NCBI RefSeq assembly: GCF_005886145.1 | Contig: NZ_CP040504.1 | Location: 2,356,001-2,420,000 of the forward strand | Direction of reading: 5' to 3' | DNA length: 64,000 nt | From: Neisseria sp. oral taxon 014 str. F0314 | GTDB lineage: Bacteria > Pseudomonadota > Gammaproteobacteria > Burkholderiales > Neisseriaceae | Part shown: one piece after another, positions 1 to 64,000 of the stretch | How the letters are laid out: each line of letters opens with the position of its first letter | How positions within the stretch are numbered: the first letter of the stretch is position 1 | The notes under the pieces: model-generated | The model's database searches: none | What the model saw: only the letters and a program-made list of their open reading frames with translations | Told to the model about the DNA's origin: nothing | Position numbers and translations under genes: made by a program

Positions 1-130
1 CGCGCCCTCCGGCCTGTTTTCCTGCTTCGAACAGGGTTACGTCGGCGCGGCCGACAAGTTGCACGGCGGCGGAAAGCCCCGCCCAGCCTGCGCCGATAAC
101 GGCGATTTTCGGTCGTTGGGTATCATTCAT
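1..130 (-). CDS. hpnE: Hydroxysqualene dehydroxylase HpnE-like, N-terminal fragment
   Basis: Only the first 43 codons lie in the window; the rest runs off the left edge. The N-terminus reads as a Rossmann FAD-binding segment, with GAGWAGLSAA near residues 12-21 followed by an acidic strand end (TLFEAG). This is typical of the amine-oxidase/phytoene-desaturase family. The ATG overlaps the stop of the upstream squalene synthase gene by 4 bases (ATGA), so the two are translationally coupled. The HpnE identity comes mainly from that pairing: in hopanoid-type squalene synthesis HpnD makes hydroxysqualene and HpnE reduces it to squalene. Another FAD amine oxidase remains possible. Confidence 0.7.
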   Translation of the reverse strand, partial: MNDTQRPKIAVIGAGWAGLSAAVQLVGRADVTLFEAGKQAGGR

Positions 131-999
131 GGTCTGAATCCGAATAACCAGGTTTTCAAGGCAATGCGCTTTTTGCGCGGCGAGGGGATGGCGATTTTGT
201 AGGTCAGCACGTTTTCTGCGCCGTCGCGCTCGATTTCGTTGAGCAACGCATAGTAAATCGCCGCCATAATCAGGCCGACCTTTTGGGATTTCTTATCGGC
301 GGCGGGCAGCAGCGATACGGCCTGGCGGTAGGTTTCGCGGGCGCGGCCGATTTGAAACGCCATCAGCGCGGCAAATTCGGGCGTGGGTGCGGAGCGCATG
401 ACGACGGACGCGGGTACGCCGAAACGCTGCATGTCTTCCACCGGCAGGTAAATCCGGCCTTTGCGCGCGTCTTCGCCCACGTCGCGGATGATGTTGGTCA
501 GTTGCAGCGCCAGCCCCATTTTGTCGGCATACTCCAGCGTCTGCGGCTGCGTAAAGCCCAAAATCCGCGCAATCAGGCAGCCGACCACGCCGGCGGCGCG
601 GCGGCAGTAGAGTTTCAAATCGTCGAAACTGTTGTAGCGCGCCTGATCCAAGTCCATCTGCATCCCGTCGATTAATTCGCTGAATTCCCCGTGCGGCAGC
701 GCGAAGCTGTGCAATACGGTTTTCAATGCCTGATTGACAGGATGTTCGGGCATTTGTTCCGTAAATGCTTTGGCCAAATCGGCACGCCACCAGTTGAGCG
801 CGGCCTGCGCCACGGCGGGGTTGGAACTGTCGTCGGCCACGTCGTCCAGTTCGCGGCAGAAAACGTACAGCACGGTCATCGCTTCCCGCTGCGCCTGCGG
901 CAGGAAACGGAATCCCGAAAGGAAACTGGATTTGCTTTCCGCCGCTTTCAGGCGGCAATATTCGAGCGGTTGCACGGCGTGTCCTGGGTTGGGTTGCAA
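127..999 (-). CDS. hpnD: Presqualene diphosphate/hydroxysqualene synthase HpnD (squalene/phytoene synthase family)
   Basis: This 290-residue all-alpha trans-isoprenyl diphosphate synthase condenses two farnesyl diphosphates head to head. Both Asp-rich Mg-diphosphate motifs are visible: ELDDVADD near residues 50-57 and IRDVGEDARKGRIYLP near 171-186. Length fits the HpnC/HpnD family (about 270-300). The start is uncertain: the longest reading uses a TTG at 997-999, and an in-frame GTG lies eight codons later. It overlaps hpnE by 4 bases. No HpnC partner or hopanoid cyclase is visible, so whether squalene is the end product cannot be judged here. A phytoene synthase role is the alternative, but the HpnE-like neighbour favours squalene. 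Confidence 0.82.
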   Translation of the reverse strand: MQPNPGHAVQPLEYCRLKAAESKSSFLSGFRFLPQAQREAMTVLYVFCRELDDVADDSSNPAVAQAALNWWRADLAKAFTEQMPEHPVNQALKTVLHSFALPHGEFSELIDGMQMDLDQARYNSFDDLKLYCRRAAGVVGCLIARILGFTQPQTLEYADKMGLALQLTNIIRDVGEDARKGRIYLPVEDMQRFGVPASVVMRSAPTPEFAALMAFQIGRARETYRQAVSLLPAADKKSQKVGLIMAAIYYALLNEIERDGAENVLTYKIAIPSPRKKRIALKTWLFGFRP

Positions 1000-1051
1000 A
1001 AGCGGGGGATTTTATAGCGAATCGGGGCGGGCAACAAATTTTCAGACGGCC

Positions 1052-2383
1052 TCATGCGCCCGCCACGGTCATTTCGGCAATCAGTATCGAACCGATTTTG
1101 TTGGGCGAGCGGCGCAGGGCGTCGTCGGCGATGCCCGCAATGTTGAGGTACATGTCCTGCAGGCGGCCGGCGATGGTGATTTCGTGGACGGAATGGGCAA
1201 TGACGCCGTTTTCCACCCAGAATCCCGCCGCACCGCGCGAGTAGTCGCCGGTGATGGTGTTGACACCCTGTCCCATCAATTCCGTAACCAGCAGGCCCGT
1301 GCCCATTTCTTTGAGCAGGTCGGCTTGGGCGGCATGGGTGGGGGCCAGATAGAGGTTGTGCGGGCCGCCCGCGTTGCCGGTGGTTTGCATACCGAGCTTC
1401 CTCGCGCTGTAACTGCTGAGGAAGTAGCCTTCGACAATGCCGTTTTTGATGACGAAACGCGGATGCGTGGCGACGCCTTCCGAGTCGAACCAGCAGCTTC
1501 CGAAGGCGCGCGGAATATGCGGTTCTTCGCGCAGGTTGACGAAATCGGGCAGGATTTTCTTGCCGATGCTGTCCATCAGGAAACTGCTTTGGCGGTAGAG
1601 CGCGCCGCCGCTGAGCGCACCCGCCAGATGGCCGATCAAGCTGCCCGACATCGTCGTGTCGAACAAGACGGGATAGGTGCCGGTCGGAATACTGCGGCTG
1701 TCGAGGCGGCGCACGGTGCGCAGGGCGGCGGTGCGGCCGATTTGTTCGGGCGTTTCCAAATCTTGATGGCAGCAGGCGGAATCGTACCAGTAGTCGCGTT
1801 CCATGCCTTGTTCGTCGGCGGCGACCACGCTGCACGAAATGCCGTGGCGCGTACCCTGCTGGTGCGCCATAAAGCCGTGGGAATTGCCGTAGACGTATTG
1901 GTAATGTCCGGTCTGGACATCCGCCCCTTCGGAGTTTTCGATACGTTCGTCCGAATCCAGCGCCGCCTGTTCGCATTGCTTTGCCAATGCCGCCGCCTCT
2001 TCCGCACTCAAATCCCATTCGTGATAACGGTCGAGGTCAATCGGTTTGTCCGCCATCAGATCCGCGTCGGCCAAACCGGCGCAGTCGTCTTCGGCGGTAT
2101 AGCGCGCGATGTCGATGGCCGCCCTGACCGTATCGACCAGCGCCTTGTCCGAAAAGTCGGCGGTACTGGCGCGGCCCTTGCGACGACCGGCATAGACGGT
2201 GATGTCCAGCGATTTGTCCTGCTGGAACTCGATTTGTTCGATTTCGCCCAAGCGCACGCTCACGCTTTGACCGAGCGATTCGCTGAAATCGGCTTCCGCC
2301 GCCGTTGCGCCGTACTTCTTGGCAAGCGCGAGCGTGCGGCTGCATAAATCGGTCAGTTCGTCGGGGGTATGGTTGAACAGCAT
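1052..2383 (-). CDS. pmbA: TldE/PmbA family peptidase subunit
   Basis: This 443-residue protein matches PmbA/TldE from end to end. The family's conserved Gly-rich C-terminal half is present, with TGDYSRGAAGFWVENG around residues 372-387 and a final segment ending in IAEMTVAGA. TldD and TldE form a cytosolic protease that processes peptides such as microcin B17 and helps degrade CcdA. TldE lacks the HExxxH metal site of TldD, and none is seen here. The gene is transcribed divergently from darP, a common arrangement in beta- and gammaproteobacteria. A single DUS follows its stop codon near 1042. Confidence 0.93.
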   Translation of the reverse strand: MLFNHTPDELTDLCSRTLALAKKYGATAAEADFSESLGQSVSVRLGEIEQIEFQQDKSLDITVYAGRRKGRASTADFSDKALVDTVRAAIDIARYTAEDDCAGLADADLMADKPIDLDRYHEWDLSAEEAAALAKQCEQAALDSDERIENSEGADVQTGHYQYVYGNSHGFMAHQQGTRHGISCSVVAADEQGMERDYWYDSACCHQDLETPEQIGRTAALRTVRRLDSRSIPTGTYPVLFDTTMSGSLIGHLAGALSGGALYRQSSFLMDSIGKKILPDFVNLREEPHIPRAFGSCWFDSEGVATHPRFVIKNGIVEGYFLSSYSARKLGMQTTGNAGGPHNLYLAPTHAAQADLLKEMGTGLLVTELMGQGVNTITGDYSRGAAGFWVENGVIAHSVHEITIAGRLQDMYLNIAGIADDALRRSPNKIGSILIAEMTVAGA

Positions 2384-2495
2384 AACGGCATTTCCAAAGT
2401 ATTTTCCGCATTTTAACCGTTTTCAGACGGCCTCGGCAAAAATGTATTCCGCGCCGCAGCGGCGGGCGTCTCATGCTAGAATACGCGGATTGAAA

Positions 2496-3050
2496 ATGAC
2501 AGAATCCCCGCAAGCCATGTTTGAACAGGAAGAAGAATGGGTCAGCAAGACCCGTATGAAAAAGCAGATGAACGATTTGCAGGACTTGGGCATGGAGCTG
2601 ACCAAGCTCTCTCCCGACACCCTGAAGAAGATCGGTTTGGACGAGGAGCTGCTCGAAGCGGTGCTGGCCTATAAGAAAATCACTTCCAACGGCGCGCTCA
2701 AACGCCAAGGCCAGTTTATCGGCCGCCTGATGCGCGACACCGACCCCGCGCCGATTGAAGCGTTCCTTGCCAAACTGCGCGGCGACAATGCGGCGCACAA
2801 CGCCTTTCTGCAACGCATCGAACAGGCGCGCGACCGCCTGCTGGCGGACGACGGCGCGGTTACGCAATTCATGGCGGACTTCCCCCATGCCGACGCAGGC
2901 AAACTGCGTACCTTAATCCGCAACACGAAAAAAGAGCAGGAACAAAACAAACCGCCGAAAAACTTCCGCGCCCTGTTTCAAGAAATCAAGGCCGTGATGG
3001 AAGGCAGCGGGGCAGAAGGTGCGGACGGAGTACAGGATTGGGCAGAATAA
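2496..3050 (+). CDS. darP: Dual-action ribosomal maturation protein DarP (YjgA family)
   Basis: A 184-residue highly charged protein of the YjgA/DarP family, which binds precursor 50S particles and aids late assembly of the peptidyl transferase centre. The ATG at 2496 was chosen because the family homology begins there. An upstream in-frame extension runs through intergenic DUS sequence and antisense to pmbA, so it is not credible. The family hallmark KRQGQFIGRLMR lies near residues 70-81. The gene is divergent from pmbA, as in many proteobacteria. The AT-rich island starts just after its stop codon. Confidence 0.92.
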   Translation: MTESPQAMFEQEEEWVSKTRMKKQMNDLQDLGMELTKLSPDTLKKIGLDEELLEAVLAYKKITSNGALKRQGQFIGRLMRDTDPAPIEAFLAKLRGDNAAHNAFLQRIEQARDRLLADDGAVTQFMADFPHADAGKLRTLIRNTKKEQEQNKPPKNFRALFQEIKAVMEGSGAEGADGVQDWAE

Positions 3051-3167
3051 AGATTGGATAATTAGGGTGGGAGCCGTTTGAGAAAAGGTTTTGTCGGATG
3101 TAGGGTTTCAGACGGTCCTAAGTTTGTTCTGAATGATTTTATATGTAATCTTTTGCAAGAATTAAAT

Positions 3168-3605
3168 ATGCTATACAAAAAACTGCTATTGACATCTACC
3201 TTTATATTGTTTGTGTTTTCAGCCAGTTGTGAAGCAAACAGTCACGAAAAATATTCTGAAATTCAACAATCGACCTTAAAAGGGAAAAGAAACATGTCAA
3301 ACTTAAACTTAATGTTAAATGAAGTCTTTAAAATCCGTATTACAGACATTTCAAGTCAACGTGCAGATGTCAGCCATATCGTCTCAAAATATATTTGTTC
3401 AGGTACTTCCCGACACGAAATAAATAATATTATCTCTGACAAGTTTGATATTTTAGAGAATTCAAATAACAAATTGCTTATTCATTATAAAAAAGGTGAA
3501 GGTAATTTGGGTAATAGACGTGATTTGTATATCGGCTTATTCTTTGACAGAAATGGAAATTTATTGGGTAACACCTCCTACTTAGATAAAAGCAACAATT
3601 TATAA
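3168..3605 (+). CDS. Putative lipoprotein, first of a tandem paralogous pair
   Basis: The 145-residue product, read from the ATG at 3168, starts with a lipoprotein signal peptide whose lipobox FSASC ends around residue 21. The mature start EANSHEKYSE and the segment STLKGK recur almost unchanged in the next gene. The C-terminal part has HIVSKYICSGTSRHEI, matching VSYIVSKYLPIGSSKKEV of the neighbour, then alternating strands ending in FDRNGNLLG. The layout recalls small BamE-like folds, but that is inference. Base composition is far more AT-rich than darP or recJ. I do not recognise a characterised family; immunity, inhibitor or envelope roles are all possible. Confidence 0.75.
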   Translation: MLYKKLLLTSTFILFVFSASCEANSHEKYSEIQQSTLKGKRNMSNLNLMLNEVFKIRITDISSQRADVSHIVSKYICSGTSRHEINNIISDKFDILENSNNKLLIHYKKGEGNLGNRRDLYIGLFFDRNGNLLGNTSYLDKSNNL

Positions 3606-3656
3606 AATATTAGAAAGTTATTAATGGAAAAATAGAAGTCTATCAAAGGATTCATC

Positions 3657-4088
3657 ATGAAATTTATAAATTTAACGACATTATCACTTGTTCTATCGCT
3701 TATATGTTTATCAGCTTGCGAAGCAAGTAACCATGAAAAAAATTCTAAAACCCAGCTATCAACCTTGAAAGGAAAAAACAATATGCAACCCTCAAGCCCC
3801 ATGCTGAATGAAATTTTTGCCAGTGAAAAATACATCCGTCCCGGTCAGTCCAAAGATGTTAGTTATATTGTTTCCAAATATCTGCCGATTGGTTCTTCCA
3901 AAAAGGAAGTGATTGATAAATTGAACGAGATGAATCAACACTACAGCGATAAAGGACATATTATCTACGCAGGCTATGGCAAACAGATTCACCCGATGAT
4001 TCCTAATCCAGAGGTAATGATTGAATTAAAATTTAACGCTTCCGGTTATTTGGAAAATATCGACAGTCAATTCTATTATGCACAGTAA
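3657..4088 (+). CDS. Putative lipoprotein, second of a tandem paralogous pair
   Basis: This 143-residue protein has a clear lipoprotein signal peptide (LICLSAC, Cys at residue 21) and a good ribosome-binding site (AAAGGA before the ATG). It shares the mature N-terminus EASNHEKNSKTQ, STLKGK and the VSYIVSKYLPIGSS block with the gene 50 bases upstream, so the two look like a duplication followed by divergence. The C-terminal half predicts strands ending in FNASGYLENI. It is 16 bases upstream of the 290-residue gene and probably co-transcribed with it. Function is unknown; the pairing with that gene suggests a shared job. Confidence 0.78.
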   Translation: MKFINLTTLSLVLSLICLSACEASNHEKNSKTQLSTLKGKNNMQPSSPMLNEIFASEKYIRPGQSKDVSYIVSKYLPIGSSKKEVIDKLNEMNQHYSDKGHIIYAGYGKQIHPMIPNPEVMIELKFNASGYLENIDSQFYYAQ

Positions 4089-4104
4089 CAATTGGAGAAT
4101 ATAA

Positions 4105-4977
4105 ATGGCAAACGAAAAAATAGAAGTCGGCTATCGGCATATCGGTACATTTGCAAAGGTGGAATATCATCATAAGTTTTTGCTCTATACCGACAAAACG
4201 GGGCAGCGATACACCATTAGTGGGTGGACTGGAGAAGAAACATCCCCACAGTTGCCTTTGGGTAAAATACATATTGAAACCGGCTTGCCCAATCATATGG
4301 GGCTGCCATACGATGCCAATAATCCAGATAATTTCGATAATAGAAAAACTGCTTGGTATAAAAATGCAGATAAAGAACCCATCTCCCCACAAAAACAATA
4401 CCGTGAACTGATCGCCGAAGCTCCCGATTTATCCGTTAAATGGGCTGAAATGGTACGCAATGCCCAAAGTAAGGACAATATCTATCCTTACGATTACTTA
4501 CGGCAAAATTCCAATACCCTTGCCGATACCTTATTGCGCGAAGCAGGCTTTCCCGAACCTGAAAAAGACGGAATATTCCGGCATCTTGCCCCGGGTTCGG
4601 GAAATAGGCTGGATAGGAATCTCGTACCGCAACATCCTGACGATGCAGGCATTTCCGACCTGAAGGACTTGAGTTATCTTGAAGAAGAGAAATTCAAAGA
4701 AAATCCCCAATATGCCATGCAGACACAGTCAGAACCTGTTGAGAATCCCAAGCCCCAATCCAAATACGAAGAAACTATGGCTATGCTGCAAGGATTATTG
4801 AATGACACCGACGGTTCGTATGCAAAAAAACTTTTGGCCGATAATCCTGATAAAGTTGCCAGTTTCAACGAAAGAGTCCAACAGGCTTTAGAAGAAGAGC
4901 GGCAACAACAGCTTGCCGTCCAAGAAGAACAAAATATCCAGCAGGAGCAGCAGAGAGGTTTTTCGCGTTCTATCTAA
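4105..4977 (+). CDS. Uncharacterised 290-residue protein, possible papain-like fold with Gln-rich tail
   Basis: Starts at an ATG behind GGAGA. No signal peptide is visible. Two blocks stand out. The first, near residues 15-35, is VEYHHKFLLYTDKTGQRYTI, a His-containing beta segment. The second, near 133-150, is YDYLRQNSNTLADTLLREAG. The order His-strand then Asn-[Cys/Ser]-x helix resembles permuted NlpC/P60 (LRAT-like) hydrolases whose nucleophile sits in a helix; here a Ser would replace the Cys. That reading is inference. Residues after about 240 form a Glu/Gln-rich, probably coiled, tail. The gene is AT-rich and follows two lipoprotein genes, an order compatible with an effector/immunity-like module. 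It could equally be a degenerate phage or polymorphic-toxin domain. Confidence 0.7.
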   Translation: MANEKIEVGYRHIGTFAKVEYHHKFLLYTDKTGQRYTISGWTGEETSPQLPLGKIHIETGLPNHMGLPYDANNPDNFDNRKTAWYKNADKEPISPQKQYRELIAEAPDLSVKWAEMVRNAQSKDNIYPYDYLRQNSNTLADTLLREAGFPEPEKDGIFRHLAPGSGNRLDRNLVPQHPDDAGISDLKDLSYLEEEKFKENPQYAMQTQSEPVENPKPQSKYEETMAMLQGLLNDTDGSYAKKLLADNPDKVASFNERVQQALEEERQQQLAVQEEQNIQQEQQRGFSRSI

Positions 4978-5015
4978 AGCAGACATGAATCTGAAGTCTG
5001 TTTGTTGTGAAGAGC

Positions 5016-5043
5016 GGCCGTCTGAAAAGGTTTTCAGACGGCC
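5016..5043. terminator. DUS inverted-repeat hairpin
   Basis: GGCCGTCTGAAAA and its reverse complement are separated by 2 bases, giving a compact hairpin after the last island gene. It marks the right edge of the AT-rich island and may act as a terminator before recJ. Confidence 0.7.
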
Positions 5044-5100
5044 TTCCCCCTTTTACAATATCCCTTCCGAACACACCAAACCGCCCCCGATTTCCAAACC

Positions 5101-6801
5101 ATGCCCGTCAAAATCCAAACCCGCCCCGTCAACCAAAACGTCCTCGATGATTTGCTCACCGCCGGCGCCGATCCTTTAATCGCCCGCCTGTGCGCCTCGC
5201 GCGACGTGCAGAGTCCTGCCGAATTGGACGACAAACTCGCCGGCCTTCTGCCTTATCAATCGCTGACGAATTGCGAAGCCGCCGCCCGCCGTCTGGCGGA
5301 TGCCATCGAGCGCAAGGAAAAAATCCTGATTGTCGCCGACTACGATGCCGACGGCGCGACGGCGTGTTCCGTCGGCATGAGCGGTTTGGCGGCGATGGGC
5401 GCGGCGGTGGATTTCCTCGTACCCAACCGCTTCGAACACGGCTACGGTTTGACGCCCGAGCTTGCAGAAATCGCCGCCGCGCAAGGCGTGGATTTGCTGA
5501 TTACGGTCGATAACGGCATCGCCAGCATCGCAGGTGTGGCGCGGGCGCAGGAATTGGGTTTGGACGTGATCGTTACCGACCACCACCTGCCCGCCGAAAC
5601 CGTACCCGACTGCATCATCGTCAATCCGAACCAAAAAGGCTGCGGCTTCCCCAGCAAAAGTCTGGCGGGCGTAGGCGTGATTTTTTATGTGTTGATGGCG
5701 TTGCGTGCCGAATTGCGCCGCCGCGATTATTTTTCAGACGAGCTGAAGGAGCCGAATCTGGGCGAACTTTTGGATTTGGTCGCACTCGGCACCGTCGCCG
5801 ATGTCGTCCCCCTCGACCATAACAACCGTATCCTCGTGTCGCAAGGTTTGAAAAGGATGCGTTCCGGCAAAATGCGTCCCGGCATCCGCGCCTTGTTTGA
5901 AGTGGCGCGGCGCGACTGGCGCAAAGCGCAGCCTTTCGATATGGGTTTCGCACTGGGTCCGCGCATCAATGCCGCCGGACGGCTGGACGATATGTCGGTC
6001 GGCATTACCTGCCTGTTGGCGCGCGACGACGCAGAAGCGCAGGCATTGGCGGCGCAGTTGAACGACCTCAATATCGAACGCCGCGAAATCGAGCAGTCCA
6101 TGCTGCAAGATGCGCTGAACGCCTTTCCCGAAACCCTGCCTTCAGGTCAGACGACCCTGGTCGCCTACCGCGACGACTTTCATCAAGGCGTGGTCGGCAT
6201 CGTCGCCAGCCGCCTCAAAGACCGCTTCTACCGCCCGACCATCGTGTTCGCCCCGGCGGACAACGGCGAAGTGCGCGGTTCGGGGCGTTCCATTCCTAAC
6301 CTGCACCTGCGCGACGCTTTGGATTTGGTGTCCAAACGCCATCCCGATTTGATTTTGAAATTCGGCGGACACGCGATGGCGGCGGGCTTGAGCATACTCG
6401 AACACAACATTCCCGCGTTTCAGACGGCCTTTGAAGAAGCCGTGCGCGAAATGGTGTGCGAAGACGATTTGTCGCAAACCTTCATCACCGACGGAAGCCT
6501 GAAAGCCTGCGACATCACGTTGGAACAGGCGCAAAACCTTGCTCGCCATGTTTGGGGACAAGGCTTCGCGCCGCCGAGCTTTACCGACGAGTTTCACGTC
6601 ATCCGCCAACAGCCTTTAGGCGCGGAAGGCAAACACAAAAAAGTCTGGCTGCAAAAAGACGGCTACGAATTTGAAGCCATGTTCTGGCGGTGCAGCGAAG
6701 ACATCCCCGAATACATCCGCACGGTTTACCGCCCCGTGGCAAACGAGTGGCGCAATCAGATGGAATTGCAGCTTTATATCGATTATTGGGAAGCGGCGTA
6801 A
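5101..6801 (+). CDS. recJ: Single-stranded-DNA-specific 5'-3' exonuclease RecJ
   Basis: The 566-residue protein carries the DHH phosphoesterase motifs of RecJ: VADYDADGATA near residues 78-87, TVDNGI near 135-140, and the defining DHH at 160-162. Further C-terminal is the DHHA1 segment with GRSIPNLHLRDAL and GGHAMAAGLS. RecJ degrades single-stranded DNA 5' to 3' in RecF-pathway recombination and mismatch repair, and contributes to recombination during neisserial antigenic variation. Length is normal for the family. An in-frame DUS encodes FQTAFEEA in the C-terminal half. Confidence 0.97.
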   Translation: MPVKIQTRPVNQNVLDDLLTAGADPLIARLCASRDVQSPAELDDKLAGLLPYQSLTNCEAAARRLADAIERKEKILIVADYDADGATACSVGMSGLAAMGAAVDFLVPNRFEHGYGLTPELAEIAAAQGVDLLITVDNGIASIAGVARAQELGLDVIVTDHHLPAETVPDCIIVNPNQKGCGFPSKSLAGVGVIFYVLMALRAELRRRDYFSDELKEPNLGELLDLVALGTVADVVPLDHNNRILVSQGLKRMRSGKMRPGIRALFEVARRDWRKAQPFDMGFALGPRINAAGRLDDMSVGITCLLARDDAEAQALAAQLNDLNIERREIEQSMLQDALNAFPETLPSGQTTLVAYRDDFHQGVVGIVASRLKDRFYRPTIVFAPADNGEVRGSGRSIPNLHLRDALDLVSKRHPDLILKFGGHAMAAGLSILEHNIPAFQTAFEEAVREMVCEDDLSQTFITDGSLKACDITLEQAQNLARHVWGQGFAPPSFTDEFHVIRQQPLGAEGKHKKVWLQKDGYEFEAMFWRCSEDIPEYIRTVYRPVANEWRNQMELQLYIDYWEAA

Positions 6802-7275
6802 ACGGCAAAAGGCCGTCTGAAAAACCAAATCCCTTATTCCTTTCCCCGTCCGCCGCTGCGGTCGGTAACTGTTGCCGCCACATCGGACAGAAATCGTCCG
6901 ATATTTAGGGCCTCCCCGTGCTGGTTTCGGAGCTGTATTACGCGCATTGCAGAAATGCGCTGACGCCGTTAGGGATTCATTTTTGGGTCAGGAAGTAGGC
7001 AAACTGTATGCTAAAGGCCGTCTGAAACATTTTCAGACGGCCTTTTATACAAGAAACGTAAACCCCGTTGTCCTGTTTTGCAGGATTTTGTACCAAGTAC
7101 CGCCTTTCTTTAAGACGAAAGTACGGGAGGTAACGGCGGATAACAAACGGACGGCAGTTTTAGTGAAGATTGTCTGCGTGTTGACACATGTTTACGCGTG
7201 TGCGGCTAAGATAACGGCCAGCAACCGGACGAGGTTGCGTGTATCTGTTTTGAAACTTAAGAAAGAGAGTTCGAA
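6802..7275. other. 474-base gene-poor stretch between recJ and the repeat protein gene
   Basis: It holds a single DUS after recJ, a DUS hairpin at 7013-7046, and a leader before the next gene. A possible promoter has TTGACA at about 7182-7187 with a TAAGAT 20 bases on, which is longer than ideal spacing. A 135-codon open frame crosses the region, but it reads through the DUS hairpin and looks fortuitous. No other gene is seen. Confidence 0.6.
7013..7046. terminator. DUS inverted-repeat hairpin ending in a T-run
   Basis: AAAGGCCGTCTGAAA pairs with TTTCAGACGGCCTTT around a 3-base loop and is followed by a T, giving a plausible Rho-independent terminator downstream of recJ. Confidence 0.7.
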
Positions 7276-7671
7276 ATGAAAAAACTGATTGCTGCCGCCC
7301 TGTTGCTGGCGACTTCTGCCACATTGATGGCAGCTCCCCGGCTCAATGACACGATGCGCGAGAAACAATACCGCCACGACGAGGCGCTGCGTGAAAAACA
7401 AGACCGGTATGATGAGGCGCTGCGCCGCAAAAGCGAGCAATACAGGGGAGACGACCCCCGCCGCTACGATGACATGTTGGATGAAAAAAGCGACCGCTAC
7501 TATGACGCTTTGAAAGAACGCCAGCGCAAATACGATGAAGCGTTGGAAAGAAAGCAGCGCGAATATAACGAAGCCCGCGATCGCCGTATTGATGAAGCCC
7601 GTCGGGCGCGCGAACGCCGTATCGACGATGCCCGCCGCCGTTCGGACGAGCGCCGTTACCGCAGGTTTTAA
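7276..7671 (+). CDS. Periplasmic, highly charged repeat protein of unknown function
   Basis: The 131-residue product begins with a Sec signal peptide (MKKLIAAALLLATSATLMA, likely cleaved after the AMAA-type site). Nearly everything after it is Arg, Glu, Asp, Lys and Tyr in imperfect 11- to 14-residue repeats around the phrase (R/K)YDEAL followed by (R/E)(K/R)(K/Q). The tail switches to RRIDEARRARERRIDDARRR. This predicts a long single charged alpha helix or coiled coil in the periplasm. The ribosome-binding site is AAGAAAGAG. I do not recognise a named family. Roles in envelope spacing or binding acidic polymers are only guesses. Confidence 0.8.
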   Translation: MKKLIAAALLLATSATLMAAPRLNDTMREKQYRHDEALREKQDRYDEALRRKSEQYRGDDPRRYDDMLDEKSDRYYDALKERQRKYDEALERKQREYNEARDRRIDEARRARERRIDDARRRSDERRYRRF

Positions 7672-7700
7672 AAAACGGTTCGGGTAAACCGGATGACGGC

Positions 7701-7714
7701 GGAACGTACGTTCC
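7701..7714. repeat. Perfect 14-base palindrome
   Basis: GGAACGTACGTTCC reads the same on both strands. It lies between the repeat protein gene and the DUS hairpin that precedes ppsR's 3' end. It may be a protein-binding site or the foot of a terminator. Confidence 0.5.
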
Positions 7715-7722
7715 GTTTGGCC

Positions 7723-7755
7723 GAGGCCGTCTGAAAATGATTTTCAGACGGCCTC
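7723..7755. terminator. DUS hairpin between convergent genes
   Basis: GAGGCCGTCTGAAAA pairs with TTTTCAGACGGCCTC around a 3-base loop. The position between the convergent ends of the repeat protein gene and ppsR suggests a bidirectional terminator. Confidence 0.75.
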
Positions 7756-7772
7756 ATTGCTGCAAAAAACGT

Positions 7773-8594
7773 TTAAAACCGCCGCTTCAATTTGCACGCC
7801 TGCAAAATATGTACGGCCAGTTCTTCCACCGATTTGTCGGTCGTGTTGGTAAACGGGATGCCGTGGCGCTTGAACATGCTTTGCGCATCGGAGATTTCGC
7901 TGCGGCAGGTGTCGATTTTGGAATAAGTCGAGTTGGGGCGGCGTTCCTGACGGATGGCCTGGAGGCGTTCGGGCTGGATGGTGAGGCCGAACAGCTTGTC
8001 TTTGTAGGGTTTGACCATGCGCGGCAGGTCGGACGACTCCAAATCGTCGGGAATCAGCGGGTAGTTGGCGGCGCGGATGCCGTATTGCAGCGCAAGGTAG
8101 AGGCAGGTCGGCGTTTTGCCCGAACGCGATACGCCCATCAGGATGACGTCGGCCTCTTTCAGGTTTTTGTCGCTGACGCCGTCGTCATGGTTGAGCGAAA
8201 AATTGACCGCCTCCATACGCGCGTCGTAACGCTGGGTGTTGCCGATGCCGTGGTGGCCGTGGTGGGCTGTGGTGGCTTCGACATCCAACTCTTTTTCCAA
8301 CTCGCCGAGAAAAGTATCGAAGAAGTTGATTTGAAAAGCATTCGCTTCTTTGATAATTTGGCGGATTTCGTTGTTGACCACGCTGACGAAGGCAATCGGC
8401 CGCCGCCCCTGCGATTCGGCGGCCCGATTGACGATGTCGACGACCGAACGGGCTTTTTCGGCGGTGTCGATAAAGGGGTAGGTAGCCCGCTTGAATTCGA
8501 TGTTGCTGAACTGGTTGAGCAAGGCTTCGCCGATATTTTCAGCGGTCAGGCCGGTACGGTCGGAAATATAAAAGATATTGCGTGTGACGGTCAT
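7773..8594 (-). CDS. ppsR: Phosphoenolpyruvate synthase regulatory protein PpsR (DUF299)
   Basis: A 273-residue bifunctional kinase/phosphorylase of the DUF299 family. It inactivates PEP synthase by ADP-dependent phosphorylation of a Thr and reactivates it by Pi-dependent dephosphorylation. The P-loop-like GVSRSGKT sits at residues 154-161, the family's hallmark, and ISDRTGLTAEN is near the N-terminus. It is divergent from ppsA, its known target, across a 416-base regulatory region, so the functional assignment is strongly supported by context. Confidence 0.95.
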   Translation of the reverse strand: MTVTRNIFYISDRTGLTAENIGEALLNQFSNIEFKRATYPFIDTAEKARSVVDIVNRAAESQGRRPIAFVSVVNNEIRQIIKEANAFQINFFDTFLGELEKELDVEATTAHHGHHGIGNTQRYDARMEAVNFSLNHDDGVSDKNLKEADVILMGVSRSGKTPTCLYLALQYGIRAANYPLIPDDLESSDLPRMVKPYKDKLFGLTIQPERLQAIRQERRPNSTYSKIDTCRSEISDAQSMFKRHGIPFTNTTDKSVEELAVHILQACKLKRRF

Positions 8595-9010
8595 GGGGTG
8601 TTTTCCTTAGTGTTCAGGACGGTTTCGAATCATCATAGCAAGAGAACCGCAGGGAATAAAGCGGGAAAGCTTTGATTACAGGTGGTTACAATGAAGTTGA
8701 ACGAAATAAAAATACCAATTTTATATGGTGAATCATAAAATAATTGGTATTTAATGCTAATATTTTGTGTTAACATTAGGGCGAAAAAATCATTAACCTA
8801 TTGCAAAACCCCTGTTTTACAAGATGATAACATACGGAGCATATGCTCCCGCCGGTCGGATTTCATTCCGCTACATGGTCGGAAGCGGCAATTTTTCAGA
8901 TACCTGCAATGTTTGTCAAGGGATAAAGTACATGACAGGGGCGGATTGAATGCCTTAAAATACCCGAGCGGACTCATTTCTTTTTTAACATTTTGAATTG
9001 GACACAACAA
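8595..9010. promoter_or_regulatory. Divergent ppsR/ppsA control region with two inverted repeats
   Basis: This 416-base stretch contains an 11-base inverted repeat (AAATACCAATT at 8710-8720 and AATTGGTATTT at 8742-8752) with a further TTTAT/ATAAA pairing inside. It also contains a perfect 14-base palindrome GGAGCATATGCTCC at 8836-8849. Both lie upstream of ppsA and are candidate operators or transcript hairpins. No regulator is known to me for either sequence. No convincing gene is present; an 80-codon frame over ppsA's leader looks fortuitous. Confidence 0.55.
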
Positions 9011-11395
9011 ATGGCTGACAACTACGTTATTTGGTTTGAAAACCTGCGCATGACCGATGTGGAGAGTGTGGGCGGTAAAAACGCCTCTTTGGGCGAGATG
9101 ATCAGTCAGTTGACTGAAAAGGGCGTGCGCGTTCCCGGCGGTTTTGCGACCACAGCCGAAGCCTACCGCGCTTTTTTGGCGCACGAAGGTTTGAGCGAAC
9201 GCATTTCGGCCGCGTTGGCCGAGTTGGACATTGAAGATGTTGCCGAGTTGGCGCGTGTGGGCAAGGAAATCCGCCAATGGATTTTGAACACGCCGTTTCC
9301 GGAACAACTGAACGCCGAAATCGAAGAGGCGTGGAATAAAATGGTGGTCGATGCGGGCGGTGCGGACATTTCCGTGGCGGTGCGTTCGTCTGCCACCGCA
9401 GAAGACCTGCCTGACGCATCGTTTGCAGGTCAACAGGAAACTTTCCTGAATATCAACGGCTTGGATAATGTAAAAGAAGCCATGCACCATGTGTTTGCCT
9501 CCCTGTACAACGACCGCGCCATTTCTTACCGCGTCCATAAAGGCTTTGCGCACGACGTGGTGGCGTTGTCGGCAGGCGTGCAGCGTATGGTCCGTTCCGA
9601 CAGCGGCGCATCCGGCGTGATGTTCACTCTCGACACCGAATCCGGTTACGACCAAGTCGTTTTCGTTACTTCTTCCTACGGCTTGGGCGAAAACGTCGTT
9701 CAAGGCGCGGTTAACCCCGACGAATTCTATGTGTTCAAACCCACGCTGAAAGCGGGTAAACCCGCGATTCTGCGCAAAACTATGGGTTCGAAACAAATCA
9801 AAATGATTTTCACCGACAAAGCCGAAGCCGGTAAATCCGTGATGAACGTCGATGTGCCCGAAGAAGACCGCAACCGCTTCTCCATCTCCGACGAAGAAAT
9901 CACCGAGTTGGCACACTACGCGCTGACGATTGAAAAACACTACGGCCGCCCGATGGACATCGAATGGGGTCGCGACGGCATCGACGGCAAACTCTATATC
10001 CTGCAAGCCCGTCCTGAAACCGTGAAATCTCAGGAAGACGGCAGCCGCAGTCTGCGCCGCTACGCCATCAGCGGTGAGAAAAACGTGTTGTGCCAAGGGC
10101 GCGCCATCGGCCAGCGGGTGGGGCAAGGTAGAATACGTTTGGTGAAAGACGCATCGCAAATGAATACCGTCGAAGCCGGCGACGTACTCGTAACCGATAT
10201 GACCGACCCGGATTGGGAGCCGGTGATGAAACGTGCGTCCGCCATCGTTACCAACCGCGGCGGACGTACCTGCCATGCCGCCATTATCGCGCGCGAACTG
10301 GGCATCCCCGCCGTCGTCGGCTGCGGCGATGCGACCGGTCTGCTTTCAGACGGCCAAGACGTAACCGTATCCTGCGCCGAAGGCGATACCGGCTTGATTT
10401 ACGCCGGATTGCTGGATGTGCAGATTACCGATGTCGCTTTGGACAACATGCCCAAAGCCCCCGTCAAAGTCATGATGAACGTCGGCAACCCCGAACTGGC
10501 ATTCAGCTTCTCCGGCCTGCCGAGCGAAGGTATCGGCTTGGCGCGCATGGAGTTCATCATTAACCGCCAAATCGGTATCCACCCGAAAGCCCTGTTGGAA
10601 TTTGACGGCTTGGACGACGAATTGAAGGCCGAAATCACCCGCCGTATCGCAGGTTATGCCTCTCCGGTCGATTTCTATGTCGATAAAATTGCCGAAGGTG
10701 TGGCGACGCTGGCCGCATCGGTTTATCCGCGCAAAACCATCGTGCGCCTGTCCGATTTCAAATCCAACGAATATGCCAACTTGGTCGGCGGCAACCTCTA
10801 TGAACCGCACGAAGAAAACCCGATGCTGGGCTTCCGCGGTGCGGCGCGTTACGTTGCCGACAGCTTTAAAGACTGCTTCGCGCTCGAATGCAAAGCCCTC
10901 AAACGCGTCCGTGACGAAATGGGACTGACCAACGTCGAAATCATGATTCCGTTCGTCCGCACGTTGGGCGAAGCCGAAGCGGTGGTTAAGGCATTGAAGG
11001 AAAACGGTTTGGAACGCGGCAAAAACGGCCTGCGCCTGATTATGATGTGCGAATTACCGAGCAACGCGGTATTGGCGGAACAATTCCTGCAATACTTCGA
11101 CGGCTTCTCCATCGGTTCCAACGACATGACCCAACTGACCCTCGGCCTCGACCGCGACAGCGGCTTGGTGTCTGAATCGTTCGACGAGCGCAACCCCGCC
11201 GTCAAAGTGATGCTGCACCTGGCTATCTCCGCCTGCCGCAAGCAAAACAAATACGTCGGCATCTGCGGCCAAGGTCCGTCGGATCATCCTGACTTTGCCA
11301 AATGGCTGGTGGAGGAAGGTATCGAAAGCGTATCGCTGAACCCGGATACCGTTATCGAAACTTGGCTGTATCTGGCTGAGGAATTGGGTAAATAA
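9011..11395 (+). CDS. ppsA: Phosphoenolpyruvate synthase
   Basis: This 794-residue enzyme converts pyruvate, ATP and water to PEP, AMP and phosphate, feeding gluconeogenesis. The N-terminal ATP-grasp-like domain has [11 protein letters not shown] near residues 20-30. The swivelling phosphohistidine domain has [15 protein letters not shown] with the catalytic His at residue 422. The C-terminal TIM barrel has [16 protein letters not shown] and the Cys-containing GICGQGPSD. The ATG at 9011 was chosen; an in-frame TTG six codons upstream has no better ribosome-binding site. The divergent ppsR encodes its reversible inactivator. Confidence 0.97.
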
Positions 11396-11419
11396 ACAGA
11401 GGCCGTCTGAAAAATATAA

Positions 11420-12853
<1,434 letters not shown>

Positions 12854-12868
12854 TCTTTTTGCTAAAGA

Positions 12869-12902
12869 AGAGGCCGTCTGAAACGAGTTTTCAGACGGCC
12901 TC
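12869..12902. terminator. DUS hairpin between serS and the binding protein gene
   Basis: AGAGGCCGTCTGAAA pairs with TTTCAGACGGCCTCT around a 4-base loop, between the convergent ends of serS and the amino-acid binding protein gene. It probably serves both. Confidence 0.78.
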
Positions 12903-12929
12903 TAAAGTTATATCGGCAATCAAACCGGA

Positions 12930-13745
12930 TTATTTGGTTTTTTCGGCCTTTCCTGCTTTTGCTTCTTCTTTAGCGAAATATTTTGCGTAGATTTTGTCGT
13001 ATTCGCCGCTTTCGCGTACTTTTTTCAGGGCATCGTTCAGCATTTTGACGGCTGCTTCGTCACCTTTGCGCACCGCGATGCCGTAGTTTTCAACGGAAAA
13101 ATCGGGCAGGGTGATGAAATCCAGACCTTTGGTCGGATTGTTTTTCACATAGTTGGCGATGACGGCGCTGTCGCTGACCACGGAATCCAGTCCTCCGTTT
13201 TCCAGCTCTTTGATAATCAGCGGTACGGTTTCAAAGCGGGAGATTTTCGGATTGTCGCTGCCCAAGAGTTTGGAAACGGAGAAGTCGCCCGTTTGGCCGG
13301 TTACGACGCCGACTTTGGCCATGTTTTTCAGATCGTCGGAAGAAGCGACTTTTTTACCTTTCGGAACCAATACGACTTGCGTGATTTCAAAATAAGGGTC
13401 GCTGAAATCCATGGATTGTTTGCGCTCGTCAGTGATGGTTACGCCGGATATGACGATGTCGATGTCGCCGTTGCCGAGCGACGGGAACAGGCTTTCCCAA
13501 GGCTGGTGTTTGAATTCCACTTTGAAGTTGCCGGCCTTGGCCATCGCATTCATCAAATCGACGTCGAAGCCTTCCACATTGCCTTCCGATGTTTGCGATT
13601 CGAACGGCGCAAATTCGGCATTCATGCCGACGCGGTAAACTTTGTAGGGATTGGCTGCCGACGAATTTTTATTTTGCCCGCCGCAGGCACCGAGTGCCAA
13701 TGCGGAACAGGCCACGGCGGCGATAATCCATTTTTTCATGTTCAT
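12930..13745 (-). CDS. Amino-acid ABC transporter substrate-binding lipoprotein (polar/cystine type)
   Basis: A 271-residue family 3 solute-binding protein. The lipobox ALGAC places the lipidated Cys at residue 21. The SBP_bac_3 hallmark NAEFAPFE appears near residues 44-51, followed by GFDVDLMNAMAK and GDIDIVISGVTIT. The C-terminus ends in a Lys/Ala/Glu-rich tail. Closest remembered relatives are neisserial cystine/polar amino-acid binding proteins; the ligand cannot be read from sequence alone. No permease or ATPase is adjacent. The matching types occur singly at about 20.8 kb and 26.9 kb, so the importer may be assembled from three unlinked genes. Confidence 0.9.
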   Translation of the reverse strand: MNMKKWIIAAVACSALALGACGGQNKNSSAANPYKVYRVGMNAEFAPFESQTSEGNVEGFDVDLMNAMAKAGNFKVEFKHQPWESLFPSLGNGDIDIVISGVTITDERKQSMDFSDPYFEITQVVLVPKGKKVASSDDLKNMAKVGVVTGQTGDFSVSKLLGSDNPKISRFETVPLIIKELENGGLDSVVSDSAVIANYVKNNPTKGLDFITLPDFSVENYGIAVRKGDEAAVKMLNDALKKVRESGEYDKIYAKYFAKEEAKAGKAEKTK

Positions 13746-13857
13746 GGGGATTCCTTAAGTCTTTTGTTGGTAGAGACGGTCGTTTAGTTTAGCATAAGTT
13801 TACATTAAATGCGGCGGGATTGTTATGAAATGAATATTGTCCCGTTTCTCCGGCGGA

Positions 13858-14109
13858 TTAGCGTTCTTTTTCGCGGAAGAAGGCATAAGTTACGTCATGG
13901 AATAAATCGATATGCGGGCTGTCTTCGTAGTTCAGTTCGTCCAAGGCGTCCTCGAAGGCCAGTTGGATGGACTCGACGGCATCTTGCGCGGTTTCGGGGG
14001 GAAGGGCGCGGATAAGCCCTTTGATAGCGGTTGCGAGGACATGGTTCTGCATACGCAAAACGTCATTGGCTTCTTCCAGATATTCGAGGCGTTGTTCGAT
14101 GCTGCTCAT
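13858..14109 (-). CDS. Small conserved hypothetical protein
   Basis: An 83-residue acidic protein. Residues 4-30 have heptad-like leucines and predict a short coiled coil; the rest is helical, ending with Arg/Glu. It is divergent from the 262-residue gene at 14205, and a TATAAT at 14145-14150 on the minus strand is a plausible -10 for it. A ribosome-binding site AAAGAAC precedes the ATG. The coiled-coil opening resembles SlyX-like proteins, but I do not claim that family. Confidence 0.7.
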   Translation of the reverse strand: MSSIEQRLEYLEEANDVLRMQNHVLATAIKGLIRALPPETAQDAVESIQLAFEDALDELNYEDSPHIDLFHDVTYAFFREKER

Positions 14110-14204
14110 GATAGTTCTTTCGGAATCTGTTAAAATACCGCGCTATTATATAGCAAACCGCTGGGTCGGTTTGCGCAACGGAACAACCGACAGGCACATG
14201 ATAA

Positions 14205-14993
14205 ATGGAAACGAATACCCCCAAGCAGGAACAGCCGGAAGAATCGTTTGACTGGGAAAGCCGTTTGGAAAAACTGCGTCAAACCCGTCAGATAAACGCC
14301 CCCTATACCCATGCACCGCTGATTAAAGAATCGGCGCGCGAGAAACCGGTCGAAACCGAAACGTACAAACTCGATGCCGGAACGCGCGACAAGGTATTAA
14401 TGGAATATCTGGAGCAATGGCAGCGCGAACACAATGCCGAATTGGAAGAAACCGAACAGGTGGAAACCGACACCATGGTTTTGTTGCAGGAAAACTGGCT
14501 GAGTGCGCAGTCGTCGTTGCAGATGAAAGCGTCGGACAAACAAATCGACAGCACCCGTACAGTGTGGCTGAATCCGAAGCATCAAAAAGTGGAGTTTGCC
14601 GCTCCCGAGCAAAGCGATCGGCCTTCTTCAGGAGGGCAGCAGGAAGGCGCGGCGGCCGAGAGCGGAGTTTCAGACGGCCTCGCGGCGGAAGAGGGGCCGC
14701 GCATCGCGGTCAACATTAACGTATTGAACCCGCAGGCAGTCAATCGCAAGGAAGTGTTCTGCCTTTCCGAAAAAGACCTGACCGAGCGGCTGATTGAACG
14801 GATGCGGCCGCATGTGGCCGATGCCGTCAACGGCATGATACGCGTCGCGGTGCAGAAACAGATGGCGCTCTTTACCTACCAGCTCCAGCAGACGCTTAAC
14901 GAACAGGCGCCGCAGTTGGTGGAGGAAGTGTTGGAGTACAACATTAAAAAAGTGCTGACCGATCTGAAATACGAGATGAAATACAAACGTTGA
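14205..14993 (+). CDS. Hypothetical protein, 262 residues
   Basis: An acidic, soluble protein without signal peptide or membrane segment. The first 170 residues are low in hydrophobics and probably disordered. An in-frame DUS encodes SGVSDGLAAEEG near residue 155. The C-terminal 80 residues look folded and helical (LTERLIERMRPHVADAVNGM, then an amphipathic Gln-rich helix) and may be a protein-interaction domain. I do not recognise a characterised family. It is followed by a classic terminator and is divergent from the 83-residue gene. Confidence 0.72.
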   Translation: METNTPKQEQPEESFDWESRLEKLRQTRQINAPYTHAPLIKESAREKPVETETYKLDAGTRDKVLMEYLEQWQREHNAELEETEQVETDTMVLLQENWLSAQSSLQMKASDKQIDSTRTVWLNPKHQKVEFAAPEQSDRPSSGGQQEGAAAESGVSDGLAAEEGPRIAVNINVLNPQAVNRKEVFCLSEKDLTERLIERMRPHVADAVNGMIRVAVQKQMALFTYQLQQTLNEQAPQLVEEVLEYNIKKVLTDLKYEMKYKR

Positions 14994-15005
14994 TGCGAAA
15001 CGGAA

Positions 15006-15036
15006 ACACAGCAGCGGCAAGCTGCTGTTGTTTTTT
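15006..15036 (+). terminator. Rho-independent terminator
   Basis: CAGCAGC pairs with GCTGCTG around a GGCAA loop and is followed by TTGTTTTTT, directly after the 262-residue gene. Confidence 0.85.
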
Positions 15037-15081
15037 ATCCGGATTGTCGTTTTATCGAAAGGTTTGATTGGAAGACAAAAC

Positions 15082-15561
15082 ATGAAAAGATGGGTGTGGA
15101 TTATCGTTGCCGCACTGGCCGTATTCGGCTACCGGCAATTTCAGCAGCATGAGGCGGGGCAGGGCCGCAGCGTTATCGAGAGGCCGTCTGAAAAGCGTTC
15201 GGCCGACGTCAAGTCAGGGCAGGGCAGCGCCGAACAGGTTTTGCGGCAGGCTTTTGAAGCCGGACGCGGCGACATTCAGATCGAGGGCCGGGGCGTAGTC
15301 GTCAAAACCCTGCCTGATGACGAAAAAGGTTCGCGCCACCAACGGTTTATCCTGAAGCTGTCCGGCGGGCAGACGCTTTTGGTGGCGCACAATATCGACT
15401 TGGCCGACAAAATCAAAGGCTTGAAAAAAGGTGATACGGTTGGCTTTTACGGCGAATACGAATGGTCCAAGCAGGGCGGCGTTATCCATTGGACGCACCG
15501 CGATCCAGCCGGACGCCATGCCGACGGCTGGTTGAAGCATAACGGCAGGATTTACTGGTAA
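15082..15561 (+). CDS. DUF3465 family protein, membrane-anchored or secreted
   Basis: A 159-residue protein starting at ATG 15082, with an N-terminal hydrophobic segment (WVWIIVAALAVFGY) that is a signal anchor or signal peptide. An in-frame DUS encodes IERPSEKRSAD in the linker. The folded C-terminal part contains GRGVVVKTLPDD, HQRFILKL and VIHWTHRDPAGRHADGWLKHNG, which fit the DUF3465 family, an OB-fold-like small domain. Upstream in-frame sequence overlaps the preceding terminator and was excluded. Molecular function is unknown. Confidence 0.82.
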   Translation: MKRWVWIIVAALAVFGYRQFQQHEAGQGRSVIERPSEKRSADVKSGQGSAEQVLRQAFEAGRGDIQIEGRGVVVKTLPDDEKGSRHQRFILKLSGGQTLLVAHNIDLADKIKGLKKGDTVGFYGEYEWSKQGGVIHWTHRDPAGRHADGWLKHNGRIYW

Positions 15562-15581
15562 AAGTTGCTTCCAAAACGAAC

Positions 15582-15629
15582 AAACCCAAAGGCCGTCTGA
15601 AAACCATTTTTCAGACGGCCTTTGGGTTT
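15582..15629. terminator. Extended DUS hairpin, 22-base perfect stem
   Basis: AAACCCAAAGGCCGTCTGAAAA pairs perfectly with the reverse complement across a 4-base loop between the convergent DUF3465 gene and metQ. It is one of the longest stems in the window. Confidence 0.8.
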
Positions 15630-15640
15630 AAAACGCCCGT

Positions 15641-16558
15641 TTATTTTGCTGCGGAAGCGGTGGAAGCGGCTTCGGCTTTCGCGCCGGCTGCTGCATTCTC
15701 ACCCCAAGCGGCAGGGTATTTGTAACCTTCGAAGCGTTTGCGTGCGTAGGTTTTAAACTCGTCGGAGTTGTAGGCTTCGGTTACGTCTTTGAGCCATTGG
15801 CTGTCTTTGTCGGCGGTTTTGACGGCTGCCCAGTTGACGTAGGCGAAGCTCGGTTCTTGGAACAGGGCTTCGGTCAGCTTCATGCCGCTGCTCATGGCGT
15901 AGTTGCCGTTAACTACGGCGAAATCGACGTCGGCGCGGCTGCGCGGCAGTTGTGCGGCTTCAAGTTCTACGATTTTGATGTTTTTCGGATTTTCGGCGAT
16001 GTCGGCTTTGGAAGCAGTCAGCGGATTAACACCGTCTTTCAACTTAACCCAGCCCAATTCGTTCAACATGACCAGCGCGCGGGCGAAGTTGGACGGGTCG
16101 TTAGGCGCGGAAACGCTGCTGCCGTCTTTGACTTCGTCCAGCGATTTCAGTTTGCCCGGATACAGGCCCAAAGGCGCAGTCGGCACTTGGAAGGCTTCGG
16201 TGATGTCTAATTTGTGTTCTTTTTTGAAGTCGTCCAGATAAGGTTTGTGCTGGAAAATATTGATGTCCAGTTCGCCTTCTGCCAAAGCGAGGTTGGGGCG
16301 GACGTAGTCGGTGAATTCGACCAATTTGACGGTATAGCCTTTTTTCTCCAGCGCAGGTTGGATTTGGTCTTTGACCATGTCGCCGAAGTCGCCGACGGTC
16401 GTGCCGAAGACGATTTCTTTTTTCGCCGCGCCGTTGTCGGCGGCCGGCGATGCGGCGGATGCGGCAGCAGGCGCGCTGTCTTTCTGACCGCCGCAGGCTG
16501 CCAGTACCACGGCGAGCGCGGCGGCGGAAAGGGTTTTGAAGAAGGTGGTTGTCTGCAT
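15641..16558 (-). CDS. metQ: D-/L-methionine-binding lipoprotein MetQ (NlpA family)
   Basis: A 305-residue NlpA-family binding protein, orthologous in sequence type to the neisserial antigen GNA1946. The lipobox VVLAAC places the lipidated Cys at residue 22, followed by an Ala/Ser/Pro-rich linker. Family signatures are visible: NIFQHKPYLDDF near residues 98-110, DPSNFARALVMLNE and FAVVNGNYA. The Ala-rich C-terminal tail is typical of neisserial lipoproteins. It delivers methionine to MetNI. It is separated from metI by a DUS hairpin and a small membrane protein gene, so it may also have its own promoter. Confidence 0.95.
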   Translation of the reverse strand: MQTTTFFKTLSAAALAVVLAACGGQKDSAPAAASAASPAADNGAAKKEIVFGTTVGDFGDMVKDQIQPALEKKGYTVKLVEFTDYVRPNLALAEGELDINIFQHKPYLDDFKKEHKLDITEAFQVPTAPLGLYPGKLKSLDEVKDGSSVSAPNDPSNFARALVMLNELGWVKLKDGVNPLTASKADIAENPKNIKIVELEAAQLPRSRADVDFAVVNGNYAMSSGMKLTEALFQEPSFAYVNWAAVKTADKDSQWLKDVTEAYNSDEFKTYARKRFEGYKYPAAWGENAAAGAKAEAASTASAAK

Positions 16559-16624
16559 GTTTTACTCCTGGTGAGTGTTAAGTCGATTTTTCAGACGGCC
16601 TCTGCCGTCGGGACAGGTGGAATT

Positions 16625-17095
16625 TTAAATCCATTTATGGGAAACGGGACGGTTTTTTATGGTGAGGTACAGGCCTTTGGCGGAACGGTAACACAGCCAG
16701 ATTAATCCCGCTTCAATCATCAGGGATGAAACGGACGTAACCAAATCCGCCGTAAGGACGAACGCGTCTTCATTGACGCCCGTTGCATCCGTTAGGATAA
16801 ATGCTGCAATAATGTCTATTAAAATAAAAACGGCCATGACTGCGAGACACAGCAAAATAAAGAAGCACATATCGCCCAGCAGCATTTTGCCGTTGTGCGC
16901 TTTGATGCCCGCCGCCGAGTTTTTTAATTTGTACAGGCTGGCGAGTTGGGCAATCAGCATACCGAGACTCAGGCCGATGTACAACATGTCCGGCATCTCT
17001 TCAGGTTCGATATAGCTCCAAAGAGTACCGCCGATATTGATTAAATAATTGGCAATCAAAATTGGTCCGGCGTATTTCATTCCGTATCTTTTCAT
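16625..17095 (-). CDS. Hypothetical four-helix membrane protein inside the met cluster
   Basis: A 156-residue protein with four predicted membrane segments, around residues 10-28, 38-56, 72-102 and 118-138. A short Lys/Asn-rich cytosolic loop carries AGIKAHNGKML. It sits on the same strand between metI and metQ, where the two transporter genes are usually adjacent or near each other. Nothing in it resembles an ABC subunit. I do not recognise the family. It could be an unrelated insertion or a met-cluster accessory protein. Confidence 0.72.
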   Translation of the reverse strand: MKRYGMKYAGPILIANYLINIGGTLWSYIEPEEMPDMLYIGLSLGMLIAQLASLYKLKNSAAGIKAHNGKMLLGDMCFFILLCLAVMAVFILIDIIAAFILTDATGVNEDAFVLTADLVTSVSSLMIEAGLIWLCYRSAKGLYLTIKNRPVSHKWI

Positions 17096-17102
17096 TCAAA
17101 AG

Positions 17103-17146
17103 GCCGTCTGAAATTTCATCAGGCGTATTTTTCAGACGGCATTTTT
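17103..17146 (-). terminator. DUS hairpin downstream of metI
   Basis: GCCGTCTGAAA (17103-17113) pairs with TTTCAGACGGC (17130-17140) around a 16-base loop. The right copy reads ATGCCGTCTGAA on the minus strand, a rare AT-DUS among AG-DUS copies. It may end metNI transcription. Confidence 0.6.
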
Positions 17147-17157
17147 GTGTTTGGTTT

Positions 17158-17844
17158 CTAACGTTTGTCCAATTTCCGCGCCAACGCGTTGCCGGTGCTT
17201 TGAATCAGGATAACGAGCAGCACGAGGAGGGCGACGATGAAGATGATGACTTCGGTTTGATAGCGGTAGTAGCCGTAGCGGATGGCGAGGTCGCCCAAGC
17301 CGCCGCCGCCTATCATGCCTGCCGCCGCGCTGTATGAGAGCAGGCCGATGGCGAGGACGGTGATGCTGGAAACCATGCCTGCGCGGGCTTCGTTCAAGAG
17401 GACTTTGCGGACGATGGCAAGCGGCGAGGCGCCCATGGCGGTGGCGGCTTCAATCACGCCTTTGGGGACTTCGCGCAGGTTTTGTTCCACTAAGCGGGCG
17501 AAGTAAAACAGGCCGGACACGCTCAATACCAGCGAGGCGGCAATCGGGCCGATAGTGCTGCCGACGATGGCGCGGGTGGCGGGTATCATGGCAATCATCA
17601 GGATGACGAAGGGGAAGGCGCGCATCAGGTTGACTAAGTTGTCGAGCAGGAAATTCACCGGTTTGTTGTAATGCAGTTGGCGGCTGGAAGTTACGAAAAG
17701 CAAGACGCCCAAGAGCGTGCCGAAAATGACGGCAATCGTGGTGGACAGTCCGACCATAACAAAGGTTTCGCCCAAAGCGCGGACGATTTCGTCTTTCATG
17801 CCGACGATGGTGGAAACGGCTTGTTCGAATGTTAAGTCTGCCAT
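17158..17844 (-). CDS. metI: Methionine ABC transporter permease MetI
   Basis: A 228-residue inner-membrane permease with about five transmembrane segments. The conserved BPD-transporter EAA loop reads EAATAMGASPLAIVRKVLLNEA near residues 138-159 and contacts the MetN ATPase. Length matches MetI (about 217-230). It is directly downstream of metN (one base between the genes), so the two are co-translated. With MetN and MetQ it imports D- and L-methionine. Confidence 0.96.
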   Translation of the reverse strand: MADLTFEQAVSTIVGMKDEIVRALGETFVMVGLSTTIAVIFGTLLGVLLFVTSSRQLHYNKPVNFLLDNLVNLMRAFPFVILMIAMIPATRAIVGSTIGPIAASLVLSVSGLFYFARLVEQNLREVPKGVIEAATAMGASPLAIVRKVLLNEARAGMVSSITVLAIGLLSYSAAAGMIGGGGLGDLAIRYGYYRYQTEVIIFIVALLVLLVILIQSTGNALARKLDKR

Positions 17845-17845
17845 A

Positions 17846-18583
17846 TCAGTCCTCCCGAATCAGTTCGCGCCCGATTTCGGATTGGGCGTGGATTTGGTTG
17901 CCGCGTACTTCGACGATTTCCACTACTTTGCCTTTATCCAAGAGGGCGGCGCGGTCGCACAGGCGGCGGATGACGCTCATTTCGTGGGTTACGATGACGA
18001 TGGTGACGTTGAAGCGTTTGTTGATGTCTTCCAAACATTCCAAGACGCTGCGCGTGGTGGCGGGGTCGAGGGCGGAAGTGGGTTCGTCGGCGAGGATGAC
18101 TTGGGGTTTGGGCGCGAGTGCGCGTGCAATGCCGACGCGCTGTTTTTGTCCACCGGAAAGCTGGGCGGGGTAGTGGTCGGCGCGTTCGGTCAAGCCGACG
18201 ATTTCAAGGCATTCTTTGACGCGTTCTTTGATTTTTTCAGACGACCATCCGGCGATTTCCAAAGGAAAGGCAACATTGTCGGCGACGGTACGGTTGCTCA
18301 AAAGATTGAACTGTTGAAACACCATGCCGATATTCTGCCGCGCCTGACGCAATGCGGCGGCATCAAGCGCGGTCAGCTCTTGTCCGCACACATTGACCTT
18401 GCCGCTGTCGGGACGTTCCAACAGGTTAATCAGGCGCAACAGGGTGGATTTGCCCGCGCCGGAATAGCCCATCAGACCAAAGATTTCGCCGTCTTGGATT
18501 TCGAGGCTGGTCGGCTCGACGGCGGCAAAACGGGTTTTGTCGCGTGTTTGGTAATGTTTGGAAACGTTGTCCAAAATAATCAT
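17846..18583 (-). CDS. metN: Methionine ABC transporter ATP-binding protein MetN, lacking the NIL domain
   Basis: A 245-residue ABC ATPase from the ATG at 18583. Walker A GYSGAGKST lies at 39-47, the Q-loop near 90, the signature LSGGQKQRV at 142-150 and Walker [12 protein letters not shown] near 160-170. Well-studied MetN proteins are about 340 residues because of a C-terminal ferredoxin-like NIL domain that mediates inhibition by intracellular methionine; that domain is absent. Control may therefore be at the transcript, and the leader upstream has an attenuator-like structure. It precedes metI by one base. Confidence 0.95.
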   Translation of the reverse strand: MIILDNVSKHYQTRDKTRFAAVEPTSLEIQDGEIFGLMGYSGAGKSTLLRLINLLERPDSGKVNVCGQELTALDAAALRQARQNIGMVFQQFNLLSNRTVADNVAFPLEIAGWSSEKIKERVKECLEIVGLTERADHYPAQLSGGQKQRVGIARALAPKPQVILADEPTSALDPATTRSVLECLEDINKRFNVTIVIVTHEMSVIRRLCDRAALLDKGKVVEIVEVRGNQIHAQSEIGRELIRED

Positions 18584-18606
18584 AAATACTTCCTGATACT
18601 TCCGGA

Positions 18607-18641
18607 AAAAAAGAAGCCCGATGCTGTACACAACGGGCTTG
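18607..18641 (-). terminator. Intrinsic terminator in the metN leader (possible attenuator)
   Basis: On the minus strand AAGCCCG pairs with CGGGCTT around a 13-base loop and is followed by C and seven Ts, ending 24 bases before the metN ATG. A GCGGGC at 18698-18703 (minus-strand reading) could pair instead with the left arm, giving mutually exclusive structures. Confidence 0.72.
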
Positions 18642-18739
18642 GATATAAAGAAAGGAATAAAAACAGCAGAAAATGAAAATACGCTTTAGCTGTTAATGCC
18701 CGCAAGCTGTGTCAAATCGGCAATGTTAACTCAGATACG

Positions 18740-18768
18740 ACTATAATCAAAATCGGTAACTTTGTCAA
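18740..18768 (-). promoter_or_regulatory. Sigma-70 promoter of metN
   Basis: On the minus strand a consensus TTGACA (18763-18768) and TATAGT (18740-18745) are separated by 17 bases. The implied leader to the metN ATG is about 150 bases and contains the terminator-like hairpin. Confidence 0.82.
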
Positions 18769-18810
18769 GTTTTGATATGATTTGTAATTTTAAAATAATA
18801 AATTGTCAGT

Positions 18811-19011
18811 TTATTTGCCGAAAAGCTCCGCAACCATACGGGCTTCTTCCTCGGTATACGCCGCGCCGTTGAGCTTCGCGGTCAGGATAAATTCGCCGCT
18901 TAACCCTTGTTTGGCGCAGGTTTCGCGCCAGCCTTGCAGCCGTTCCTCGTCGCTGGCTTTACGTTTCAGACGACCTATGGTCTGGGCGGCCTGTTTGGTT
19001 TGTTCGTTCAT
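18811..19011 (-). CDS. Small hypothetical protein
   Basis: A 66-residue soluble, mostly helical protein (MNEQTKQAAQTIGRLKRKAS at the start, AYTEEEARMVAELFGK at the end). It lies on the same strand 53 bases after trhP, separated by a DUS hairpin. Coding quality is reasonable and the ATG is preceded by AAGGAAAC, a fair ribosome-binding site. I do not recognise the family. Confidence 0.65.
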   Translation of the reverse strand: MNEQTKQAAQTIGRLKRKASDEERLQGWRETCAKQGLSGEFILTAKLNGAAYTEEEARMVAELFGK

Positions 19012-19026
19012 GCGGTTTCCTTGCCT

Positions 19027-19058
19027 AGGCCGTCTGAAATGCGTGTTTCAGACGGCCT
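19027..19058. terminator. DUS hairpin after trhP
   Basis: AGGCCGTCTGAAA pairs with TTTCAGACGGCCT around a 6-base loop between trhP and the 66-residue gene. Confidence 0.7.
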
Positions 19059-19063
19059 GATGA

Positions 19064-20416
19064 TTATTTGATGACCCGCGCCAGCAAGGCTTTTTCTTTG
19101 CCCTGCATATTCGGGATTTTGACTTGGATGCCGTTGCCCGGGGCGACTTCGACGGCTGCGCCTTTGCGGGTCATTTGTTCCAGCGTAACGGTTTGGTTGC
19201 CTTCGGGGTGGATGATTTCCAAAGTGTCGCCGACGGCAAAGCGGTTTTTGACTTCCACCGTTGCCCAGCCTTCGGCGTCGATTTCAGTAACGTGGCCGAC
19301 GTATTGGCTTTGTTTGGCGGTGGAATGGCCGCTGAGGTAGTTTTGATAGTCTTGGGTTTGGTGGCGTTCGAGGAAGCCGCTGGTGTAGCCGCGGTTGGCG
19401 AGACCTTCGAGTTCGCTCAGTAAACCGTAGTCGAACGGACGGCCTGCAACGGCGTCATCAATCGCTTTGCGGTAGGACTGGGCGACGCGGGCGACGTAGT
19501 AGAGCGACTTGGTGCGGCCTTCGACTTTGAGGCTGTCCACGCCGATTTTGGCGAGTTTCTCGACGACTTCGATGCCGCGCAGGTCTTTGGAATTCATGAT
19601 GTAGGTGCCGTGTTCGTCTTCCATAATCGGCATCATTTCGCCGGGGCGGTTGGACTCTTCAATCAGGAAGACTTTGTCGGCGTAGGGGTGGCGTTTCTGA
19701 CCGTTGATGCCTTCGAAGTTTTGGTTGGCTTCTTCTTGGGCTTTTTCAAAGTTGAAGCCTTGCAGAAGCTGGGCGTCGCCCGCATCGCTTTCAGTGGCGT
19801 TGTGGACTTTGTAATCCCAGCGGCAGGAGTTGGTGCAGGTGCCCTGGTTGGGGTCGCGGTGGTTGAAATAGCCTGACAACAGGCAACGGCCTGAGTAGGC
19901 GATGCACAATGCGCCGTGGATGAAGACTTCGAGTTCGATGTCGGGACATTCTTGGCGGATTTCGGCGATTTCTTCCATGCTCAATTCGCGCGACAGGATG
20001 ATGCGTTCGACGCCGATGTTCTGCCAGAATTTCACGCCCCAGTAGTTGGTGGTGTTGGCCTGTACGGACAGGTGGATCGGCATTTCCGGCCATTTTTCGC
20101 GCACGGTCATAATCAAACCCGGATCCGCCATAATCAGCGCGTCGGGTCTCATGGCAATCAGCGGTTCCATGTCGGCAACGAAGGTTTTAAGCTTGGAATT
20201 GTGCGGCAGGGTGTTGACGGTCAAAAAGAATTTTTTGTTGCGCTCGTGCGCTTCTTTAATGCCTTGCTCGAGGACGTCGAGTTTGGCAAATTCGTTGTTG
20301 CGGGCGCGCAGGGAGTAACGCGGGCTGCCGGCATAAACGGCGTCTGCGCCGTAGTCGTAGGCGGCGCGCATACGTTCGAGGCCGCCGGCGGGAAGGAGGA
20401 GTTCGGGTGCTTTCAT
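19064..20416 (-). CDS. trhP: tRNA uridine-5-hydroxylation protein TrhP (YegQ, U32 peptidase family)
   Basis: A 450-residue U32-family protein closest to YegQ/TrhP, which with prephenate-derived chemistry makes 5-hydroxyuridine at tRNA position 34. Four conserved cysteines at residues 171, 178, 194 and 198 (C-IAYSGRC ... GTC-TNSC) form the expected [4Fe-4S] site. The U32 signature region ELEVFIHGALCIAYSGRC is intact. The C-terminal small beta domain ends in KEKALLARVIK. Two other U32 proteins in the window, at 56-58 kb, belong to the distinct UbiU/UbiV branch. Confidence 0.92.
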   Translation of the reverse strand: MKAPELLLPAGGLERMRAAYDYGADAVYAGSPRYSLRARNNEFAKLDVLEQGIKEAHERNKKFFLTVNTLPHNSKLKTFVADMEPLIAMRPDALIMADPGLIMTVREKWPEMPIHLSVQANTTNYWGVKFWQNIGVERIILSRELSMEEIAEIRQECPDIELEVFIHGALCIAYSGRCLLSGYFNHRDPNQGTCTNSCRWDYKVHNATESDAGDAQLLQGFNFEKAQEEANQNFEGINGQKRHPYADKVFLIEESNRPGEMMPIMEDEHGTYIMNSKDLRGIEVVEKLAKIGVDSLKVEGRTKSLYYVARVAQSYRKAIDDAVAGRPFDYGLLSELEGLANRGYTSGFLERHQTQDYQNYLSGHSTAKQSQYVGHVTEIDAEGWATVEVKNRFAVGDTLEIIHPEGNQTVTLEQMTRKGAAVEVAPGNGIQVKIPNMQGKEKALLARVIK

Positions 20417-20756
20417 TGCGGTGTGCTTTAGATAGATTCGAGTGTTTCAGACGGCCTTCGTAATCTTGTTAAACAGGCCGTCTGAAAGGTGTTCGGAAGA
20501 GTCGGCGATTATCCGCTTTTTTGTTTTTCGGGTCAATTTCACGGCGAGGCGAGCGGGGATAGTCTGCCTTGTTTTTCAAGGGAAATTGGCATGAAATGCC
20601 GTGTGCCGGCTTACAGGCGCAACCGGTTTTCAGACGGCCTGTCGCATTGCGTTCGGCGGCGGGGGTAAATTTAATTGCGGAAAAAGCATTCAGGAAATGT
20701 GTTTTCTTGTAAAATGGCAAATTCGTTTCTACAGCATTTTGAGATAAGAGTGGAAC
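20417..20756. other. 340-base intergenic stretch before the permease gene
   Basis: It holds a DUS pair forming a hairpin (20445-20487, 17-base loop) and a further single DUS near 20629-20640. A short AT-richer stretch upstream of the ATG at 20757 may carry the permease promoter. No gene was seen; a 190-codon minus-strand frame through the region looks fortuitous. Confidence 0.55.
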
Positions 20757-21503
20757 ATGGATTTCCGTTTTGACATTATTTACGAATACCGCGAGATGTT
20801 CCTGTACGGCGTGCTGACGACGCTCGGCCTGACCGTGATAGGAACTTTGGGCGGTTCGATTTTGGGACTGCTGCTGGCACTGGCGCGCCTGATTCATCTG
20901 GAAAAAGCAGGTGCCGTCCTGCGTGCGGCAGTGTGGCTGGTGCGTAAGATCTCGCTGCTGTATGTAACGCTGTTCCGCGGTACGCCTTTGTTTGTACAGA
21001 TTATTATCTGGGCTTACGTTTGGTTCCCGATTTTCGTCCATCCGGTCAACGGTATCCTCCTCAGCGGCGAGGAAGCCAACGAGCTGCGCAAGGCTTACGG
21101 CCCGCTGATTATCGGTTCGCTGGCGTTGATTGCGAACTCGGGTGCCTATATCAGTGAGATTTTCCGGGCGGGCATCCAGTCTATCGACAAAGGCCAGATG
21201 GAAGCTGCCCGCTCTCTGGGCCTGAATTATCGGCAGGCGATGCGTTATGTGGTTCTGCCGCAGGCGCTGCGCCGTATGCTGCCGCCGCTGGCCAGCGAGT
21301 TCATTACCCTGCTGAAAGACAGTTCGCTGCTCTCCGTTATCGGCGTGGTAGAGCTGCTGGCGGTGCAGAAGGCGATTTCGGGACGGTATTCGGTGTATGA
21401 GGAACCGCTTTATACGGTGGCGTTGATTTATCTGGTATTGACGACTTGTCTGGGTTGGATGTTCCTGAGGCTGGAAAACCGCTACAACCAGCCGCGCCGC
21501 TGA
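20757..21503 (+). CDS. Amino-acid ABC transporter permease (HisM/GlnP family)
   Basis: A 248-residue permease with about five membrane segments, typical of polar amino-acid importers. The EAA loop EAARSLGLNYRQAMRYVVLPQALR lies near residues 148-171. An internal loop has the LFRGTPLFVQIIIW motif shared by GlnP, ArtQ and cystine permeases. No ATPase or binding-protein gene adjoins it; the likely partners are at 26875-27603 and 12930-13745. The substrate is probably cystine or another polar amino acid (inference from the binding protein). Confidence 0.92.
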   Translation: MDFRFDIIYEYREMFLYGVLTTLGLTVIGTLGGSILGLLLALARLIHLEKAGAVLRAAVWLVRKISLLYVTLFRGTPLFVQIIIWAYVWFPIFVHPVNGILLSGEEANELRKAYGPLIIGSLALIANSGAYISEIFRAGIQSIDKGQMEAARSLGLNYRQAMRYVVLPQALRRMLPPLASEFITLLKDSSLLSVIGVVELLAVQKAISGRYSVYEEPLYTVALIYLVLTTCLGWMFLRLENRYNQPRR

Positions 21504-21515
21504 TAAGGTTGCTTT

Positions 21516-21552
21516 AGAGGCCGTCTGAAAAATCGGTTTTCAGACGGCCTCT
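21516..21552. terminator. DUS hairpin after the permease gene
   Basis: AGAGGCCGTCTGAAAA pairs with TTTTCAGACGGCCTCT around a short loop and is followed by TTTA, just after the permease gene. Confidence 0.75.
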
Positions 21553-21620
21553 TTACGTTTGGCTTAATATATACTGTGTCAACAAATGACGGTTGTGCCT
21601 TTACGGCTCCGCAGGTATCC

Positions 21621-21665
21621 AAACCGAAACCCTGCCTTCCATAGGAATCGGCAGGGTTTCGGTTT
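21621..21665. terminator. 16-base-stem terminator after the sensor kinase gene
   Basis: AAACCGAAACCCTGCC pairs perfectly with GGCAGGGTTTCGGTTT around a 13-base loop. It sits between the convergent permease and kinase genes and is likely the kinase terminator. Confidence 0.78.
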
Positions 21666-21691
21666 GACGTCGTGAACGGAATATCCGTCCG

Positions 21692-22732
21692 TCAGCCGAA
21701 AAGACGGTTCACGTCGGATGTTTTCTTGCGGTAGGGCAGGCGTATGTCGACGCGGAATGTGCCGTCGAGTTCGCGGCTTTGTATTTTGGCATCGCTGTCG
21801 TACATCAGCGTGAGACGTTCTTTCAGGTTGCGCAAGGCCATTGAGTTGCCTTTGTGCGGTTTGGCGTTTTCGCTGTTTTCCGGTGGGATAAACGGGTTTT
21901 CGATGCGGATGTAGATGGACGATTTGTGCAACTGCGTCATCACGGTGATGATGCCCGGGCGGTGTGTGGTTTCGATACCGTGGAATACGGCGTTTTCCAA
22001 CAGCGGTTGGAGCAACAGGTGGGGGGTTTCCGCATCGTCGGGCGCGTGGTGCTGCCACATGACCTGTACGCGGGTGTGTCCCATACGGATTTGCTCGATG
22101 GCGATGTATTCCTGCGCCCATTCGATTTCCTGACCCAACGTACTGTTCTGGCTGCCGTCGCGCAGTTGGGCGCGGAACAGGTTGGCGAGGTTCTCCAGCA
22201 GGGTTTCCGCATCGTAGGGACGCAGGCGGATGAGGCTGATGGCGGCGTTGAGGCTGTTGAACAGAAAATGCGGGCGGATGCGGGCGGTCAGCGCGCTCAA
22301 ACGTGCTTCGGAAAGGGACGGGGCCAGGCTGTTGCGGCGGGCGGCCTCAATATACATAAAGCTCAACATAAAAAGGTTGAACATACAAAAATGCTGGATA
22401 AATGCGCCGCCACTTTCCTGTAGGACCAATACGTCGACAAACAGGAAAATAACCTGGTTGAGGATGAAGGCGTAATAAAAAGCATGGGGCGAATTGTGCA
22501 GACGGGGGGCGAAATGATGAATGATGTAGGCTTTCAGCATGACCAAAATCAGCACGGGAATAACCCATAACATGTTTTTGTTGACCTCTTCCGCATAACT
22601 CATCGACGAATTGGTCAGCAGCGGAAAGAGCAGCAGGGCGGTGAACGCTGCAATCAACATGCGGGCGGTGGTGGCGAAATTGCGCAAATCGGCTACTGCG
22701 AAGGAAGAACCTATTTGACGTATAATGGACAT
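21692..22732 (-). CDS. AlgZ/LytS-type sensor histidine kinase without adjacent regulator
   Basis: A 346-residue protein from ATG 22732. Four or five membrane segments occupy residues 25-125. The His_kinase (LytS/YehU/AlgZ) domain follows, with RIRPHFLFNSLNAA and phospho-acceptor His155, an N-box LLENAVFHG near 244-252 and a G-box GNSMALRNLKERL of the AlgZ type. Such kinases normally sit next to a LytTR-type response regulator, but none is near. Its promoter region overlaps that of the divergent argH, only 76 bases apart. Regulator identity and signal are unknown. Confidence 0.88.
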   Translation of the reverse strand: MSIIRQIGSSFAVADLRNFATTARMLIAAFTALLLFPLLTNSSMSYAEEVNKNMLWVIPVLILVMLKAYIIHHFAPRLHNSPHAFYYAFILNQVIFLFVDVLVLQESGGAFIQHFCMFNLFMLSFMYIEAARRNSLAPSLSEARLSALTARIRPHFLFNSLNAAISLIRLRPYDAETLLENLANLFRAQLRDGSQNSTLGQEIEWAQEYIAIEQIRMGHTRVQVMWQHHAPDDAETPHLLLQPLLENAVFHGIETTHRPGIITVMTQLHKSSIYIRIENPFIPPENSENAKPHKGNSMALRNLKERLTLMYDSDAKIQSRELDGTFRVDIRLPYRKKTSDVNRLFG

Positions 22733-22808
22733 ATGTGCAAACCTAACAGCTTTATTCTTATATCGTAAACCGCAACGGGGTTTACTTTGATTTTTTGAAG
22801 GACGGAAA

Positions 22809-24188
22809 ATGAGTAACGACAAAACCTGGTCGGGCCGCTTCAACGAACCTGTATCCGAATTAGTTAAAAAATACACGGGTTCCATCGACTTCGACAAACG
22901 GCTGGCCGAATGGGACATCCAAGGTTCGCTCGCCCACGCGCAAATGCTTGCGAAGGCAGGCGTTTTGAGCTTAGACGACCTAACGGCCATCCGTCAGGGT
23001 ATGGCCGAGATTATAGCAGAAATCGAAGCCGGCAAAGTCGAATGGTCGCTGGATTTGGAAGATGTTCACATGAACATCGAACGCCGCCTGACCGATAAAA
23101 TCGGCGATGCCGGCAAACGCCTGCATACCGGCCGCAGCCGCAACGACCAAGTCGCCACCGACATCCGCCTGTGGCTGCGCGATCAGATTACCGTTATTCA
23201 AGACCTGATTCGAAGCCTGCAAACGGCTTTGGTCGATTTGGCTGAACAAAACGCCGAAACCGTCATGCCCGGTTTTACCCATCTGCAAGTCGCCCAGCCC
23301 GTCAGCTTCGGACACCACATGCTCGCCTACGTCGAAATGCTCGGACGCGATTTCGAGCGCATGACCGACTGTCGCAAACGCGTCAACCGTATGCCGCTCG
23401 GTGCTGCCGCCCTTGCCGGTACGACCTATCCGATTCAGCGCGAAATCACCGCCGAATTGCTGGGTTTCGAGCAAATCTGCCAAAACTCACTCGATGCCGT
23501 ATCCGACCGCGATTTTGCCGTCGAGTTCACCGCCGCCGCCTCGCTGATTATGGTTCACCTGAGCCGCTTGTCTGAAGAATTGATTTTGTGGATGAGTCCG
23601 CGTTTCGGCTTTATCGACATCGCCGACCGCTTCTGTACGGGTTCGTCCATCATGCCGCAGAAGAAAAATCCCGACGTACCCGAACTCGTGCGCGGCAAAT
23701 CCGGCCGAGTCATCGGACACCTTATCGGCTTGATTACCCTGATGAAATCTCAGCCCTTGGCGTACAACAAAGACAATCAGGAAGACAAAGAACCGCTGTT
23801 TGACACCGCCGACACGCTCATCGACACCCTGCGGATTTACGCCGATATGATGCGTGGCGTAACCGTCAAACCCGACAATATGCGCGCCGCCGTAATGCAG
23901 GGCTTCGCCACCGCCACCGATTTGGCGGATTACTTGGTGAAAAAAGGCATGCCTTTCCGCGACAGCCACGAAGTCGTCGCCCAAGCCGTGCGCCATGCTG
24001 ATCAAGCAGGCGTTGACTTGAGCGAACTGCCGCTTGAAGTCCTGCAAGGCTTCAGCAACCTGATTTCAGACGACGTGTACGGCGTGCTGACACCCGAAGG
24101 CAGCCTGAACGCGCGCAACCACTTGGGCGGAACCGCGCCGGAACAAGTGCGCTTCCAAGTGAAACGTTGGCGGCAGTTGCTGGCTTGA
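22809..24188 (+). CDS. argH: Argininosuccinate lyase
   Basis: A 459-residue enzyme of the fumarase/aspartase superfamily, splitting argininosuccinate to arginine and fumarate. The family signature [12 protein letters not shown] lies around residues 278-289, with the catalytic Ser in the flexible loop. [12 protein letters not shown] near 103-114 and the helix with [14 protein letters not shown] are intact. ATG 22809 follows GAAGGA. It is divergent from the sensor kinase gene and ends in a DUS hairpin. Confidence 0.98.
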
Positions 24189-24203
24189 CTCAAGTGATGA
24201 AAG

Positions 24204-24238
24204 AGGCCGTCTGAAAAAAGAAGTTTTCAGACGGCCTT
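24204..24238. terminator. DUS hairpin after argH
   Basis: AGGCCGTCTGAAAA pairs with TTTTCAGACGGCCT around a 6-base loop, followed by TTG. Confidence 0.72.
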
Positions 24239-24262
24239 TGCAACATAAGGAAACCGTAAAAC

Positions 24263-24799
24263 ATGAACCCAGTCCGCCCCTTCTTAAACCACATCCCGCA
24301 AATTCACGAATCCTGCCTCATCGACGAAACCTCCGTCATCATCGGCGAAGTGTCGCTTGCCGAAGACGTATCCGTTTGGCCGTATGCTGTTTTGCGCGGC
24401 GACGTGAACAGCATCAGCATTGGCGCGCGCAGCAACGTACAGGACGGCAGCGTCTTGCACGTTTCGCACAAAAACGCCGAAAAACCCGAAGGTTCGCCCC
24501 TCATTATCGGCGAAGACGTTACCGTCGGACACAAAGTCATGCTGCACGGCTGCCGCATCGGCGACCGCGTTTTAATCGGTATGGGAACAATTATTCTGGA
24601 CGATACCGTCGTCGAAAACGACGTGATGATAGGCGCAGGCAGCTTGGTGCCGCCGCGCAAACGTTTGGAAAGCGGCTATCTCTATGTCGGCTCGCCCGTC
24701 AAACAAGTACGGCTGCTGACCGAAAAAGAAAAAGAATTTTTGAAATACTCGTCCGCGCATTATGTGCGGTTGGCGTGGCAACACAGGCAGTCGGAATAG
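24263..24799 (+). CDS. Gamma-class carbonic anhydrase-like protein (YrdA family)
   Basis: A 178-residue left-handed beta-helix (hexapeptide repeat) protein. Repeats of the form [LIV]GxxxxI run from residue 20 to 140. The three metal-binding His of gamma carbonic anhydrases are represented by H67 (SVLHVSH), H92 (VGHKVMLH) and H97. The family also includes acetyl/acyltransferase-like relatives, so carbonic anhydrase activity is not certain. A DUS hairpin separates it from argH, and a single DUS variant (TCGTCTGAA) follows the stop. Confidence 0.85.
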   Translation: MNPVRPFLNHIPQIHESCLIDETSVIIGEVSLAEDVSVWPYAVLRGDVNSISIGARSNVQDGSVLHVSHKNAEKPEGSPLIIGEDVTVGHKVMLHGCRIGDRVLIGMGTIILDDTVVENDVMIGAGSLVPPRKRLESGYLYVGSPVKQVRLLTEKEKEFLKYSSAHYVRLAWQHRQSE

Positions 24800-24829
24800 T
24801 TTTCAGACGACCTTGCCCGCCTGAAACAT

Positions 24830-25108
24830 TCAACCTTCCCCTTCACGCGAATCTGAAGGGTCTTTAGCATCGAGGATTTTTTTGATGCGGCGCCAGTAAA
24901 GTATTTCCGACAGGATAACGGAGGAAACGGAAACCGCGTCGACAGGAAATACGTGGGCCTCTCCAAGAAAATATTTCGGCGGAACAAGGAAGACGCTTAA
25001 AACAAAATTGATGGCGAAAGTGGCAAAACTGATTTTCAGGAACAAGCCGAAAAAGATATGCAGATTGTCCGTATAACATTCGATATATTTAAGATTTCGT
25101 TTTGCCAT
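24830..25108 (-). CDS. Hypothetical small membrane protein
   Basis: A 92-residue protein with two predicted membrane segments near residues 17-42 and 53-68 and a charged C-terminal tail (RRIKKILDAKDPSDSREGEG). It is convergent with the carbonic anhydrase-like gene and isolated from other genes on its strand. No family is recognised. An AT-rich upstream region could hold its promoter. Confidence 0.55.
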   Translation of the reverse strand: MAKRNLKYIECYTDNLHIFFGLFLKISFATFAINFVLSVFLVPPKYFLGEAHVFPVDAVSVSSVILSEILYWRRIKKILDAKDPSDSREGEG

Positions 25109-25344
25109 GTTTCATCCCGTCATCAATCATATGGCTGACGCACTTATTTTTTGATACAACATCTACCTTTAGCCGTATCGAAAACCAAGTGGGTTGGCGA
25201 TAGATTCAAAATATTGCCTTGAATCGGGACGATTCGGAAAAATGCAGCAGATTCCGTTCACCCCGTTATTTAAAGATTCCTTTTCCGACATTTTGTTTCT
25301 TGTTTCACAAAACTTTAACGCCCAAACCACTTTGAGGAACCGCA

Positions 25345-25941
25345 ATGAACCTCTACCTCGCCTCCGGCAGCCCGCGCCGCCGCGAAATTCTGGAAAACCT
25401 CGGATTCAAAGTTATCCGCATTCCTGCCGATATTGATGAAACGCCGCATTCCGGCGAAAACGCCGCCAATTATGTGCAACGTATGGCGCGGGAAAAAAAT
25501 GCCGCCGCCGTCGCGCAATGGTTTGCCGCATACGGCGAACCGCCCGAATATCCGATTCTGACCGCCGACACCACGGTCGCCTACCAAAACCACATTCTCG
25601 GCAAACCGGAAACCGAAGCCCAAGCAGCCGAAATGCTTGCGCGGCTTTCGGGTCGGACGCATCAGGTGCTGACCGCCGTATGCGTATATTGGCAGGGAAA
25701 GACGCGCGGCGTTTTACAAACCAGCGACGTGCGTTTCAAAACCTTGTCTGCCGAAGAAATATCCGCCTATATCCGAAGCGGCGAACCGATGGACAAGGCG
25801 GGCGCATATGGTATTCAGGGTTTGGGCGGCGTGTTTGTCGAGCATTTGCAAGGCAGTTTTACCGGCGTGATGGGCCTGCCCGTTTACGAAACGGCCGCGC
25901 TGTTGAAACAGTTTGGTTCTGGCGTGCCGCCGTTTGCCTGA
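25345..25941 (+). CDS. Maf-family nucleotide pyrophosphatase
   Basis: A 198-residue Maf protein, hydrolysing dTTP/UTP or modified nucleotides to limit their incorporation. The N-terminal LASGSPRRREILENLG matches the Maf signature (ASxSPRR). The conserved LTADTTVAYQNHILGKP lies near residues 72-88 and DKAGAYGIQG near 151-160. The YhdE-type signature DKAGAYGIQG suggests the dTTPase/UTPase branch. ATG 25345 follows GAGGAACC. This is not the neisserial MafA/MafB adhesin-toxin family of similar name. Confidence 0.93.
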   Translation: MNLYLASGSPRRREILENLGFKVIRIPADIDETPHSGENAANYVQRMAREKNAAAVAQWFAAYGEPPEYPILTADTTVAYQNHILGKPETEAQAAEMLARLSGRTHQVLTAVCVYWQGKTRGVLQTSDVRFKTLSAEEISAYIRSGEPMDKAGAYGIQGLGGVFVEHLQGSFTGVMGLPVYETAALLKQFGSGVPPFA

Positions 25942-25950
25942 TTATCGCCG

Positions 25951-25997
25951 TTGAGGCCGTCTGAAACCGTTGGCGCGGCCGTTTCAGACGGCCTCAA
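25951..25997. terminator. DUS hairpin, 17-base stem, between maf and rsmA
   Basis: TTGAGGCCGTCTGAAAC pairs perfectly with GTTTCAGACGGCCTCAA around a 13-base loop. Confidence 0.75.
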
Positions 25998-26077
25998 TTT
26001 TGAAAGGCTTATCGGATTGTCAACAGAACCCTGTTTTCAGTTACAATGCGCACTTGTCGTTATGGAAAAGAAGCGGA

Positions 26078-26857
26078 ATGAAAGAACACAAAGCCAGAAA
26101 ACGCTTCGGGCAGAATTTTTTGCAGGACACGCGCATTATTGCCGATATTGTCAACGCCGTGCGCCCGCAGGCCGATGATGTGGTGATTGAAATCGGTCCG
26201 GGCTTGGCGGCGATTACCGAGCCTTTGGCGAAGAAGCTGAACCGCCTGCACGTTATCGAAATCGACCGCGACATCGTAGGCCGTCTGAAAACGCTGCCGT
26301 TTGCCGACAAACTGGTGATTCACGAAGGCGATGTGTTGCAGTTTGATTTCAACGGCATAGCGGGCAAAAAGAAAATCGTCGGCAACCTGCCGTACAACAT
26401 TTCCACGCCGCTTTTGTTCAAGCTGGCGGAAGTGGCGGACGATGTCGTCGAGATGCACTTTATGCTGCAAAAAGAAGTGGTCGAACGCATGGTGGCCGCG
26501 CCGAAAAGCAACGACTACGGCCGCTTGGGCGTGATGCTGCAATATTTTTTCGATATGGAGCTGCTTATTGACGTGCCGCCCGAATCGTTCGATCCCGCGC
26601 CGAAAGTCGATTCGGCGGTGGTGCGCATGATTCCGGTGAAACACCGCATCGGCAAGGCGGACGATTTCGAGCATTTCGCCAAACTGGTGAAACTCGCCTT
26701 CCACCAACGCCGCAAAACCATACGCAACAATCTGAAAGAATTTGCCGGCGACGAGGATTTGCAGGCAGTCGGCATCAGTCCGCAAGACCGTGCCGAACAT
26801 ATCGCGCCGGAAAAATATGTGGAACTGAGCAATTATCTGGTACGCAAGGCCGTCTGA
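26078..26857 (+). CDS. rsmA: 16S rRNA dimethyladenosine transferase RsmA (KsgA)
   Basis: A 259-residue SAM-dependent methyltransferase that dimethylates A1518 and A1519 of 16S r[12 protein letters not shown] near residues 7-15 is the family's N-terminal signature. The SAM motif [15 protein letters not shown] follows near 44-57, and the catalytic NLPYNISTP lies near 103-111. ATG 26078 was chosen since upstream in-frame codons run through the DUS hairpin. An in-frame DUS encodes GRLKTLPF near residue 70. A DUS overlaps its last codons (KAV stop). Confidence 0.97.
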
Positions 26858-26874
26858 AAATATCTGGAAACAAC

Positions 26875-27603
<729 letters not shown>

Positions 27604-27676
27604 ACCATTCCAAGACCCCGAGGCCGTCTGAATTCGGGGTTTTTCATGCGTAAGCCGCAACCCGAAAGGAATATCC

Positions 27677-28036
27677 ATGTATTTTGTCGACCGTACCGCC
27701 GTCGTGCTCAAACCGACCGCCCGTTTTCTGGACTGGCTGAACCATATTGACGAGGAGGGCGTCAACCTTACGCTGGAGCAGCTCCGTACCAACTGTTCGG
27801 TGTTTTTAGTGCCTGAGTTTGAAACGCCGGAAGAGGTCGTCGCCTATTTTGACGAACGCTATGCGGAGGTTTTCAAGGCGGAAGTGTCGGGATGGGCGGT
27901 TGACGAGGCGGCCTGGCCGAAAGATATGAGCCTGAAGGCGTTTTGGGAATTTTTCGAAGTGGAAATACATGACCTTGTGGTGGACATGGAAGAGGGCGAA
28001 TTGAGCCTCGATCCTGTTTTCGACGATATGGGATGA
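27677..28036 (+). CDS. Conserved hypothetical protein
   Basis: A 119-residue acidic soluble protein. It fits a conserved proteobacterial family that opens M(Y)xVDRxAxVxKPxxxFLDWLN, has a central LVPEFETPEEVVAYFDE and a Trp-rich WAVDEAAWPKDMSLKAFWEFF near residues 73-93. No enzyme motif is recognisable. It precedes the YgfX-like gene by 4 bases and is probably co-transcribed with it. Confidence 0.75.
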   Translation: MYFVDRTAVVLKPTARFLDWLNHIDEEGVNLTLEQLRTNCSVFLVPEFETPEEVVAYFDERYAEVFKAEVSGWAVDEAAWPKDMSLKAFWEFFEVEIHDLVVDMEEGELSLDPVFDDMG

Positions 28037-28040
28037 CGCC

Positions 28041-28490
28041 GTGCGTGCTTTTCAGACGGCCTTGAAGCCTTCGCGCACGCTGCTGCGGGCCGCCGTTTTA
28101 CTGCATCTTGCCGCCGTTGCGGCCTGTCTGGCTTGGTTTTACGGTTGGATGATGTGGGCGGGGCTGGCTGCATTGGCGGCGAGTTTTGCCCATGCTTTGA
28201 GGGTGCAGCGCTTCCGATACCGGAATGCGGTCAGACGGATTGAAGTCGACCGCCTGCAACAGGCAACCGTCTGCATCGACGGCGGACAAACCTGCCTTTC
28301 GGCGGTATTGTGCGATGAATCGGTGGTCTCGCGCCATGCGATGTTCTTAACATGGGATACGGGCGGGCGCAAAATCCGGCATCTGGTGTTGCCCGATATG
28401 ACGACGCGGGAAGAATACCGCCTGTTGTCGGTATGGGCGCGCTGGTGCCGCAGCGGAGAGGGCAGGCCGTCTGAAACGGCGGAGCAGTAA
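28041..28490 (+). CDS. Small membrane protein, possibly YgfX/CptA-like
   Basis: A 149-residue protein read from a GTG at 28041, 4 bases after the preceding stop. A DUS at the start encodes FQTAL at residues 4-8. Two adjacent membrane segments (about 16-32 and 36-48) are followed by a cytosolic beta-rich domain with SAVLCDESVVSRHAMFLTWD. Two N-terminal helices plus a small C-terminal domain is the YgfX/CptA layout, but similarity is weak by eye. Its neighbour is not the antitoxin SdhE, so a toxin role is not supported. Confidence 0.6.
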   Translation: MRAFQTALKPSRTLLRAAVLLHLAAVAACLAWFYGWMMWAGLAALAASFAHALRVQRFRYRNAVRRIEVDRLQQATVCIDGGQTCLSAVLCDESVVSRHAMFLTWDTGGRKIRHLVLPDMTTREEYRLLSVWARWCRSGEGRPSETAEQ

Positions 28491-28572
28491 TCCGCAAAGC
28501 CGGGTTTGTTTGGAACCGAGTATTTTCAGACGGCCTCAATGTCCGACCAACCAAAAATAACACTGAATCGAA

Positions 28573-29850
28573 ATGAAAACATTACAAGAATGGCTTTCCC
28601 ATCTGGAAACCGCACACAGCGCAGGCCTAATCGATATGGGGCTGGAGCGCGTGGGCGAAGTGAAAAAACGTATGGGCCTGCAACCGCAATGTCCGGTTGT
28701 GGTCGTAGCAGGCACAAACGGCAAGGGTTCGGTCTGCGCTTATTTGTCGCAAATCTACACCCAGGCCGGCTTCAAGGTCGGTACGCTGACCAGCCCGCAC
28801 CTGCTGCGTTACAACGAGCGCATCGCCGTCAATACCCGTCCGGTCGAAGACGCGGCGATAGTGGCGTCGTTCGAGCGCATCGAAGCGGCGCGCGCCGGTA
28901 TCTCCCTGACTTATTTTGAGTTCAATACATTGGCGGCAGTCGATATTTTCATCCGCGAAAAGGTCGATGTGATGGTGTTGGAAGTCGGATTGGGCGGACG
29001 GCTGGATGCCGTCAACGTGTTTGATGCCGACTGCGCGGTCGTCACCAGTGTGGATTTGGACCATCAGGCGTTTTTGGGCGATACGGTGGAGCAGGTGGCT
29101 TTTGAAAAAGCAGGCGTGTTCCGTAGCGGTAAACCCGCAATCTGCGGACAAACGCCGCCGCCCGAATCGCTGCGCCGCCATGCAGGGGAAATCGGCGCGG
29201 AACTGCTGCTGATAAAGCGCGATTTTGATTTTTCCACACTGGAAAACGTGCAGTGGTCGTATCGTTACCATCCGCAAAATTCAGACGGCCGCACGCGCAA
29301 CCGCAACGCGCTGCCGTTTCCCGCCCTGCGCGGCGCATACCAACTCTCCAACGCCGCCTGCGCGCTGACCGTGCTGGAATGCCTCGGCGACAGGCTGCCC
29401 GTCGACATCGCCGCCATTAAACGCGGTTTGCTGCTGGTGGAAAATCCCGGACGCTTCCAAGTCTTGCCCGGCCGGCCGCTGACCGTTTTGGATGTCGGCC
29501 ACAACCCCCACGCCGCCCGCGCCCTGCGCCGCAGCCTGATTAACCTGATGTTTGCCGAAAAGCGCACCGCCGTGTTCAGCATATTGGCCGACAAAGACAT
29601 AGACGGCGTGCTCGACATCGTCAAAGACCAGTTTGACGAATGGCATATCGCACCGCTGGACGTACCGCGCGGAATGACGGCCGAAGCACTTGTGCGGAAG
29701 CTGTCGGAGCACGGCATTGAGAATGTAAAAGTATTTGAAAATATAGAGAAAGCATACCGTGCCGCTTTGGAGAAAGCAGGTGAGAATGATAGAATCGTCG
29801 TATTCGGTTCGTTTCATACCGTCGCCGCAGTCATGGCGGCGCTGTCATAG
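28573..29850 (+). CDS. folC: Bifunctional dihydrofolate/folylpolyglutamate synthase FolC
   Basis: A 425-residue Mur-ligase-family enzyme that adds Glu to dihydropteroate and extends folate polyglutamates. The P-loop VVAGTNGKGSVCA lies near residues 41-53 and the conserved His in SVDLDHQAFLG near 158-168. The C-terminal domain has LDVGHNPHAARAL near 306-318. An in-frame DUS encodes SDGRTRN. It is followed 11 bases later by the DedD-like gene, giving the folC-dedD-cvpA-purF order known from enterobacteria. Confidence 0.96.
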   Translation: MKTLQEWLSHLETAHSAGLIDMGLERVGEVKKRMGLQPQCPVVVVAGTNGKGSVCAYLSQIYTQAGFKVGTLTSPHLLRYNERIAVNTRPVEDAAIVASFERIEAARAGISLTYFEFNTLAAVDIFIREKVDVMVLEVGLGGRLDAVNVFDADCAVVTSVDLDHQAFLGDTVEQVAFEKAGVFRSGKPAICGQTPPPESLRRHAGEIGAELLLIKRDFDFSTLENVQWSYRYHPQNSDGRTRNRNALPFPALRGAYQLSNAACALTVLECLGDRLPVDIAAIKRGLLLVENPGRFQVLPGRPLTVLDVGHNPHAARALRRSLINLMFAEKRTAVFSILADKDIDGVLDIVKDQFDEWHIAPLDVPRGMTAEALVRKLSEHGIENVKVFENIEKAYRAALEKAGENDRIVVFGSFHTVAAVMAALS

Positions 29851-29861
29851 GAATCCCAAGC

Positions 29862-31037
29862 ATGTCAGACGATAAACAAAAAGAGATGCTGAGCGGCTAC
29901 GAGCAGCTCAAACGAAAAAACCGCCGACGTTTGGTAGGCGCCTCCGGTTTGGTGCTGGTGTCCGGCATCCTACTGGCCGGCGCGCTATATACCGGCGCGG
30001 ATAAAGAACCGTCCGCCGAAACCGCCGCCGCGTCGGCTCCCGTCGAAAATGTAGCCGCGTCGGCGGAAGAGCCGGAAGTGGCGATTTGGGAACCGAATTC
30101 TTCCGGTTCGGCGCGGCAGGTTCCTGCCTCTGAAGCGGCTTCGTCCGCCCGGCAAAGCGCCGATGCAGCATCAGCCGATGCCGAAGCGGCGCCTGCTGCC
30201 GATATGAAGGCGGAAGAAGGCGCGCCGGTGGTGTTGATTAACGATACGTTGGTGGACAACGGTACGGAAGATCGCGCCGACAAACCCAAAGCAGCGTCCG
30301 CCCCCCGCAAGCCGGAAACACAGGTGGCACGGCGTTCGGAAGCAGAAGAGGAAACCGTTATTGAAGATACGATGGCGGAAGATACCGCCGACAGCGGGGT
30401 AGAGCAGCCGGATGAGGCGCAGCGTGCCGAAGAGCGCCGCCGACGGCTGGCCGAGCAGCGTGCCGCCGCCAAACGTGCAGAGCGTGAGGCCGCCGTTAAG
30501 AAACAACGTGCCGAGCGCGAAGCCGCCAAACGCCGTGCGGCGAAATTAGCCGCCGAGAAACGCGCCGCCGAGCGCAGGGAGGCGGAGCAACAGGCTGAAG
30601 CGAGAAAAGAACAGCAATATGCCGTCGGGGCGGCAGAATACCGCCGCGTCGAGCCGGCAAGGACAGACAAGCCGAAAGAGCAGCAACCGGTAAGGAAGGC
30701 GGAAGCCAAGCCCGAAGCGGTAAGGCCTGAACCGAAATCCGAAGCAAGGAAACCCGCTGCCCCTGCGGCCCCGACAGCAGAGAGCAAAACCGTCGCGGCT
30801 AAAGGCAAAGGCGGAAAAGCGGCGATTCAGGCCGGTTATCCCGAAAAAGAGCGCGCTTTGAGCCTGCAACGCAAAATGAAAGCGGCGGGCATCAATGCGG
30901 GCATTCTTGAAGTCAATACCGACAAAGGCAAGGTCTACCGCGTGAAAACCGGTTCTTACCCGAACCGTGCGGCGGCCGAACACGATTTGAACAGAATGCG
31001 CGTACACGGTATCGGCGGCACGGTGATTGAAGAATGA
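29862..31037 (+). CDS. SPOR-domain cell-envelope protein (DedD/FtsN-like)
   Basis: A 391-residue bitopic inner-membrane protein. A cytosolic basic start precedes one membrane helix at about residues 24-43. Next comes a long, low-complexity Ala/Glu/Arg/Lys-rich periplasmic linker with a predicted helix (residues 180-260). The final 75 residues are a SPOR domain (AIQAGYPEKERALSLQRKMK ... RVKTGSYPNRAAAEHDLNRM), which binds denuded septal peptidoglycan. Position between folC and cvpA matches E. coli dedD, so a division role is likely. The linker is much longer than in E. coli DedD and more like FtsN. Confidence 0.88.
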   Translation: MSDDKQKEMLSGYEQLKRKNRRRLVGASGLVLVSGILLAGALYTGADKEPSAETAAASAPVENVAASAEEPEVAIWEPNSSGSARQVPASEAASSARQSADAASADAEAAPAADMKAEEGAPVVLINDTLVDNGTEDRADKPKAASAPRKPETQVARRSEAEEETVIEDTMAEDTADSGVEQPDEAQRAEERRRRLAEQRAAAKRAEREAAVKKQRAEREAAKRRAAKLAAEKRAAERREAEQQAEARKEQQYAVGAAEYRRVEPARTDKPKEQQPVRKAEAKPEAVRPEPKSEARKPAAPAAPTAESKTVAAKGKGGKAAIQAGYPEKERALSLQRKMKAAGINAGILEVNTDKGKVYRVKTGSYPNRAAAEHDLNRMRVHGIGGTVIEE

Positions 31038-31038
31038 T

Positions 31039-31557
31039 ATGACCATAATCGATATGCTGGCCGGCTGCGTCATCCTGATATGCGTCTTGATGTCGATGAT
31101 GCGCGGTGCGGTGGCCGAAGCCGCATCGCTGGGGATATGGGTCGTGGCGTTCTTTGTCGCCAAAGGGTTCGCCGTACCGTTTGCCGATATTGCCTTCAAA
31201 TCGTTCCAGCCTCTGTTGGCCAAAGGGCTGTCGTTCGTCATGCTGTTTTTCGGCGCGTGGCTGGTGCAGCGCCTGTTGCTGGCCCTGACGACCTCGGCTT
31301 TGTCGGCAGCGGGATTAGGCGGCGTCAACCGTGCGTTGGGTGCCATGTTCGGCGCGGTCAAAGGCATCTTGCTGGTTACGCTGGTCGTGATGGTGTGTTC
31401 ACTGACCGATTTGCCGAAAACCGAAGGATGGCGGCGGTCGTTCAGCATTCCCTATTTCGAATATCTGGCGCAGTCGGCAGTGCCGTATCTGCCCGGCAAG
31501 GGACTAGGAGAGCAGGCGGCGGATACGGATATGCAGTTGTTGCAGTTAAACAGATAA
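31039..31557 (+). CDS. cvpA: CvpA family membrane protein
   Basis: A 172-residue inner-membrane protein with four membrane segments, from an ATG one base after the preceding stop. The CvpA features are an N-terminal DMLAGCVILICVLMSMMRG and a conserved Gly-rich AGLGGVNRALGAMFGAVKG near residues 91-109. CvpA is linked to colicin V production and to envelope stress or purine-related phenotypes in enterics. Placement before purF is the classic arrangement and supports the name. Confidence 0.92.
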   Translation: MTIIDMLAGCVILICVLMSMMRGAVAEAASLGIWVVAFFVAKGFAVPFADIAFKSFQPLLAKGLSFVMLFFGAWLVQRLLLALTTSALSAAGLGGVNRALGAMFGAVKGILLVTLVVMVCSLTDLPKTEGWRRSFSIPYFEYLAQSAVPYLPGKGLGEQAADTDMQLLQLNR

Positions 31558-31670
31558 CCGGTTTCAGACGACCTCTTAGCAGGACGGGCCGTCTGAAACC
31601 GGTTTGATTTTGAATCAGGCTTTTTATTCTTTGACGGCGCTTTGTCCGCCGTATGTTTCGGAGAAAACAC

Positions 31671-33212
31671 ATGTGTGGTGTATTAGGTTTGGTCAGCTAT
31701 GAACCGGTGAACCAGCCGCTTTACGACGGATTGCAGATGCTCCAGCACCGCGGGCAGGACGCGGCGGGCATCGTAACGGCAGAGGGCAGCGTGTTTCATA
31801 TGCATAAGGGCAAAGGGATGGTGCGCGAGGTGTTCCGCACACGCAATATGCGCGATTTGGTCGGCAACGCGGGCATCGCCCACGTCCGTTACCCGACGGC
31901 GGGTAACGCGGGCAGCAGCGCGGAGGCGCAGCCTTTTTACGTCAGTTCGCCGTTCGGCATCGTATTGGCGCACAACGGCAACCTGACCAATACCGCCGAA
32001 CTGTACGAAAACGTATGCTACAAACATCTGCGCCACATCAACACTTCTTCCGATTCCGAAGTGCTGCTGAACGTGTTTGCCCACGAGCTGAGGCAGGAAG
32101 TTTCAAAAAATGCCGACAACCATCTGACGGTGGACAATATTTTCAACGCGGTGGCGCAGGTGCACCGCCTGGTAAGCGGCGCATACGGCGTGGTTGCCAT
32201 GATTGCGGGTTACGGCATGGTGGCTTTCCGCGACCCTTACGGCATCCGCCCGCTGGTGTTGGGCACTCAGGACGGCGGCGGGGGCAGGAAAGCCTATGCC
32301 GTCGCATCGGAATCCGTGGCGTTTAATGCGCTGGAGTTTGATTTGGAGCGCGATATAGCACCGGGCGAAGCGGTTTTTATTTCGTTCGACGGCCGCTTTT
32401 TTTCACGACAGTGCAGCGACAGGCACACGCTCAGTCCGTGTTTGTTCGAATATGTTTATTTTGCCCGCCCCGATTCCGTTATCGACGGCGTGTCGGTATA
32501 TCAGGCGCGTATGGACATGGGCGTGGCGCTGGCGGAAAAAATCAGGCGAGAGCTGCCGGTAGGCGACATCGACGTCGTGATGCCGATTCCCGATACCAGC
32601 CGCCCGAGCGCGATGGAACTGGCGGTGCACTTGAACAAACCTTATCGCGAAGGCCTGATTAAAAACCGCTATATCGGCCGCACCTTCATCATGCCCGGCC
32701 AGGCGACGCGTAGAAAATCCGTGCGCCAGAAACTCAGTCCGATGGAAACCGAATTTCAGGGAAAAAGCGTGTTGCTGGTAGACGATTCCATCGTGCGCGG
32801 CACGACCAGCCGCGAAATTGTCGAAATGGTACGTGCGGCGGGCGCCCGAAAAGTATACATCGCCTCTGCTGCCCCTGAAGTCCGTTATCCGAACGTGTAC
32901 GGCATCGACATGCCGACCCGTGAGGAATTGATTGCCAACGGCCGCAGCGCGGAAGAAATCGCCGCCGAAATCGGCGCAGACGGTATCGTGTTCCAAAACC
33001 TCGACGATTTGGAGCATGTGGTGAAAAAGCTGAATCCCTGCATCCGCTCGTTCGATTCGTCCTGTTTCAACGGTGTTTACCAGACCGGCGACATCGACGA
33101 AGCCTATCTTGCCCGACTGTCTGCCGAAAAATCCGGTTGCGGCGGTTTGAAAGTGTATCCGAGCAAGATGGAACACAGTATCAGCGTCAGCGATACGGCA
33201 GATGAAGAGTAA
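31671..33212 (+). CDS. purF: Amidophosphoribosyltransferase PurF
   Basis: A 513-residue Ntn glutamine amidotransferase that makes 5-phosphoribosylamine, the first committed step of purine synthesis. The start at 31671 gives MCGVLGLV, placing the catalytic Cys at residue 2, to be exposed by Met removal. The C-terminal phosphoribosyltransferase domain has the PRPP motif [16 protein letters not shown] near residues 366-381. [11 protein letters not shown] is the usual interdomain block. A DUS hairpin lies on each side. Confidence 0.97.
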
Positions 33213-33230
33213 CGAATCCTGAGGATGAGG

Positions 33231-33265
33231 GGCCGTCTGAAAACCATGATTCGTTTCAGACGGCC
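33231..33265. terminator. DUS hairpin between purF and greB
   Basis: GGCCGTCTGAAA pairs with TTTCAGACGGCC around an 11-base loop. Confidence 0.7.
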
Positions 33266-33299
33266 TCTCGGCAGACCATTGGCGCGGACGGAATACATT

Positions 33300-33791
33300 A
33301 TGAGCACCGAAACCAAAAATTACATCACCCCTGTCGGCTGGCAGGCGTTGAAAGACGAGCTGTACCGGCTTGTGCACAAAGAGCGCCCCGAAATCGTGCA
33401 AGTCGTCAACTGGGCGGCAGGCAACGGCGACCGCAGTGAAAACGGGGATTATCTTTACGGCAAACGCCGGATGCGCGAAATCGACCGCCGCATCCGTTTC
33501 CTGACCAAACGCCTCGAAGCCGCCGTCGTGGTCGATCCCGAACAGCGCGAACCGACCGAGCAGGTGTTTTTCGGTGCGACCGTCTGCCTGTTGCGCGGCG
33601 ACGGCAGCGAGCAGACGGTCAGGATAGTCGGTGCCGACGAAATCGATACGGCGCAAAACAAGATTTCGTGGATTTCCCCGCTGGCCCGCTGCCTGATTAA
33701 GGCGCGCGAGGGGGACGAAGTGGTGTTGAACGGGCCGGAAGGCAGGGAAGAAATTGAAATTTTATCGGTGGAATACATCCGTATCGATTGA
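33300..33791 (+). CDS. greB: Transcription elongation factor GreB
   Basis: A 163-residue Gre factor that enters the RNA polymerase secondary channel and stimulates cleavage of backtracked transcripts. The coiled-coil domain has RSENGDYLYGKRRMREIDRRI near residues 45-65, with the tip acidic residues Glu and Asp in SENGDY. This is the GreB type (GDRSENGDYLYGKRRMREID rather than the GreA version). The C-terminal FKBP-like domain follows. ATG 33300 was chosen since earlier in-frame codons lie in the DUS hairpin. Confidence 0.95.
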   Translation: MSTETKNYITPVGWQALKDELYRLVHKERPEIVQVVNWAAGNGDRSENGDYLYGKRRMREIDRRIRFLTKRLEAAVVVDPEQREPTEQVFFGATVCLLRGDGSEQTVRIVGADEIDTAQNKISWISPLARCLIKAREGDEVVLNGPEGREEIEILSVEYIRID

Positions 33792-33840
33792 CGTTTATGG
33801 TAGACAGGCCGTCTGAAAAAAACTGATTCTATTCTAATTA

Positions 33841-33886
33841 AACAAAACCGCGGTTCAGACGGCAGTCCGGCCGCGGTTTTGTTTTA
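33841..33886 (+). terminator. Rho-independent terminator after greB
   Basis: AACAAAACCGCGG pairs perfectly with CCGCGGTTTTGTT (33871-33883) and is followed by TTT. The 17-base loop contains part of a DUS. Confidence 0.82.
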
Positions 33887-34013
33887 CGCCGCCGTTTTGG
33901 CCGTAGGCACGCAAAAAAAACCGCCCGTACAGGCGGCCGAACCCAAGTTCCGGATTGCCGTTTTCACGCTGCCGGAAGGGCAATCCGAGGAGAGTTTCAT
34001 TTCAAACAGCTAA
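33879..34013 (+). other. Possible short open frame or gene relic
   Basis: A 44-codon frame from a TTG reads as a short hydrophobic stretch (LFYAAVLAVG), a Lys/Pro linker and a strand-like segment KFRIAVFTLPEGQ, ending at TAA. It overlaps the greB terminator, has no ribosome-binding site and contains an A8 run. It could be the tail of a decayed secreted-protein gene or chance. Confidence 0.2.
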
Positions 34014-34032
34014 GGTGGTTACAACAAAAAAA

Positions 34033-34158
34033 TCAGCGTTGCCGCGCCTTGAAACGCGGGTTGCTTTTGCAGATAACGTAGACCTTGCCCCTGCGGCGCA
34101 CGATTTGGCAGTCGCGGTGGCGTTGTTTGGCGGTTTTCAGGGAAGATAAAACCTGCAT
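34033..34158 (-). CDS. rpmJ2: Ribosomal protein bL36 paralogue, zinc-independent type
   Basis: A 41-residue basic protein beginning [20 protein letters not shown] and ending in [11 protein letters not shown], matching the YkgO/RpmJ2 form of L36. Only Cys17 and Cys30 remain, not the full Zn-binding set of the classic form. Its ATG overlaps the stop of the upstream rpmE2 by one base (TAATG), so the two are translationally coupled. Such paralogues replace Zn-containing L36/L31 under zinc starvation and free zinc. A Zur operator lies upstream of rpmE2. Confidence 0.93.
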
Positions 34159-34433
34159 TATTTGTCCTTTCTGAACGCAGACATCATGGATTGGTAGCGC
34201 TGGTTGAACTTGCTGGCGCGGCCTTCGACATTAACGTTGCGCCGTTTGCCGGTATACACCGGATGCGAGGCGGAAGAAGTATCGAGCGAAAACAAGGGAT
34301 ATTCTTTGCCGTCTTTCCAGACCATCGTTTTGCCGTGCGTGTCGGCGCAGGAACGGATGAGCCAGCCTTCGTTTGCGCCGCCGTCGTAGAATAGGACGGT
34401 GCGGTAGTTTTCAGGATGGATGTTTTGTTTCAT
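34158..34433 (-). CDS. rpmE2: Ribosomal protein bL31 type B, zinc-independent
   Basis: A 91-residue L31 type B protein ([20 protein letters not shown] at the start, [25 protein letters not shown] near the end). It lacks the CxxC zinc ribbon of type A L31; its single Cys is in RSCADTHGK. The ribosome-binding site AAGGAG is strong. A consensus-like Zur palindrome sits over the promoter, so expression should rise in zinc deficiency. It forms a two-gene operon with rpmJ2, as known for Neisseria. Confidence 0.96.
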
Positions 34434-34449
34434 TACGTCTCCTTGTTTA

Positions 34450-34464
34450 TGTTATGGTATAACA
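34450..34464. promoter_or_regulatory. Zur operator
   Basis: TGTTATGGTATAACA is palindromic (TGTTAT-N3-ATAACA) and matches the published neisserial Zur consensus TGTTATDNHATAACA. It lies immediately downstream of the -10 and 17 bases before the rpmE2 ribosome-binding region, a repressing position. Confidence 0.88.
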
Positions 34465-34491
34465 TTATACATTATTCGGTATGGAAGACAA
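34464..34491 (-). promoter_or_regulatory. Promoter of rpmE2-rpmJ2
   Basis: On the minus strand TTGTCT (34486-34491) and TATAAT (34464-34469) are 16 bases apart. The start point would fall inside the Zur operator. Confidence 0.7.
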
Positions 34492-34707
34492 GCCCATCCG
34501 GCTGACGGATGGAATAAGGACGCCGAGGCCGTCTGAAAACCGGCGGCGGAACGGCGCGGATATGTGAAATATCAATATCCCGCACAACGTAATTTGCTAA
34601 AATACGTTTCGTTTTGTTGCAACGGTATTTTCAGACGGCCTGTGGGTTTACAGAAACAAAGGCCGTCTGAAACATTCGAATCCGCCCGAACGGGTCTGTT
34701 TGAAGAT

Positions 34708-36165
34708 ATGTATAAAGTCATTCCGATAATCCATGTGCTCTCGAAGCTGGGGCTGCTGTTTTCGATGCTGCTTCTGGTGCCGACGCTGATGTCGTATTTT
34801 TTCCTCGACAGCGCGTTTCCTGCTTTCGCTTATACCGCGTTGGTAACGACGATTGGTTCGTGTACCGCTTGGGTGCTGACGCTGCGGTTCAACCGCGAAC
34901 TGCGCCCGCGCGACGGGTTTACGCTGGTATTGATGCTGTGGCTGGCGTTTGCGGCGGTCGCGGCGATGCCGATTTATTTTTATATGCCGAACATGAGTTT
35001 TACCGATGCGTTTTTTGAGGCGATGTCGGGGCTGACGACGACCGGATCGACGGTAATGAACAGTCTGGACACGCTGGCGCCGTCGGTGAATTTCTGGCGG
35101 CACATGCTCAACTGGCTGGGCGGTATGGGGATTATCGTGCTGGCGGTGGCGATTCTGCCGATGCTGGGCGTGGGCGGCACGCAGCTTTTCAAGGCGGAAA
35201 TCCCGGGCATGGACAAAGAAAGTAAGATGGCGCCGCGGATTTCGCAGGTGGCGAAAAAGCTGTGGTTTTCTTATACGCTGACGACGGCGGCGGCATTCGT
35301 GTCGCTGCATCTGGCGGGGATGAGCTGGTTTGACGCGCTGTGCCACGCCATGTCGGCGGTGGCGTTGGGCGGTTTTTCGACGCATGACGACAATATCGCC
35401 TATTTCAACTCGGTATCGATTGAGTGGGTGTTGATTTTCTTTACCGTGTTCGGCGCGATTAATTTTGTCAGCCACTTTGCGGCTTTTGCCAACCGCTCGC
35501 TGAAAGTGTACTGGCGCGACGAAGAGTGCCGCGTGTTATTGTCGATACTTTCGGGCAGCATCGTCGTGTCGGCGGTGTACCTTTGGTATATGGAGTATTA
35601 CCCTTCGCTGGCCGATTCGATCCGTTTTACCGCGTTCAACTTTGTTTCCGTCGGACTGGCCAGCGGGTTTTCCAACGCCGATTTTGCCAAATGGCCGCTG
35701 ATGATTTCGCTGTGGATGTTTTTCCTGTCGAACGTGCTGGCGAGTTCCGGTTCGATGGGCGGCGGGATTAAAAACGTGCGCGGATTGGTGATGTTCAAAT
35801 TCAGTGTGCGGGAAATGATGATTTTGCTGCACCCTCGCGCCGTGCGTACCGTCAAAGTCAACGGCCGTTCGATTCAGGAACGCATGGCGTTGGCGGTGAT
35901 GTCGTTTATCTTTATTTATTTTATGACGGTGGTGATATTCAGCTTCCTGATGATGGCCGCCGGATTGGATTTTCTTTCCGCGTTTACAGCCGTTATCGCC
36001 TGCATTACCAATGCGGGGCCGGGCTTGGGGGCGGTGGGGCCGGAGCATAACTATGCCGTGTTGAGCGATGTGCAGAAATGGCTGTGTGCCACGGTGATGT
36101 TATTGGGGCGGCTGGAAATTTTTACCGTGCTGATTTTGTTTACCCCCGCGTATTGGAAAAAATAA
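34708..36165 (+). CDS. trkH: Trk-type potassium uptake protein TrkH
   Basis: A 485-residue K+ channel-like subunit with four M1-P-M2 repeats. The selectivity-filter-type loops are visible, such as SGLTTTGSTVMN near residues 110-121, AVALGGFSTHDDN near 220-232, ASSGSMGGGIKN near 344-355 and ITNAGPGLGAVGPEHNY near 432-448. It works with the peripheral NAD-binding TrkA, not encoded here. ATG 34708 was preferred since upstream in-frame codons run through two DUS copies (SE/FES peptides). Confidence 0.95.
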   Translation: MYKVIPIIHVLSKLGLLFSMLLLVPTLMSYFFLDSAFPAFAYTALVTTIGSCTAWVLTLRFNRELRPRDGFTLVLMLWLAFAAVAAMPIYFYMPNMSFTDAFFEAMSGLTTTGSTVMNSLDTLAPSVNFWRHMLNWLGGMGIIVLAVAILPMLGVGGTQLFKAEIPGMDKESKMAPRISQVAKKLWFSYTLTTAAAFVSLHLAGMSWFDALCHAMSAVALGGFSTHDDNIAYFNSVSIEWVLIFFTVFGAINFVSHFAAFANRSLKVYWRDEECRVLLSILSGSIVVSAVYLWYMEYYPSLADSIRFTAFNFVSVGLASGFSNADFAKWPLMISLWMFFLSNVLASSGSMGGGIKNVRGLVMFKFSVREMMILLHPRAVRTVKVNGRSIQERMALAVMSFIFIYFMTVVIFSFLMMAAGLDFLSAFTAVIACITNAGPGLGAVGPEHNYAVLSDVQKWLCATVMLLGRLEIFTVLILFTPAYWKK

Positions 36166-36177
36166 CCTGAAACAAAG

Positions 36178-36219
36178 GGCAGGCCGTCTGAAAACCGGTT
36201 TTCAGACGGCCTGCCTTTT
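36178..36219. terminator. DUS hairpin between trkH and galU
   Basis: GGCAGGCCGTCTGAAAACC pairs with GGTTTTCAGACGGCCTGCC with no unpaired base in between except the fold itself, and is followed by TTTT. It lies between convergent genes. Confidence 0.82.
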
Positions 36220-36240
36220 GTATGACTGCGCGAATCGGAA

Positions 36241-37113
36241 TCAGGAATCGGCGGCGTACCGTTTCAGCAGTTCGCCGAATTGCGCGCCGGTTTCGGGATG
36301 TTTCAAACCGTAGGCGACGGTGGCTTCAAGGTAGCCCAGTTTGCTGCCGCAGTCGTAGCGTTTGCCTTCGAAAGCGTGAGCGAGAACGAACTCGTGGTCA
36401 AGCAGGCGGGCGATGCCGTCGGTCAGTTGGATTTCGCCTCCTGCGCCGCGCGGCAGATTGGTCAGAAGGTCGAAGATGCGCGGGGTCAGGATGTAGCGGC
36501 CGACAACGGCAAGGTTGGACGGGGCTTCTTCAGGTTTGGGTTTTTCCACGATATTGGTGATGCGTTGGAAGTTTTTCAGTTTTTCCACTTCGACGATGCC
36601 GTAAGAGCCGGTTTGCGACGGTTCGACGGTTTCCACACCCAAAACACTGTTGCCACTTTTGTTGTAAATATCGACCATCTGTTTCAACGCGCCTTGGGGG
36701 GCGTCGATTAAGTCATCGGCGAGAATGACGGCAAACGGTTCGTCACCCACTGCGGCGCGCGCGCATAAAACGGCGTGTCCCAAACCCAATGCTTCGGCCT
36801 GACGGATATAGAGGCAGGTGATATTGGGTGGCAGGATGTCGCGGACATGTTCCAATAAATTGTTTTTATTCCGCATCCCCAGCTCGGTTTCAAGCTCGTA
36901 AGCCTTGTCGAAATGGTCTTCGATGCTGCGTTTGTTGCGGCCGGTGATGAACACCATTTCGGTGCAGCCCGCTTTTACTGCTTCTTCCACCGCATACTGA
37001 ATCAGCGGTTTATCAACAATAGGCAGCATTTCTTTGGGACTGGCTTTGGTGGCGGGCAGGAAGCGGGTACCCATGCCTGCAACGGGGAAAACGGCTTTTT
37101 TTATCGGTTTCAT
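36241..37113 (-). CDS. galU: UTP-glucose-1-phosphate uridylyltransferase GalU
   Basis: A 290-residue nucleotidyltransferase that makes UDP-glucose for LOS and other polysaccharides. The N-terminal [21 protein letters not shown] near residues 9-29 is the G-x-G-T-R substrate motif of the family. [11 protein letters not shown] near 130-140, [20 protein letters not shown] and the C-terminal [14 protein letters not shown] are intact. Length is typical. It follows the BPSS1780-like gene by 84 bases on the same strand. Confidence 0.97.
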
Positions 37114-37197
37114 AAAGTTTCCTTTTATGTTTGCGGGTGTCGGAAGAATCGATATCCCAATCAGACCGTATTAAGTCGTGAAACGTTCAAACGGATT

Positions 37198-38160
37198 TCA
37201 GTTTTCCAGCGGCGCATCGGTCAGAAGATTGCGGTAAGCGGTGTAGATGTTGATGATGACCAGTACGGCTAAGATTAATGCGGACAGAATCATGACGATA
37301 TAGGCAATGATGCCAAAAGCCACGATACCGGCGCCTGCAAAACTAGGCGCGGTTTCCCCAAAGAGAAGCACAAAAACTCCAATAACAATGCCGGCGATGC
37401 CGACGATGGTGTAAATGCCAACTGTCAGGCCGATATAGATAACTATCCACATCAGAATATTGACAATCCCCGCAGGAATATTGCGCAGGCAGGCGGTGAA
37501 ACTCATTTTCATGGCAGCCCACGGTTTGACGTCGTGCAGCATAATCAGACACGTTGCGAACCAAATACTCATCCATAACGAAATGAAAAAAATGATGAAT
37601 ACGGCGGCAATCAACAATATCAAGAATGAAGCGGCAGGATTTGGTTCAGTTGTTATCATGCCTGACTTGAATGCGGCCATAAAAGAAATAATGGCAATGC
37701 CGACTACGATAGAGAGTAGGAGGAAAATAAAGAAAGCCCTCTTTTTGGTCGCAAACGCGGCAAACAGATAACTGGATTTCAATTCCCCATATATGGCCGA
37801 CCGGTTGCAAGCGTACATGATACCGCCTGAGAATAACATACTGATCCACGTTCCTAAGAAGAGGAGCAAAGGGGCTGCAAGGAGGAAGAGAATACTAAAA
37901 ATACTGAAGCTTGTATTGCTGTGCTGTGATGGCGATATACCAACGTATAGACACAGAAAGAATAGACCCTGCCCCAGCCACTGTGCAAAAAGAAAGACGA
38001 GGAACATTGCCGGCCATTTGATTTTGTTTCTGCGGTAAATCTTCCAAGCCTGCGAAATCCATTTCATCCCCTGCGACGCTTTGACGCGGCGGGGTGTTTC
38101 CAAAAGTCTCGGCTGTTGCGCCAAGGTTTGCTGTGCTGGCTGCTGTTCAGAGTGTTCCAT
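37198..38160 (-). CDS. BPSS1780-type multi-pass membrane protein
   Basis: A 320-residue inner-membrane protein. The first 30 residues are Gln/Pro-rich and cytosolic; about six membrane segments follow between residues 47 and 308. RRVKASQGMKWISQAWKIYRRN near 24-45 and LLIMLHDVKPWAAMKMSFTACLRN near 205-228 are family-like blocks. This family is conserved in betaproteobacteria without known function. It precedes galU on the same strand. Confidence 0.8.
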   Translation of the reverse strand: MEHSEQQPAQQTLAQQPRLLETPRRVKASQGMKWISQAWKIYRRNKIKWPAMFLVFLFAQWLGQGLFFLCLYVGISPSQHSNTSFSIFSILFLLAAPLLLFLGTWISMLFSGGIMYACNRSAIYGELKSSYLFAAFATKKRAFFIFLLLSIVVGIAIISFMAAFKSGMITTEPNPAASFLILLIAAVFIIFFISLWMSIWFATCLIMLHDVKPWAAMKMSFTACLRNIPAGIVNILMWIVIYIGLTVGIYTIVGIAGIVIGVFVLLFGETAPSFAGAGIVAFGIIAYIVMILSALILAVLVIINIYTAYRNLLTDAPLEN

Positions 38161-38262
38161 AGACGTCCTTCAAATATATTACGAAGTAAGAATGACACCA
38201 TTATAGCGAAACAGTAGGAAATCAGGTATGCGGTCGGCCAAACGGACGGTGGTGGAAACTTT

Positions 38263-38299
38263 TGAGGCCGTCTGAAAACCGGTTTTTCAGACGGCCTCA
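38263..38299. terminator. DUS hairpin after the Ntn hydrolase gene
   Basis: TGAGGCCGTCTGAAAA pairs with TTTTCAGACGGCCTCA around a 5-base loop, directly downstream of the minus-strand hydrolase gene. Confidence 0.75.
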
Positions 38300-38306
38300 T
38301 TCAAAT

Positions 38307-39341
38307 TTAAACAGAAGCCGGAGGCGTTTGGGCGAATTTGGTCGGGTAGGTACTCAGCAAATCGATAAACGCTTCGGACAAATCCGGCACCATCGGCAGA
38401 TAGCTGCGTTCGATCAGCAGGCGGTTGAGCGCCGTATCGAACGGGACGAACGAGGCCGTTACATCTCCCGTTTGCGCCGTATCCATATCCAGCATGGCGG
38501 TTCCGCGATACAGGGCGGCGGCATCGCGCAGGGCAATGGTTTTGACTGCGGGATGCCCAAGCGTTTTGAAATGCACGGTCAGGTTTTTGATGTCGTATAC
38601 AATCGACCAGAAAGTGTAAGACGGCGCATCCGCGCGGCTGAACCAACGGTAGCCGATTTCGTACGGCTTGTTTTTGAACGATATTTTGTCCAGCCAGCCG
38701 AAGGCTTGGCCGACATCGGCTTCGTCCGGTCGGGCGTGCGTCAGAATATCGGTCAGGATTTTAAAGCGTTTGACCGATATATCGCGCTCTTCCGTGATTT
38801 CCTCTTCACTTTTCGCCTGCGGAACCGCAATGGTTTTCTCTAAATTGTTGTTGGTCAGAACGTGAAATGTCCCGAATTCGTGCAAAACGGGCTTTCCGTC
38901 GGTAAATTCCACCGTCATCGAGCGTCCGTCGCGGTCGGCCAGCGAATAATGCAAGGGCATAAATTCTGCGTAAGGAATGCTGCGGCCCAAATGTTCCTTT
39001 ACTTCGGCGACGGTGGCGAAATTGTCCAGTTGGTATTGCAGCCATTGCAATTCGTTCAGGCTGCTGCCGGCTTCCCTCGGCGGAAAACTGCCGTCTTCGT
39101 CGAACATGATGGCGGCGGTCAGTCCCGCCTCATTCATTCCGCCTATCGGAAATTCGCAACCGAACTGGTTGAACGTGATGCTGCTGTAACGGCTCCGCCA
39201 TGTCAGCGGCTGTTGCGGCGGTTTGGTCAGCGTAAATTTTTGCAACCCGCGCGGGTTGAAAAAAAGATAGCCGTGGCCGAAATAAAAATCATAATTCTGC
39301 CCGAACAAACGGCTGCCGTTGACTGCGAAAGTCGTACACAT
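38307..39341 (-). CDS. Choloylglycine hydrolase-family (linear amide C-N hydrolase) Ntn enzyme
   Basis: A 344-residue Ntn-hydrolase of the conjugated bile acid hydrolase/penicillin V acylase family. Starting at ATG 39341 gives MCTTFAV, so the nucleophile Cys is residue 2. An in-frame TTG just upstream has been rejected for that reason. FGQNYDFYFG near residues 13-22 supplies the usual Asp, and GGMNEAGLTAAIMFDE near 67-82 contains the conserved Asn/Gly turn. Bile salt, penicillin V or N-acyl homoserine lactone are known substrates in the family; the natural one here is unknown. Three inverted repeats lie upstream. Confidence 0.88.
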   Translation of the reverse strand: MCTTFAVNGSRLFGQNYDFYFGHGYLFFNPRGLQKFTLTKPPQQPLTWRSRYSSITFNQFGCEFPIGGMNEAGLTAAIMFDEDGSFPPREAGSSLNELQWLQYQLDNFATVAEVKEHLGRSIPYAEFMPLHYSLADRDGRSMTVEFTDGKPVLHEFGTFHVLTNNNLEKTIAVPQAKSEEEITEERDISVKRFKILTDILTHARPDEADVGQAFGWLDKISFKNKPYEIGYRWFSRADAPSYTFWSIVYDIKNLTVHFKTLGHPAVKTIALRDAAALYRGTAMLDMDTAQTGDVTASFVPFDTALNRLLIERSYLPMVPDLSEAFIDLLSTYPTKFAQTPPASV

Positions 39342-39344
39342 CAA

Positions 39345-39614
39345 TCGTTTCCTTTCGTTTTACAGAGTGAAGGAGCTGCTGCGGAAATTTTCCGCAGGCC
39401 GTAGAGCCAAGCCTCAAATTTACTTCTCTGTCGTGAGGGCTTCTCGCAAGAGGTCTAAAAATAAGAAGAATGAGGAACGGGACGTGCCGTAGCGTTCTTA
39501 TTTTGCCTCCGGTCAGTATATGCGGCGCATATGTTTAAAACAATAAAAATATCAATATTTATCAAATACATGCGATATATGCGAGCTTTGTAAGCTTATA
39601 CGGGCATCGTGTTT
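39345..39614. promoter_or_regulatory. Inverted-repeat-rich region upstream of the Ntn hydrolase gene
   Basis: Three perfect inverted repeats lie in this 270-base stretch. They are CTGCGGAAATTTTCCGCAG at 39379-39397; AAAATAAGAA/TTCTTATTTT at 39457-39466 and 39495-39504, with an inner ACGG/CCGT pairing; and ATATGCGGCGCATAT at 39518-39532. They could be operators or transcript hairpins. No gene was seen. Confidence 0.6.
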
Positions 39615-43513
<3,899 letters not shown>

Positions 43514-43641
43514 AGTGAGTTGCTCTTAGAAAAGGTAAGAATTATCGGTTCAACCGCGTAAAGTTAAAAGAATACTCGGATTATAACGAAATTTGCCGCC
43601 CGCCGACAGCTTTATACGGGGCGGGGAGGCCGTCTGAAAAA

Positions 43642-44202
43642 TCAGCGGCGGACGGGGAATCCCGCTGCTTCCAGCCGCGGCCAGTCGAAAAAATGGCCGG
43701 GGTCGGTTTTGCGGTCGGGGGCGATATTTTGATGCCCCGTTACTGCCTCTATCGGGTATTGTTCCATCAGTGCGGAGAGCAGGGGCAGGAGGGCGGCGTA
43801 TTGCGCTTCGGTAAACGGCTCGAAGTCGCAGCCCTCTATTTCGATGCCGACGGAAAAACCGTTGCATTTTTCCCTGCCGTCAAAAGACGACACGCCCGCG
43901 TGGTAGGCCGTATCGTTGCAGGAAACGAACTGTACCGTCTCGCCCGTGCGTGCGATGAAGAAATGGCTGGATACGCGCAGGTCTTTAATGATGCTGTAAA
44001 ACGGATGCTCCGCCTCGTCGATGCTGTTGGTAAAGAGTTTTTCCACCGCGCCCGTGCCGTATTCGAAGGGCGGCAGGGAGATATTGTGCAGTACCGCCAG
44101 TGAGATTTTTTCCCCTGCTTCGCGCGCGCAGAAATTGGGCGAAGATGCGCGGCGCGCGGGCTGCCACCAGCCGTTTTGCCAGAGGTTCGGTGTCGTATCC
44201 AT
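43642..44202 (-). CDS. ampD: 1,6-anhydro-N-acetylmuramyl-L-alanine amidase AmpD
   Basis: A 186-residue cytosolic zinc amidase that recycles anhydromuropeptides. The zinc ligands are visible: His in AVLHNISLPP near residue 39, and His with Asp in DPGHFFDWPRLE near the C-terminus. SSHFFIARTGETVQFVS and YHAGVSSFDGREKCNGFSVGIEIEG are family blocks. Length is normal. It is divergent from mltG, about 110 bases apart, with a DUS in between; both act in peptidoglycan turnover. Confidence 0.95.
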   Translation of the reverse strand: MDTTPNLWQNGWWQPARRASSPNFCAREAGEKISLAVLHNISLPPFEYGTGAVEKLFTNSIDEAEHPFYSIIKDLRVSSHFFIARTGETVQFVSCNDTAYHAGVSSFDGREKCNGFSVGIEIEGCDFEPFTEAQYAALLPLLSALMEQYPIEAVTGHQNIAPDRKTDPGHFFDWPRLEAAGFPVRR

Positions 44203-44312
44203 GTTTTCAGACGGCCTTTCGTTTCCAAATCGGAGCGTTTATTATAAAACATCGGCAGTCAAACTGCTTTCGGTTATACTGTCGCCCGAATAAACAGGCA
44301 CGAGTCTTATCT

Positions 44313-45308
44313 ATGTTGAACAAATCGTTGAAATGGCTTGCTGTTTTTTTCGTTGCAGTGGCGGCAGTATTTGCCGCCTTGTTGTTTGTACCGAAAGACA
44401 ACGGCAAAACCTACCGCATCAAGGTAGAGAAAAACCAAGGTATTTCCGCCGTCAGCCGCAAACTGGCCGAAGACGGCGTCGTTTTCAACCGCTATGTCAT
44501 CGTGGCCGCGGCCTATCTGACGGGGGCGCATAACGACCTGCGCGCCGGTTCGTACCGGCTGCCGGTCAAGATTTCCGCCTGGAACGTATTGAAAAAACTG
44601 CGCGGCGGCCGTCCCGATTCGGTTACCGTCCGCATCGCCGAAGGAATGCGGTTCGCCGACATGCGCTACGTTATCAACGACACGGAAGACATCGGGCACG
44701 AGACGCGCGGCTGGAGCAACGCCAAACTGATGCAGGCCGTGGCGCCGGAGGCGGCGGATATGAATCCGGAAGGGCTGTTTTTCCCCGATACCTACGAAAT
44801 CGACACCGACAGCAGCGACATCCAGATTTACAAGTCCGCCTACCAGGCCATGCAAAACAGGCTGAAAGACGCATGGGAGGGCCGTCAGGACGGGCTGCCG
44901 TATAAGACGCCATATGAAATGCTGATTATGGCCAGCCTGATTGAAAAGGAAACCGCCCACGAAGACGACAGGGCGCATGTGGCGTCAGTGTTCGTCAACC
45001 GCATCGAAGCCGGTATGCGCCTGCAAACCGACCCTACCGTTATTTATGGTATGGGCGACGCGTATAAAGGCAAAATCCGTAAGGCCGACCTGCGCCGCGA
45101 CACGCCTTACAATACTTACACCCGCGACGGCCTGCCGCCGACGCCGATTGCCTTGCCGGGCAAGGCGGCGTTGGAAGCGGCGGCGCATCCTTCGGCGGAA
45201 AAATACCTGTATTTCGTGTCCAAAATGGACGGTACCGGCCTGAGCCAGTTCAGCCACACGCTGAACGAACACAACGCCGCCGTCAGAAAATATATTTTGA
45301 AGAAATAA
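44313..45308 (+). CDS. mltG: Endolytic murein transglycosylase MltG
   Basis: A 331-residue bitopic inner-membrane lytic transglycosylase (YceG family). A single membrane helix covers residues 8-25. A LysM-like region (YRIKVEKNQGISAVSRKLAEDG) is followed by the YceG domain with ASLIEKET; Glu211 is the likely catalytic residue. YFVSKMDGTGLSQFSHTLNEHN near the end is conserved. It cuts nascent glycan strands and sets their length. ATG 44313 was chosen as the usual start; upstream in-frame codons overlap ampD. Confidence 0.96.
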   Translation: MLNKSLKWLAVFFVAVAAVFAALLFVPKDNGKTYRIKVEKNQGISAVSRKLAEDGVVFNRYVIVAAAYLTGAHNDLRAGSYRLPVKISAWNVLKKLRGGRPDSVTVRIAEGMRFADMRYVINDTEDIGHETRGWSNAKLMQAVAPEAADMNPEGLFFPDTYEIDTDSSDIQIYKSAYQAMQNRLKDAWEGRQDGLPYKTPYEMLIMASLIEKETAHEDDRAHVASVFVNRIEAGMRLQTDPTVIYGMGDAYKGKIRKADLRRDTPYNTYTRDGLPPTPIALPGKAALEAAAHPSAEKYLYFVSKMDGTGLSQFSHTLNEHNAAVRKYILKK

Positions 45309-45338
45309 GGTGTTCGTATAAGACTTTGAGGTTTTCGG

Positions 45339-45367
45339 TCAACAAAGGCCGTCTGAAAACGTATAAT
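45339..45367 (+). promoter_or_regulatory. Promoter of tmk inside a DUS hairpin
   Basis: TCAACA (45339-45344) and a perfect TATAAT (45362-45367) are 17 bases apart. The -10 falls in the loop of the DUS hairpin and the spacer is the left DUS arm. Confidence 0.65.
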
Positions 45368-45387
45368 TTGCGTTTTCAGACGGCCTT
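45345..45387. terminator. DUS hairpin between mltG and tmk
   Basis: AAGGCCGTCTGAAAACG pairs with CGTTTTCAGACGGCCTT around a 9-base loop. Confidence 0.72.
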
Positions 45388-45414
45388 ACACATTTATATA
45401 TTATGAGTCAGCAC

Positions 45415-46050
45415 ATGAACCCCCGATTCATTACCCTCGACGGCATAGACGGAGCGGGCAAGTCCACCAACTTGGCCGTGATGAAGCAATGGTTTGAGGC
45501 CAGACGGCTTCCGGTATTGTTTACCCGCGAACCGGGCGGCACGCCCACCGGCGAAGCCCTGCGTGAAATTCTGCTCAATCCGGAGACGAAAGCAGGCTTG
45601 CGTACCGAAACGCTGTTGATGTTTGCAGCGCGCCAGCAGCATCTCGAAGACGTGATTTTGCCTGCGCTCAAAAACGGCATTCATGTCGTGTCCGACCGCT
45701 TTACCGACGCCACTTTCGCTTATCAGGGCGGCGGCAGGGGCGTACCGTTGCAGGACATCGAAACGCTGGAAAACTGGGTGCAGGGCAGTTTCCGGCCTGA
45801 CCTGACCCTGCTTCTGGACGTGCCGCTGGAAGTGTCGCTGGAACGCATTGGCAGGGTACGCGAAAAAGACCGTTTCGAGCGCGAACAGGCAGACTTTTTC
45901 ACCCGCGTGCGCAACGCCTACTTCAGCCGTGCCGCCGCGAACCCCGAACGCTACGCCGTGATTGACGGCAACCGCAGCCCCGAAGCGGTCAGAACCAGCA
46001 TCGAAGCCGCGTTGGAGGCGCATTTCGGCTTTATCGGACAGGCCGTCTGA
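45415..46050 (+). CDS. tmk: Thymidylate kinase
   Basis: A 211-residue P-loop kinase that phosphorylates dTMP to d[16 protein letters not shown] near residues 5-17 is the P-loop; the DRF motif is in [18 protein letters not shown], and the LID region is [14 protein letters not shown]. The start at 45415 ([10 protein letters not shown]) matches the family; an ATG four codons earlier (45403) is also possible, and neither has a strong ribosome-binding site. A DUS overlaps the last codons. Confidence 0.96.
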
Positions 46051-46286
46051 AACGCATTCCGACTGTTGCAAAGATGCAAATCCCTGTATTCGCGGAACAC
46101 GCGCCATGTTAAAATTACACGAAATTACACACCCCGCGGCAGGCGGGGAAGGCTTTTGGTTTCGTTTGGCGTTTCGGTTCCGAACCGGCAAACGGAGTGC
46201 CGCAAGCCTTTGTTGTGTAATCCGTTCCGCCTGAAGCACGGTTTCAGACGGCCTGAACCTTTCATTACATTTCACAGGATATCCAG

Positions 46287-47561
46287 ATGGAAGAATCATT
46301 AAAGGAAGCCGCACTGCGTTTTCATGAATTTCCCGTTCCGGGCAAAGTTTCCGTTACGCCGACCAAATCATTGTCCACTTCGCAAGACTTGGCGTTGGCG
46401 TATTCTCCGGGCGTCGCCGCTCCCTGTATGGAAATCCATGCCGACCCGCAAAATGCCTACAAATACACCGCCAAAGGCAACTTGGTCGCCGTCATCTCCA
46501 ACGGCACCGCCGTTTTGGGTTTGGGCGACATCGGCGCATTGGCCGGCAAACCCGTGATGGAAGGTAAAGGCGTATTGTTCAAAAAATTCGCCGGTGTGGA
46601 CGTGTTCGACATCGAAATCAACGAAAAAGACCCGCAGAAACTGGTAGACATCATCGCCGCGCTGGAGCCGACTTTCGGCGGTATCAACCTCGAAGACATC
46701 AAAGCGCCCGAATGCTTCTATATCGAACGCGAACTGCGCAAACGCTGCAAAATCCCCGTATTCCACGACGACCAGCACGGTACCGCCATCATCACCGCCG
46801 CCGCCGTATTGAATGCGTTGCGTTTTACCGGCCGCAACATTGAAGAGGCGACTTTGGTCTGCTCCGGCGCGGGCGCAGCGGCGATTGCCTGTTTGAACCA
46901 GCTTCTGGCGCTGGGTTTGAAACGCGAAAACGTTACCGTCTGCGATTCCAAAGGCGTGATTTACAAAACCCGCGAAGACAAAGACCGCATAGACGAGTCC
47001 AAAAAACTCTACGCGATTGAAGACAACGGTCAGCGCGTCCTTGCCGATGCCGTCAAAGGCAAAGACATTTTCCTCGGCCTCTCCGGCGCGAACCTGCTGA
47101 CGCCCGAAATGCTGAACACCATGAACGCCAAACCCATCGTGTTCGCCATGGCCAACCCGAATCCTGAAATCCTGCCGCCGCTGGCGAAAGAAACCCGCAG
47201 CGATGTGATCATCGGCACCGGCCGTTCCGACTTCCCGAATCAGGTAAACAACGTATTGTGCTTCCCGTTTATCTTCCGCGGCGCGCTGGATGTCGGCGCG
47301 ACCACCATCAACGAAGAGATGAAACTGGCCTGCGTGTATGCACTGGCAGATTTGGCGATGGAAGAAGTCAGTGAAGAAGTGGTTGCCGCTTACGGCAAAA
47401 AATTCGAATTCGGCGCGGATTACCTGATTCCGACCCCGTTCGACCGCCGCCTGATTTCCCGTGTGGCGACCGCCACAGCCAAAGCCGCCATGGAAAGCGG
47501 CGTGGCAACCCGTCCGATTGCCGATTTGGCCGCCTACGCCGCCAAGCTGGAAGCCATGTAG
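46287..47561 (+). CDS. NAD(P)-dependent malic enzyme
   Basis: A 424-residue malic enzyme converting malate to pyruvate and CO2. YSPGVAAPC near residues 39-47 and FHDDQHGTA near 157-165 hold substrate and metal ligands, and [13 protein letters not shown] near 192-204 is the dinucleotide-binding loop. It lacks the C-terminal phosphotransacetylase-like domain of long MaeB enzymes. The start has AGGA at a suitable distance. It stands alone, followed by a DUS hairpin. Confidence 0.95.
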
Positions 47562-47595
47562 CGCTAATCCGGCAGGTTAAGGCGAAATAAAGCAG

Positions 47596-47628
47596 GAGGC
47601 CGTCTGAAACAGGTTTTCAGACGGCCTC
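47596..47628. terminator. DUS hairpin between malic enzyme and cytochrome c' genes
   Basis: GAGGCCGTCTGAAA pairs with TTTCAGACGGCCTC around a 4- to 5-base loop between convergent genes. Confidence 0.78.
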
Positions 47629-47679
47629 TTCGATATCAATTTATATATTTTACATACGCTGCGGCTTTGTCGGCCGCTG

Positions 47680-48141
47680 CTATTCCTTCATGCGGAAAGA
47701 GTCGTGGCAGGCCTTGCAGCTTGCGGCCACCTCACCGTAGGCCGCCTTGATTTCTTCCAGGTTGCCGCCTTGTGCTTTTTCATTCAGCTTTTCCACTGCC
47801 GCACGGAATTTTTCTTCCGCCGCCTTGAATTTTTCCGGATTTTGCCAGACGGCGGGCAGTGCCTCGCCGTTGCCTTGCGGGTCGGACTGGAAATGCTCGA
47901 ACGGTTTTTTACTGTTTTCCGCAAACACCGCCGCCGCCTGCTTGAATTTTTCCACTTGGTAGACCTCGTCGCCTTTGATCATTTTCCTCATGCTGACAAA
48001 TTCGGGCATCATGGATTTGAACGCGGCGGTACGGTCTTCCGAAATCGGGCCTTTCGGTTGCGCGGGTTGCCCGCCGCCGCAGGCGCAAAGTATGAAGACG
48101 GCGGCCAGTGCCGGAACAAACGGCGTTTTTTTGATTTTCAT
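47680..48141 (-). CDS. cycP: Cytochrome c' lipoprotein
   Basis: A 153-residue lipid-anchored class II c-type cytochrome. The lipobox ILCAC gives a lipidated Cys near residue 21. The single haem site CKACH lies close to the C-terminus, as in cytochrome c', within a four-helix bundle; AAFKSMMPEFVSMRKMIKGD is the first helix. Neisserial cytochrome c' is a periplasm-facing lipoprotein that binds NO and protects against nitrosative stress. A TGAT-N4-ATCA palindrome 25 bases upstream of the start may bind an FNR- or NsrR-like regulator. Confidence 0.9.
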   Translation of the reverse strand: MKIKKTPFVPALAAVFILCACGGGQPAQPKGPISEDRTAAFKSMMPEFVSMRKMIKGDEVYQVEKFKQAAAVFAENSKKPFEHFQSDPQGNGEALPAVWQNPEKFKAAEEKFRAAVEKLNEKAQGGNLEEIKAAYGEVAASCKACHDSFRMKE

Positions 48142-48164
48142 GGTTTGGATTTCCTTGTGATGGT

Positions 48165-48178
48165 ATGATTTATATCAT
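48165..48178. promoter_or_regulatory. FNR/NsrR-like palindrome before cycP
   Basis: ATGATTTATATCAT is palindromic around a 4-base centre and resembles an FNR site (TTGAT-N4-ATCAA). Its closeness to the start (about 25 bases) suits a repressor better than a class II activator. Confidence 0.5.
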
Positions 48179-48288
48179 TATTTATAAACGGGTTCAGAGG
48201 CCGTCTGAAAAAACTTCCCGCTTGGGTGCGGGCATGTGCAAGCCGGCTATGATACCCGAAATCATATTAAAAACGAAAGGAAAACAAT

Positions 48289-49116
48289 ATGGCGATTCTG
48301 ATTACCGGTGCTTCGGCCGGATTCGGCGAAGCAATGTGCCGCGCCTTTACCGCGGCAGGCTTTAATGTTGTCGGCGCAGCCCGCCGTATGGAGAAACTAC
48401 AGGCCCTTGCGGAAGAATTGGGCGGCAGCTTTTACCCGCTGCAAATGGATGTGGCCGACACCTCGTCCGTTCCTGCCGCGCTGCAAAGCCTGCCCGAAGG
48501 CTTCAAAGAAATCGACTGCCTCATTAACAACGCGGGATTGGCTTTGGGTTTGGACAGCGCCGACAAAGCCGATTTCGCCGACTGGCAGACCATGATTCAG
48601 ACCAATATCGTCGGCCTGACCTTCCTGACCCGCCAAATCCTGCCGCAGATGGTCGAAAGAAAGAGCGGCTATATCATCAATATCGGTTCGATTGCCGGTA
48701 ACTATCCTTATCCCGGCGGCAATGTTTACGGCGCGACCAAAGCCTTCGTGCGCCAATTCAGCCTCAACCTGCGCGCGGACCTCGCGGGCACGGGCATCCG
48801 CGTTACCGACATCGAACCGGGCCTGTGCGGCGGAACCGAATTTTCCAATGTGCGTTTCAAGGGCGACGACGAGCGTGCCGCCGGAGTATATGAAAATATA
48901 CGGTTTATCCGCCCCGAAGACATCGCCGACACCGCCCTGTGGCTATACCACCGCCCCGCGCATATGAACGTCAACACCATAGAAATCATGCCCGTGGCCC
49001 AGAGTTTCGGCGCACTGCCCGTCGTCCGCGAAATTCCGCCCGCTCCCGAACCGGAAGAAAGTTTCGAAAAACAGAGCACCTCGCTGTTTGCCAAAATCAA
49101 ATCTTGGTTTAAGTGA
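48289..49116 (+). CDS. Short-chain dehydrogenase/reductase (YdfG-like)
   Basis: A 275-residue NAD(P)-dependent SDR. The cofactor motif TGASAGFG lies at residues 6-13, NNAG near 81-84, the catalytic Ser in NIGSIAGNYPYPGG and YGATK near 146-150. Closest in type is YdfG, which oxidises L-allo-threonine and 3-hydroxy acids; the family-typical ADIEPG-like VTDIEPGLCGGTEFSNVRFKGD is present. The last 40 residues are a Pro/Glu-rich extension that standard YdfG lacks. The true substrate is unknown. Confidence 0.9.
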   Translation: MAILITGASAGFGEAMCRAFTAAGFNVVGAARRMEKLQALAEELGGSFYPLQMDVADTSSVPAALQSLPEGFKEIDCLINNAGLALGLDSADKADFADWQTMIQTNIVGLTFLTRQILPQMVERKSGYIINIGSIAGNYPYPGGNVYGATKAFVRQFSLNLRADLAGTGIRVTDIEPGLCGGTEFSNVRFKGDDERAAGVYENIRFIRPEDIADTALWLYHRPAHMNVNTIEIMPVAQSFGALPVVREIPPAPEPEESFEKQSTSLFAKIKSWFK

Positions 49117-49160
49117 ACCTAAATCGGAAAACAGGCATAAGGCCGTCTGAAAGCAATTTT

Positions 49161-49634
49161 ATGGACACAATCAAACAAAAAATCCTCGAACAGGCACGCC
49201 GTGACGGCGTACAGGTAACCGCTTTGCGCGAACAGGTGCTCGATATCGTTTTGCAGCAAAGCGGCGTGATTAAAGCCTACAACGTCTTGTCGCAGATGCA
49301 GCAGCAAAGCGAGGGCGTGGTTGCGCCGCCGACGGCCTACCGCGCCCTTGATTTTTGGGCGGAGCAGGGCGTTTTGCACAAAGTGGCGGCGGTCAACGGC
49401 TATATTTTGTGCAGCCATGCGCAGCACGAGTGCGACGACCATTGCCACGACCACGAAGAAGCCGAAGCGCACCATAGCGCATTTATTTTGGTCTGCACCG
49501 AATGCGGCACGGCGGACGAGCAAACCCTGAGCCACGAATGGGCGGCACTGTGCGCAGGCGTTGCCGAAAGCGGCTTTGCGCTGAAAGAAGAACACGTTGT
49601 TTTAACTGGAATCTGTAAAAAATGTCAGAAGTGA
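49161..49634 (+). CDS. zur: Zinc uptake regulator Zur (Fur family)
   Basis: A 157-residue Fur-family repressor. The winged helix spans residues 1-85. A His/Asp/Glu-rich segment (HECDDHCHDHEEAEAHHSAF) and two CxxC motifs, CTEC and CKKC, form the structural and regulatory Zn sites; the long His cluster is typical of Zur. ATG 49161 was chosen because earlier codons run through a DUS. It overlaps the downstream COG0523 gene by 13 bases. Its operator type is seen upstream of rpmE2 at 34450. Confidence 0.92.
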   Translation: MDTIKQKILEQARRDGVQVTALREQVLDIVLQQSGVIKAYNVLSQMQQQSEGVVAPPTAYRALDFWAEQGVLHKVAAVNGYILCSHAQHECDDHCHDHEEAEAHHSAFILVCTECGTADEQTLSHEWAALCAGVAESGFALKEEHVVLTGICKKCQK

Positions 49635-50551
49635 AAAAAACCAAAGTCCACCTGATTTCAGGTTTTCTGGGAACAGGCAAAACCACCGCGCTCAAAAGCC
49701 TGATGGAACAGAAAGACCCGAACGAAAAATGGGTCATCATCGTCAACGAGTTTGGCGAAATCGGTATTGACGGCGCCGTATTGAGCGACAACGGCATCCC
49801 CGTGGCAGAAATCGCCGGCGGCTGTTTATGCTGTACCGCCGGCCCGCAAATGGGCGTAACCGTGCAGAAAATGCTGCGCGACGCCAAGCCCGACCGCTTG
49901 ATGATTGAAGCAAGCGGACTGGCGCACGCCGCCAGCGTCATCGACGAATTGAAAGCCAAACCGCTGGACAGCCTTTTGGAAATCGGCGCCGTCTTTACCG
50001 TCGTCGATCCGCGCCAGTTCATCAACCCCGATTACGCGCAGCAGGCGTTGTATAAAGACCAAATCGGCATCTGCGACGTATTGGTCGCCAGCAAAACCGA
50101 TTTATGCACCCCCGAACAGCTTGCCGAATTTCACGACAAAGCGGCAAAACTGTTCCCGCCCAAAGCCAAAGTGGTCGAAGTCCAAAACGCACAGCTCGAC
50201 ATCCAATGGCTCGATATTCCCGTCATCGAAAAATCACGCTACCGCCTCAAAGCCCTGCCGGACAACACCATGGGCTTCCAGTCGCAAGGTTTCACATTCC
50301 CCGCCGGACGCGATTTTGACGGCGAAAAGCTGACCAACTTCTTCAACGACCTGCCCAAATTCACAGACGGCCTCGTCCGCGCCAAAGGCGTGTTCCAAGT
50401 GCTCGGCACATGGGTGTGGCTCAACTGGGTGGACGGGCAATGGGGCGCCAACCAAGTCTCATGGCGGCGCGACTCGCGCTTCGAGCTGATTGCCAAGTCG
50501 TTTGACGCGGATTTAATTGAAAAGAAACTGCAAGAGGCTTTGGAAAAATAA
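49622..50551 (+). CDS. COG0523 (CobW/ZNG1-like) GTPase, putative zinc metallochaperone
   Basis: A 309-residue G3E GTPase. Walker A GFLGTGKTT lies at residues 14-22, the diagnostic CxCC motif is GGCLCCTAG near 67-75, and SKTDL supplies NKxD-like base recognition. The C-terminal CobW_C domain has VQVLGTWVWLNW-like strands. Overlap with zur by 13 bases indicates co-expression and suggests delivery of zinc to a client enzyme in zinc limitation. A cobalt role is possible but no cobalamin gene is near. Confidence 0.9.
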   Translation: MSEVKKTKVHLISGFLGTGKTTALKSLMEQKDPNEKWVIIVNEFGEIGIDGAVLSDNGIPVAEIAGGCLCCTAGPQMGVTVQKMLRDAKPDRLMIEASGLAHAASVIDELKAKPLDSLLEIGAVFTVVDPRQFINPDYAQQALYKDQIGICDVLVASKTDLCTPEQLAEFHDKAAKLFPPKAKVVEVQNAQLDIQWLDIPVIEKSRYRLKALPDNTMGFQSQGFTFPAGRDFDGEKLTNFFNDLPKFTDGLVRAKGVFQVLGTWVWLNWVDGQWGANQVSWRRDSRFELIAKSFDADLIEKKLQEALEK

Positions 50552-50592
50552 GATTATTTGGAATGAGTTTGCATAGAGGATTGACATAACTA

Positions 50593-50629
50593 AAAGGCCG
50601 TCTGAAAAATCCGCTTTCAGACGGCCTTT
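50593..50629. terminator. DUS hairpin after the COG0523 gene
   Basis: AAAGGCCGTCTGAAA pairs with TTTCAGACGGCCTTT around a 7-base loop. Confidence 0.75.
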
Positions 50630-50681
50630 CCATATTCGGGTAAAATGCAGCCTTTTGTATTACAGCCTGCGTTTCTTAAAA

Positions 50682-52610
50682 ATGATAGAACTCAAAAACC
50701 TGACCCTGCAACGCGGCAGCAAGCTGCTGCTTGATAAAGCCAATCTGACTGTCAGTCCGCAGCGCCGTGTCGGGCTTGTCGGCAGAAACGGTACCGGCAA
50801 GTCCAGTCTGTTTGCCTTGATAAAGGGTGAAATCGCGCAAGACGGCGGGGATGTGTTACTGCCGGCGCATTGGAAGCTCGCGTCGGTGGCGCAGGAAACG
50901 CCCGCGCTGGACATATCCGCGCTGGATTATGTTTTGCAGGGCGACGGGGAATTGCAGCTTTTCCAGACGGCCTTACAAGAAGCCGAAGCGAAAAACGACG
51001 GCATGAAACAGGCCGAATATCATGCCAAATTGGAGGAAATCGATGCTTACAGCGCGCCCGCCCGCGCCGCCAAACTGTTAAGCGGCTTGGGTTTTTCCCA
51101 AGAAGAACACGGCCGGCCGGTCAAATCCTTTTCCGGCGGCTGGCGGATGCGCCTCAATCTGGCGCAGGCGCTGATGTGCCGCGCCGATTTGCTGCTGCTG
51201 GACGAACCGACCAACCACCTCGATTTGGAAACCGTGTTATGGCTGGAAAACCATCTGTCCGGCCTGCCCTGCACCCAAATCATCATTTCGCACGACCGCG
51301 ATTTCCTCAACGCCGCCACGACGCAGACCGTCGAACTTTCCGATCAAAAGCTCACGCTTTACGGCGGCAATTACGATTTTTACCAGGCCGAACGCGCCCG
51401 CCGCCTGGCACAACAGCAGGCGGCCTACCTCAAACAGCAGGCGCAAATCAAACATCTGCAATCCTTTATCGACCGATTCAAAGCCAAGGCCACCAAAGCC
51501 GTGCAGGCACAGAGCCGCATGAAGGCCTTGGACAAGCTCGAACGCATCGCGCCGGCACACTTCGACAGCGGGTTTTCGTTTGAATTCGACAGCCCTGCCC
51601 ACCTGCCCAACCCGTTGCTGCAACTGGACAAAGCCGATTTGGGCTACGGCGGCGAGCCCGTTTTGAACGGCATCGACCTGTCGCTGGAAAGTGGCGCGCG
51701 TTACGGCCTTTTGGGGGTAAACGGCAGCGGTAAATCGACCTTTATCAAAACGCTGGCGGGCGAACTGAATGTCTCGTCCGGCCGGATTGTCCGCTCGGAC
51801 AAGCTCAATATCGGTTATTTCGCCCAGCACCAGCTCGACACCCTGCGTCCCGACCAAAGTCCGCTGTGGCACATCCAAAAACTCAGCCCCGACGTGCGCG
51901 AACAGGAAATCCGCAACTTCCTCGGCAGCTTCAACTTTGTCGGCGATGCCGCCCTGCAGAAAACCGAACCGTTTTCCGGCGGCGAAAAGGCGCGGCTGGC
52001 GTTGGCAATGATTGTGTGGCAGAAGCCTAATTTGCTGCTGCTGGACGAACCGACCAACCATCTCGATTTGGACATGCGCCACGCACTCACGCTCGCACTG
52101 CAAAGTTTTCAAGGCGCGCTGATTGTCGTCTCGCACGACCGCAGCCTGCTCGAAGCCACTACCGACAGCTTCCTGCTGATAGAACAAGGCCGTCTGAAAA
52201 CGTTTGACGGCGATTTGGAAGACTACCGCCGTTACCGTTTGGCACAAGAAAACGCCGCCGCCGCGCCTGCCGCTTCGGCGCAAAGCCGCAACCGCAAAGA
52301 CGCCAAGCGTGTCGAAGCGCAAATCCGCCAAGAAAAAGCCCGCCTCGGCAAACCCTTGCAGCAGAAAATCAACCAAGCCGAAAAAGAGATGGCCGCCCTT
52401 GGCGAAATTCAGACGGCCTGTGAAGCATTTTTGGCACAGGAAGACGCCTATTCCGATGCCAATAAAGCCAAATTGCAGCAGACCCTCGCGCAGCTTGCGG
52501 AAACTAAAGTAAAATTATCCGAATTAGAAGAAAGCTGGCTCGGCTGGCAGGAAGAATTGGAGCAGATTCTGGCGCAGATCGACGCGCAATACGCCCAGAC
52601 CGCCTCCTGA
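50682..52610 (+). CDS. ABC-F family ATPase (YheS/Uup type)
   Basis: A 642-residue soluble protein with two ABC domains in tandem and no membrane segment. Walker A motifs are GRNGTGKSS near residue 38 and GVNGSGKST near 346; signatures are FSGGWRMRL and FSGGEKARL; both Walker B motifs read LLLLDEPTNHLD. The interdomain arm (about 240-290) and a C-terminal coiled coil (from about 520) are typical of ribosome-associated YheS/Uup, translation factors of the ABC-F class. In-frame DUS copies encode LFQTALQEAE and GRLKTFDGD. A ribosome-protection role is possible but not shown. Confidence 0.93.
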   Translation: MIELKNLTLQRGSKLLLDKANLTVSPQRRVGLVGRNGTGKSSLFALIKGEIAQDGGDVLLPAHWKLASVAQETPALDISALDYVLQGDGELQLFQTALQEAEAKNDGMKQAEYHAKLEEIDAYSAPARAAKLLSGLGFSQEEHGRPVKSFSGGWRMRLNLAQALMCRADLLLLDEPTNHLDLETVLWLENHLSGLPCTQIIISHDRDFLNAATTQTVELSDQKLTLYGGNYDFYQAERARRLAQQQAAYLKQQAQIKHLQSFIDRFKAKATKAVQAQSRMKALDKLERIAPAHFDSGFSFEFDSPAHLPNPLLQLDKADLGYGGEPVLNGIDLSLESGARYGLLGVNGSGKSTFIKTLAGELNVSSGRIVRSDKLNIGYFAQHQLDTLRPDQSPLWHIQKLSPDVREQEIRNFLGSFNFVGDAALQKTEPFSGGEKARLALAMIVWQKPNLLLLDEPTNHLDLDMRHALTLALQSFQGALIVVSHDRSLLEATTDSFLLIEQGRLKTFDGDLEDYRRYRLAQENAAAAPAASAQSRNRKDAKRVEAQIRQEKARLGKPLQQKINQAEKEMAALGEIQTACEAFLAQEDAYSDANKAKLQQTLAQLAETKVKLSELEESWLGWQEELEQILAQIDAQYAQTAS

Positions 52611-52807
52611 CCGGCAGCCGCAAAAAATACCAAAAACTGTGTTTGAATATCGCTGAAATTTAACTTTTCGTCATTGCTGCCGCGTAGGCGCGAACGAAAG
52701 CGGTAACGAACTTACATAACTGATAACGATAGTTAAAAATCAACGCAATATCCGAACGCAGCCATATAAAAAGGTCGTCTGAAAACGCCTGATACACGGA
52801 AAACAAT

Positions 52808-53152
52808 ATGTCTTCGATAATCAAATCAAGCGGATGCCTGCTGGCTTCCGCATTCGTACTCGGGCTGCCGCCATACTCGGCGGCGGCCGTCTATACCTGC
52901 ATATCCGCTTCGGGCGGCAAAACCTATACTTCCGAACGCACGTCTGCTTGCGAAGCAGGCGATTTGCCGCGTATCGGCAGCTACCAAGGCTACCGTTTGA
53001 AAGAAGCGAAAGCCAAACCGGAGAAACGCAGAACGAAAGCGGCCGGACAAAGCAGGCGCAGCGGGCGGGAAACGAAGCCCATTCCGGCGAAAAACAAGAG
53101 GCCGTCTGAAAAAGGCCGCGGCTATTCCGGTTTCCCGGCAACAGACAACTGA
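52808..53152 (+). CDS. DUF4124-type secreted protein 1
   Basis: A 114-residue protein with a signal peptide ending near residue 27. The mature start AVYTCISASGGKTYTSERTSAC resembles the DUF4124 domain (YxCxxxxGKxxYTS ... C), with two Cys that may form a disulphide. The basic C-terminal half is low complexity; an in-frame DUS encodes RPSEKGRG. A paralogue follows 13 bases later. Function unknown. Confidence 0.75.
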   Translation: MSSIIKSSGCLLASAFVLGLPPYSAAAVYTCISASGGKTYTSERTSACEAGDLPRIGSYQGYRLKEAKAKPEKRRTKAAGQSRRSGRETKPIPAKNKRPSEKGRGYSGFPATDN

Positions 53153-53165
53153 ACGGACGACGTTA

Positions 53166-53696
53166 ATGAACATTTTATTCAAAACTTCTTTGGCGGCGGT
53201 ACTCGCCTTGGCCGCGGCGCAGTCAGCCGAGGCCGGTTCGAAAATCTACACTTGCGAAATCAACGGGGAAATCGTGTACACCTCGCGGGCATCGGGCAAC
53301 TGCCATTCCGCCGATCTGCCGTCCATCGGGCGTTACAGCAGCAGCCGTTACGACAGTCCGATGCCGTCTGAAACGCGAACCCAGCCGGAACCGCAATACC
53401 GTCCAGTACAGAAACGCAGCGCGGCAAGGGCGGGTATGCCGAAGCCCCAGCCGGTGCAGCAGGCTCCCGTTATCGCCGCGCCGAAATCGCCCGGCAACAG
53501 TTCCCGCCGCGCCATTCTGGAGCAGGAGCTGGCCAACGAACGCAGAGCACTTTCCGATGCTCAGAAATCCCTCGCGCAGGCGCGCGGCGCGAAAGGCGGC
53601 AGCATCGACCAGCAGCAGATCAGTACGCTGCAAAGTTCCGTCCTCGACCGCCAGCAAAACATCCAAGCCTTGCAGCGCGAGTTGGGCAGGATGTAG
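53166..53696 (+). CDS. DUF4124-type secreted protein 2
   Basis: A 176-residue paralogue of the preceding protein. After the signal peptide (cleavage after AEA near residue 23) comes SKIYTCEINGEIVYTSRASGNC, matching its neighbour. A Pro/Arg-rich linker with a DUS-derived MPSETRTQ follows. The C-terminal coiled coil (RAILEQELANERRALSDAQK ... QQNIQALQREL) is absent from the first paralogue. Periplasmic; function unknown. Confidence 0.8.
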   Translation: MNILFKTSLAAVLALAAAQSAEAGSKIYTCEINGEIVYTSRASGNCHSADLPSIGRYSSSRYDSPMPSETRTQPEPQYRPVQKRSAARAGMPKPQPVQQAPVIAAPKSPGNSSRRAILEQELANERRALSDAQKSLAQARGAKGGSIDQQQISTLQSSVLDRQQNIQALQRELGRM

Positions 53697-53731
53697 CGCA
53701 AGGCGGGGCGGTTGCCTCGTTTGATGGGCTT

Positions 53732-53765
53732 GAGGCCGTCTGAAACTTGGTTTTCAGACGGCCTC
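53732..53765. terminator. DUS hairpin after the DUF4124 pair
   Basis: GAGGCCGTCTGAAA pairs with TTTCAGACGGCCTC around a 6-base loop. Confidence 0.72.
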
Positions 53766-53789
53766 TCCATTTATTTAAGCGGGTCAAAT

Positions 53790-53827
53790 CAAACGGCGTG
53801 CGGGTATTCTGACCCGCACGCCGTTTG
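53790..53827. terminator. 16-base-stem terminator between convergent genes
   Basis: CAAACGGCGTGCGGGT pairs perfectly with ACCCGCACGCCGTTTG around ATTCTG. It lies between the DUF4124 pair and the Gcr-like gene. Confidence 0.82.
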
Positions 53828-53846
53828 GTTTCGAACTCATCCGCCC

Positions 53847-55832
53847 TTATTTGTTTTCCTGCCCGTCTTTAGCCTGCACGGGATAAACCAGCAGCAGCGG
53901 ATTGGCTTTAATCTGCGCCCACACGCTGTTGAGTAACTTGGAAATGCTGCTGATTTTGGTTCCGCGCGAGCGCAGGGCAACGAACAGGGCCAGTGTGAAG
54001 CTGACCATAAGGTTCACCGCGCCGATGGCGAGCACGCCTGCCAGCCCCAATAAGAACGCTTTGGCGCCCAAGTTGCCGCTGACAACGGCGTAACCCAAGT
54101 TGGCCGATGAGAAGGCGACATGGCGGATGTCCAGCGGCAAATCGAGCAGGTGGCCGAAAAATCCGGTCATGCCCAGCAGCATGCCGAAAATGAAATTGCC
54201 CGTCAGCGAGCCGTAATGCCGGTGCATATAGGCGGCGAAAGCGTGGCGCGCTCTGGCGGGCATGATTTTGCGCAGCAGCGGGTTGATGGTCAGCCGGTTG
54301 CGCAAATCCAGATAGTCGGCGCGGTTGTCGAAAAATCCGGCGATGATGCCCGAACAGAACAACCACAGTCCGGCAATGGCGGCATACCACAGGGTCGGCT
54401 GGGTGATGATGTCGACTGATTTCATCTGGTAAGCGACCGTATGGGCGTCCAACAGCGGCTGCTGCGTGTTGGCGGCATAGGCGGCGGAAACGATGCAGGC
54501 CAGCAGGATGGCAATCGTAACGTTGCCGAACACGGCCACGCTTTGCGAGCGGCACACGTCAATTAGCAGCTTGGCGAGCTTGTTTTCCACCGCGCGGCCG
54601 CGTTCGTTCAATTCGACCTGTTCGGCAAAGCTGGCGGCGGTCATGGCGGGCTGTTTGGTGGCGACGGTGCAGTGCAGCATGTGTATCAGCATAAAACCGA
54701 TGCCGTAGTTCAAACCCGACAATACGGATGTGGCGAACTGGCCGAAACCGAGCGTGCCGATATGGATTTTATACAGCGCCATCAGGGCGATCAGAATGCC
54801 GCCGCCCGCCGCGGAAAAAAACATATTCAGATATTCGCGCTTGTTGCGGGTGATGTAGTGTTCGCCGTGCTGGCTTTTGTTTTCGGTGATGCTTTTTGCC
54901 AGCATCCTGATGCTGCTTCTGCGCAGGTAGTGCGTGCTGTACTGCTCTACGGCGGCATAGGTCAGCGAGTGCAGCAGGGTGAGTTTGAAGCGGTTGTCTT
55001 CGGGGTGGGTTTGGATGTCGATGAGCAGTTTCAGCCGGTCCAAAGTCTGTTGCAGACGTTCCAGCAGGTGCGCCACCTTGACCGACGAACCGGAACCGGC
55101 GCCCGTCCCGCGGCGGCGCAGGTAGTCAATCTGCGTGCGGCATTGGTCGAACATGACTTCCAGGTGGGCGGTGTCGTAGGGGGTGGTATCGTTGCAATAG
55201 TGTTCGGTCAGTTTTGCCGTTTCCCGTTGTAAGGCGACGAAGGCGGAATCGGCTTCCAGCAGTTTAGGCGCGAGGCGGATTAAATCGGGTTCGAGCGCCT
55301 CGGAGGCAATCCATATTGCCAGCATTTCCATCGCGCGCAGCCTTGCCTGCACAAGCTGCCTTGAGGCCGTCTGAAGCAGGGCCGCGTCGGTATGCCGGCG
55401 CAGCAGCCGGGAAAGCGCCAGCCATTGTTTCAAACTGATCTGCTGCAACCATTTTTCGTCGTTTTCGGAGTGGAACAAATACAGGAAGACTTCGCGCAGA
55501 TTGCCGAAGTCTTTGTAGGAAGGGTTGAACCGCTCGTAGATGCGGATGCTCATTTCGCGGGTAAAGCTGTGGCGAGAAAATATACCCAGTTTTACCAAGG
55601 CGGGGTAAACGTGAACTTGCGCCAGCCAACCGTAAAAGCGTTGGCTGAATTGCCGGCAAAGGTTTTCGTCTTGTTCGAGGGAGTTGAGGAACAGATTGAA
55701 TCGGACTGAGGCCCGTTTTTTGCCCCCTTGGCGGAGAAATTCTATTAGTGCGTTGAGTATTAAAACAAAATCAGTGTCAGGCAGATGTTCGGCCAACATC
55801 GGGCCGAGGTTTTGTGAAGTGAGTTTTTTCAT
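53847..55832 (-). CDS. Gcr-type (COG4389) membrane protein, annotated elsewhere as site-specific recombinase
   Basis: A 661-residue protein. The first half is soluble and helical. The second half (from about residue 345) has around seven membrane segments, including GGGILIALMALYKI, GYGIGFMLIHMLH and a C-terminal LMVSFTLALFVALRS. It matches the COG4389/Gcr family, often labelled site-specific recombinase from an old gonococcal pilin report. No recombinase catalytic motif is visible, and the membrane topology argues against that function. Its true role is unknown. Confidence 0.85.
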   Translation of the reverse strand: MKKLTSQNLGPMLAEHLPDTDFVLILNALIEFLRQGGKKRASVRFNLFLNSLEQDENLCRQFSQRFYGWLAQVHVYPALVKLGIFSRHSFTREMSIRIYERFNPSYKDFGNLREVFLYLFHSENDEKWLQQISLKQWLALSRLLRRHTDAALLQTASRQLVQARLRAMEMLAIWIASEALEPDLIRLAPKLLEADSAFVALQRETAKLTEHYCNDTTPYDTAHLEVMFDQCRTQIDYLRRRGTGAGSGSSVKVAHLLERLQQTLDRLKLLIDIQTHPEDNRFKLTLLHSLTYAAVEQYSTHYLRRSSIRMLAKSITENKSQHGEHYITRNKREYLNMFFSAAGGGILIALMALYKIHIGTLGFGQFATSVLSGLNYGIGFMLIHMLHCTVATKQPAMTAASFAEQVELNERGRAVENKLAKLLIDVCRSQSVAVFGNVTIAILLACIVSAAYAANTQQPLLDAHTVAYQMKSVDIITQPTLWYAAIAGLWLFCSGIIAGFFDNRADYLDLRNRLTINPLLRKIMPARARHAFAAYMHRHYGSLTGNFIFGMLLGMTGFFGHLLDLPLDIRHVAFSSANLGYAVVSGNLGAKAFLLGLAGVLAIGAVNLMVSFTLALFVALRSRGTKISSISKLLNSVWAQIKANPLLLVYPVQAKDGQENK

Positions 55833-56132
55833 GTCTTCATTATTTCATAGAACACGGTATGAGCCAAGTTGATTGTAAAAATTAATAAATGCAATAAATA
55901 AAATTATAAATCAAGTATTGACTATTTGAACCGGTTAAAAATTTTAAGCGTATGAAATATATAAAAAATAAAATCCGTTAAGATTTTGTAATCAATATGC
56001 TGTCGTCAAAACGGATTTTACGGTTTGATTTAAGTCATTATATTTTGTGTGTTTAATCAATAAAATAGTCGGATTAATACAAAATATTGATTGATGGGCG
56101 ACGGTATTCCGTCGCCGGACAAGGAACACGAA
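55833..56132. promoter_or_regulatory. AT-rich control region upstream of ubiU
   Basis: This 300-base AT-rich stretch between divergent genes carries an FNR-like site and a -10 for ubiU; see the separate entries. No coding signal is convincing. Confidence 0.6.
56025..56038 (+). promoter_or_regulatory. FNR-type activator site for ubiUVT
   Basis: TTGATTTAAGTCAT matches the FNR site TTGAT-N4-ATCAA with two differences in the right half. Its centre is 32 bases upstream of the centre of a TAAAAT at 56061-56066, which is the spacing of a class II FNR promoter (-41.5). Confidence 0.65.
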
Positions 56133-57140
56133 ATGCGGAAAATTCCCGAATTGGTTTGTCCCGCCGGCAACCTGCCCGCTCTGAAAACGGCGGTGGACAA
56201 CGGTGCGGACACGGTATACATGGGGCTGAAAGACGCGACCAATGCGCGTAACTTCCCCGGTTTGAATTTCGACATGAAGTCGGCGCGGGAGGGCGTGGCC
56301 TACGCCCATGCGCGCGGACGCAATGTGCTGATGGCGATTAATACGTTCGCACAGGCCGGACAGGTGGCGCGCTGGTATGCCGCGGTGGATACGGCGGCAG
56401 AGCTTGGCGCAGATGCGGTGATTGTCGCCGACCCCGCCGTTATGGCCTATGTGGCGGAACGGTATCCGAACCTGAGGCTGCACATGTCGGTGCAGGGATC
56501 GGCCACCAATTACGAGGCCATCAATATGATGAAGGAGCTGTTCGGCGTCCGCCGCGCCGTGTTGCCGCGCGTCTTGACCGTGGATCAGGTCAAACACGTT
56601 ATCGACCATACCGATGTGGAAATCGAAGTGTTCGGTTTCGGCAGTTTGTGCGTCATGGTGGAAGGGCGCTGCATTTTGTCGAGTTATGCGACGGGTGAAT
56701 CGCCGAATATGCAGGGTGTGTGTTCACCGGCGAAGGCGGTGCGCTGGGAGCAGTTGCCCGACCGCATGAACGTGCGGCTGAACCAGGTGTTAATCGACCA
56801 GTATAAACCGGACGAACCGGCTGGCTATCCGACCCTGTGCAAAGGCCGTTTCGAGGTGAACGACGAAACCTATTACGCGCTGGAAGAACCGACCAGCCTG
56901 AATGTTTTGGAAATGTTGCCCGAACTCATCAAAATCGGCGTTTCCGCCATCAAAATAGAAGGCCGCCAGCGCAGCCCGATGTACACGGCGCAAGTAACCA
57001 AATCGCTGCGTCAGGCCTTGGATGCGGCCGCTGCCGATCCGGCGCATTTCAAAGTCAATCCGGTGTGGAACAACGCGCTGAGCAAGGTTTCGGAAGGGCA
57101 TCAGACGACCTTGGGCGCATACAGCCGTCCGTGGAAATAA
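56133..57140 (+). CDS. ubiU: Ubiquinone biosynthesis protein UbiU (U32 family)
   Basis: A 335-residue U32 protein, one half of the UbiU-UbiV complex that performs oxygen-independent hydroxylation in ubiquinone synthesis. It opens MRKIPELVCPAGNLPALKTA, and the start at 56133 follows AAGGA. The U32 signature VEIEVFGFGSLCVMVEGRC and later Cys in QGVCSPAK and TLCKGRF provide the four [4Fe-4S] ligands. Its neighbours ubiV and ubiT complete the pathway module. An FNR-like site upstream fits use in oxygen limitation. Confidence 0.95.
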   Translation: MRKIPELVCPAGNLPALKTAVDNGADTVYMGLKDATNARNFPGLNFDMKSAREGVAYAHARGRNVLMAINTFAQAGQVARWYAAVDTAAELGADAVIVADPAVMAYVAERYPNLRLHMSVQGSATNYEAINMMKELFGVRRAVLPRVLTVDQVKHVIDHTDVEIEVFGFGSLCVMVEGRCILSSYATGESPNMQGVCSPAKAVRWEQLPDRMNVRLNQVLIDQYKPDEPAGYPTLCKGRFEVNDETYYALEEPTSLNVLEMLPELIKIGVSAIKIEGRQRSPMYTAQVTKSLRQALDAAAADPAHFKVNPVWNNALSKVSEGHQTTLGAYSRPWK

Positions 57141-57152
57141 GGGGGAGGGAAA

Positions 57153-58070
57153 ATGAATCCGATGAAACTATCATTGGGGCCGGTTTTGTTTTTCTGGCAG
57201 AAGGAAGCCCTGCTGGAATTTTACGCCGCCATGCTGGATGCGCCGGTGGATACCATTTATCTGGGCGAAGTGGTGTGTTCGCGCCGCCAGAAAATGCGTT
57301 TTGCCGACTGGGTCAGCCTGGCGGAAGATTTGGCGGAAAGCGGCAAGGAAATTATTTTGTCGTCGCAGGTGCTGCTGGAAAGCGAATCCGATTTGAAACG
57401 CCTGCGCAAAATCACGGGGCAGGACAAATTCAAAGTCGAAGCCAACGACATGGGCGCGGTCAAATTGGCGCGCGAACACGGCATTCCGTTTGTCGCCGGC
57501 GCCAGCCTAAACATTTACAACGAAAGCACGCTGGCGCTGTTCCAGAAACTGGGCGCATACCGCTGGATTGCACCGTCCGAGTTGAGTCGCGACAAAGTTG
57601 CCGAAATCATCAAGGTTTCAGACGACATCGAAACGGAATTGTTTGCTTGGGGAAAAATGCCTTTGGCGTACTCTTCACGCTGCTTTACCGCGCGGCATTA
57701 CAACCTGAACAAAGACGGCTGCGAATTCCGCTGCTTGGATTACGAGCAAGGTATGGACATGAATACCCGCGAGGGCAAACCGTTTTTAACCATCAACGGC
57801 ATTCAAACTATGTCTTACGGCTGCCAAAACCTGCTGCCGCACCATGAGGATTTGCGGCAAATCAGCGTGAACATGCTGCGCCTGTCGCCGCAGATGCACG
57901 GCATGGCCGAAATCATCCGCCTGCACCGCGACGTGTTGGACGGCAAAGCCGCATGGGCGGACGTACGGCCCGAATTGGAGAAACTGGCCGCCGGCACGCT
58001 GGTTGACGGCTATTGGCGCGGACAGCCCGGTATCGAAGCCGTAAAGGAGGAATATTATGGCGCTGCCTGA
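57153..58070 (+). CDS. ubiV: Ubiquinone biosynthesis protein UbiV (U32 family)
   Basis: A 305-residue U32-family partner of Ubi[12 protein letters not shown] near residues 5-15 and [21 protein letters not shown] are family features. Cys in SRC, DGC, FRC and YGC near residues 176-232 would bind a [4Fe-4S] cluster. It begins 13 bases after ubiU, with GGGGGAGGG as ribosome-binding site, and overlaps ubiT by 14 bases. Together they hydroxylate ubiquinone precursors without oxygen. Confidence 0.95.
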
Positions 58071-58497
58071 AATCGTACTGCCGAAATGGATGGGCAGAAT
58101 CGGCGCGAAACTGCCCGGCAAACCGCCGCGTTTCATACTGGTGTCGGCGTTGAACGCCATGTTGAAAAAAGGGCTGCTGCCTGCCGATATGGAACTTTTC
58201 GCCGGAAGGAGGTTCGAAATTGAAGTACTGGATGCGGGTATCACAGTCCGTTTCAGTGCCGACAACCAAAAATTTACCGACGATAATTTCAACGGCACGC
58301 CCGATTTGCGGCTTGCCGCCAACGGCATCGACTTCATGCGCATGATGATGCGCGAAGAAGACCCCGACACCTTGTTTTTCAACCGCAAGCTGCAAATCGA
58401 AGGCGATACCGAGCTGGGCCTGATAACCAAAAACCTGCTCGACAGCGTCGATTGGCCGTTTGGAGGCTGGTTTCTGAACAAGGGAGCTTCTTCTTAG
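58057..58497 (+). CDS. ubiT: Ubiquinone biosynthesis accessory factor UbiT (SCP2 domain)
   Basis: A 146-residue SCP2-type lipid-binding protein needed for the UbiU/UbiV pathway. An N-terminal amphipathic region ([20 protein letters not shown]) precedes the sterol-carrier-like fold, with [16 protein letters not shown] and [16 protein letters not shown]. It ends in a fairly conserved tail, WPFGGWFL. The 14-base overlap with ubiV shows translational coupling. Confidence 0.94.
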
Positions 58498-58517
58498 AGA
58501 CTGGGAACATACCGACC

Positions 58518-58548
58518 GAGGCCGTCTGAAACGTTTTCAGACGGCCTC
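58518..58548. terminator. DUS hairpin after ubiT
   Basis: GAGGCCGTCTGAAA pairs with TTTCAGACGGCCTC around a 3-base loop. Confidence 0.78.
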
Positions 58549-58628
58549 ATCACAATCAAGGGCGCGATATTCGCGGCAGCGGCGACAAGCCGCCCATATA
58601 CAACCTGACACCGACAACAGGAGCCGTC

Positions 58629-59528
58629 ATGAAAACCCATTTCCCCACTCCGGCAGCACCCGACGAAACCGCTTCATACGCGCAAGACGGTCTGACCGCC
58701 GAATTTTACCGCGGCAGGCAGGATGCCGTTTCCGACCAGGCCGTCATCATTCTCGGCGGCAGCGACGGCAACTTTAAGACCACGCAGCAGTTTGCCGCCG
58801 CCTTTGCCGACCACGGCCTGAACACGCTGGCGCTGCCTTATTACGGGCAGCCGCATCTGCCTAAGGACTTGGCGCAGATTCCCGTCGAAACCGTCGAAAC
58901 CGCAGCGGGCTGGCTGCACCGGCGCGGCTTTACCCGTATCGGCATCTGGGGCATTTCGATGGGGGCGCAACTGGCGCTGCTGGCCGCCAGCCTGATTCCG
59001 GCGATAGGCAGGGTTGCCGCCGTCAGCCCGCTGGACGTCTGCGTACAGGGTTTGCAGGTTTCGCCCCGCAAACGGCTGCTCGATTGTTCGGCCTTTACAT
59101 GGCGCGGGCAGGACCTGCCGTATTGCCCGTTGCGGATGAACAGGCGGCGGGTATGGCGCGACAGCCTGAAAAGCCTCGGCCTGAATATGCGTTCCTGTTA
59201 TCGCAGCGTGGCGACGGCGGCGGAGGAAGCCCGCATCAAGATAGAAAACATCAACGGCGCCATCCTGCTGCTAACCGCGGGATACGATCTGATGTGGCCC
59301 GCCCATCCGTCCGCCCAGCGCATGATGCGGCGTTTGCAGCGCAAACATTTCGCCCATCCTTACAGCGAGCAGAGTTACCTTCATGCCGGCCATTTCCTGT
59401 TCCCCGACCTGCCGCATATCAAGAAACCGTTTGCCGCAACCCCTCTCGTTTATGCGAAGGAACACGCGCGCAGCAGTCGGGATGCGTTTGAAGCGACGGT
59501 ACGGTTTTTCAGAGAGTGGGCAGATTGA
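58629..59528 (+). CDS. Alpha/beta hydrolase of the acyl-CoA thioesterase/BAAT C-terminal family
   Basis: A 299-residue alpha/beta hydrolase. The nucleophile elbow GISMG (Ser near residue 118) is of the BAAT_C kind, LLTAGYDLMWP near 217-227 supplies a candidate Asp, and SYLHAGHFLF near 248-257 a candidate His. The oxyanion region has VIILGGSDGNFK near 39-50. No N-terminal thioesterase domain is present, unlike mammalian BAAT. Substrate unknown; acyl-CoA, acyl amide or ester hydrolysis are all possible. It is convergent with the Slam gene, 37 bases apart. Confidence 0.85.
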   Translation: MKTHFPTPAAPDETASYAQDGLTAEFYRGRQDAVSDQAVIILGGSDGNFKTTQQFAAAFADHGLNTLALPYYGQPHLPKDLAQIPVETVETAAGWLHRRGFTRIGIWGISMGAQLALLAASLIPAIGRVAAVSPLDVCVQGLQVSPRKRLLDCSAFTWRGQDLPYCPLRMNRRRVWRDSLKSLGLNMRSCYRSVATAAEEARIKIENINGAILLLTAGYDLMWPAHPSAQRMMRRLQRKHFAHPYSEQSYLHAGHFLFPDLPHIKKPFAATPLVYAKEHARSSRDAFEATVRFFREWAD

Positions 59529-59565
59529 TATTTTTATTGTTGAGGCTGTCTGAATTTTCGCAATT

Positions 59566-61032
59566 TTAAAAACGGTATCTCAAATTCAGTGCGATTTCAT
59601 TCTGTCGGTAAACATAAAAATCCGAATTGCTGCGGCTGACCGTCCGCTTGAATCTTAATTCGGGAGAGATGTATTTAAACTGCCATTTCGATGCGCCCAA
59701 AGCGGTGGTAAAAATGGTCTGCCTGTCGCGGCGGCGTTTGCCGTCGGTGTGGTAGCTGCCTTCGTCGTAGCGGCTGAGGCGGTGAAGGGCGGCGGCGTTG
59801 AGATAGATACCGTTGCCGAAAATTTTATAGCCGCCGATGCGGGCGGTGTATTCCCTGCTGCGGGCAAACGCGTCGGGATACTTGCGGCGGGTGAGGTCGA
59901 TGCCGCCGAACAGGCCGAGGCCGTCTGAAAACGTGTAGCCCAATCCTGCGCCGGAAGTATAAAGGCTGTAGTCGCTGTAATATCCGCGCTCGCTTTCCAG
60001 ATATTTGACCCGTTTGCCTTCCAGTCGGGCGTTGACCGACCATTTTCGCCCCAGATTCCGTTCCCAGTTCATATCCGCGCCCCATGCGCGGTAACGGCTG
60101 CGGCCGCCGCGAAAGTAATGTTCGAAATACGGGGTCAGCGTCAGGTCATCGTCGGCATCGGCGTATTGGTAGCCGGCGGACAGCAGGGCGGTGTTTTCAC
60201 TGTATTTTTCAATCGGTTCGCTTTGGGTGTCGGCGCGGTCAAATCGGCTGCCGTAGGCAATCGGGCGCAGGATGAGGTTGTGATGGCCCTTGAGCGGAAC
60301 GGATTTCGAGGCGGCGGCGCTGTATTGCCAAAACGCCGAGCCGACGGGCTTGGGCAGGGAGCGGTAGCTGAAACATTCGCCCATCAATTCGCCCACGCAT
60401 TCGCGTTTGCCGTTGCCTTGATTGATGTTGTCGCTGTAACCGCGCCCGACGGAAATGTCGCCGTGCCAGCGGCTGCGTTTATCGAGGATGTCGAGATAGT
60501 TTTGCACCGTCTCTTTGGTTTCAGACGGCATCCCGCCTTGCAAAACCTTTTCGAAACCGGCTTTTGCTTCGCGGGTCTGATTGTCTTCACCGTAAAGCCG
60601 TGCCAGTTCCAACCCTATGCGGACATCGTCGGGCGCAGCCTGTTGCGCCGCTTTCATCTTTTCCAGCGCGCCGGAAACATCGCCCTGCGAACGCGCCAGC
60701 AACCCCTCGGCCATCAGCACCAGATGCGGTTTGTGGCCGGAAAGGGTGCGGTAGTGCGTCAGAAATTCCCTCACTTTGTTCCACTGCCTGTCGTTGACCG
60801 CGTAATAAATGCCCAAGGCCAAATCGTGTTCCGTGTGCGGCACATGATAAGTCTCGCCGCCGATGTTAATGCGGCTTTCATCTGAAAGGCCGTCTGAAAA
60901 TGCTTCCGCTTCCTGATACTGCCTGATTTGACGCTGAACCCCGTCGCGCAGCATACGCGTGTCGTCATCGTCGGCAAAGGCGGGGATGGAAAGGGGGAGC
61001 AGCAGGGCAAACAGGCAGGCGCGGTTTTTCAT
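59566..61032 (-). CDS. Slam (surface lipoprotein assembly modulator, DUF560) outer-membrane translocon
   Basis: A 488-residue outer-membrane protein. After a signal peptide (cut near FADDDD) comes a TPR-like region (residues about 60-195, LALGIYYAVNDRQWNKV ... PDDVRIGLELARLYGEDNQ), then the DUF560 beta barrel (about 200-488) of alternating strands ending in RYRF, with a terminal Phe. Slam proteins export surface lipoproteins and soluble hemophilins across the outer membrane (type XI secretion). The gene lies downstream of a non-lipidated hemophilin-like gene, so this is most likely its translocon. Two DUS encode AFSDGLSDES and FSDGLGLFGG. Confidence 0.92.
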   Translation of the reverse strand: MKNRACLFALLLPLSIPAFADDDDTRMLRDGVQRQIRQYQEAEAFSDGLSDESRINIGGETYHVPHTEHDLALGIYYAVNDRQWNKVREFLTHYRTLSGHKPHLVLMAEGLLARSQGDVSGALEKMKAAQQAAPDDVRIGLELARLYGEDNQTREAKAGFEKVLQGGMPSETKETVQNYLDILDKRSRWHGDISVGRGYSDNINQGNGKRECVGELMGECFSYRSLPKPVGSAFWQYSAAASKSVPLKGHHNLILRPIAYGSRFDRADTQSEPIEKYSENTALLSAGYQYADADDDLTLTPYFEHYFRGGRSRYRAWGADMNWERNLGRKWSVNARLEGKRVKYLESERGYYSDYSLYTSGAGLGYTFSDGLGLFGGIDLTRRKYPDAFARSREYTARIGGYKIFGNGIYLNAAALHRLSRYDEGSYHTDGKRRRDRQTIFTTALGASKWQFKYISPELRFKRTVSRSNSDFYVYRQNEIALNLRYRF

Positions 61033-61051
61033 TTCGGGTTTCCACAATATA

Positions 61052-61082
61052 GGGGAAGCCGAATCACATCATCGGCTTCCCC
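61052..61082. repeat. Hairpin between the secreted protein gene and the Slam gene
   Basis: GGGGAAGCCGA pairs perfectly with TCGGCTTCCCC around a 9-base loop. It lacks a T-run, so it is not a classic terminator; it may lower Slam expression relative to the upstream cargo or protect the transcript. Confidence 0.7.
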
Positions 61083-61132
61083 ATCCTTAAAATCCATCGG
61101 CAATCCTTTTGAATACATGCTTTCAGACGGCC

Positions 61133-62053
61133 TCAACGCTTGCGTCCGCCGAATGCCACGTCGTCTGCCGCACCTGCTTTACGGGTGGCGATACCCGCCA
61201 TTGCCGCCGCGCCCTTGCCGTAGAATTGCCCTTTCATACCTTGGGCGGTATCGGCAAACGTGCCTTTGGTGTTGTCGATTTTCGCTTTATCGAAGCTGAT
61301 TCTGTCCGCACCGCGCGCAATCTGGCCGCCCATTGTTCCTTGAGTTGTCGTACCGAATTTTGCCGTAACCGTGCCGCGGTAGAAATCGTTTGCGCCGGGC
61401 GTGTGTTTGTTGATGCCGACCACATCGTAGGTTGCCGTTGCCAAGCCTTGAGTCCGTCCGGTCGGATTGTCGCCGGCATACCATACCGTGCGGCGGGCGT
61501 CGGCCATGTTCAGGTTGGTGCTGTTTTGAACAGGCGTACCCGATGCGCGCGGCGCCCATTCGCCGAAATAAACCCCGCTATTGTCGGGCAGGTTTTTGAC
61601 TTGGCCGATGACCAGGCCGCCGAATTTCGGCGCGATGGGCAGTTTGACGTCGGTAATCTGGCGCACGGAATAAACATCCACATTCGCCGCGCGTTTTTCA
61701 TACCAGACTTGGCCCAATGTCGGATTGGTAAAGAACGAAATGACGGGATTGACGTCTTTCACTGTCAGATAAGTCGGATTGGCCAAACCGTTTGCCGTGC
61801 CGTTGATATTGGCTCCGTTAATCGGCCTGTTGCCGTATTTTTTGTTGATGTGTTTGACGGGGCCGTCGCCGATGTTGATACGGATGGAACTGTTGTTGAT
61901 TCTCAAAGCCGCTTTGCCTGCGCCAAACGGTATGGCGGTGGAAGGCTGCCTCGTATCGATGGTGTTGTAGTTGGAAGATTCGCCTGTCGGAGCGGCGGAG
62001 ACGGTTGCAGATGCGGCCAGTGCCAAAGCTGCGGCCAATAATTTCAGTTTCAT
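61133..62053 (-). CDS. Slam-dependent secreted hemophilin-like protein
   Basis: A 306-residue exported protein with a Sec signal peptide (LAAALALAASATVSA, cleaved before AP) and no lipobox Cys, so it should be soluble. The second half has strands and the C-terminal block GQFYGKGAAAMAGIATRKAG then FGGRKR, matching the TbpB/HphA-type C-terminal barrel (FYG-AxxxAG...FGG-R) used by Slam cargo. The N-terminal half would be the ligand-binding part; haem or haemoglobin is likely by analogy with HphA but unproven. ATG 62053 follows AAAGGTG. Neighbours are a Slam gene and a TonB receptor. Confidence 0.87.
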   Translation of the reverse strand: MKLKLLAAALALAASATVSAAPTGESSNYNTIDTRQPSTAIPFGAGKAALRINNSSIRINIGDGPVKHINKKYGNRPINGANINGTANGLANPTYLTVKDVNPVISFFTNPTLGQVWYEKRAANVDVYSVRQITDVKLPIAPKFGGLVIGQVKNLPDNSGVYFGEWAPRASGTPVQNSTNLNMADARRTVWYAGDNPTGRTQGLATATYDVVGINKHTPGANDFYRGTVTAKFGTTTQGTMGGQIARGADRISFDKAKIDNTKGTFADTAQGMKGQFYGKGAAAMAGIATRKAGAADDVAFGGRKR

Positions 62054-62235
62054 GGCTATCACCTTTTAGATTAAAGAATACGCCGTTTGCGGAACAGCGC
62101 AGCCGTTTTGCGTTTCAGCGCAAAATGTTGCGGCGGGGAGCGTTCGTTCGGGTTTGGGCTACCCGTCGTTATTCTTTGTAAGGCAGTGGCATGGAAACAG
62201 TGTTTGCAAATATTTTTGTAAATTTTATCTTTTCT

Positions 62236-62260
62236 AATTATGAAAATGAATATTAATACC
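62236..62260 (-). promoter_or_regulatory. Possible Fur box
   Basis: On either strand this reads as an array of (G/A)ATWAT-like hexamers related to the Fur consensus GATAATGATAATCATTATC. Match is partial; position upstream of a haem/iron-type cluster supports it. Confidence 0.45.
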
Positions 62261-62413
62261 GTTTGTATATATAATCAACCGTTAATCAGTGGATGTTGTG
62301 TCTGGTTTTGTAAAATCTTAAAGAAAATAACTTATGGCAGAACCGGATAGAAATATCCATTTGAATTCACTAGAGCTAAACCACTTATATCAATACAGCT
62401 TGTTTATTAACCT

Positions 62414-62523
62414 CGTCATTCCCGCGCAGGCGGGAACCCAGCCCCATACGCACGGAAAGTTATCGGATAAAACGGTTTCTTCAATTCCACGTTCTGGATT
62501 TCCGCCTGCGCGGGAATGACGGT
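62414..62523. repeat. NIME-type unit bounded by inverted dRS3 elements
   Basis: Two 20-base elements in inverted orientation flank about 60 bases: ATTCCCGCGCAGGCGGGAAC at 62418-62437 and ATTTCCGCCTGCGCGGGAAT at 62498-62517. Each follows the dRS3 pattern ATTCCC-N8-GGGAAT with one mismatch. The outer sequence CGTCATTCCCGC and GCGGGAATGACG is inverted too. It resembles neisserial intergenic mosaic elements. Confidence 0.85.
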
Positions 62524-62575
62524 TGATAAGTAGGTAGCAGGTGTTGTATCGATGTAAGTGGCTTAGCTATACAAA

Positions 62576-62604
62576 AGGCCGTCTGAAAAAATTTCAGACG
62601 GCCT
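62576..62604. terminator. DUS hairpin after the TonB receptor gene
   Basis: AGGCCGTCTGAAA pairs with TTTCAGACGGCCT around a 3-base loop, at the 3' end of the minus-strand receptor gene. Confidence 0.75.
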
Positions 62605-62620
62605 CTCAAACTTTGCCCCG

Positions 62621-64000
62621 TCAGAATTTGCCTGTAAACCCGACGGTAACCGCCCGTCCCGGTGCGGGGATGGGAACGTTGGACATCGGGTCGAGATAAT
62701 AGCGGTTGGTCAGGTTGCTGATGCTGAAGTTCATGCTCAGGTTTTTGCCGAAGTTGTAACGTCCGTAAGCATCCAATACCAAGGCGGAACGCCAGTGGTA
62801 GGGTCTGCCCGATGCCTGCATAATCCGCGCCAAGCCCTGACGCGCCAGTTTGTCCTGCTGGTCGGTATCGACGGTGCTGTGGTAGATGCCGCGCATACCC
62901 AGTTCCAGTCTGTTGTTGAAGCGGCGGGTGCCGACATCGAGGTTGAGCGAGTATTTCGGCTGCATGGTCTGATAGAAGCGGGTGGCGCCGAAGCCGCCGT
63001 CGATACATTCGGGAATGCGGTTGTTATAGACGTCGTAGTTGAAGGCGGTCGATTTGTCGCAGGTGCGCTGCTTTAAGCGGTAGTTCGCGCCGAACGAGGC
63101 AAACCATTTGCCGCTGTCGATACGGCTTTGCAGCTCGATGCCGCTGGTCTGTTTCTTGTCGTATTGGGTCAGGTTTTTGTTTTCGGTAATGTCGATGGCG
63201 TTTTTGATGGTGTTGTTGTAGTAGGTCAGGCGGATGTTGCCGTGTTTCAGCCGTTGCCAGTAGGGGGCAAAATTGAAGGAATAGCCTGCCTCCCAGTTGG
63301 TGCTGCGTTCGGGCTTCAGGTTGAATTCGGTATTGTAGGCTTCCAGCAGGTTGACGTTGGTGGTGGTTGCTTCGTAAATGCTGGGGAAGCGGGTTGCCTG
63401 CGCGAAACGGGCGAACAGGCGGCTGTTGTCGGTCAAATCGTAGCTGACAGCGATGACGGGCGACCATGCGCCGGCTTTCAGGTGTTTGGGCATGGGCCAT
63501 ACTTCGTCTTCGTTGGCGGGTTTTTTATAGAGGCGGTGGCCGCCGGTGCTGCCCATCGCAGTCGCCCGCTCTTTTTTTTGCAGATAGGGTGTTTTAACAT
63601 CATCTATTGCAGCATTGGTTAAATATTTGAAATAGCTGCCTTGCAATCCCTGCGGATTGTTTACTTTTTCGTTAAATTGCCCTTGTGCGAAAACCGGCCC
63701 TTGATATTTGCCGTCGATATAGGGTGTATAGACTTCTTTCTGCCGGTAAACGGCTTCATCGTGGTTGAAGGACGGGTTATCTACCTGTGGATTGTCGCCG
63801 TTTGCGTTGGCATAGATGACTTCGCCGGTCTGCCTTTCTCCGTTAATCGAATATCCTTTATCGTTATAGTCATAACCGTATTTGTTGCGGAATTCGTTTA
63901 TCAGACGATTTGACTCGTCAACATCTTCTGTTCTCAGGATTTTCCGCACATCGTCCGCTTCTTCTTTATTTGCAATCAGTTCGTAATAGGGGATATAGCT
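62621..64000 (-). CDS. TonB-dependent receptor, C-terminal part (5' end outside window)
   Basis: The 459 codons present run open to the right edge of the window, so the signal peptide, TonB box and plug are missing. Beta-barrel strands are clear (FARFAQATRFPSIYEATTTN, LKPERSTNWEAGYSFNF, KQTSGIELQSRID) and the protein ends in TVGFTGKF with a terminal Phe. Two Cys (RTCDKS and PECIDG) may form an extracellular disulphide. FARFAQATRFPSIYEA is the kind of block common in haem/haemoglobin receptors. With a Slam and a hemophilin-like gene next door it is a candidate hemophore receptor like HphR. Confidence 0.88.
   Translation of the reverse strand, partial: SYIPYYELIANKEEADDVRKILRTEDVDESNRLINEFRNKYGYDYNDKGYSINGERQTGEVIYANANGDNPQVDNPSFNHDEAVYRQKEVYTPYIDGKYQGPVFAQGQFNEKVNNPQGLQGSYFKYLTNAAIDDVKTPYLQKKERATAMGSTGGHRLYKKPANEDEVWPMPKHLKAGAWSPVIAVSYDLTDNSRLFARFAQATRFPSIYEATTTNVNLLEAYNTEFNLKPERSTNWEAGYSFNFAPYWQRLKHGNIRLTYYNNTIKNAIDITENKNLTQYDKKQTSGIELQSRIDSGKWFASFGANYRLKQRTCDKSTAFNYDVYNNRIPECIDGGFGATRFYQTMQPKYSLNLDVGTRRFNNRLELGMRGIYHSTVDTDQQDKLARQGLARIMQASGRPYHWRSALVLDAYGRYNFGKNLSMNFSISNLTNRYYLDPMSNVPIPAPGRAVTVGFTGKF

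Follow-up and report, generated by a model that had tools for sequence, protein, structure and literature searches.

A receptor, cargo and Slam gene trio of Neisseria sp. oral taxon 014 and its possible role in cofactor supply under denitrifying conditions

What might a presumably commensal Neisseria secrete through a type XI secretion system (T11SS) that stands beside a TonB-dependent receptor, and for which purpose would the ligand be recovered? Work on hemophilins of the T11SS has so far viewed them as means by which animal-associated bacteria obtain host iron. In many relatives of the trio described here, nitric-oxide and denitrification genes are the neighbours, and residues by which a characterised haem scavenger binds haem are missing. 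The window, the whole 64,000-nucleotide stretch analysed, contains at its end the following features.

59566..61032, minus strand: Slam of 488 aa, the outer-membrane translocon of the T11SS (with a signal peptide, a TPR domain and a SlipAM barrel)
61133..62053, minus strand: cargo, Sec-exported and non-lipidated (306 aa; predicted hemophilin fold)
62414..62521, no strand assigned: inverted repeat with 28-nt arms that are 93% complementary (receptor and cargo are 567 bp apart here)
62621..64000, minus strand: TonB-dependent receptor, C-terminal 459 aa (PF00593; the gene continues past the end of the window)

The three gene products

The Slam protein combines a DUF560/SlipAM barrel with an N-terminal TPR domain, the composition that marks type XI secretion. 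It scores 109.7 bits against PF04575 (cut-off 22) and 55.8 bits against PF24575, the Slam TPR model (cut-off 35.2), which bears out the DUF560 Slam and T11SS assignment of a preliminary description of this DNA. In the Slam tree, the window protein is placed inside the trio clade with support 100/100, and this clade is separate from the canonical hemophilin Slams of Neisseriaceae. By analogy with characterised systems, the Slam would export its neighbouring cargo through the outer membrane.

The cargo begins with a signal-peptide-like N-terminus. Its predicted structure has an N-terminal handle (residues about 20-145) and a C-terminal barrel (about 146-306), which is the hemophilin fold among the fold matches listed. 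The Slam-type barrel, a check set beforehand, is present in the model, and the hemophilin architecture proposed earlier agrees with the prediction. The cargo also exceeds the curated cut-off of the NCBIfam model slam_lipo NF041636 (104.9 against 80 bits). A lipoprotein, the subject of a second check set beforehand, was ruled out, as the lipobox pattern [LVI][ASTVI][GAS]C occurs in the first 35 residues of none of the 62 aligned and 120 database sequences (137 distinct). An alternative GTG start 9 bases upstream would add three residues and no Cys, and the reading of a cargo with no lipidation site stands with either start. Judged by sequence, the 'slam_lipo' label is misleading for this family. 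At E 0.01 the window protein has no Pfam match to HphA_N or HphA_C, and none that would indicate a further domain in the handle; HphA_C is found in 10 of the 62 members of alignment A2.

The whole receptor gene encodes 1,105 aa (genome C1:2418621-2421938) and extends to the equivalent of position 65938. The part inside the window matches PF00593 with 87.2 bits and the full-length protein comprises Plug and barrel. HasR and PhuR are the only solved chains that match it at E 1e-5. The best of the NCBIfam models listed is the haem receptor TIGR01785, with 216.9 bits, below its cut-off of 316.85. A copper receptor was also considered and dropped, since TIGR01778 is not in the match list at E 0.1 and identity to a copper-type receptor is 29.5% over 61 residues.

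Conservation of the trio and the haem-ligand positions

The trio is real, being complete across relatives beyond chance. It is complete in all 15 genome-contig loci with enough flank on both sides, out of 17 (L011 has no left side and L023 no right side), and in all 10 Neisseriaceae loci whose cargo is full-length, one of which (L039) carries the receptor on the opposite strand. The Slam of L014 and L015 and the periplasmic binding protein (SBP), permease and ATPase of L037 were found by ORF lists and tblastn. Cargo relatives reach 54-56% identity in Alcaligenaceae and 34-40% in Pseudomonas, Halopseudomonas, Marinobacter, Neptuniibacter, Comamonas and Thauera. A class-wide search with cargo profile A3 at E 1e-40 returned the window genome alone among 370, a count rated weak or biased.

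The preliminary description had drawn a parallel with HphR-HphA-HsmA of Acinetobacter baumannii, and this holds for the three-gene architecture and the predicted fold. Secretion of HphA via HsmA has been demonstrated by others, and H43 and H106 coordinate haem in HphA (PMC8560813). According to sections of PMC8406197, a second likeness is HrpA-HrpB-HrpC of Xenorhabdus nematophila (TXISS-1B), in which a soluble cargo adjoins a TonB haem receptor and HrpC secretion via HrpB was shown; HrpB and HrpC are likened to the window Slam and cargo by description, not by sequence. The same sections name N. gonorrhoeae NGO0554 as an hrpC homologue. The interpretation in the preliminary description is thus supported in part, with hemophore as a candidate function. 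A soluble cargo in itself is not notable, because many are on record already (912 in haemophilin-like group 1, in excerpts of PMC12282271).

The cargo lacks counterparts of the axial histidines of HphA (H43 and H106) and of the single one of Hpl. None of the 62 aligned rows has a His at the H106 column; across columns 136-147 it occurs only at column 143, in two rows (P0021, P0023). At the H43 column (columns 36-46) none of the 47 Neisseria-type rows has a His. The column-40 His is kept in 15/15 Pseudomonas-type rows and is missing as well from the later-collected relatives L113 and L114. Compared with Hpl of Haemophilus haemolyticus (6om5) and with 8glo, 8gmm and 8gm3, the Hpl His corresponds to cargo Ala141 with the GQV strand in register, or to the invariant Phe144 in the HMMER alignment, and no His is found at either column in 62 rows. 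Against hemophilins, the Neisseria-type profile aligns over the barrel only, whereas a mixed, mostly Pseudomonas-type profile aligns over the whole length with 25% identity. The canonical neighbours also vary at the H106 position (Tyr or no His in one L066 protein and in L067), so the missing axial His is by itself compatible with haem. In the Neisseria type, a Tyr/His at positions 68/73 of an extra helix (His68 and Tyr73 in the window cargo, Tyr68 and His73 in row P0029) is the candidate replacement for the axial ligand. The likeliest ligand of the cargo is haem or a related metallo-tetrapyrrole, bound with no equivalent of the second histidine of HphA.

The NnrS-ABC operon and the regulatory boxes

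NnrS is a heme/copper membrane protein of NO stress. The trio clade is repeatedly packed with an SBP, an ABC permease, an ATPase and NnrS. These neighbours are found at most trio loci outside Neisseriaceae and at 0/7 canonical hemophilin loci. The linkage is retained across at least three gene orders with one operator type, recurs at two of the three later-collected loci, and occurs on both sides of the split within the Slam clade. Halopseudomonas pelagia, a non-pathogenic denitrifier, is an example of a species with the complete set. In the window genome the operon lies 18 kb from the receptor, outside the window, and for this reason did not enter the preliminary description. Among the 10 full-length Neisseriaceae trio loci it adjoins the trio in only one (G042). 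The stand-alone operon of Neisseriaceae has a TonB-copper-type receptor directly upstream at 8 of the 12 loci examined (10 with an SBP gene).

The palindrome TTGAY-N4-RTCAA is found with at most one mismatch upstream of 11/16 genome-contig trio loci. Two loci that lack the ABC operon (L016, L020) have it with two mismatches, which makes the contrast of 11 to 0 less clear-cut than the threshold implies, and among six canonical hemophilin receptors one, L072, has an FNR box with a single mismatch as well. The trio family is a distinct T11SS clade that recurs with SBP-ABC-NnrS, at many loci under a putative FNR/DNR-type box. In available parts of PMC1274295, PMC9409073 and PMC6769254, the known NnrS/DNR regulon likewise joins NnrS to a CRP/FNR-type regulator and the box TTGAT-N4-ATCAA, and those parts do not name a T11SS or hemophilin as a member.

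At the window locus the FNR/DNR box is absent (the best site, upstream of the receptor, has three mismatches), no clear Fur box is present (11/19 upstream of the receptor; 14/19 upstream of the cargo, with chance level not assessed) and no NsrR site was found. An NsrR-like site with two mismatches occurs in one of nine Neisseriaceae receptor regions (L039, G012; p about 0.01 by resampling), which is within chance as nine regions were tried. The shuffles for all three boxes were first-order Markov resamplings. The box upstream of ubiU (56025) is part of a different unit.

Within the genus, NnrS-2 is present in 10/10 cargo genomes, two of them with a variant cargo only, against 21/46 overall (Fisher 8.7e-5), and in 8/8 genomes with a full-length cargo (Fisher 7.8e-4); the test ignores kinship and the counts were read by eye. 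NnrS-2 is broken in G016 and G023. In a Pseudomonadaceae sample, NosZ accompanies 7/10 genomes with the cargo and 95/288 without (p 0.035), a count rated weak or biased that includes genomes found earlier: seven of the ten matches were taken as already in the set (G537 as L011, from coordinates) and three are new.

Possible roles of the trio

The recurrent packing and the FNR/DNR-type box make a cofactor role under NO or denitrifying conditions most likely. The Sec machinery and the Slam would place the unlipidated cargo outside the cell, where the handle, carried on the Slam-recognised barrel, may hold a small ligand. The loaded cargo would then dock on the dedicated 1,105-aa receptor, which would pass the ligand into the periplasm. 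That the trio secretes, binds and imports such a cofactor, likeliest haem or a metallo-tetrapyrrole, is a reading to which we give an even chance. The window with no FNR/DNR, clear Fur or NsrR site, the distance of the NnrS operon, its rarity beside Neisseriaceae trios and the missing axial His count against it. A narrower form is tentative and rather doubtful: the trio not as a host-haem hemophore but as outer-membrane arm of a seven-gene, NO/FNR-controlled supply (receptor, T11SS-secreted binder, Slam, SBP, permease, ATPase and NnrS). The ligand would then differ from His-coordinated haem and might be a copper complex or a novel metallo-tetrapyrrole for NnrS or denitrification enzymes. We know of no earlier T11SS cargo tied to nitrogen-oxide respiration; this one would be the first and would offer a substrate route for the poorly understood NnrS.

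The trio may instead be a neisserial HphR-HphA-HsmA that obtains iron by stripping host haemoproteins of their haem, with NnrS as an incidental neighbour elsewhere. The shared architecture and fold, the fit to haem-receptor models, HphA_N in 11/62 relatives and Fur-like boxes (15-16 of 19) ahead of the receptor at five loci (L037, L040, L041, L042, L044) speak for this role. It is nevertheless rather improbable, given the missing axial His, the SBP/NnrS neighbours that canonical loci lack, and relatives outside Neisseriaceae that are probably for the most part not obvious blood dwellers. A non-haem ligand for the linked transporter and NnrS (a copper complex, another metal chelate or a planar organic molecule) would suit a handle in which the two subtypes share no His, Met or Cys metal site, the copper-type receptors of the stand-alone operons, a PCuAC copper chaperone adjoining L013 and the term cuproprotein given to NnrS in a portion of PMC6769254. 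Against it, the two of those copper-type receptors that were scanned score only 138 and 185 bits against TIGR01778 (cut-off 472), the trio receptor is of the haem type and the cargo has neither a copper motif nor a Cys, so that this proposal too is somewhat unlikely.

Trio and ABC-NnrS operon may also merely co-reside in denitrification islands with separate functions. NosZ is present in 13/16 trio genomes, which suggests that such islands are common there, and in Neisseria the operon occurs away from the trio; the persistence of the linkage across gene orders, later loci and both halves of the clade makes plain co-residence unlikely. A secreted or surface-retained adhesin or decoy with no nutrient role would have precedents in the adhesins among known T11SS cargos (excerpts of PMC12282271) and in L046-L048, where a barrel-only variant cargo and a Slam occur with no receptor. 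This is very improbable, as a TonB receptor stands at all 29 full-length-cargo loci with that side visible (16 genome-contig, 10 Neisseriaceae, 3 later).

If the cofactor reading is right, a hemophilin clade whose genes keep company, in Neisseria and in environmental denitrifiers, with those of NnrS and an ABC importer and with an FNR/DNR-type box would bring the T11SS into nitrogen-oxide metabolism and provide a concrete handle on NnrS function. Natural hemophilin-fold proteins that lack the usual axial histidines also form a set for learning what the fold binds.

The inverted repeat between receptor and cargo looks like, and is presumably, a neisserial dRS3/NIME-type element. The DNA contains 83 DUS words, 74 of them AG-DUS, which fits a Neisseria.

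The trio and the ABC-NnrS operon

The window corresponds to C1:2356001-2420000 in a genome that is complete (2.50 Mb). The receptor, exported cargo and Slam that the preliminary description placed on the minus strand were all identified, between 59566 and 64000. The Slam (PF04575) is the outer-membrane translocon of the type XI secretion system (T11SS).

62621-64000, minus strand: the part of the TonB-dependent receptor gene inside the window (entire gene 1,105 aa)
61133-62053, minus strand: exported protein (cargo), 306 aa
59566-61032, minus strand: Slam, 488 aa

The cargo, whose hemophilin-like fold is predicted, lies beside its Slam without a visible lipobox, in agreement with the non-lipidated state proposed for it. 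The genome contains five PF04575 matches, and three of these Slams, the window's included, adjoin such cargos; the others are a tandem pair behind a 1,059-aa receptor (locus L066) and a single cargo at 1406 kb (L067).

A cargo search of named genomes, which may omit near relatives of the window genome, returned 17 loci in Alcaligenaceae, Comamonadaceae, Pseudomonadaceae, Marinobacter, Neptuniibacter, Thauera and an unclassified gammaproteobacterium. The trio is complete at all 15 loci with both flanks present. Genes for a periplasmic binding protein (SBP) and an ABC permease adjoin it in 11/17 loci, ATPase and NnrS genes also in 10 (at L015 the contig ends), and a Crp/Fnr-family gene in 8. NnrS is present in 16/16 and NosZ in 13/16 of the named-genome set (L011 left out). 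The operon occupies three positions.

Placement of the ABC-NnrS operon relative to the trio
Behind the Slam, opposite strand: L009, L010, L017, L018
Ahead of the receptor: L008, L012, L021
After the Slam, same strand: L013, L014, L015, L022

In one Neisseria (G042) the seven genes form a single row, with a sensor kinase and a response regulator next in line. In G005 and G006 a related sensor-regulator pair comes after the Slam, separated from it by a 149-aa gene of no known family; the pair is closest to NarQ/NarX and NarL, under the cut-offs of those models. The window genome has its SBP-ABC-NnrS set at approximately C1:2439933-2446163, on the window's contig, at a distance of 18 kb (receptor start) or 22 kb (cargo); its members are interleaved with two other ORFs, one of the CadD family. 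None of seven canonical hemophilin loci has SBP/ABC-NnrS neighbours. Three Pseudomonadaceae loci were found after the pattern had been noticed; the linkage is present in two (L112, L113) and absent in L114.

At L113 (G586), the Slam, Crp, NnrS and ABC genes are 64-83% identical to those of other Pseudomonas loci, against 38% for the receptor and 45% for the cargo, so the binder-receptor pair seems to have been replaced inside a conserved cluster. Separately, a respiratory nitrate reductase beta-subunit gene (PF14711) directly adjoins a canonical hemophilin cluster at L072 (G037, 919-3836).

Among the matches listed for NnrS with TonB, ABC transporter, denitrification or Neisseria, no title linking T11SS with NnrS was found. 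The only NnrS paper among those listed for NnrS, hemophore, Slam, T11SS and DUF560 (PMC10256816) mentions no Slam, T11SS or DUF560. Likewise, neither 'NnrS' nor 'denitrif' occurs in the main text of two T11SS surveys, whose supplementary tables may hold an entry.

An FNR/DNR-type box

The FNR/DNR motif is given as TTGATnnnnATCAA, and Neisseria is described as lacking DNR and using NsrR, in PMC1274295. When 16 loci were scanned (L011 left out), TTGAYNNNNRTCAA with one mismatch or none stood 10-230 bp ahead of the receptor ORF in 11/11 loci that have the ABC operon, against 0/5 of the other testable loci. The split is less sharp than this cut-off makes it look, because L016 and L020, without the operon, carry the palindrome ATGACAATTGTCAT (two mismatches). 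At loci where the SBP operon starts separately, the box likewise lies no more than about 160 bp from the tblastn match, in 9/9 cases (L008, where it is shared, L009, L010, L012, L017, L018, L021, L112 and L113); in the remaining four the operon runs after the Slam. In L017, L018 and L112, and not in L009, L010 and L113, the box also stands ahead of the Crp/Fnr gene.

Exact copies of the strict FNR box TTGATNNNNATCAA lie upstream of 3/26 receptors (0.04 expected); allowing one mismatch raises this to 6/26 (0.51 expected; 200 resamplings). A one-mismatch copy also lies upstream of 1/6 canonical hemophilin receptors (L072). The regulator adjacent to L009 carries a TPETFSR helix, as in FNR-type proteins, and lacks a clear FNR cysteine cluster at its N-terminus. 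The boxless loci L019 and L023 have FecR-type genes in front, together with an ECF sigma gene at L019.

The window locus itself yielded neither an FNR/DNR box nor an NsrR site, and no Fur match there was convincing. Elsewhere in the window, two U32-peptidase-family genes adjoin an SCP2 gene (56091-58497, plus strand), a set that we take to be ubiU-ubiV-ubiT of oxygen-independent ubiquinone synthesis; an FNR-like box, TTGATTTAAGTCAT, lies beside them at 56025.

Distribution and Slam phylogeny

A cargo match is present in 12 of the 83 sampled Neisseriaceae genomes, full-length in 10. Within the window's genus, all 10 genomes with a match, of which 8 have a full-length and 2 a variant cargo, carry a second NnrS versus 21/46 genus-wide, counts that ignore kinship.

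In a tree of 33 Slams, a branch with 100/100 support parts 22 trio and 2 variant Slams from 9 others. This clade of 24 splits in two, one half from Pseudomonas/Comamonas and the other from Neisseria/Alcaligenaceae; the variant Slams nest within the second. The ABC-NnrS linkage is found in both halves, with L008 and L037 in the Neisseria/Alcaligenaceae one. The variant loci L046, L047 and L048 have a 402-457-aa frame adjoining the Slam, with only the barrel in common with the cargo, and no receptor; the Slams placed inside the trio clade are those of L047 and L048.

At L045 (G027), a 659-bp piece 3' of the Slam (7094-7752) matches the 3' end of the window receptor gene at 95.5% identity. The receptor before its cargo has only 62% identity to the window's (Slam 98%, cargo 78%), and the arrangement suggests exchange of receptor/cargo alleles with a cassette left over.

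Haem-ligand residues and candidate ligands

In the Acinetobacter baumannii hemophilin HphA, H43 and H106 hold the haem, according to PMC8560813. With the conserved GQV strand set in register (7re4 alignment), H106 corresponds to Ala141; the His of the Haemophilus haemolyticus hemophilin Hpl aligns in HMMER with Phe144, invariant in the 62 rows of the cargo alignment. In columns 136-147 only 2/62 rows have a His, both at 143. The H43 equivalent, near column 41, is Leu, Ile or Val in 45 of the 47 Neisseria-type rows, none of which has a His in columns 36-46. In contrast to HphA, Neisseria-type cargos have no His at the H43 column and no row has one at the H106 column. Column 40 is His in 15/15 Pseudomonas-type rows, and not in the later-found L113 and L114. 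An additional helix (about 67-78) is present in Neisseria-type proteins, with Tyr or His at position 73 in 43/47 rows; one of these two residues occupies position 68 or 73 in all 118 database relatives carrying the motif, which the other two of the 120, both truncated, do not have. Since the H106 position also varies among canonical hemophilins of the same bacterial family, the missing His lowers the case for haem and does not exclude it.

The analysis establishes the gene identities, the predicted fold, the conservation, the linkage and, in relatives, the common box. Beyond these, the Slam would secrete the cargo, whose handle would bind a ligand, probably haem or a related tetrapyrrole, for uptake by the receptor; the role of the trio would be linked to NO. 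Of 12 examined Neisseriaceae loci with the ABC-NnrS operon away from a trio (SBP gene present in 10), 8 have a TonB-copper-type receptor ahead of the SBP gene; such a receptor is missing at G000, G015, G012 and G028. TIGR01778 was the best model for the two such receptors that were scanned (138 and 185 bits, under the cut-off of 472). Copper-type receptors at lone operons and haem-type receptors at trios thus both accompany the operon; the pair may bring the two cofactors of NnrS, or the trio may carry something copper-related.

At L066 (C1:2297000-2308500), one receptor and one Slam serve two tandem hemophilin-type cargos (3882-5776), with His at the H106 position in one and Tyr in its neighbour.
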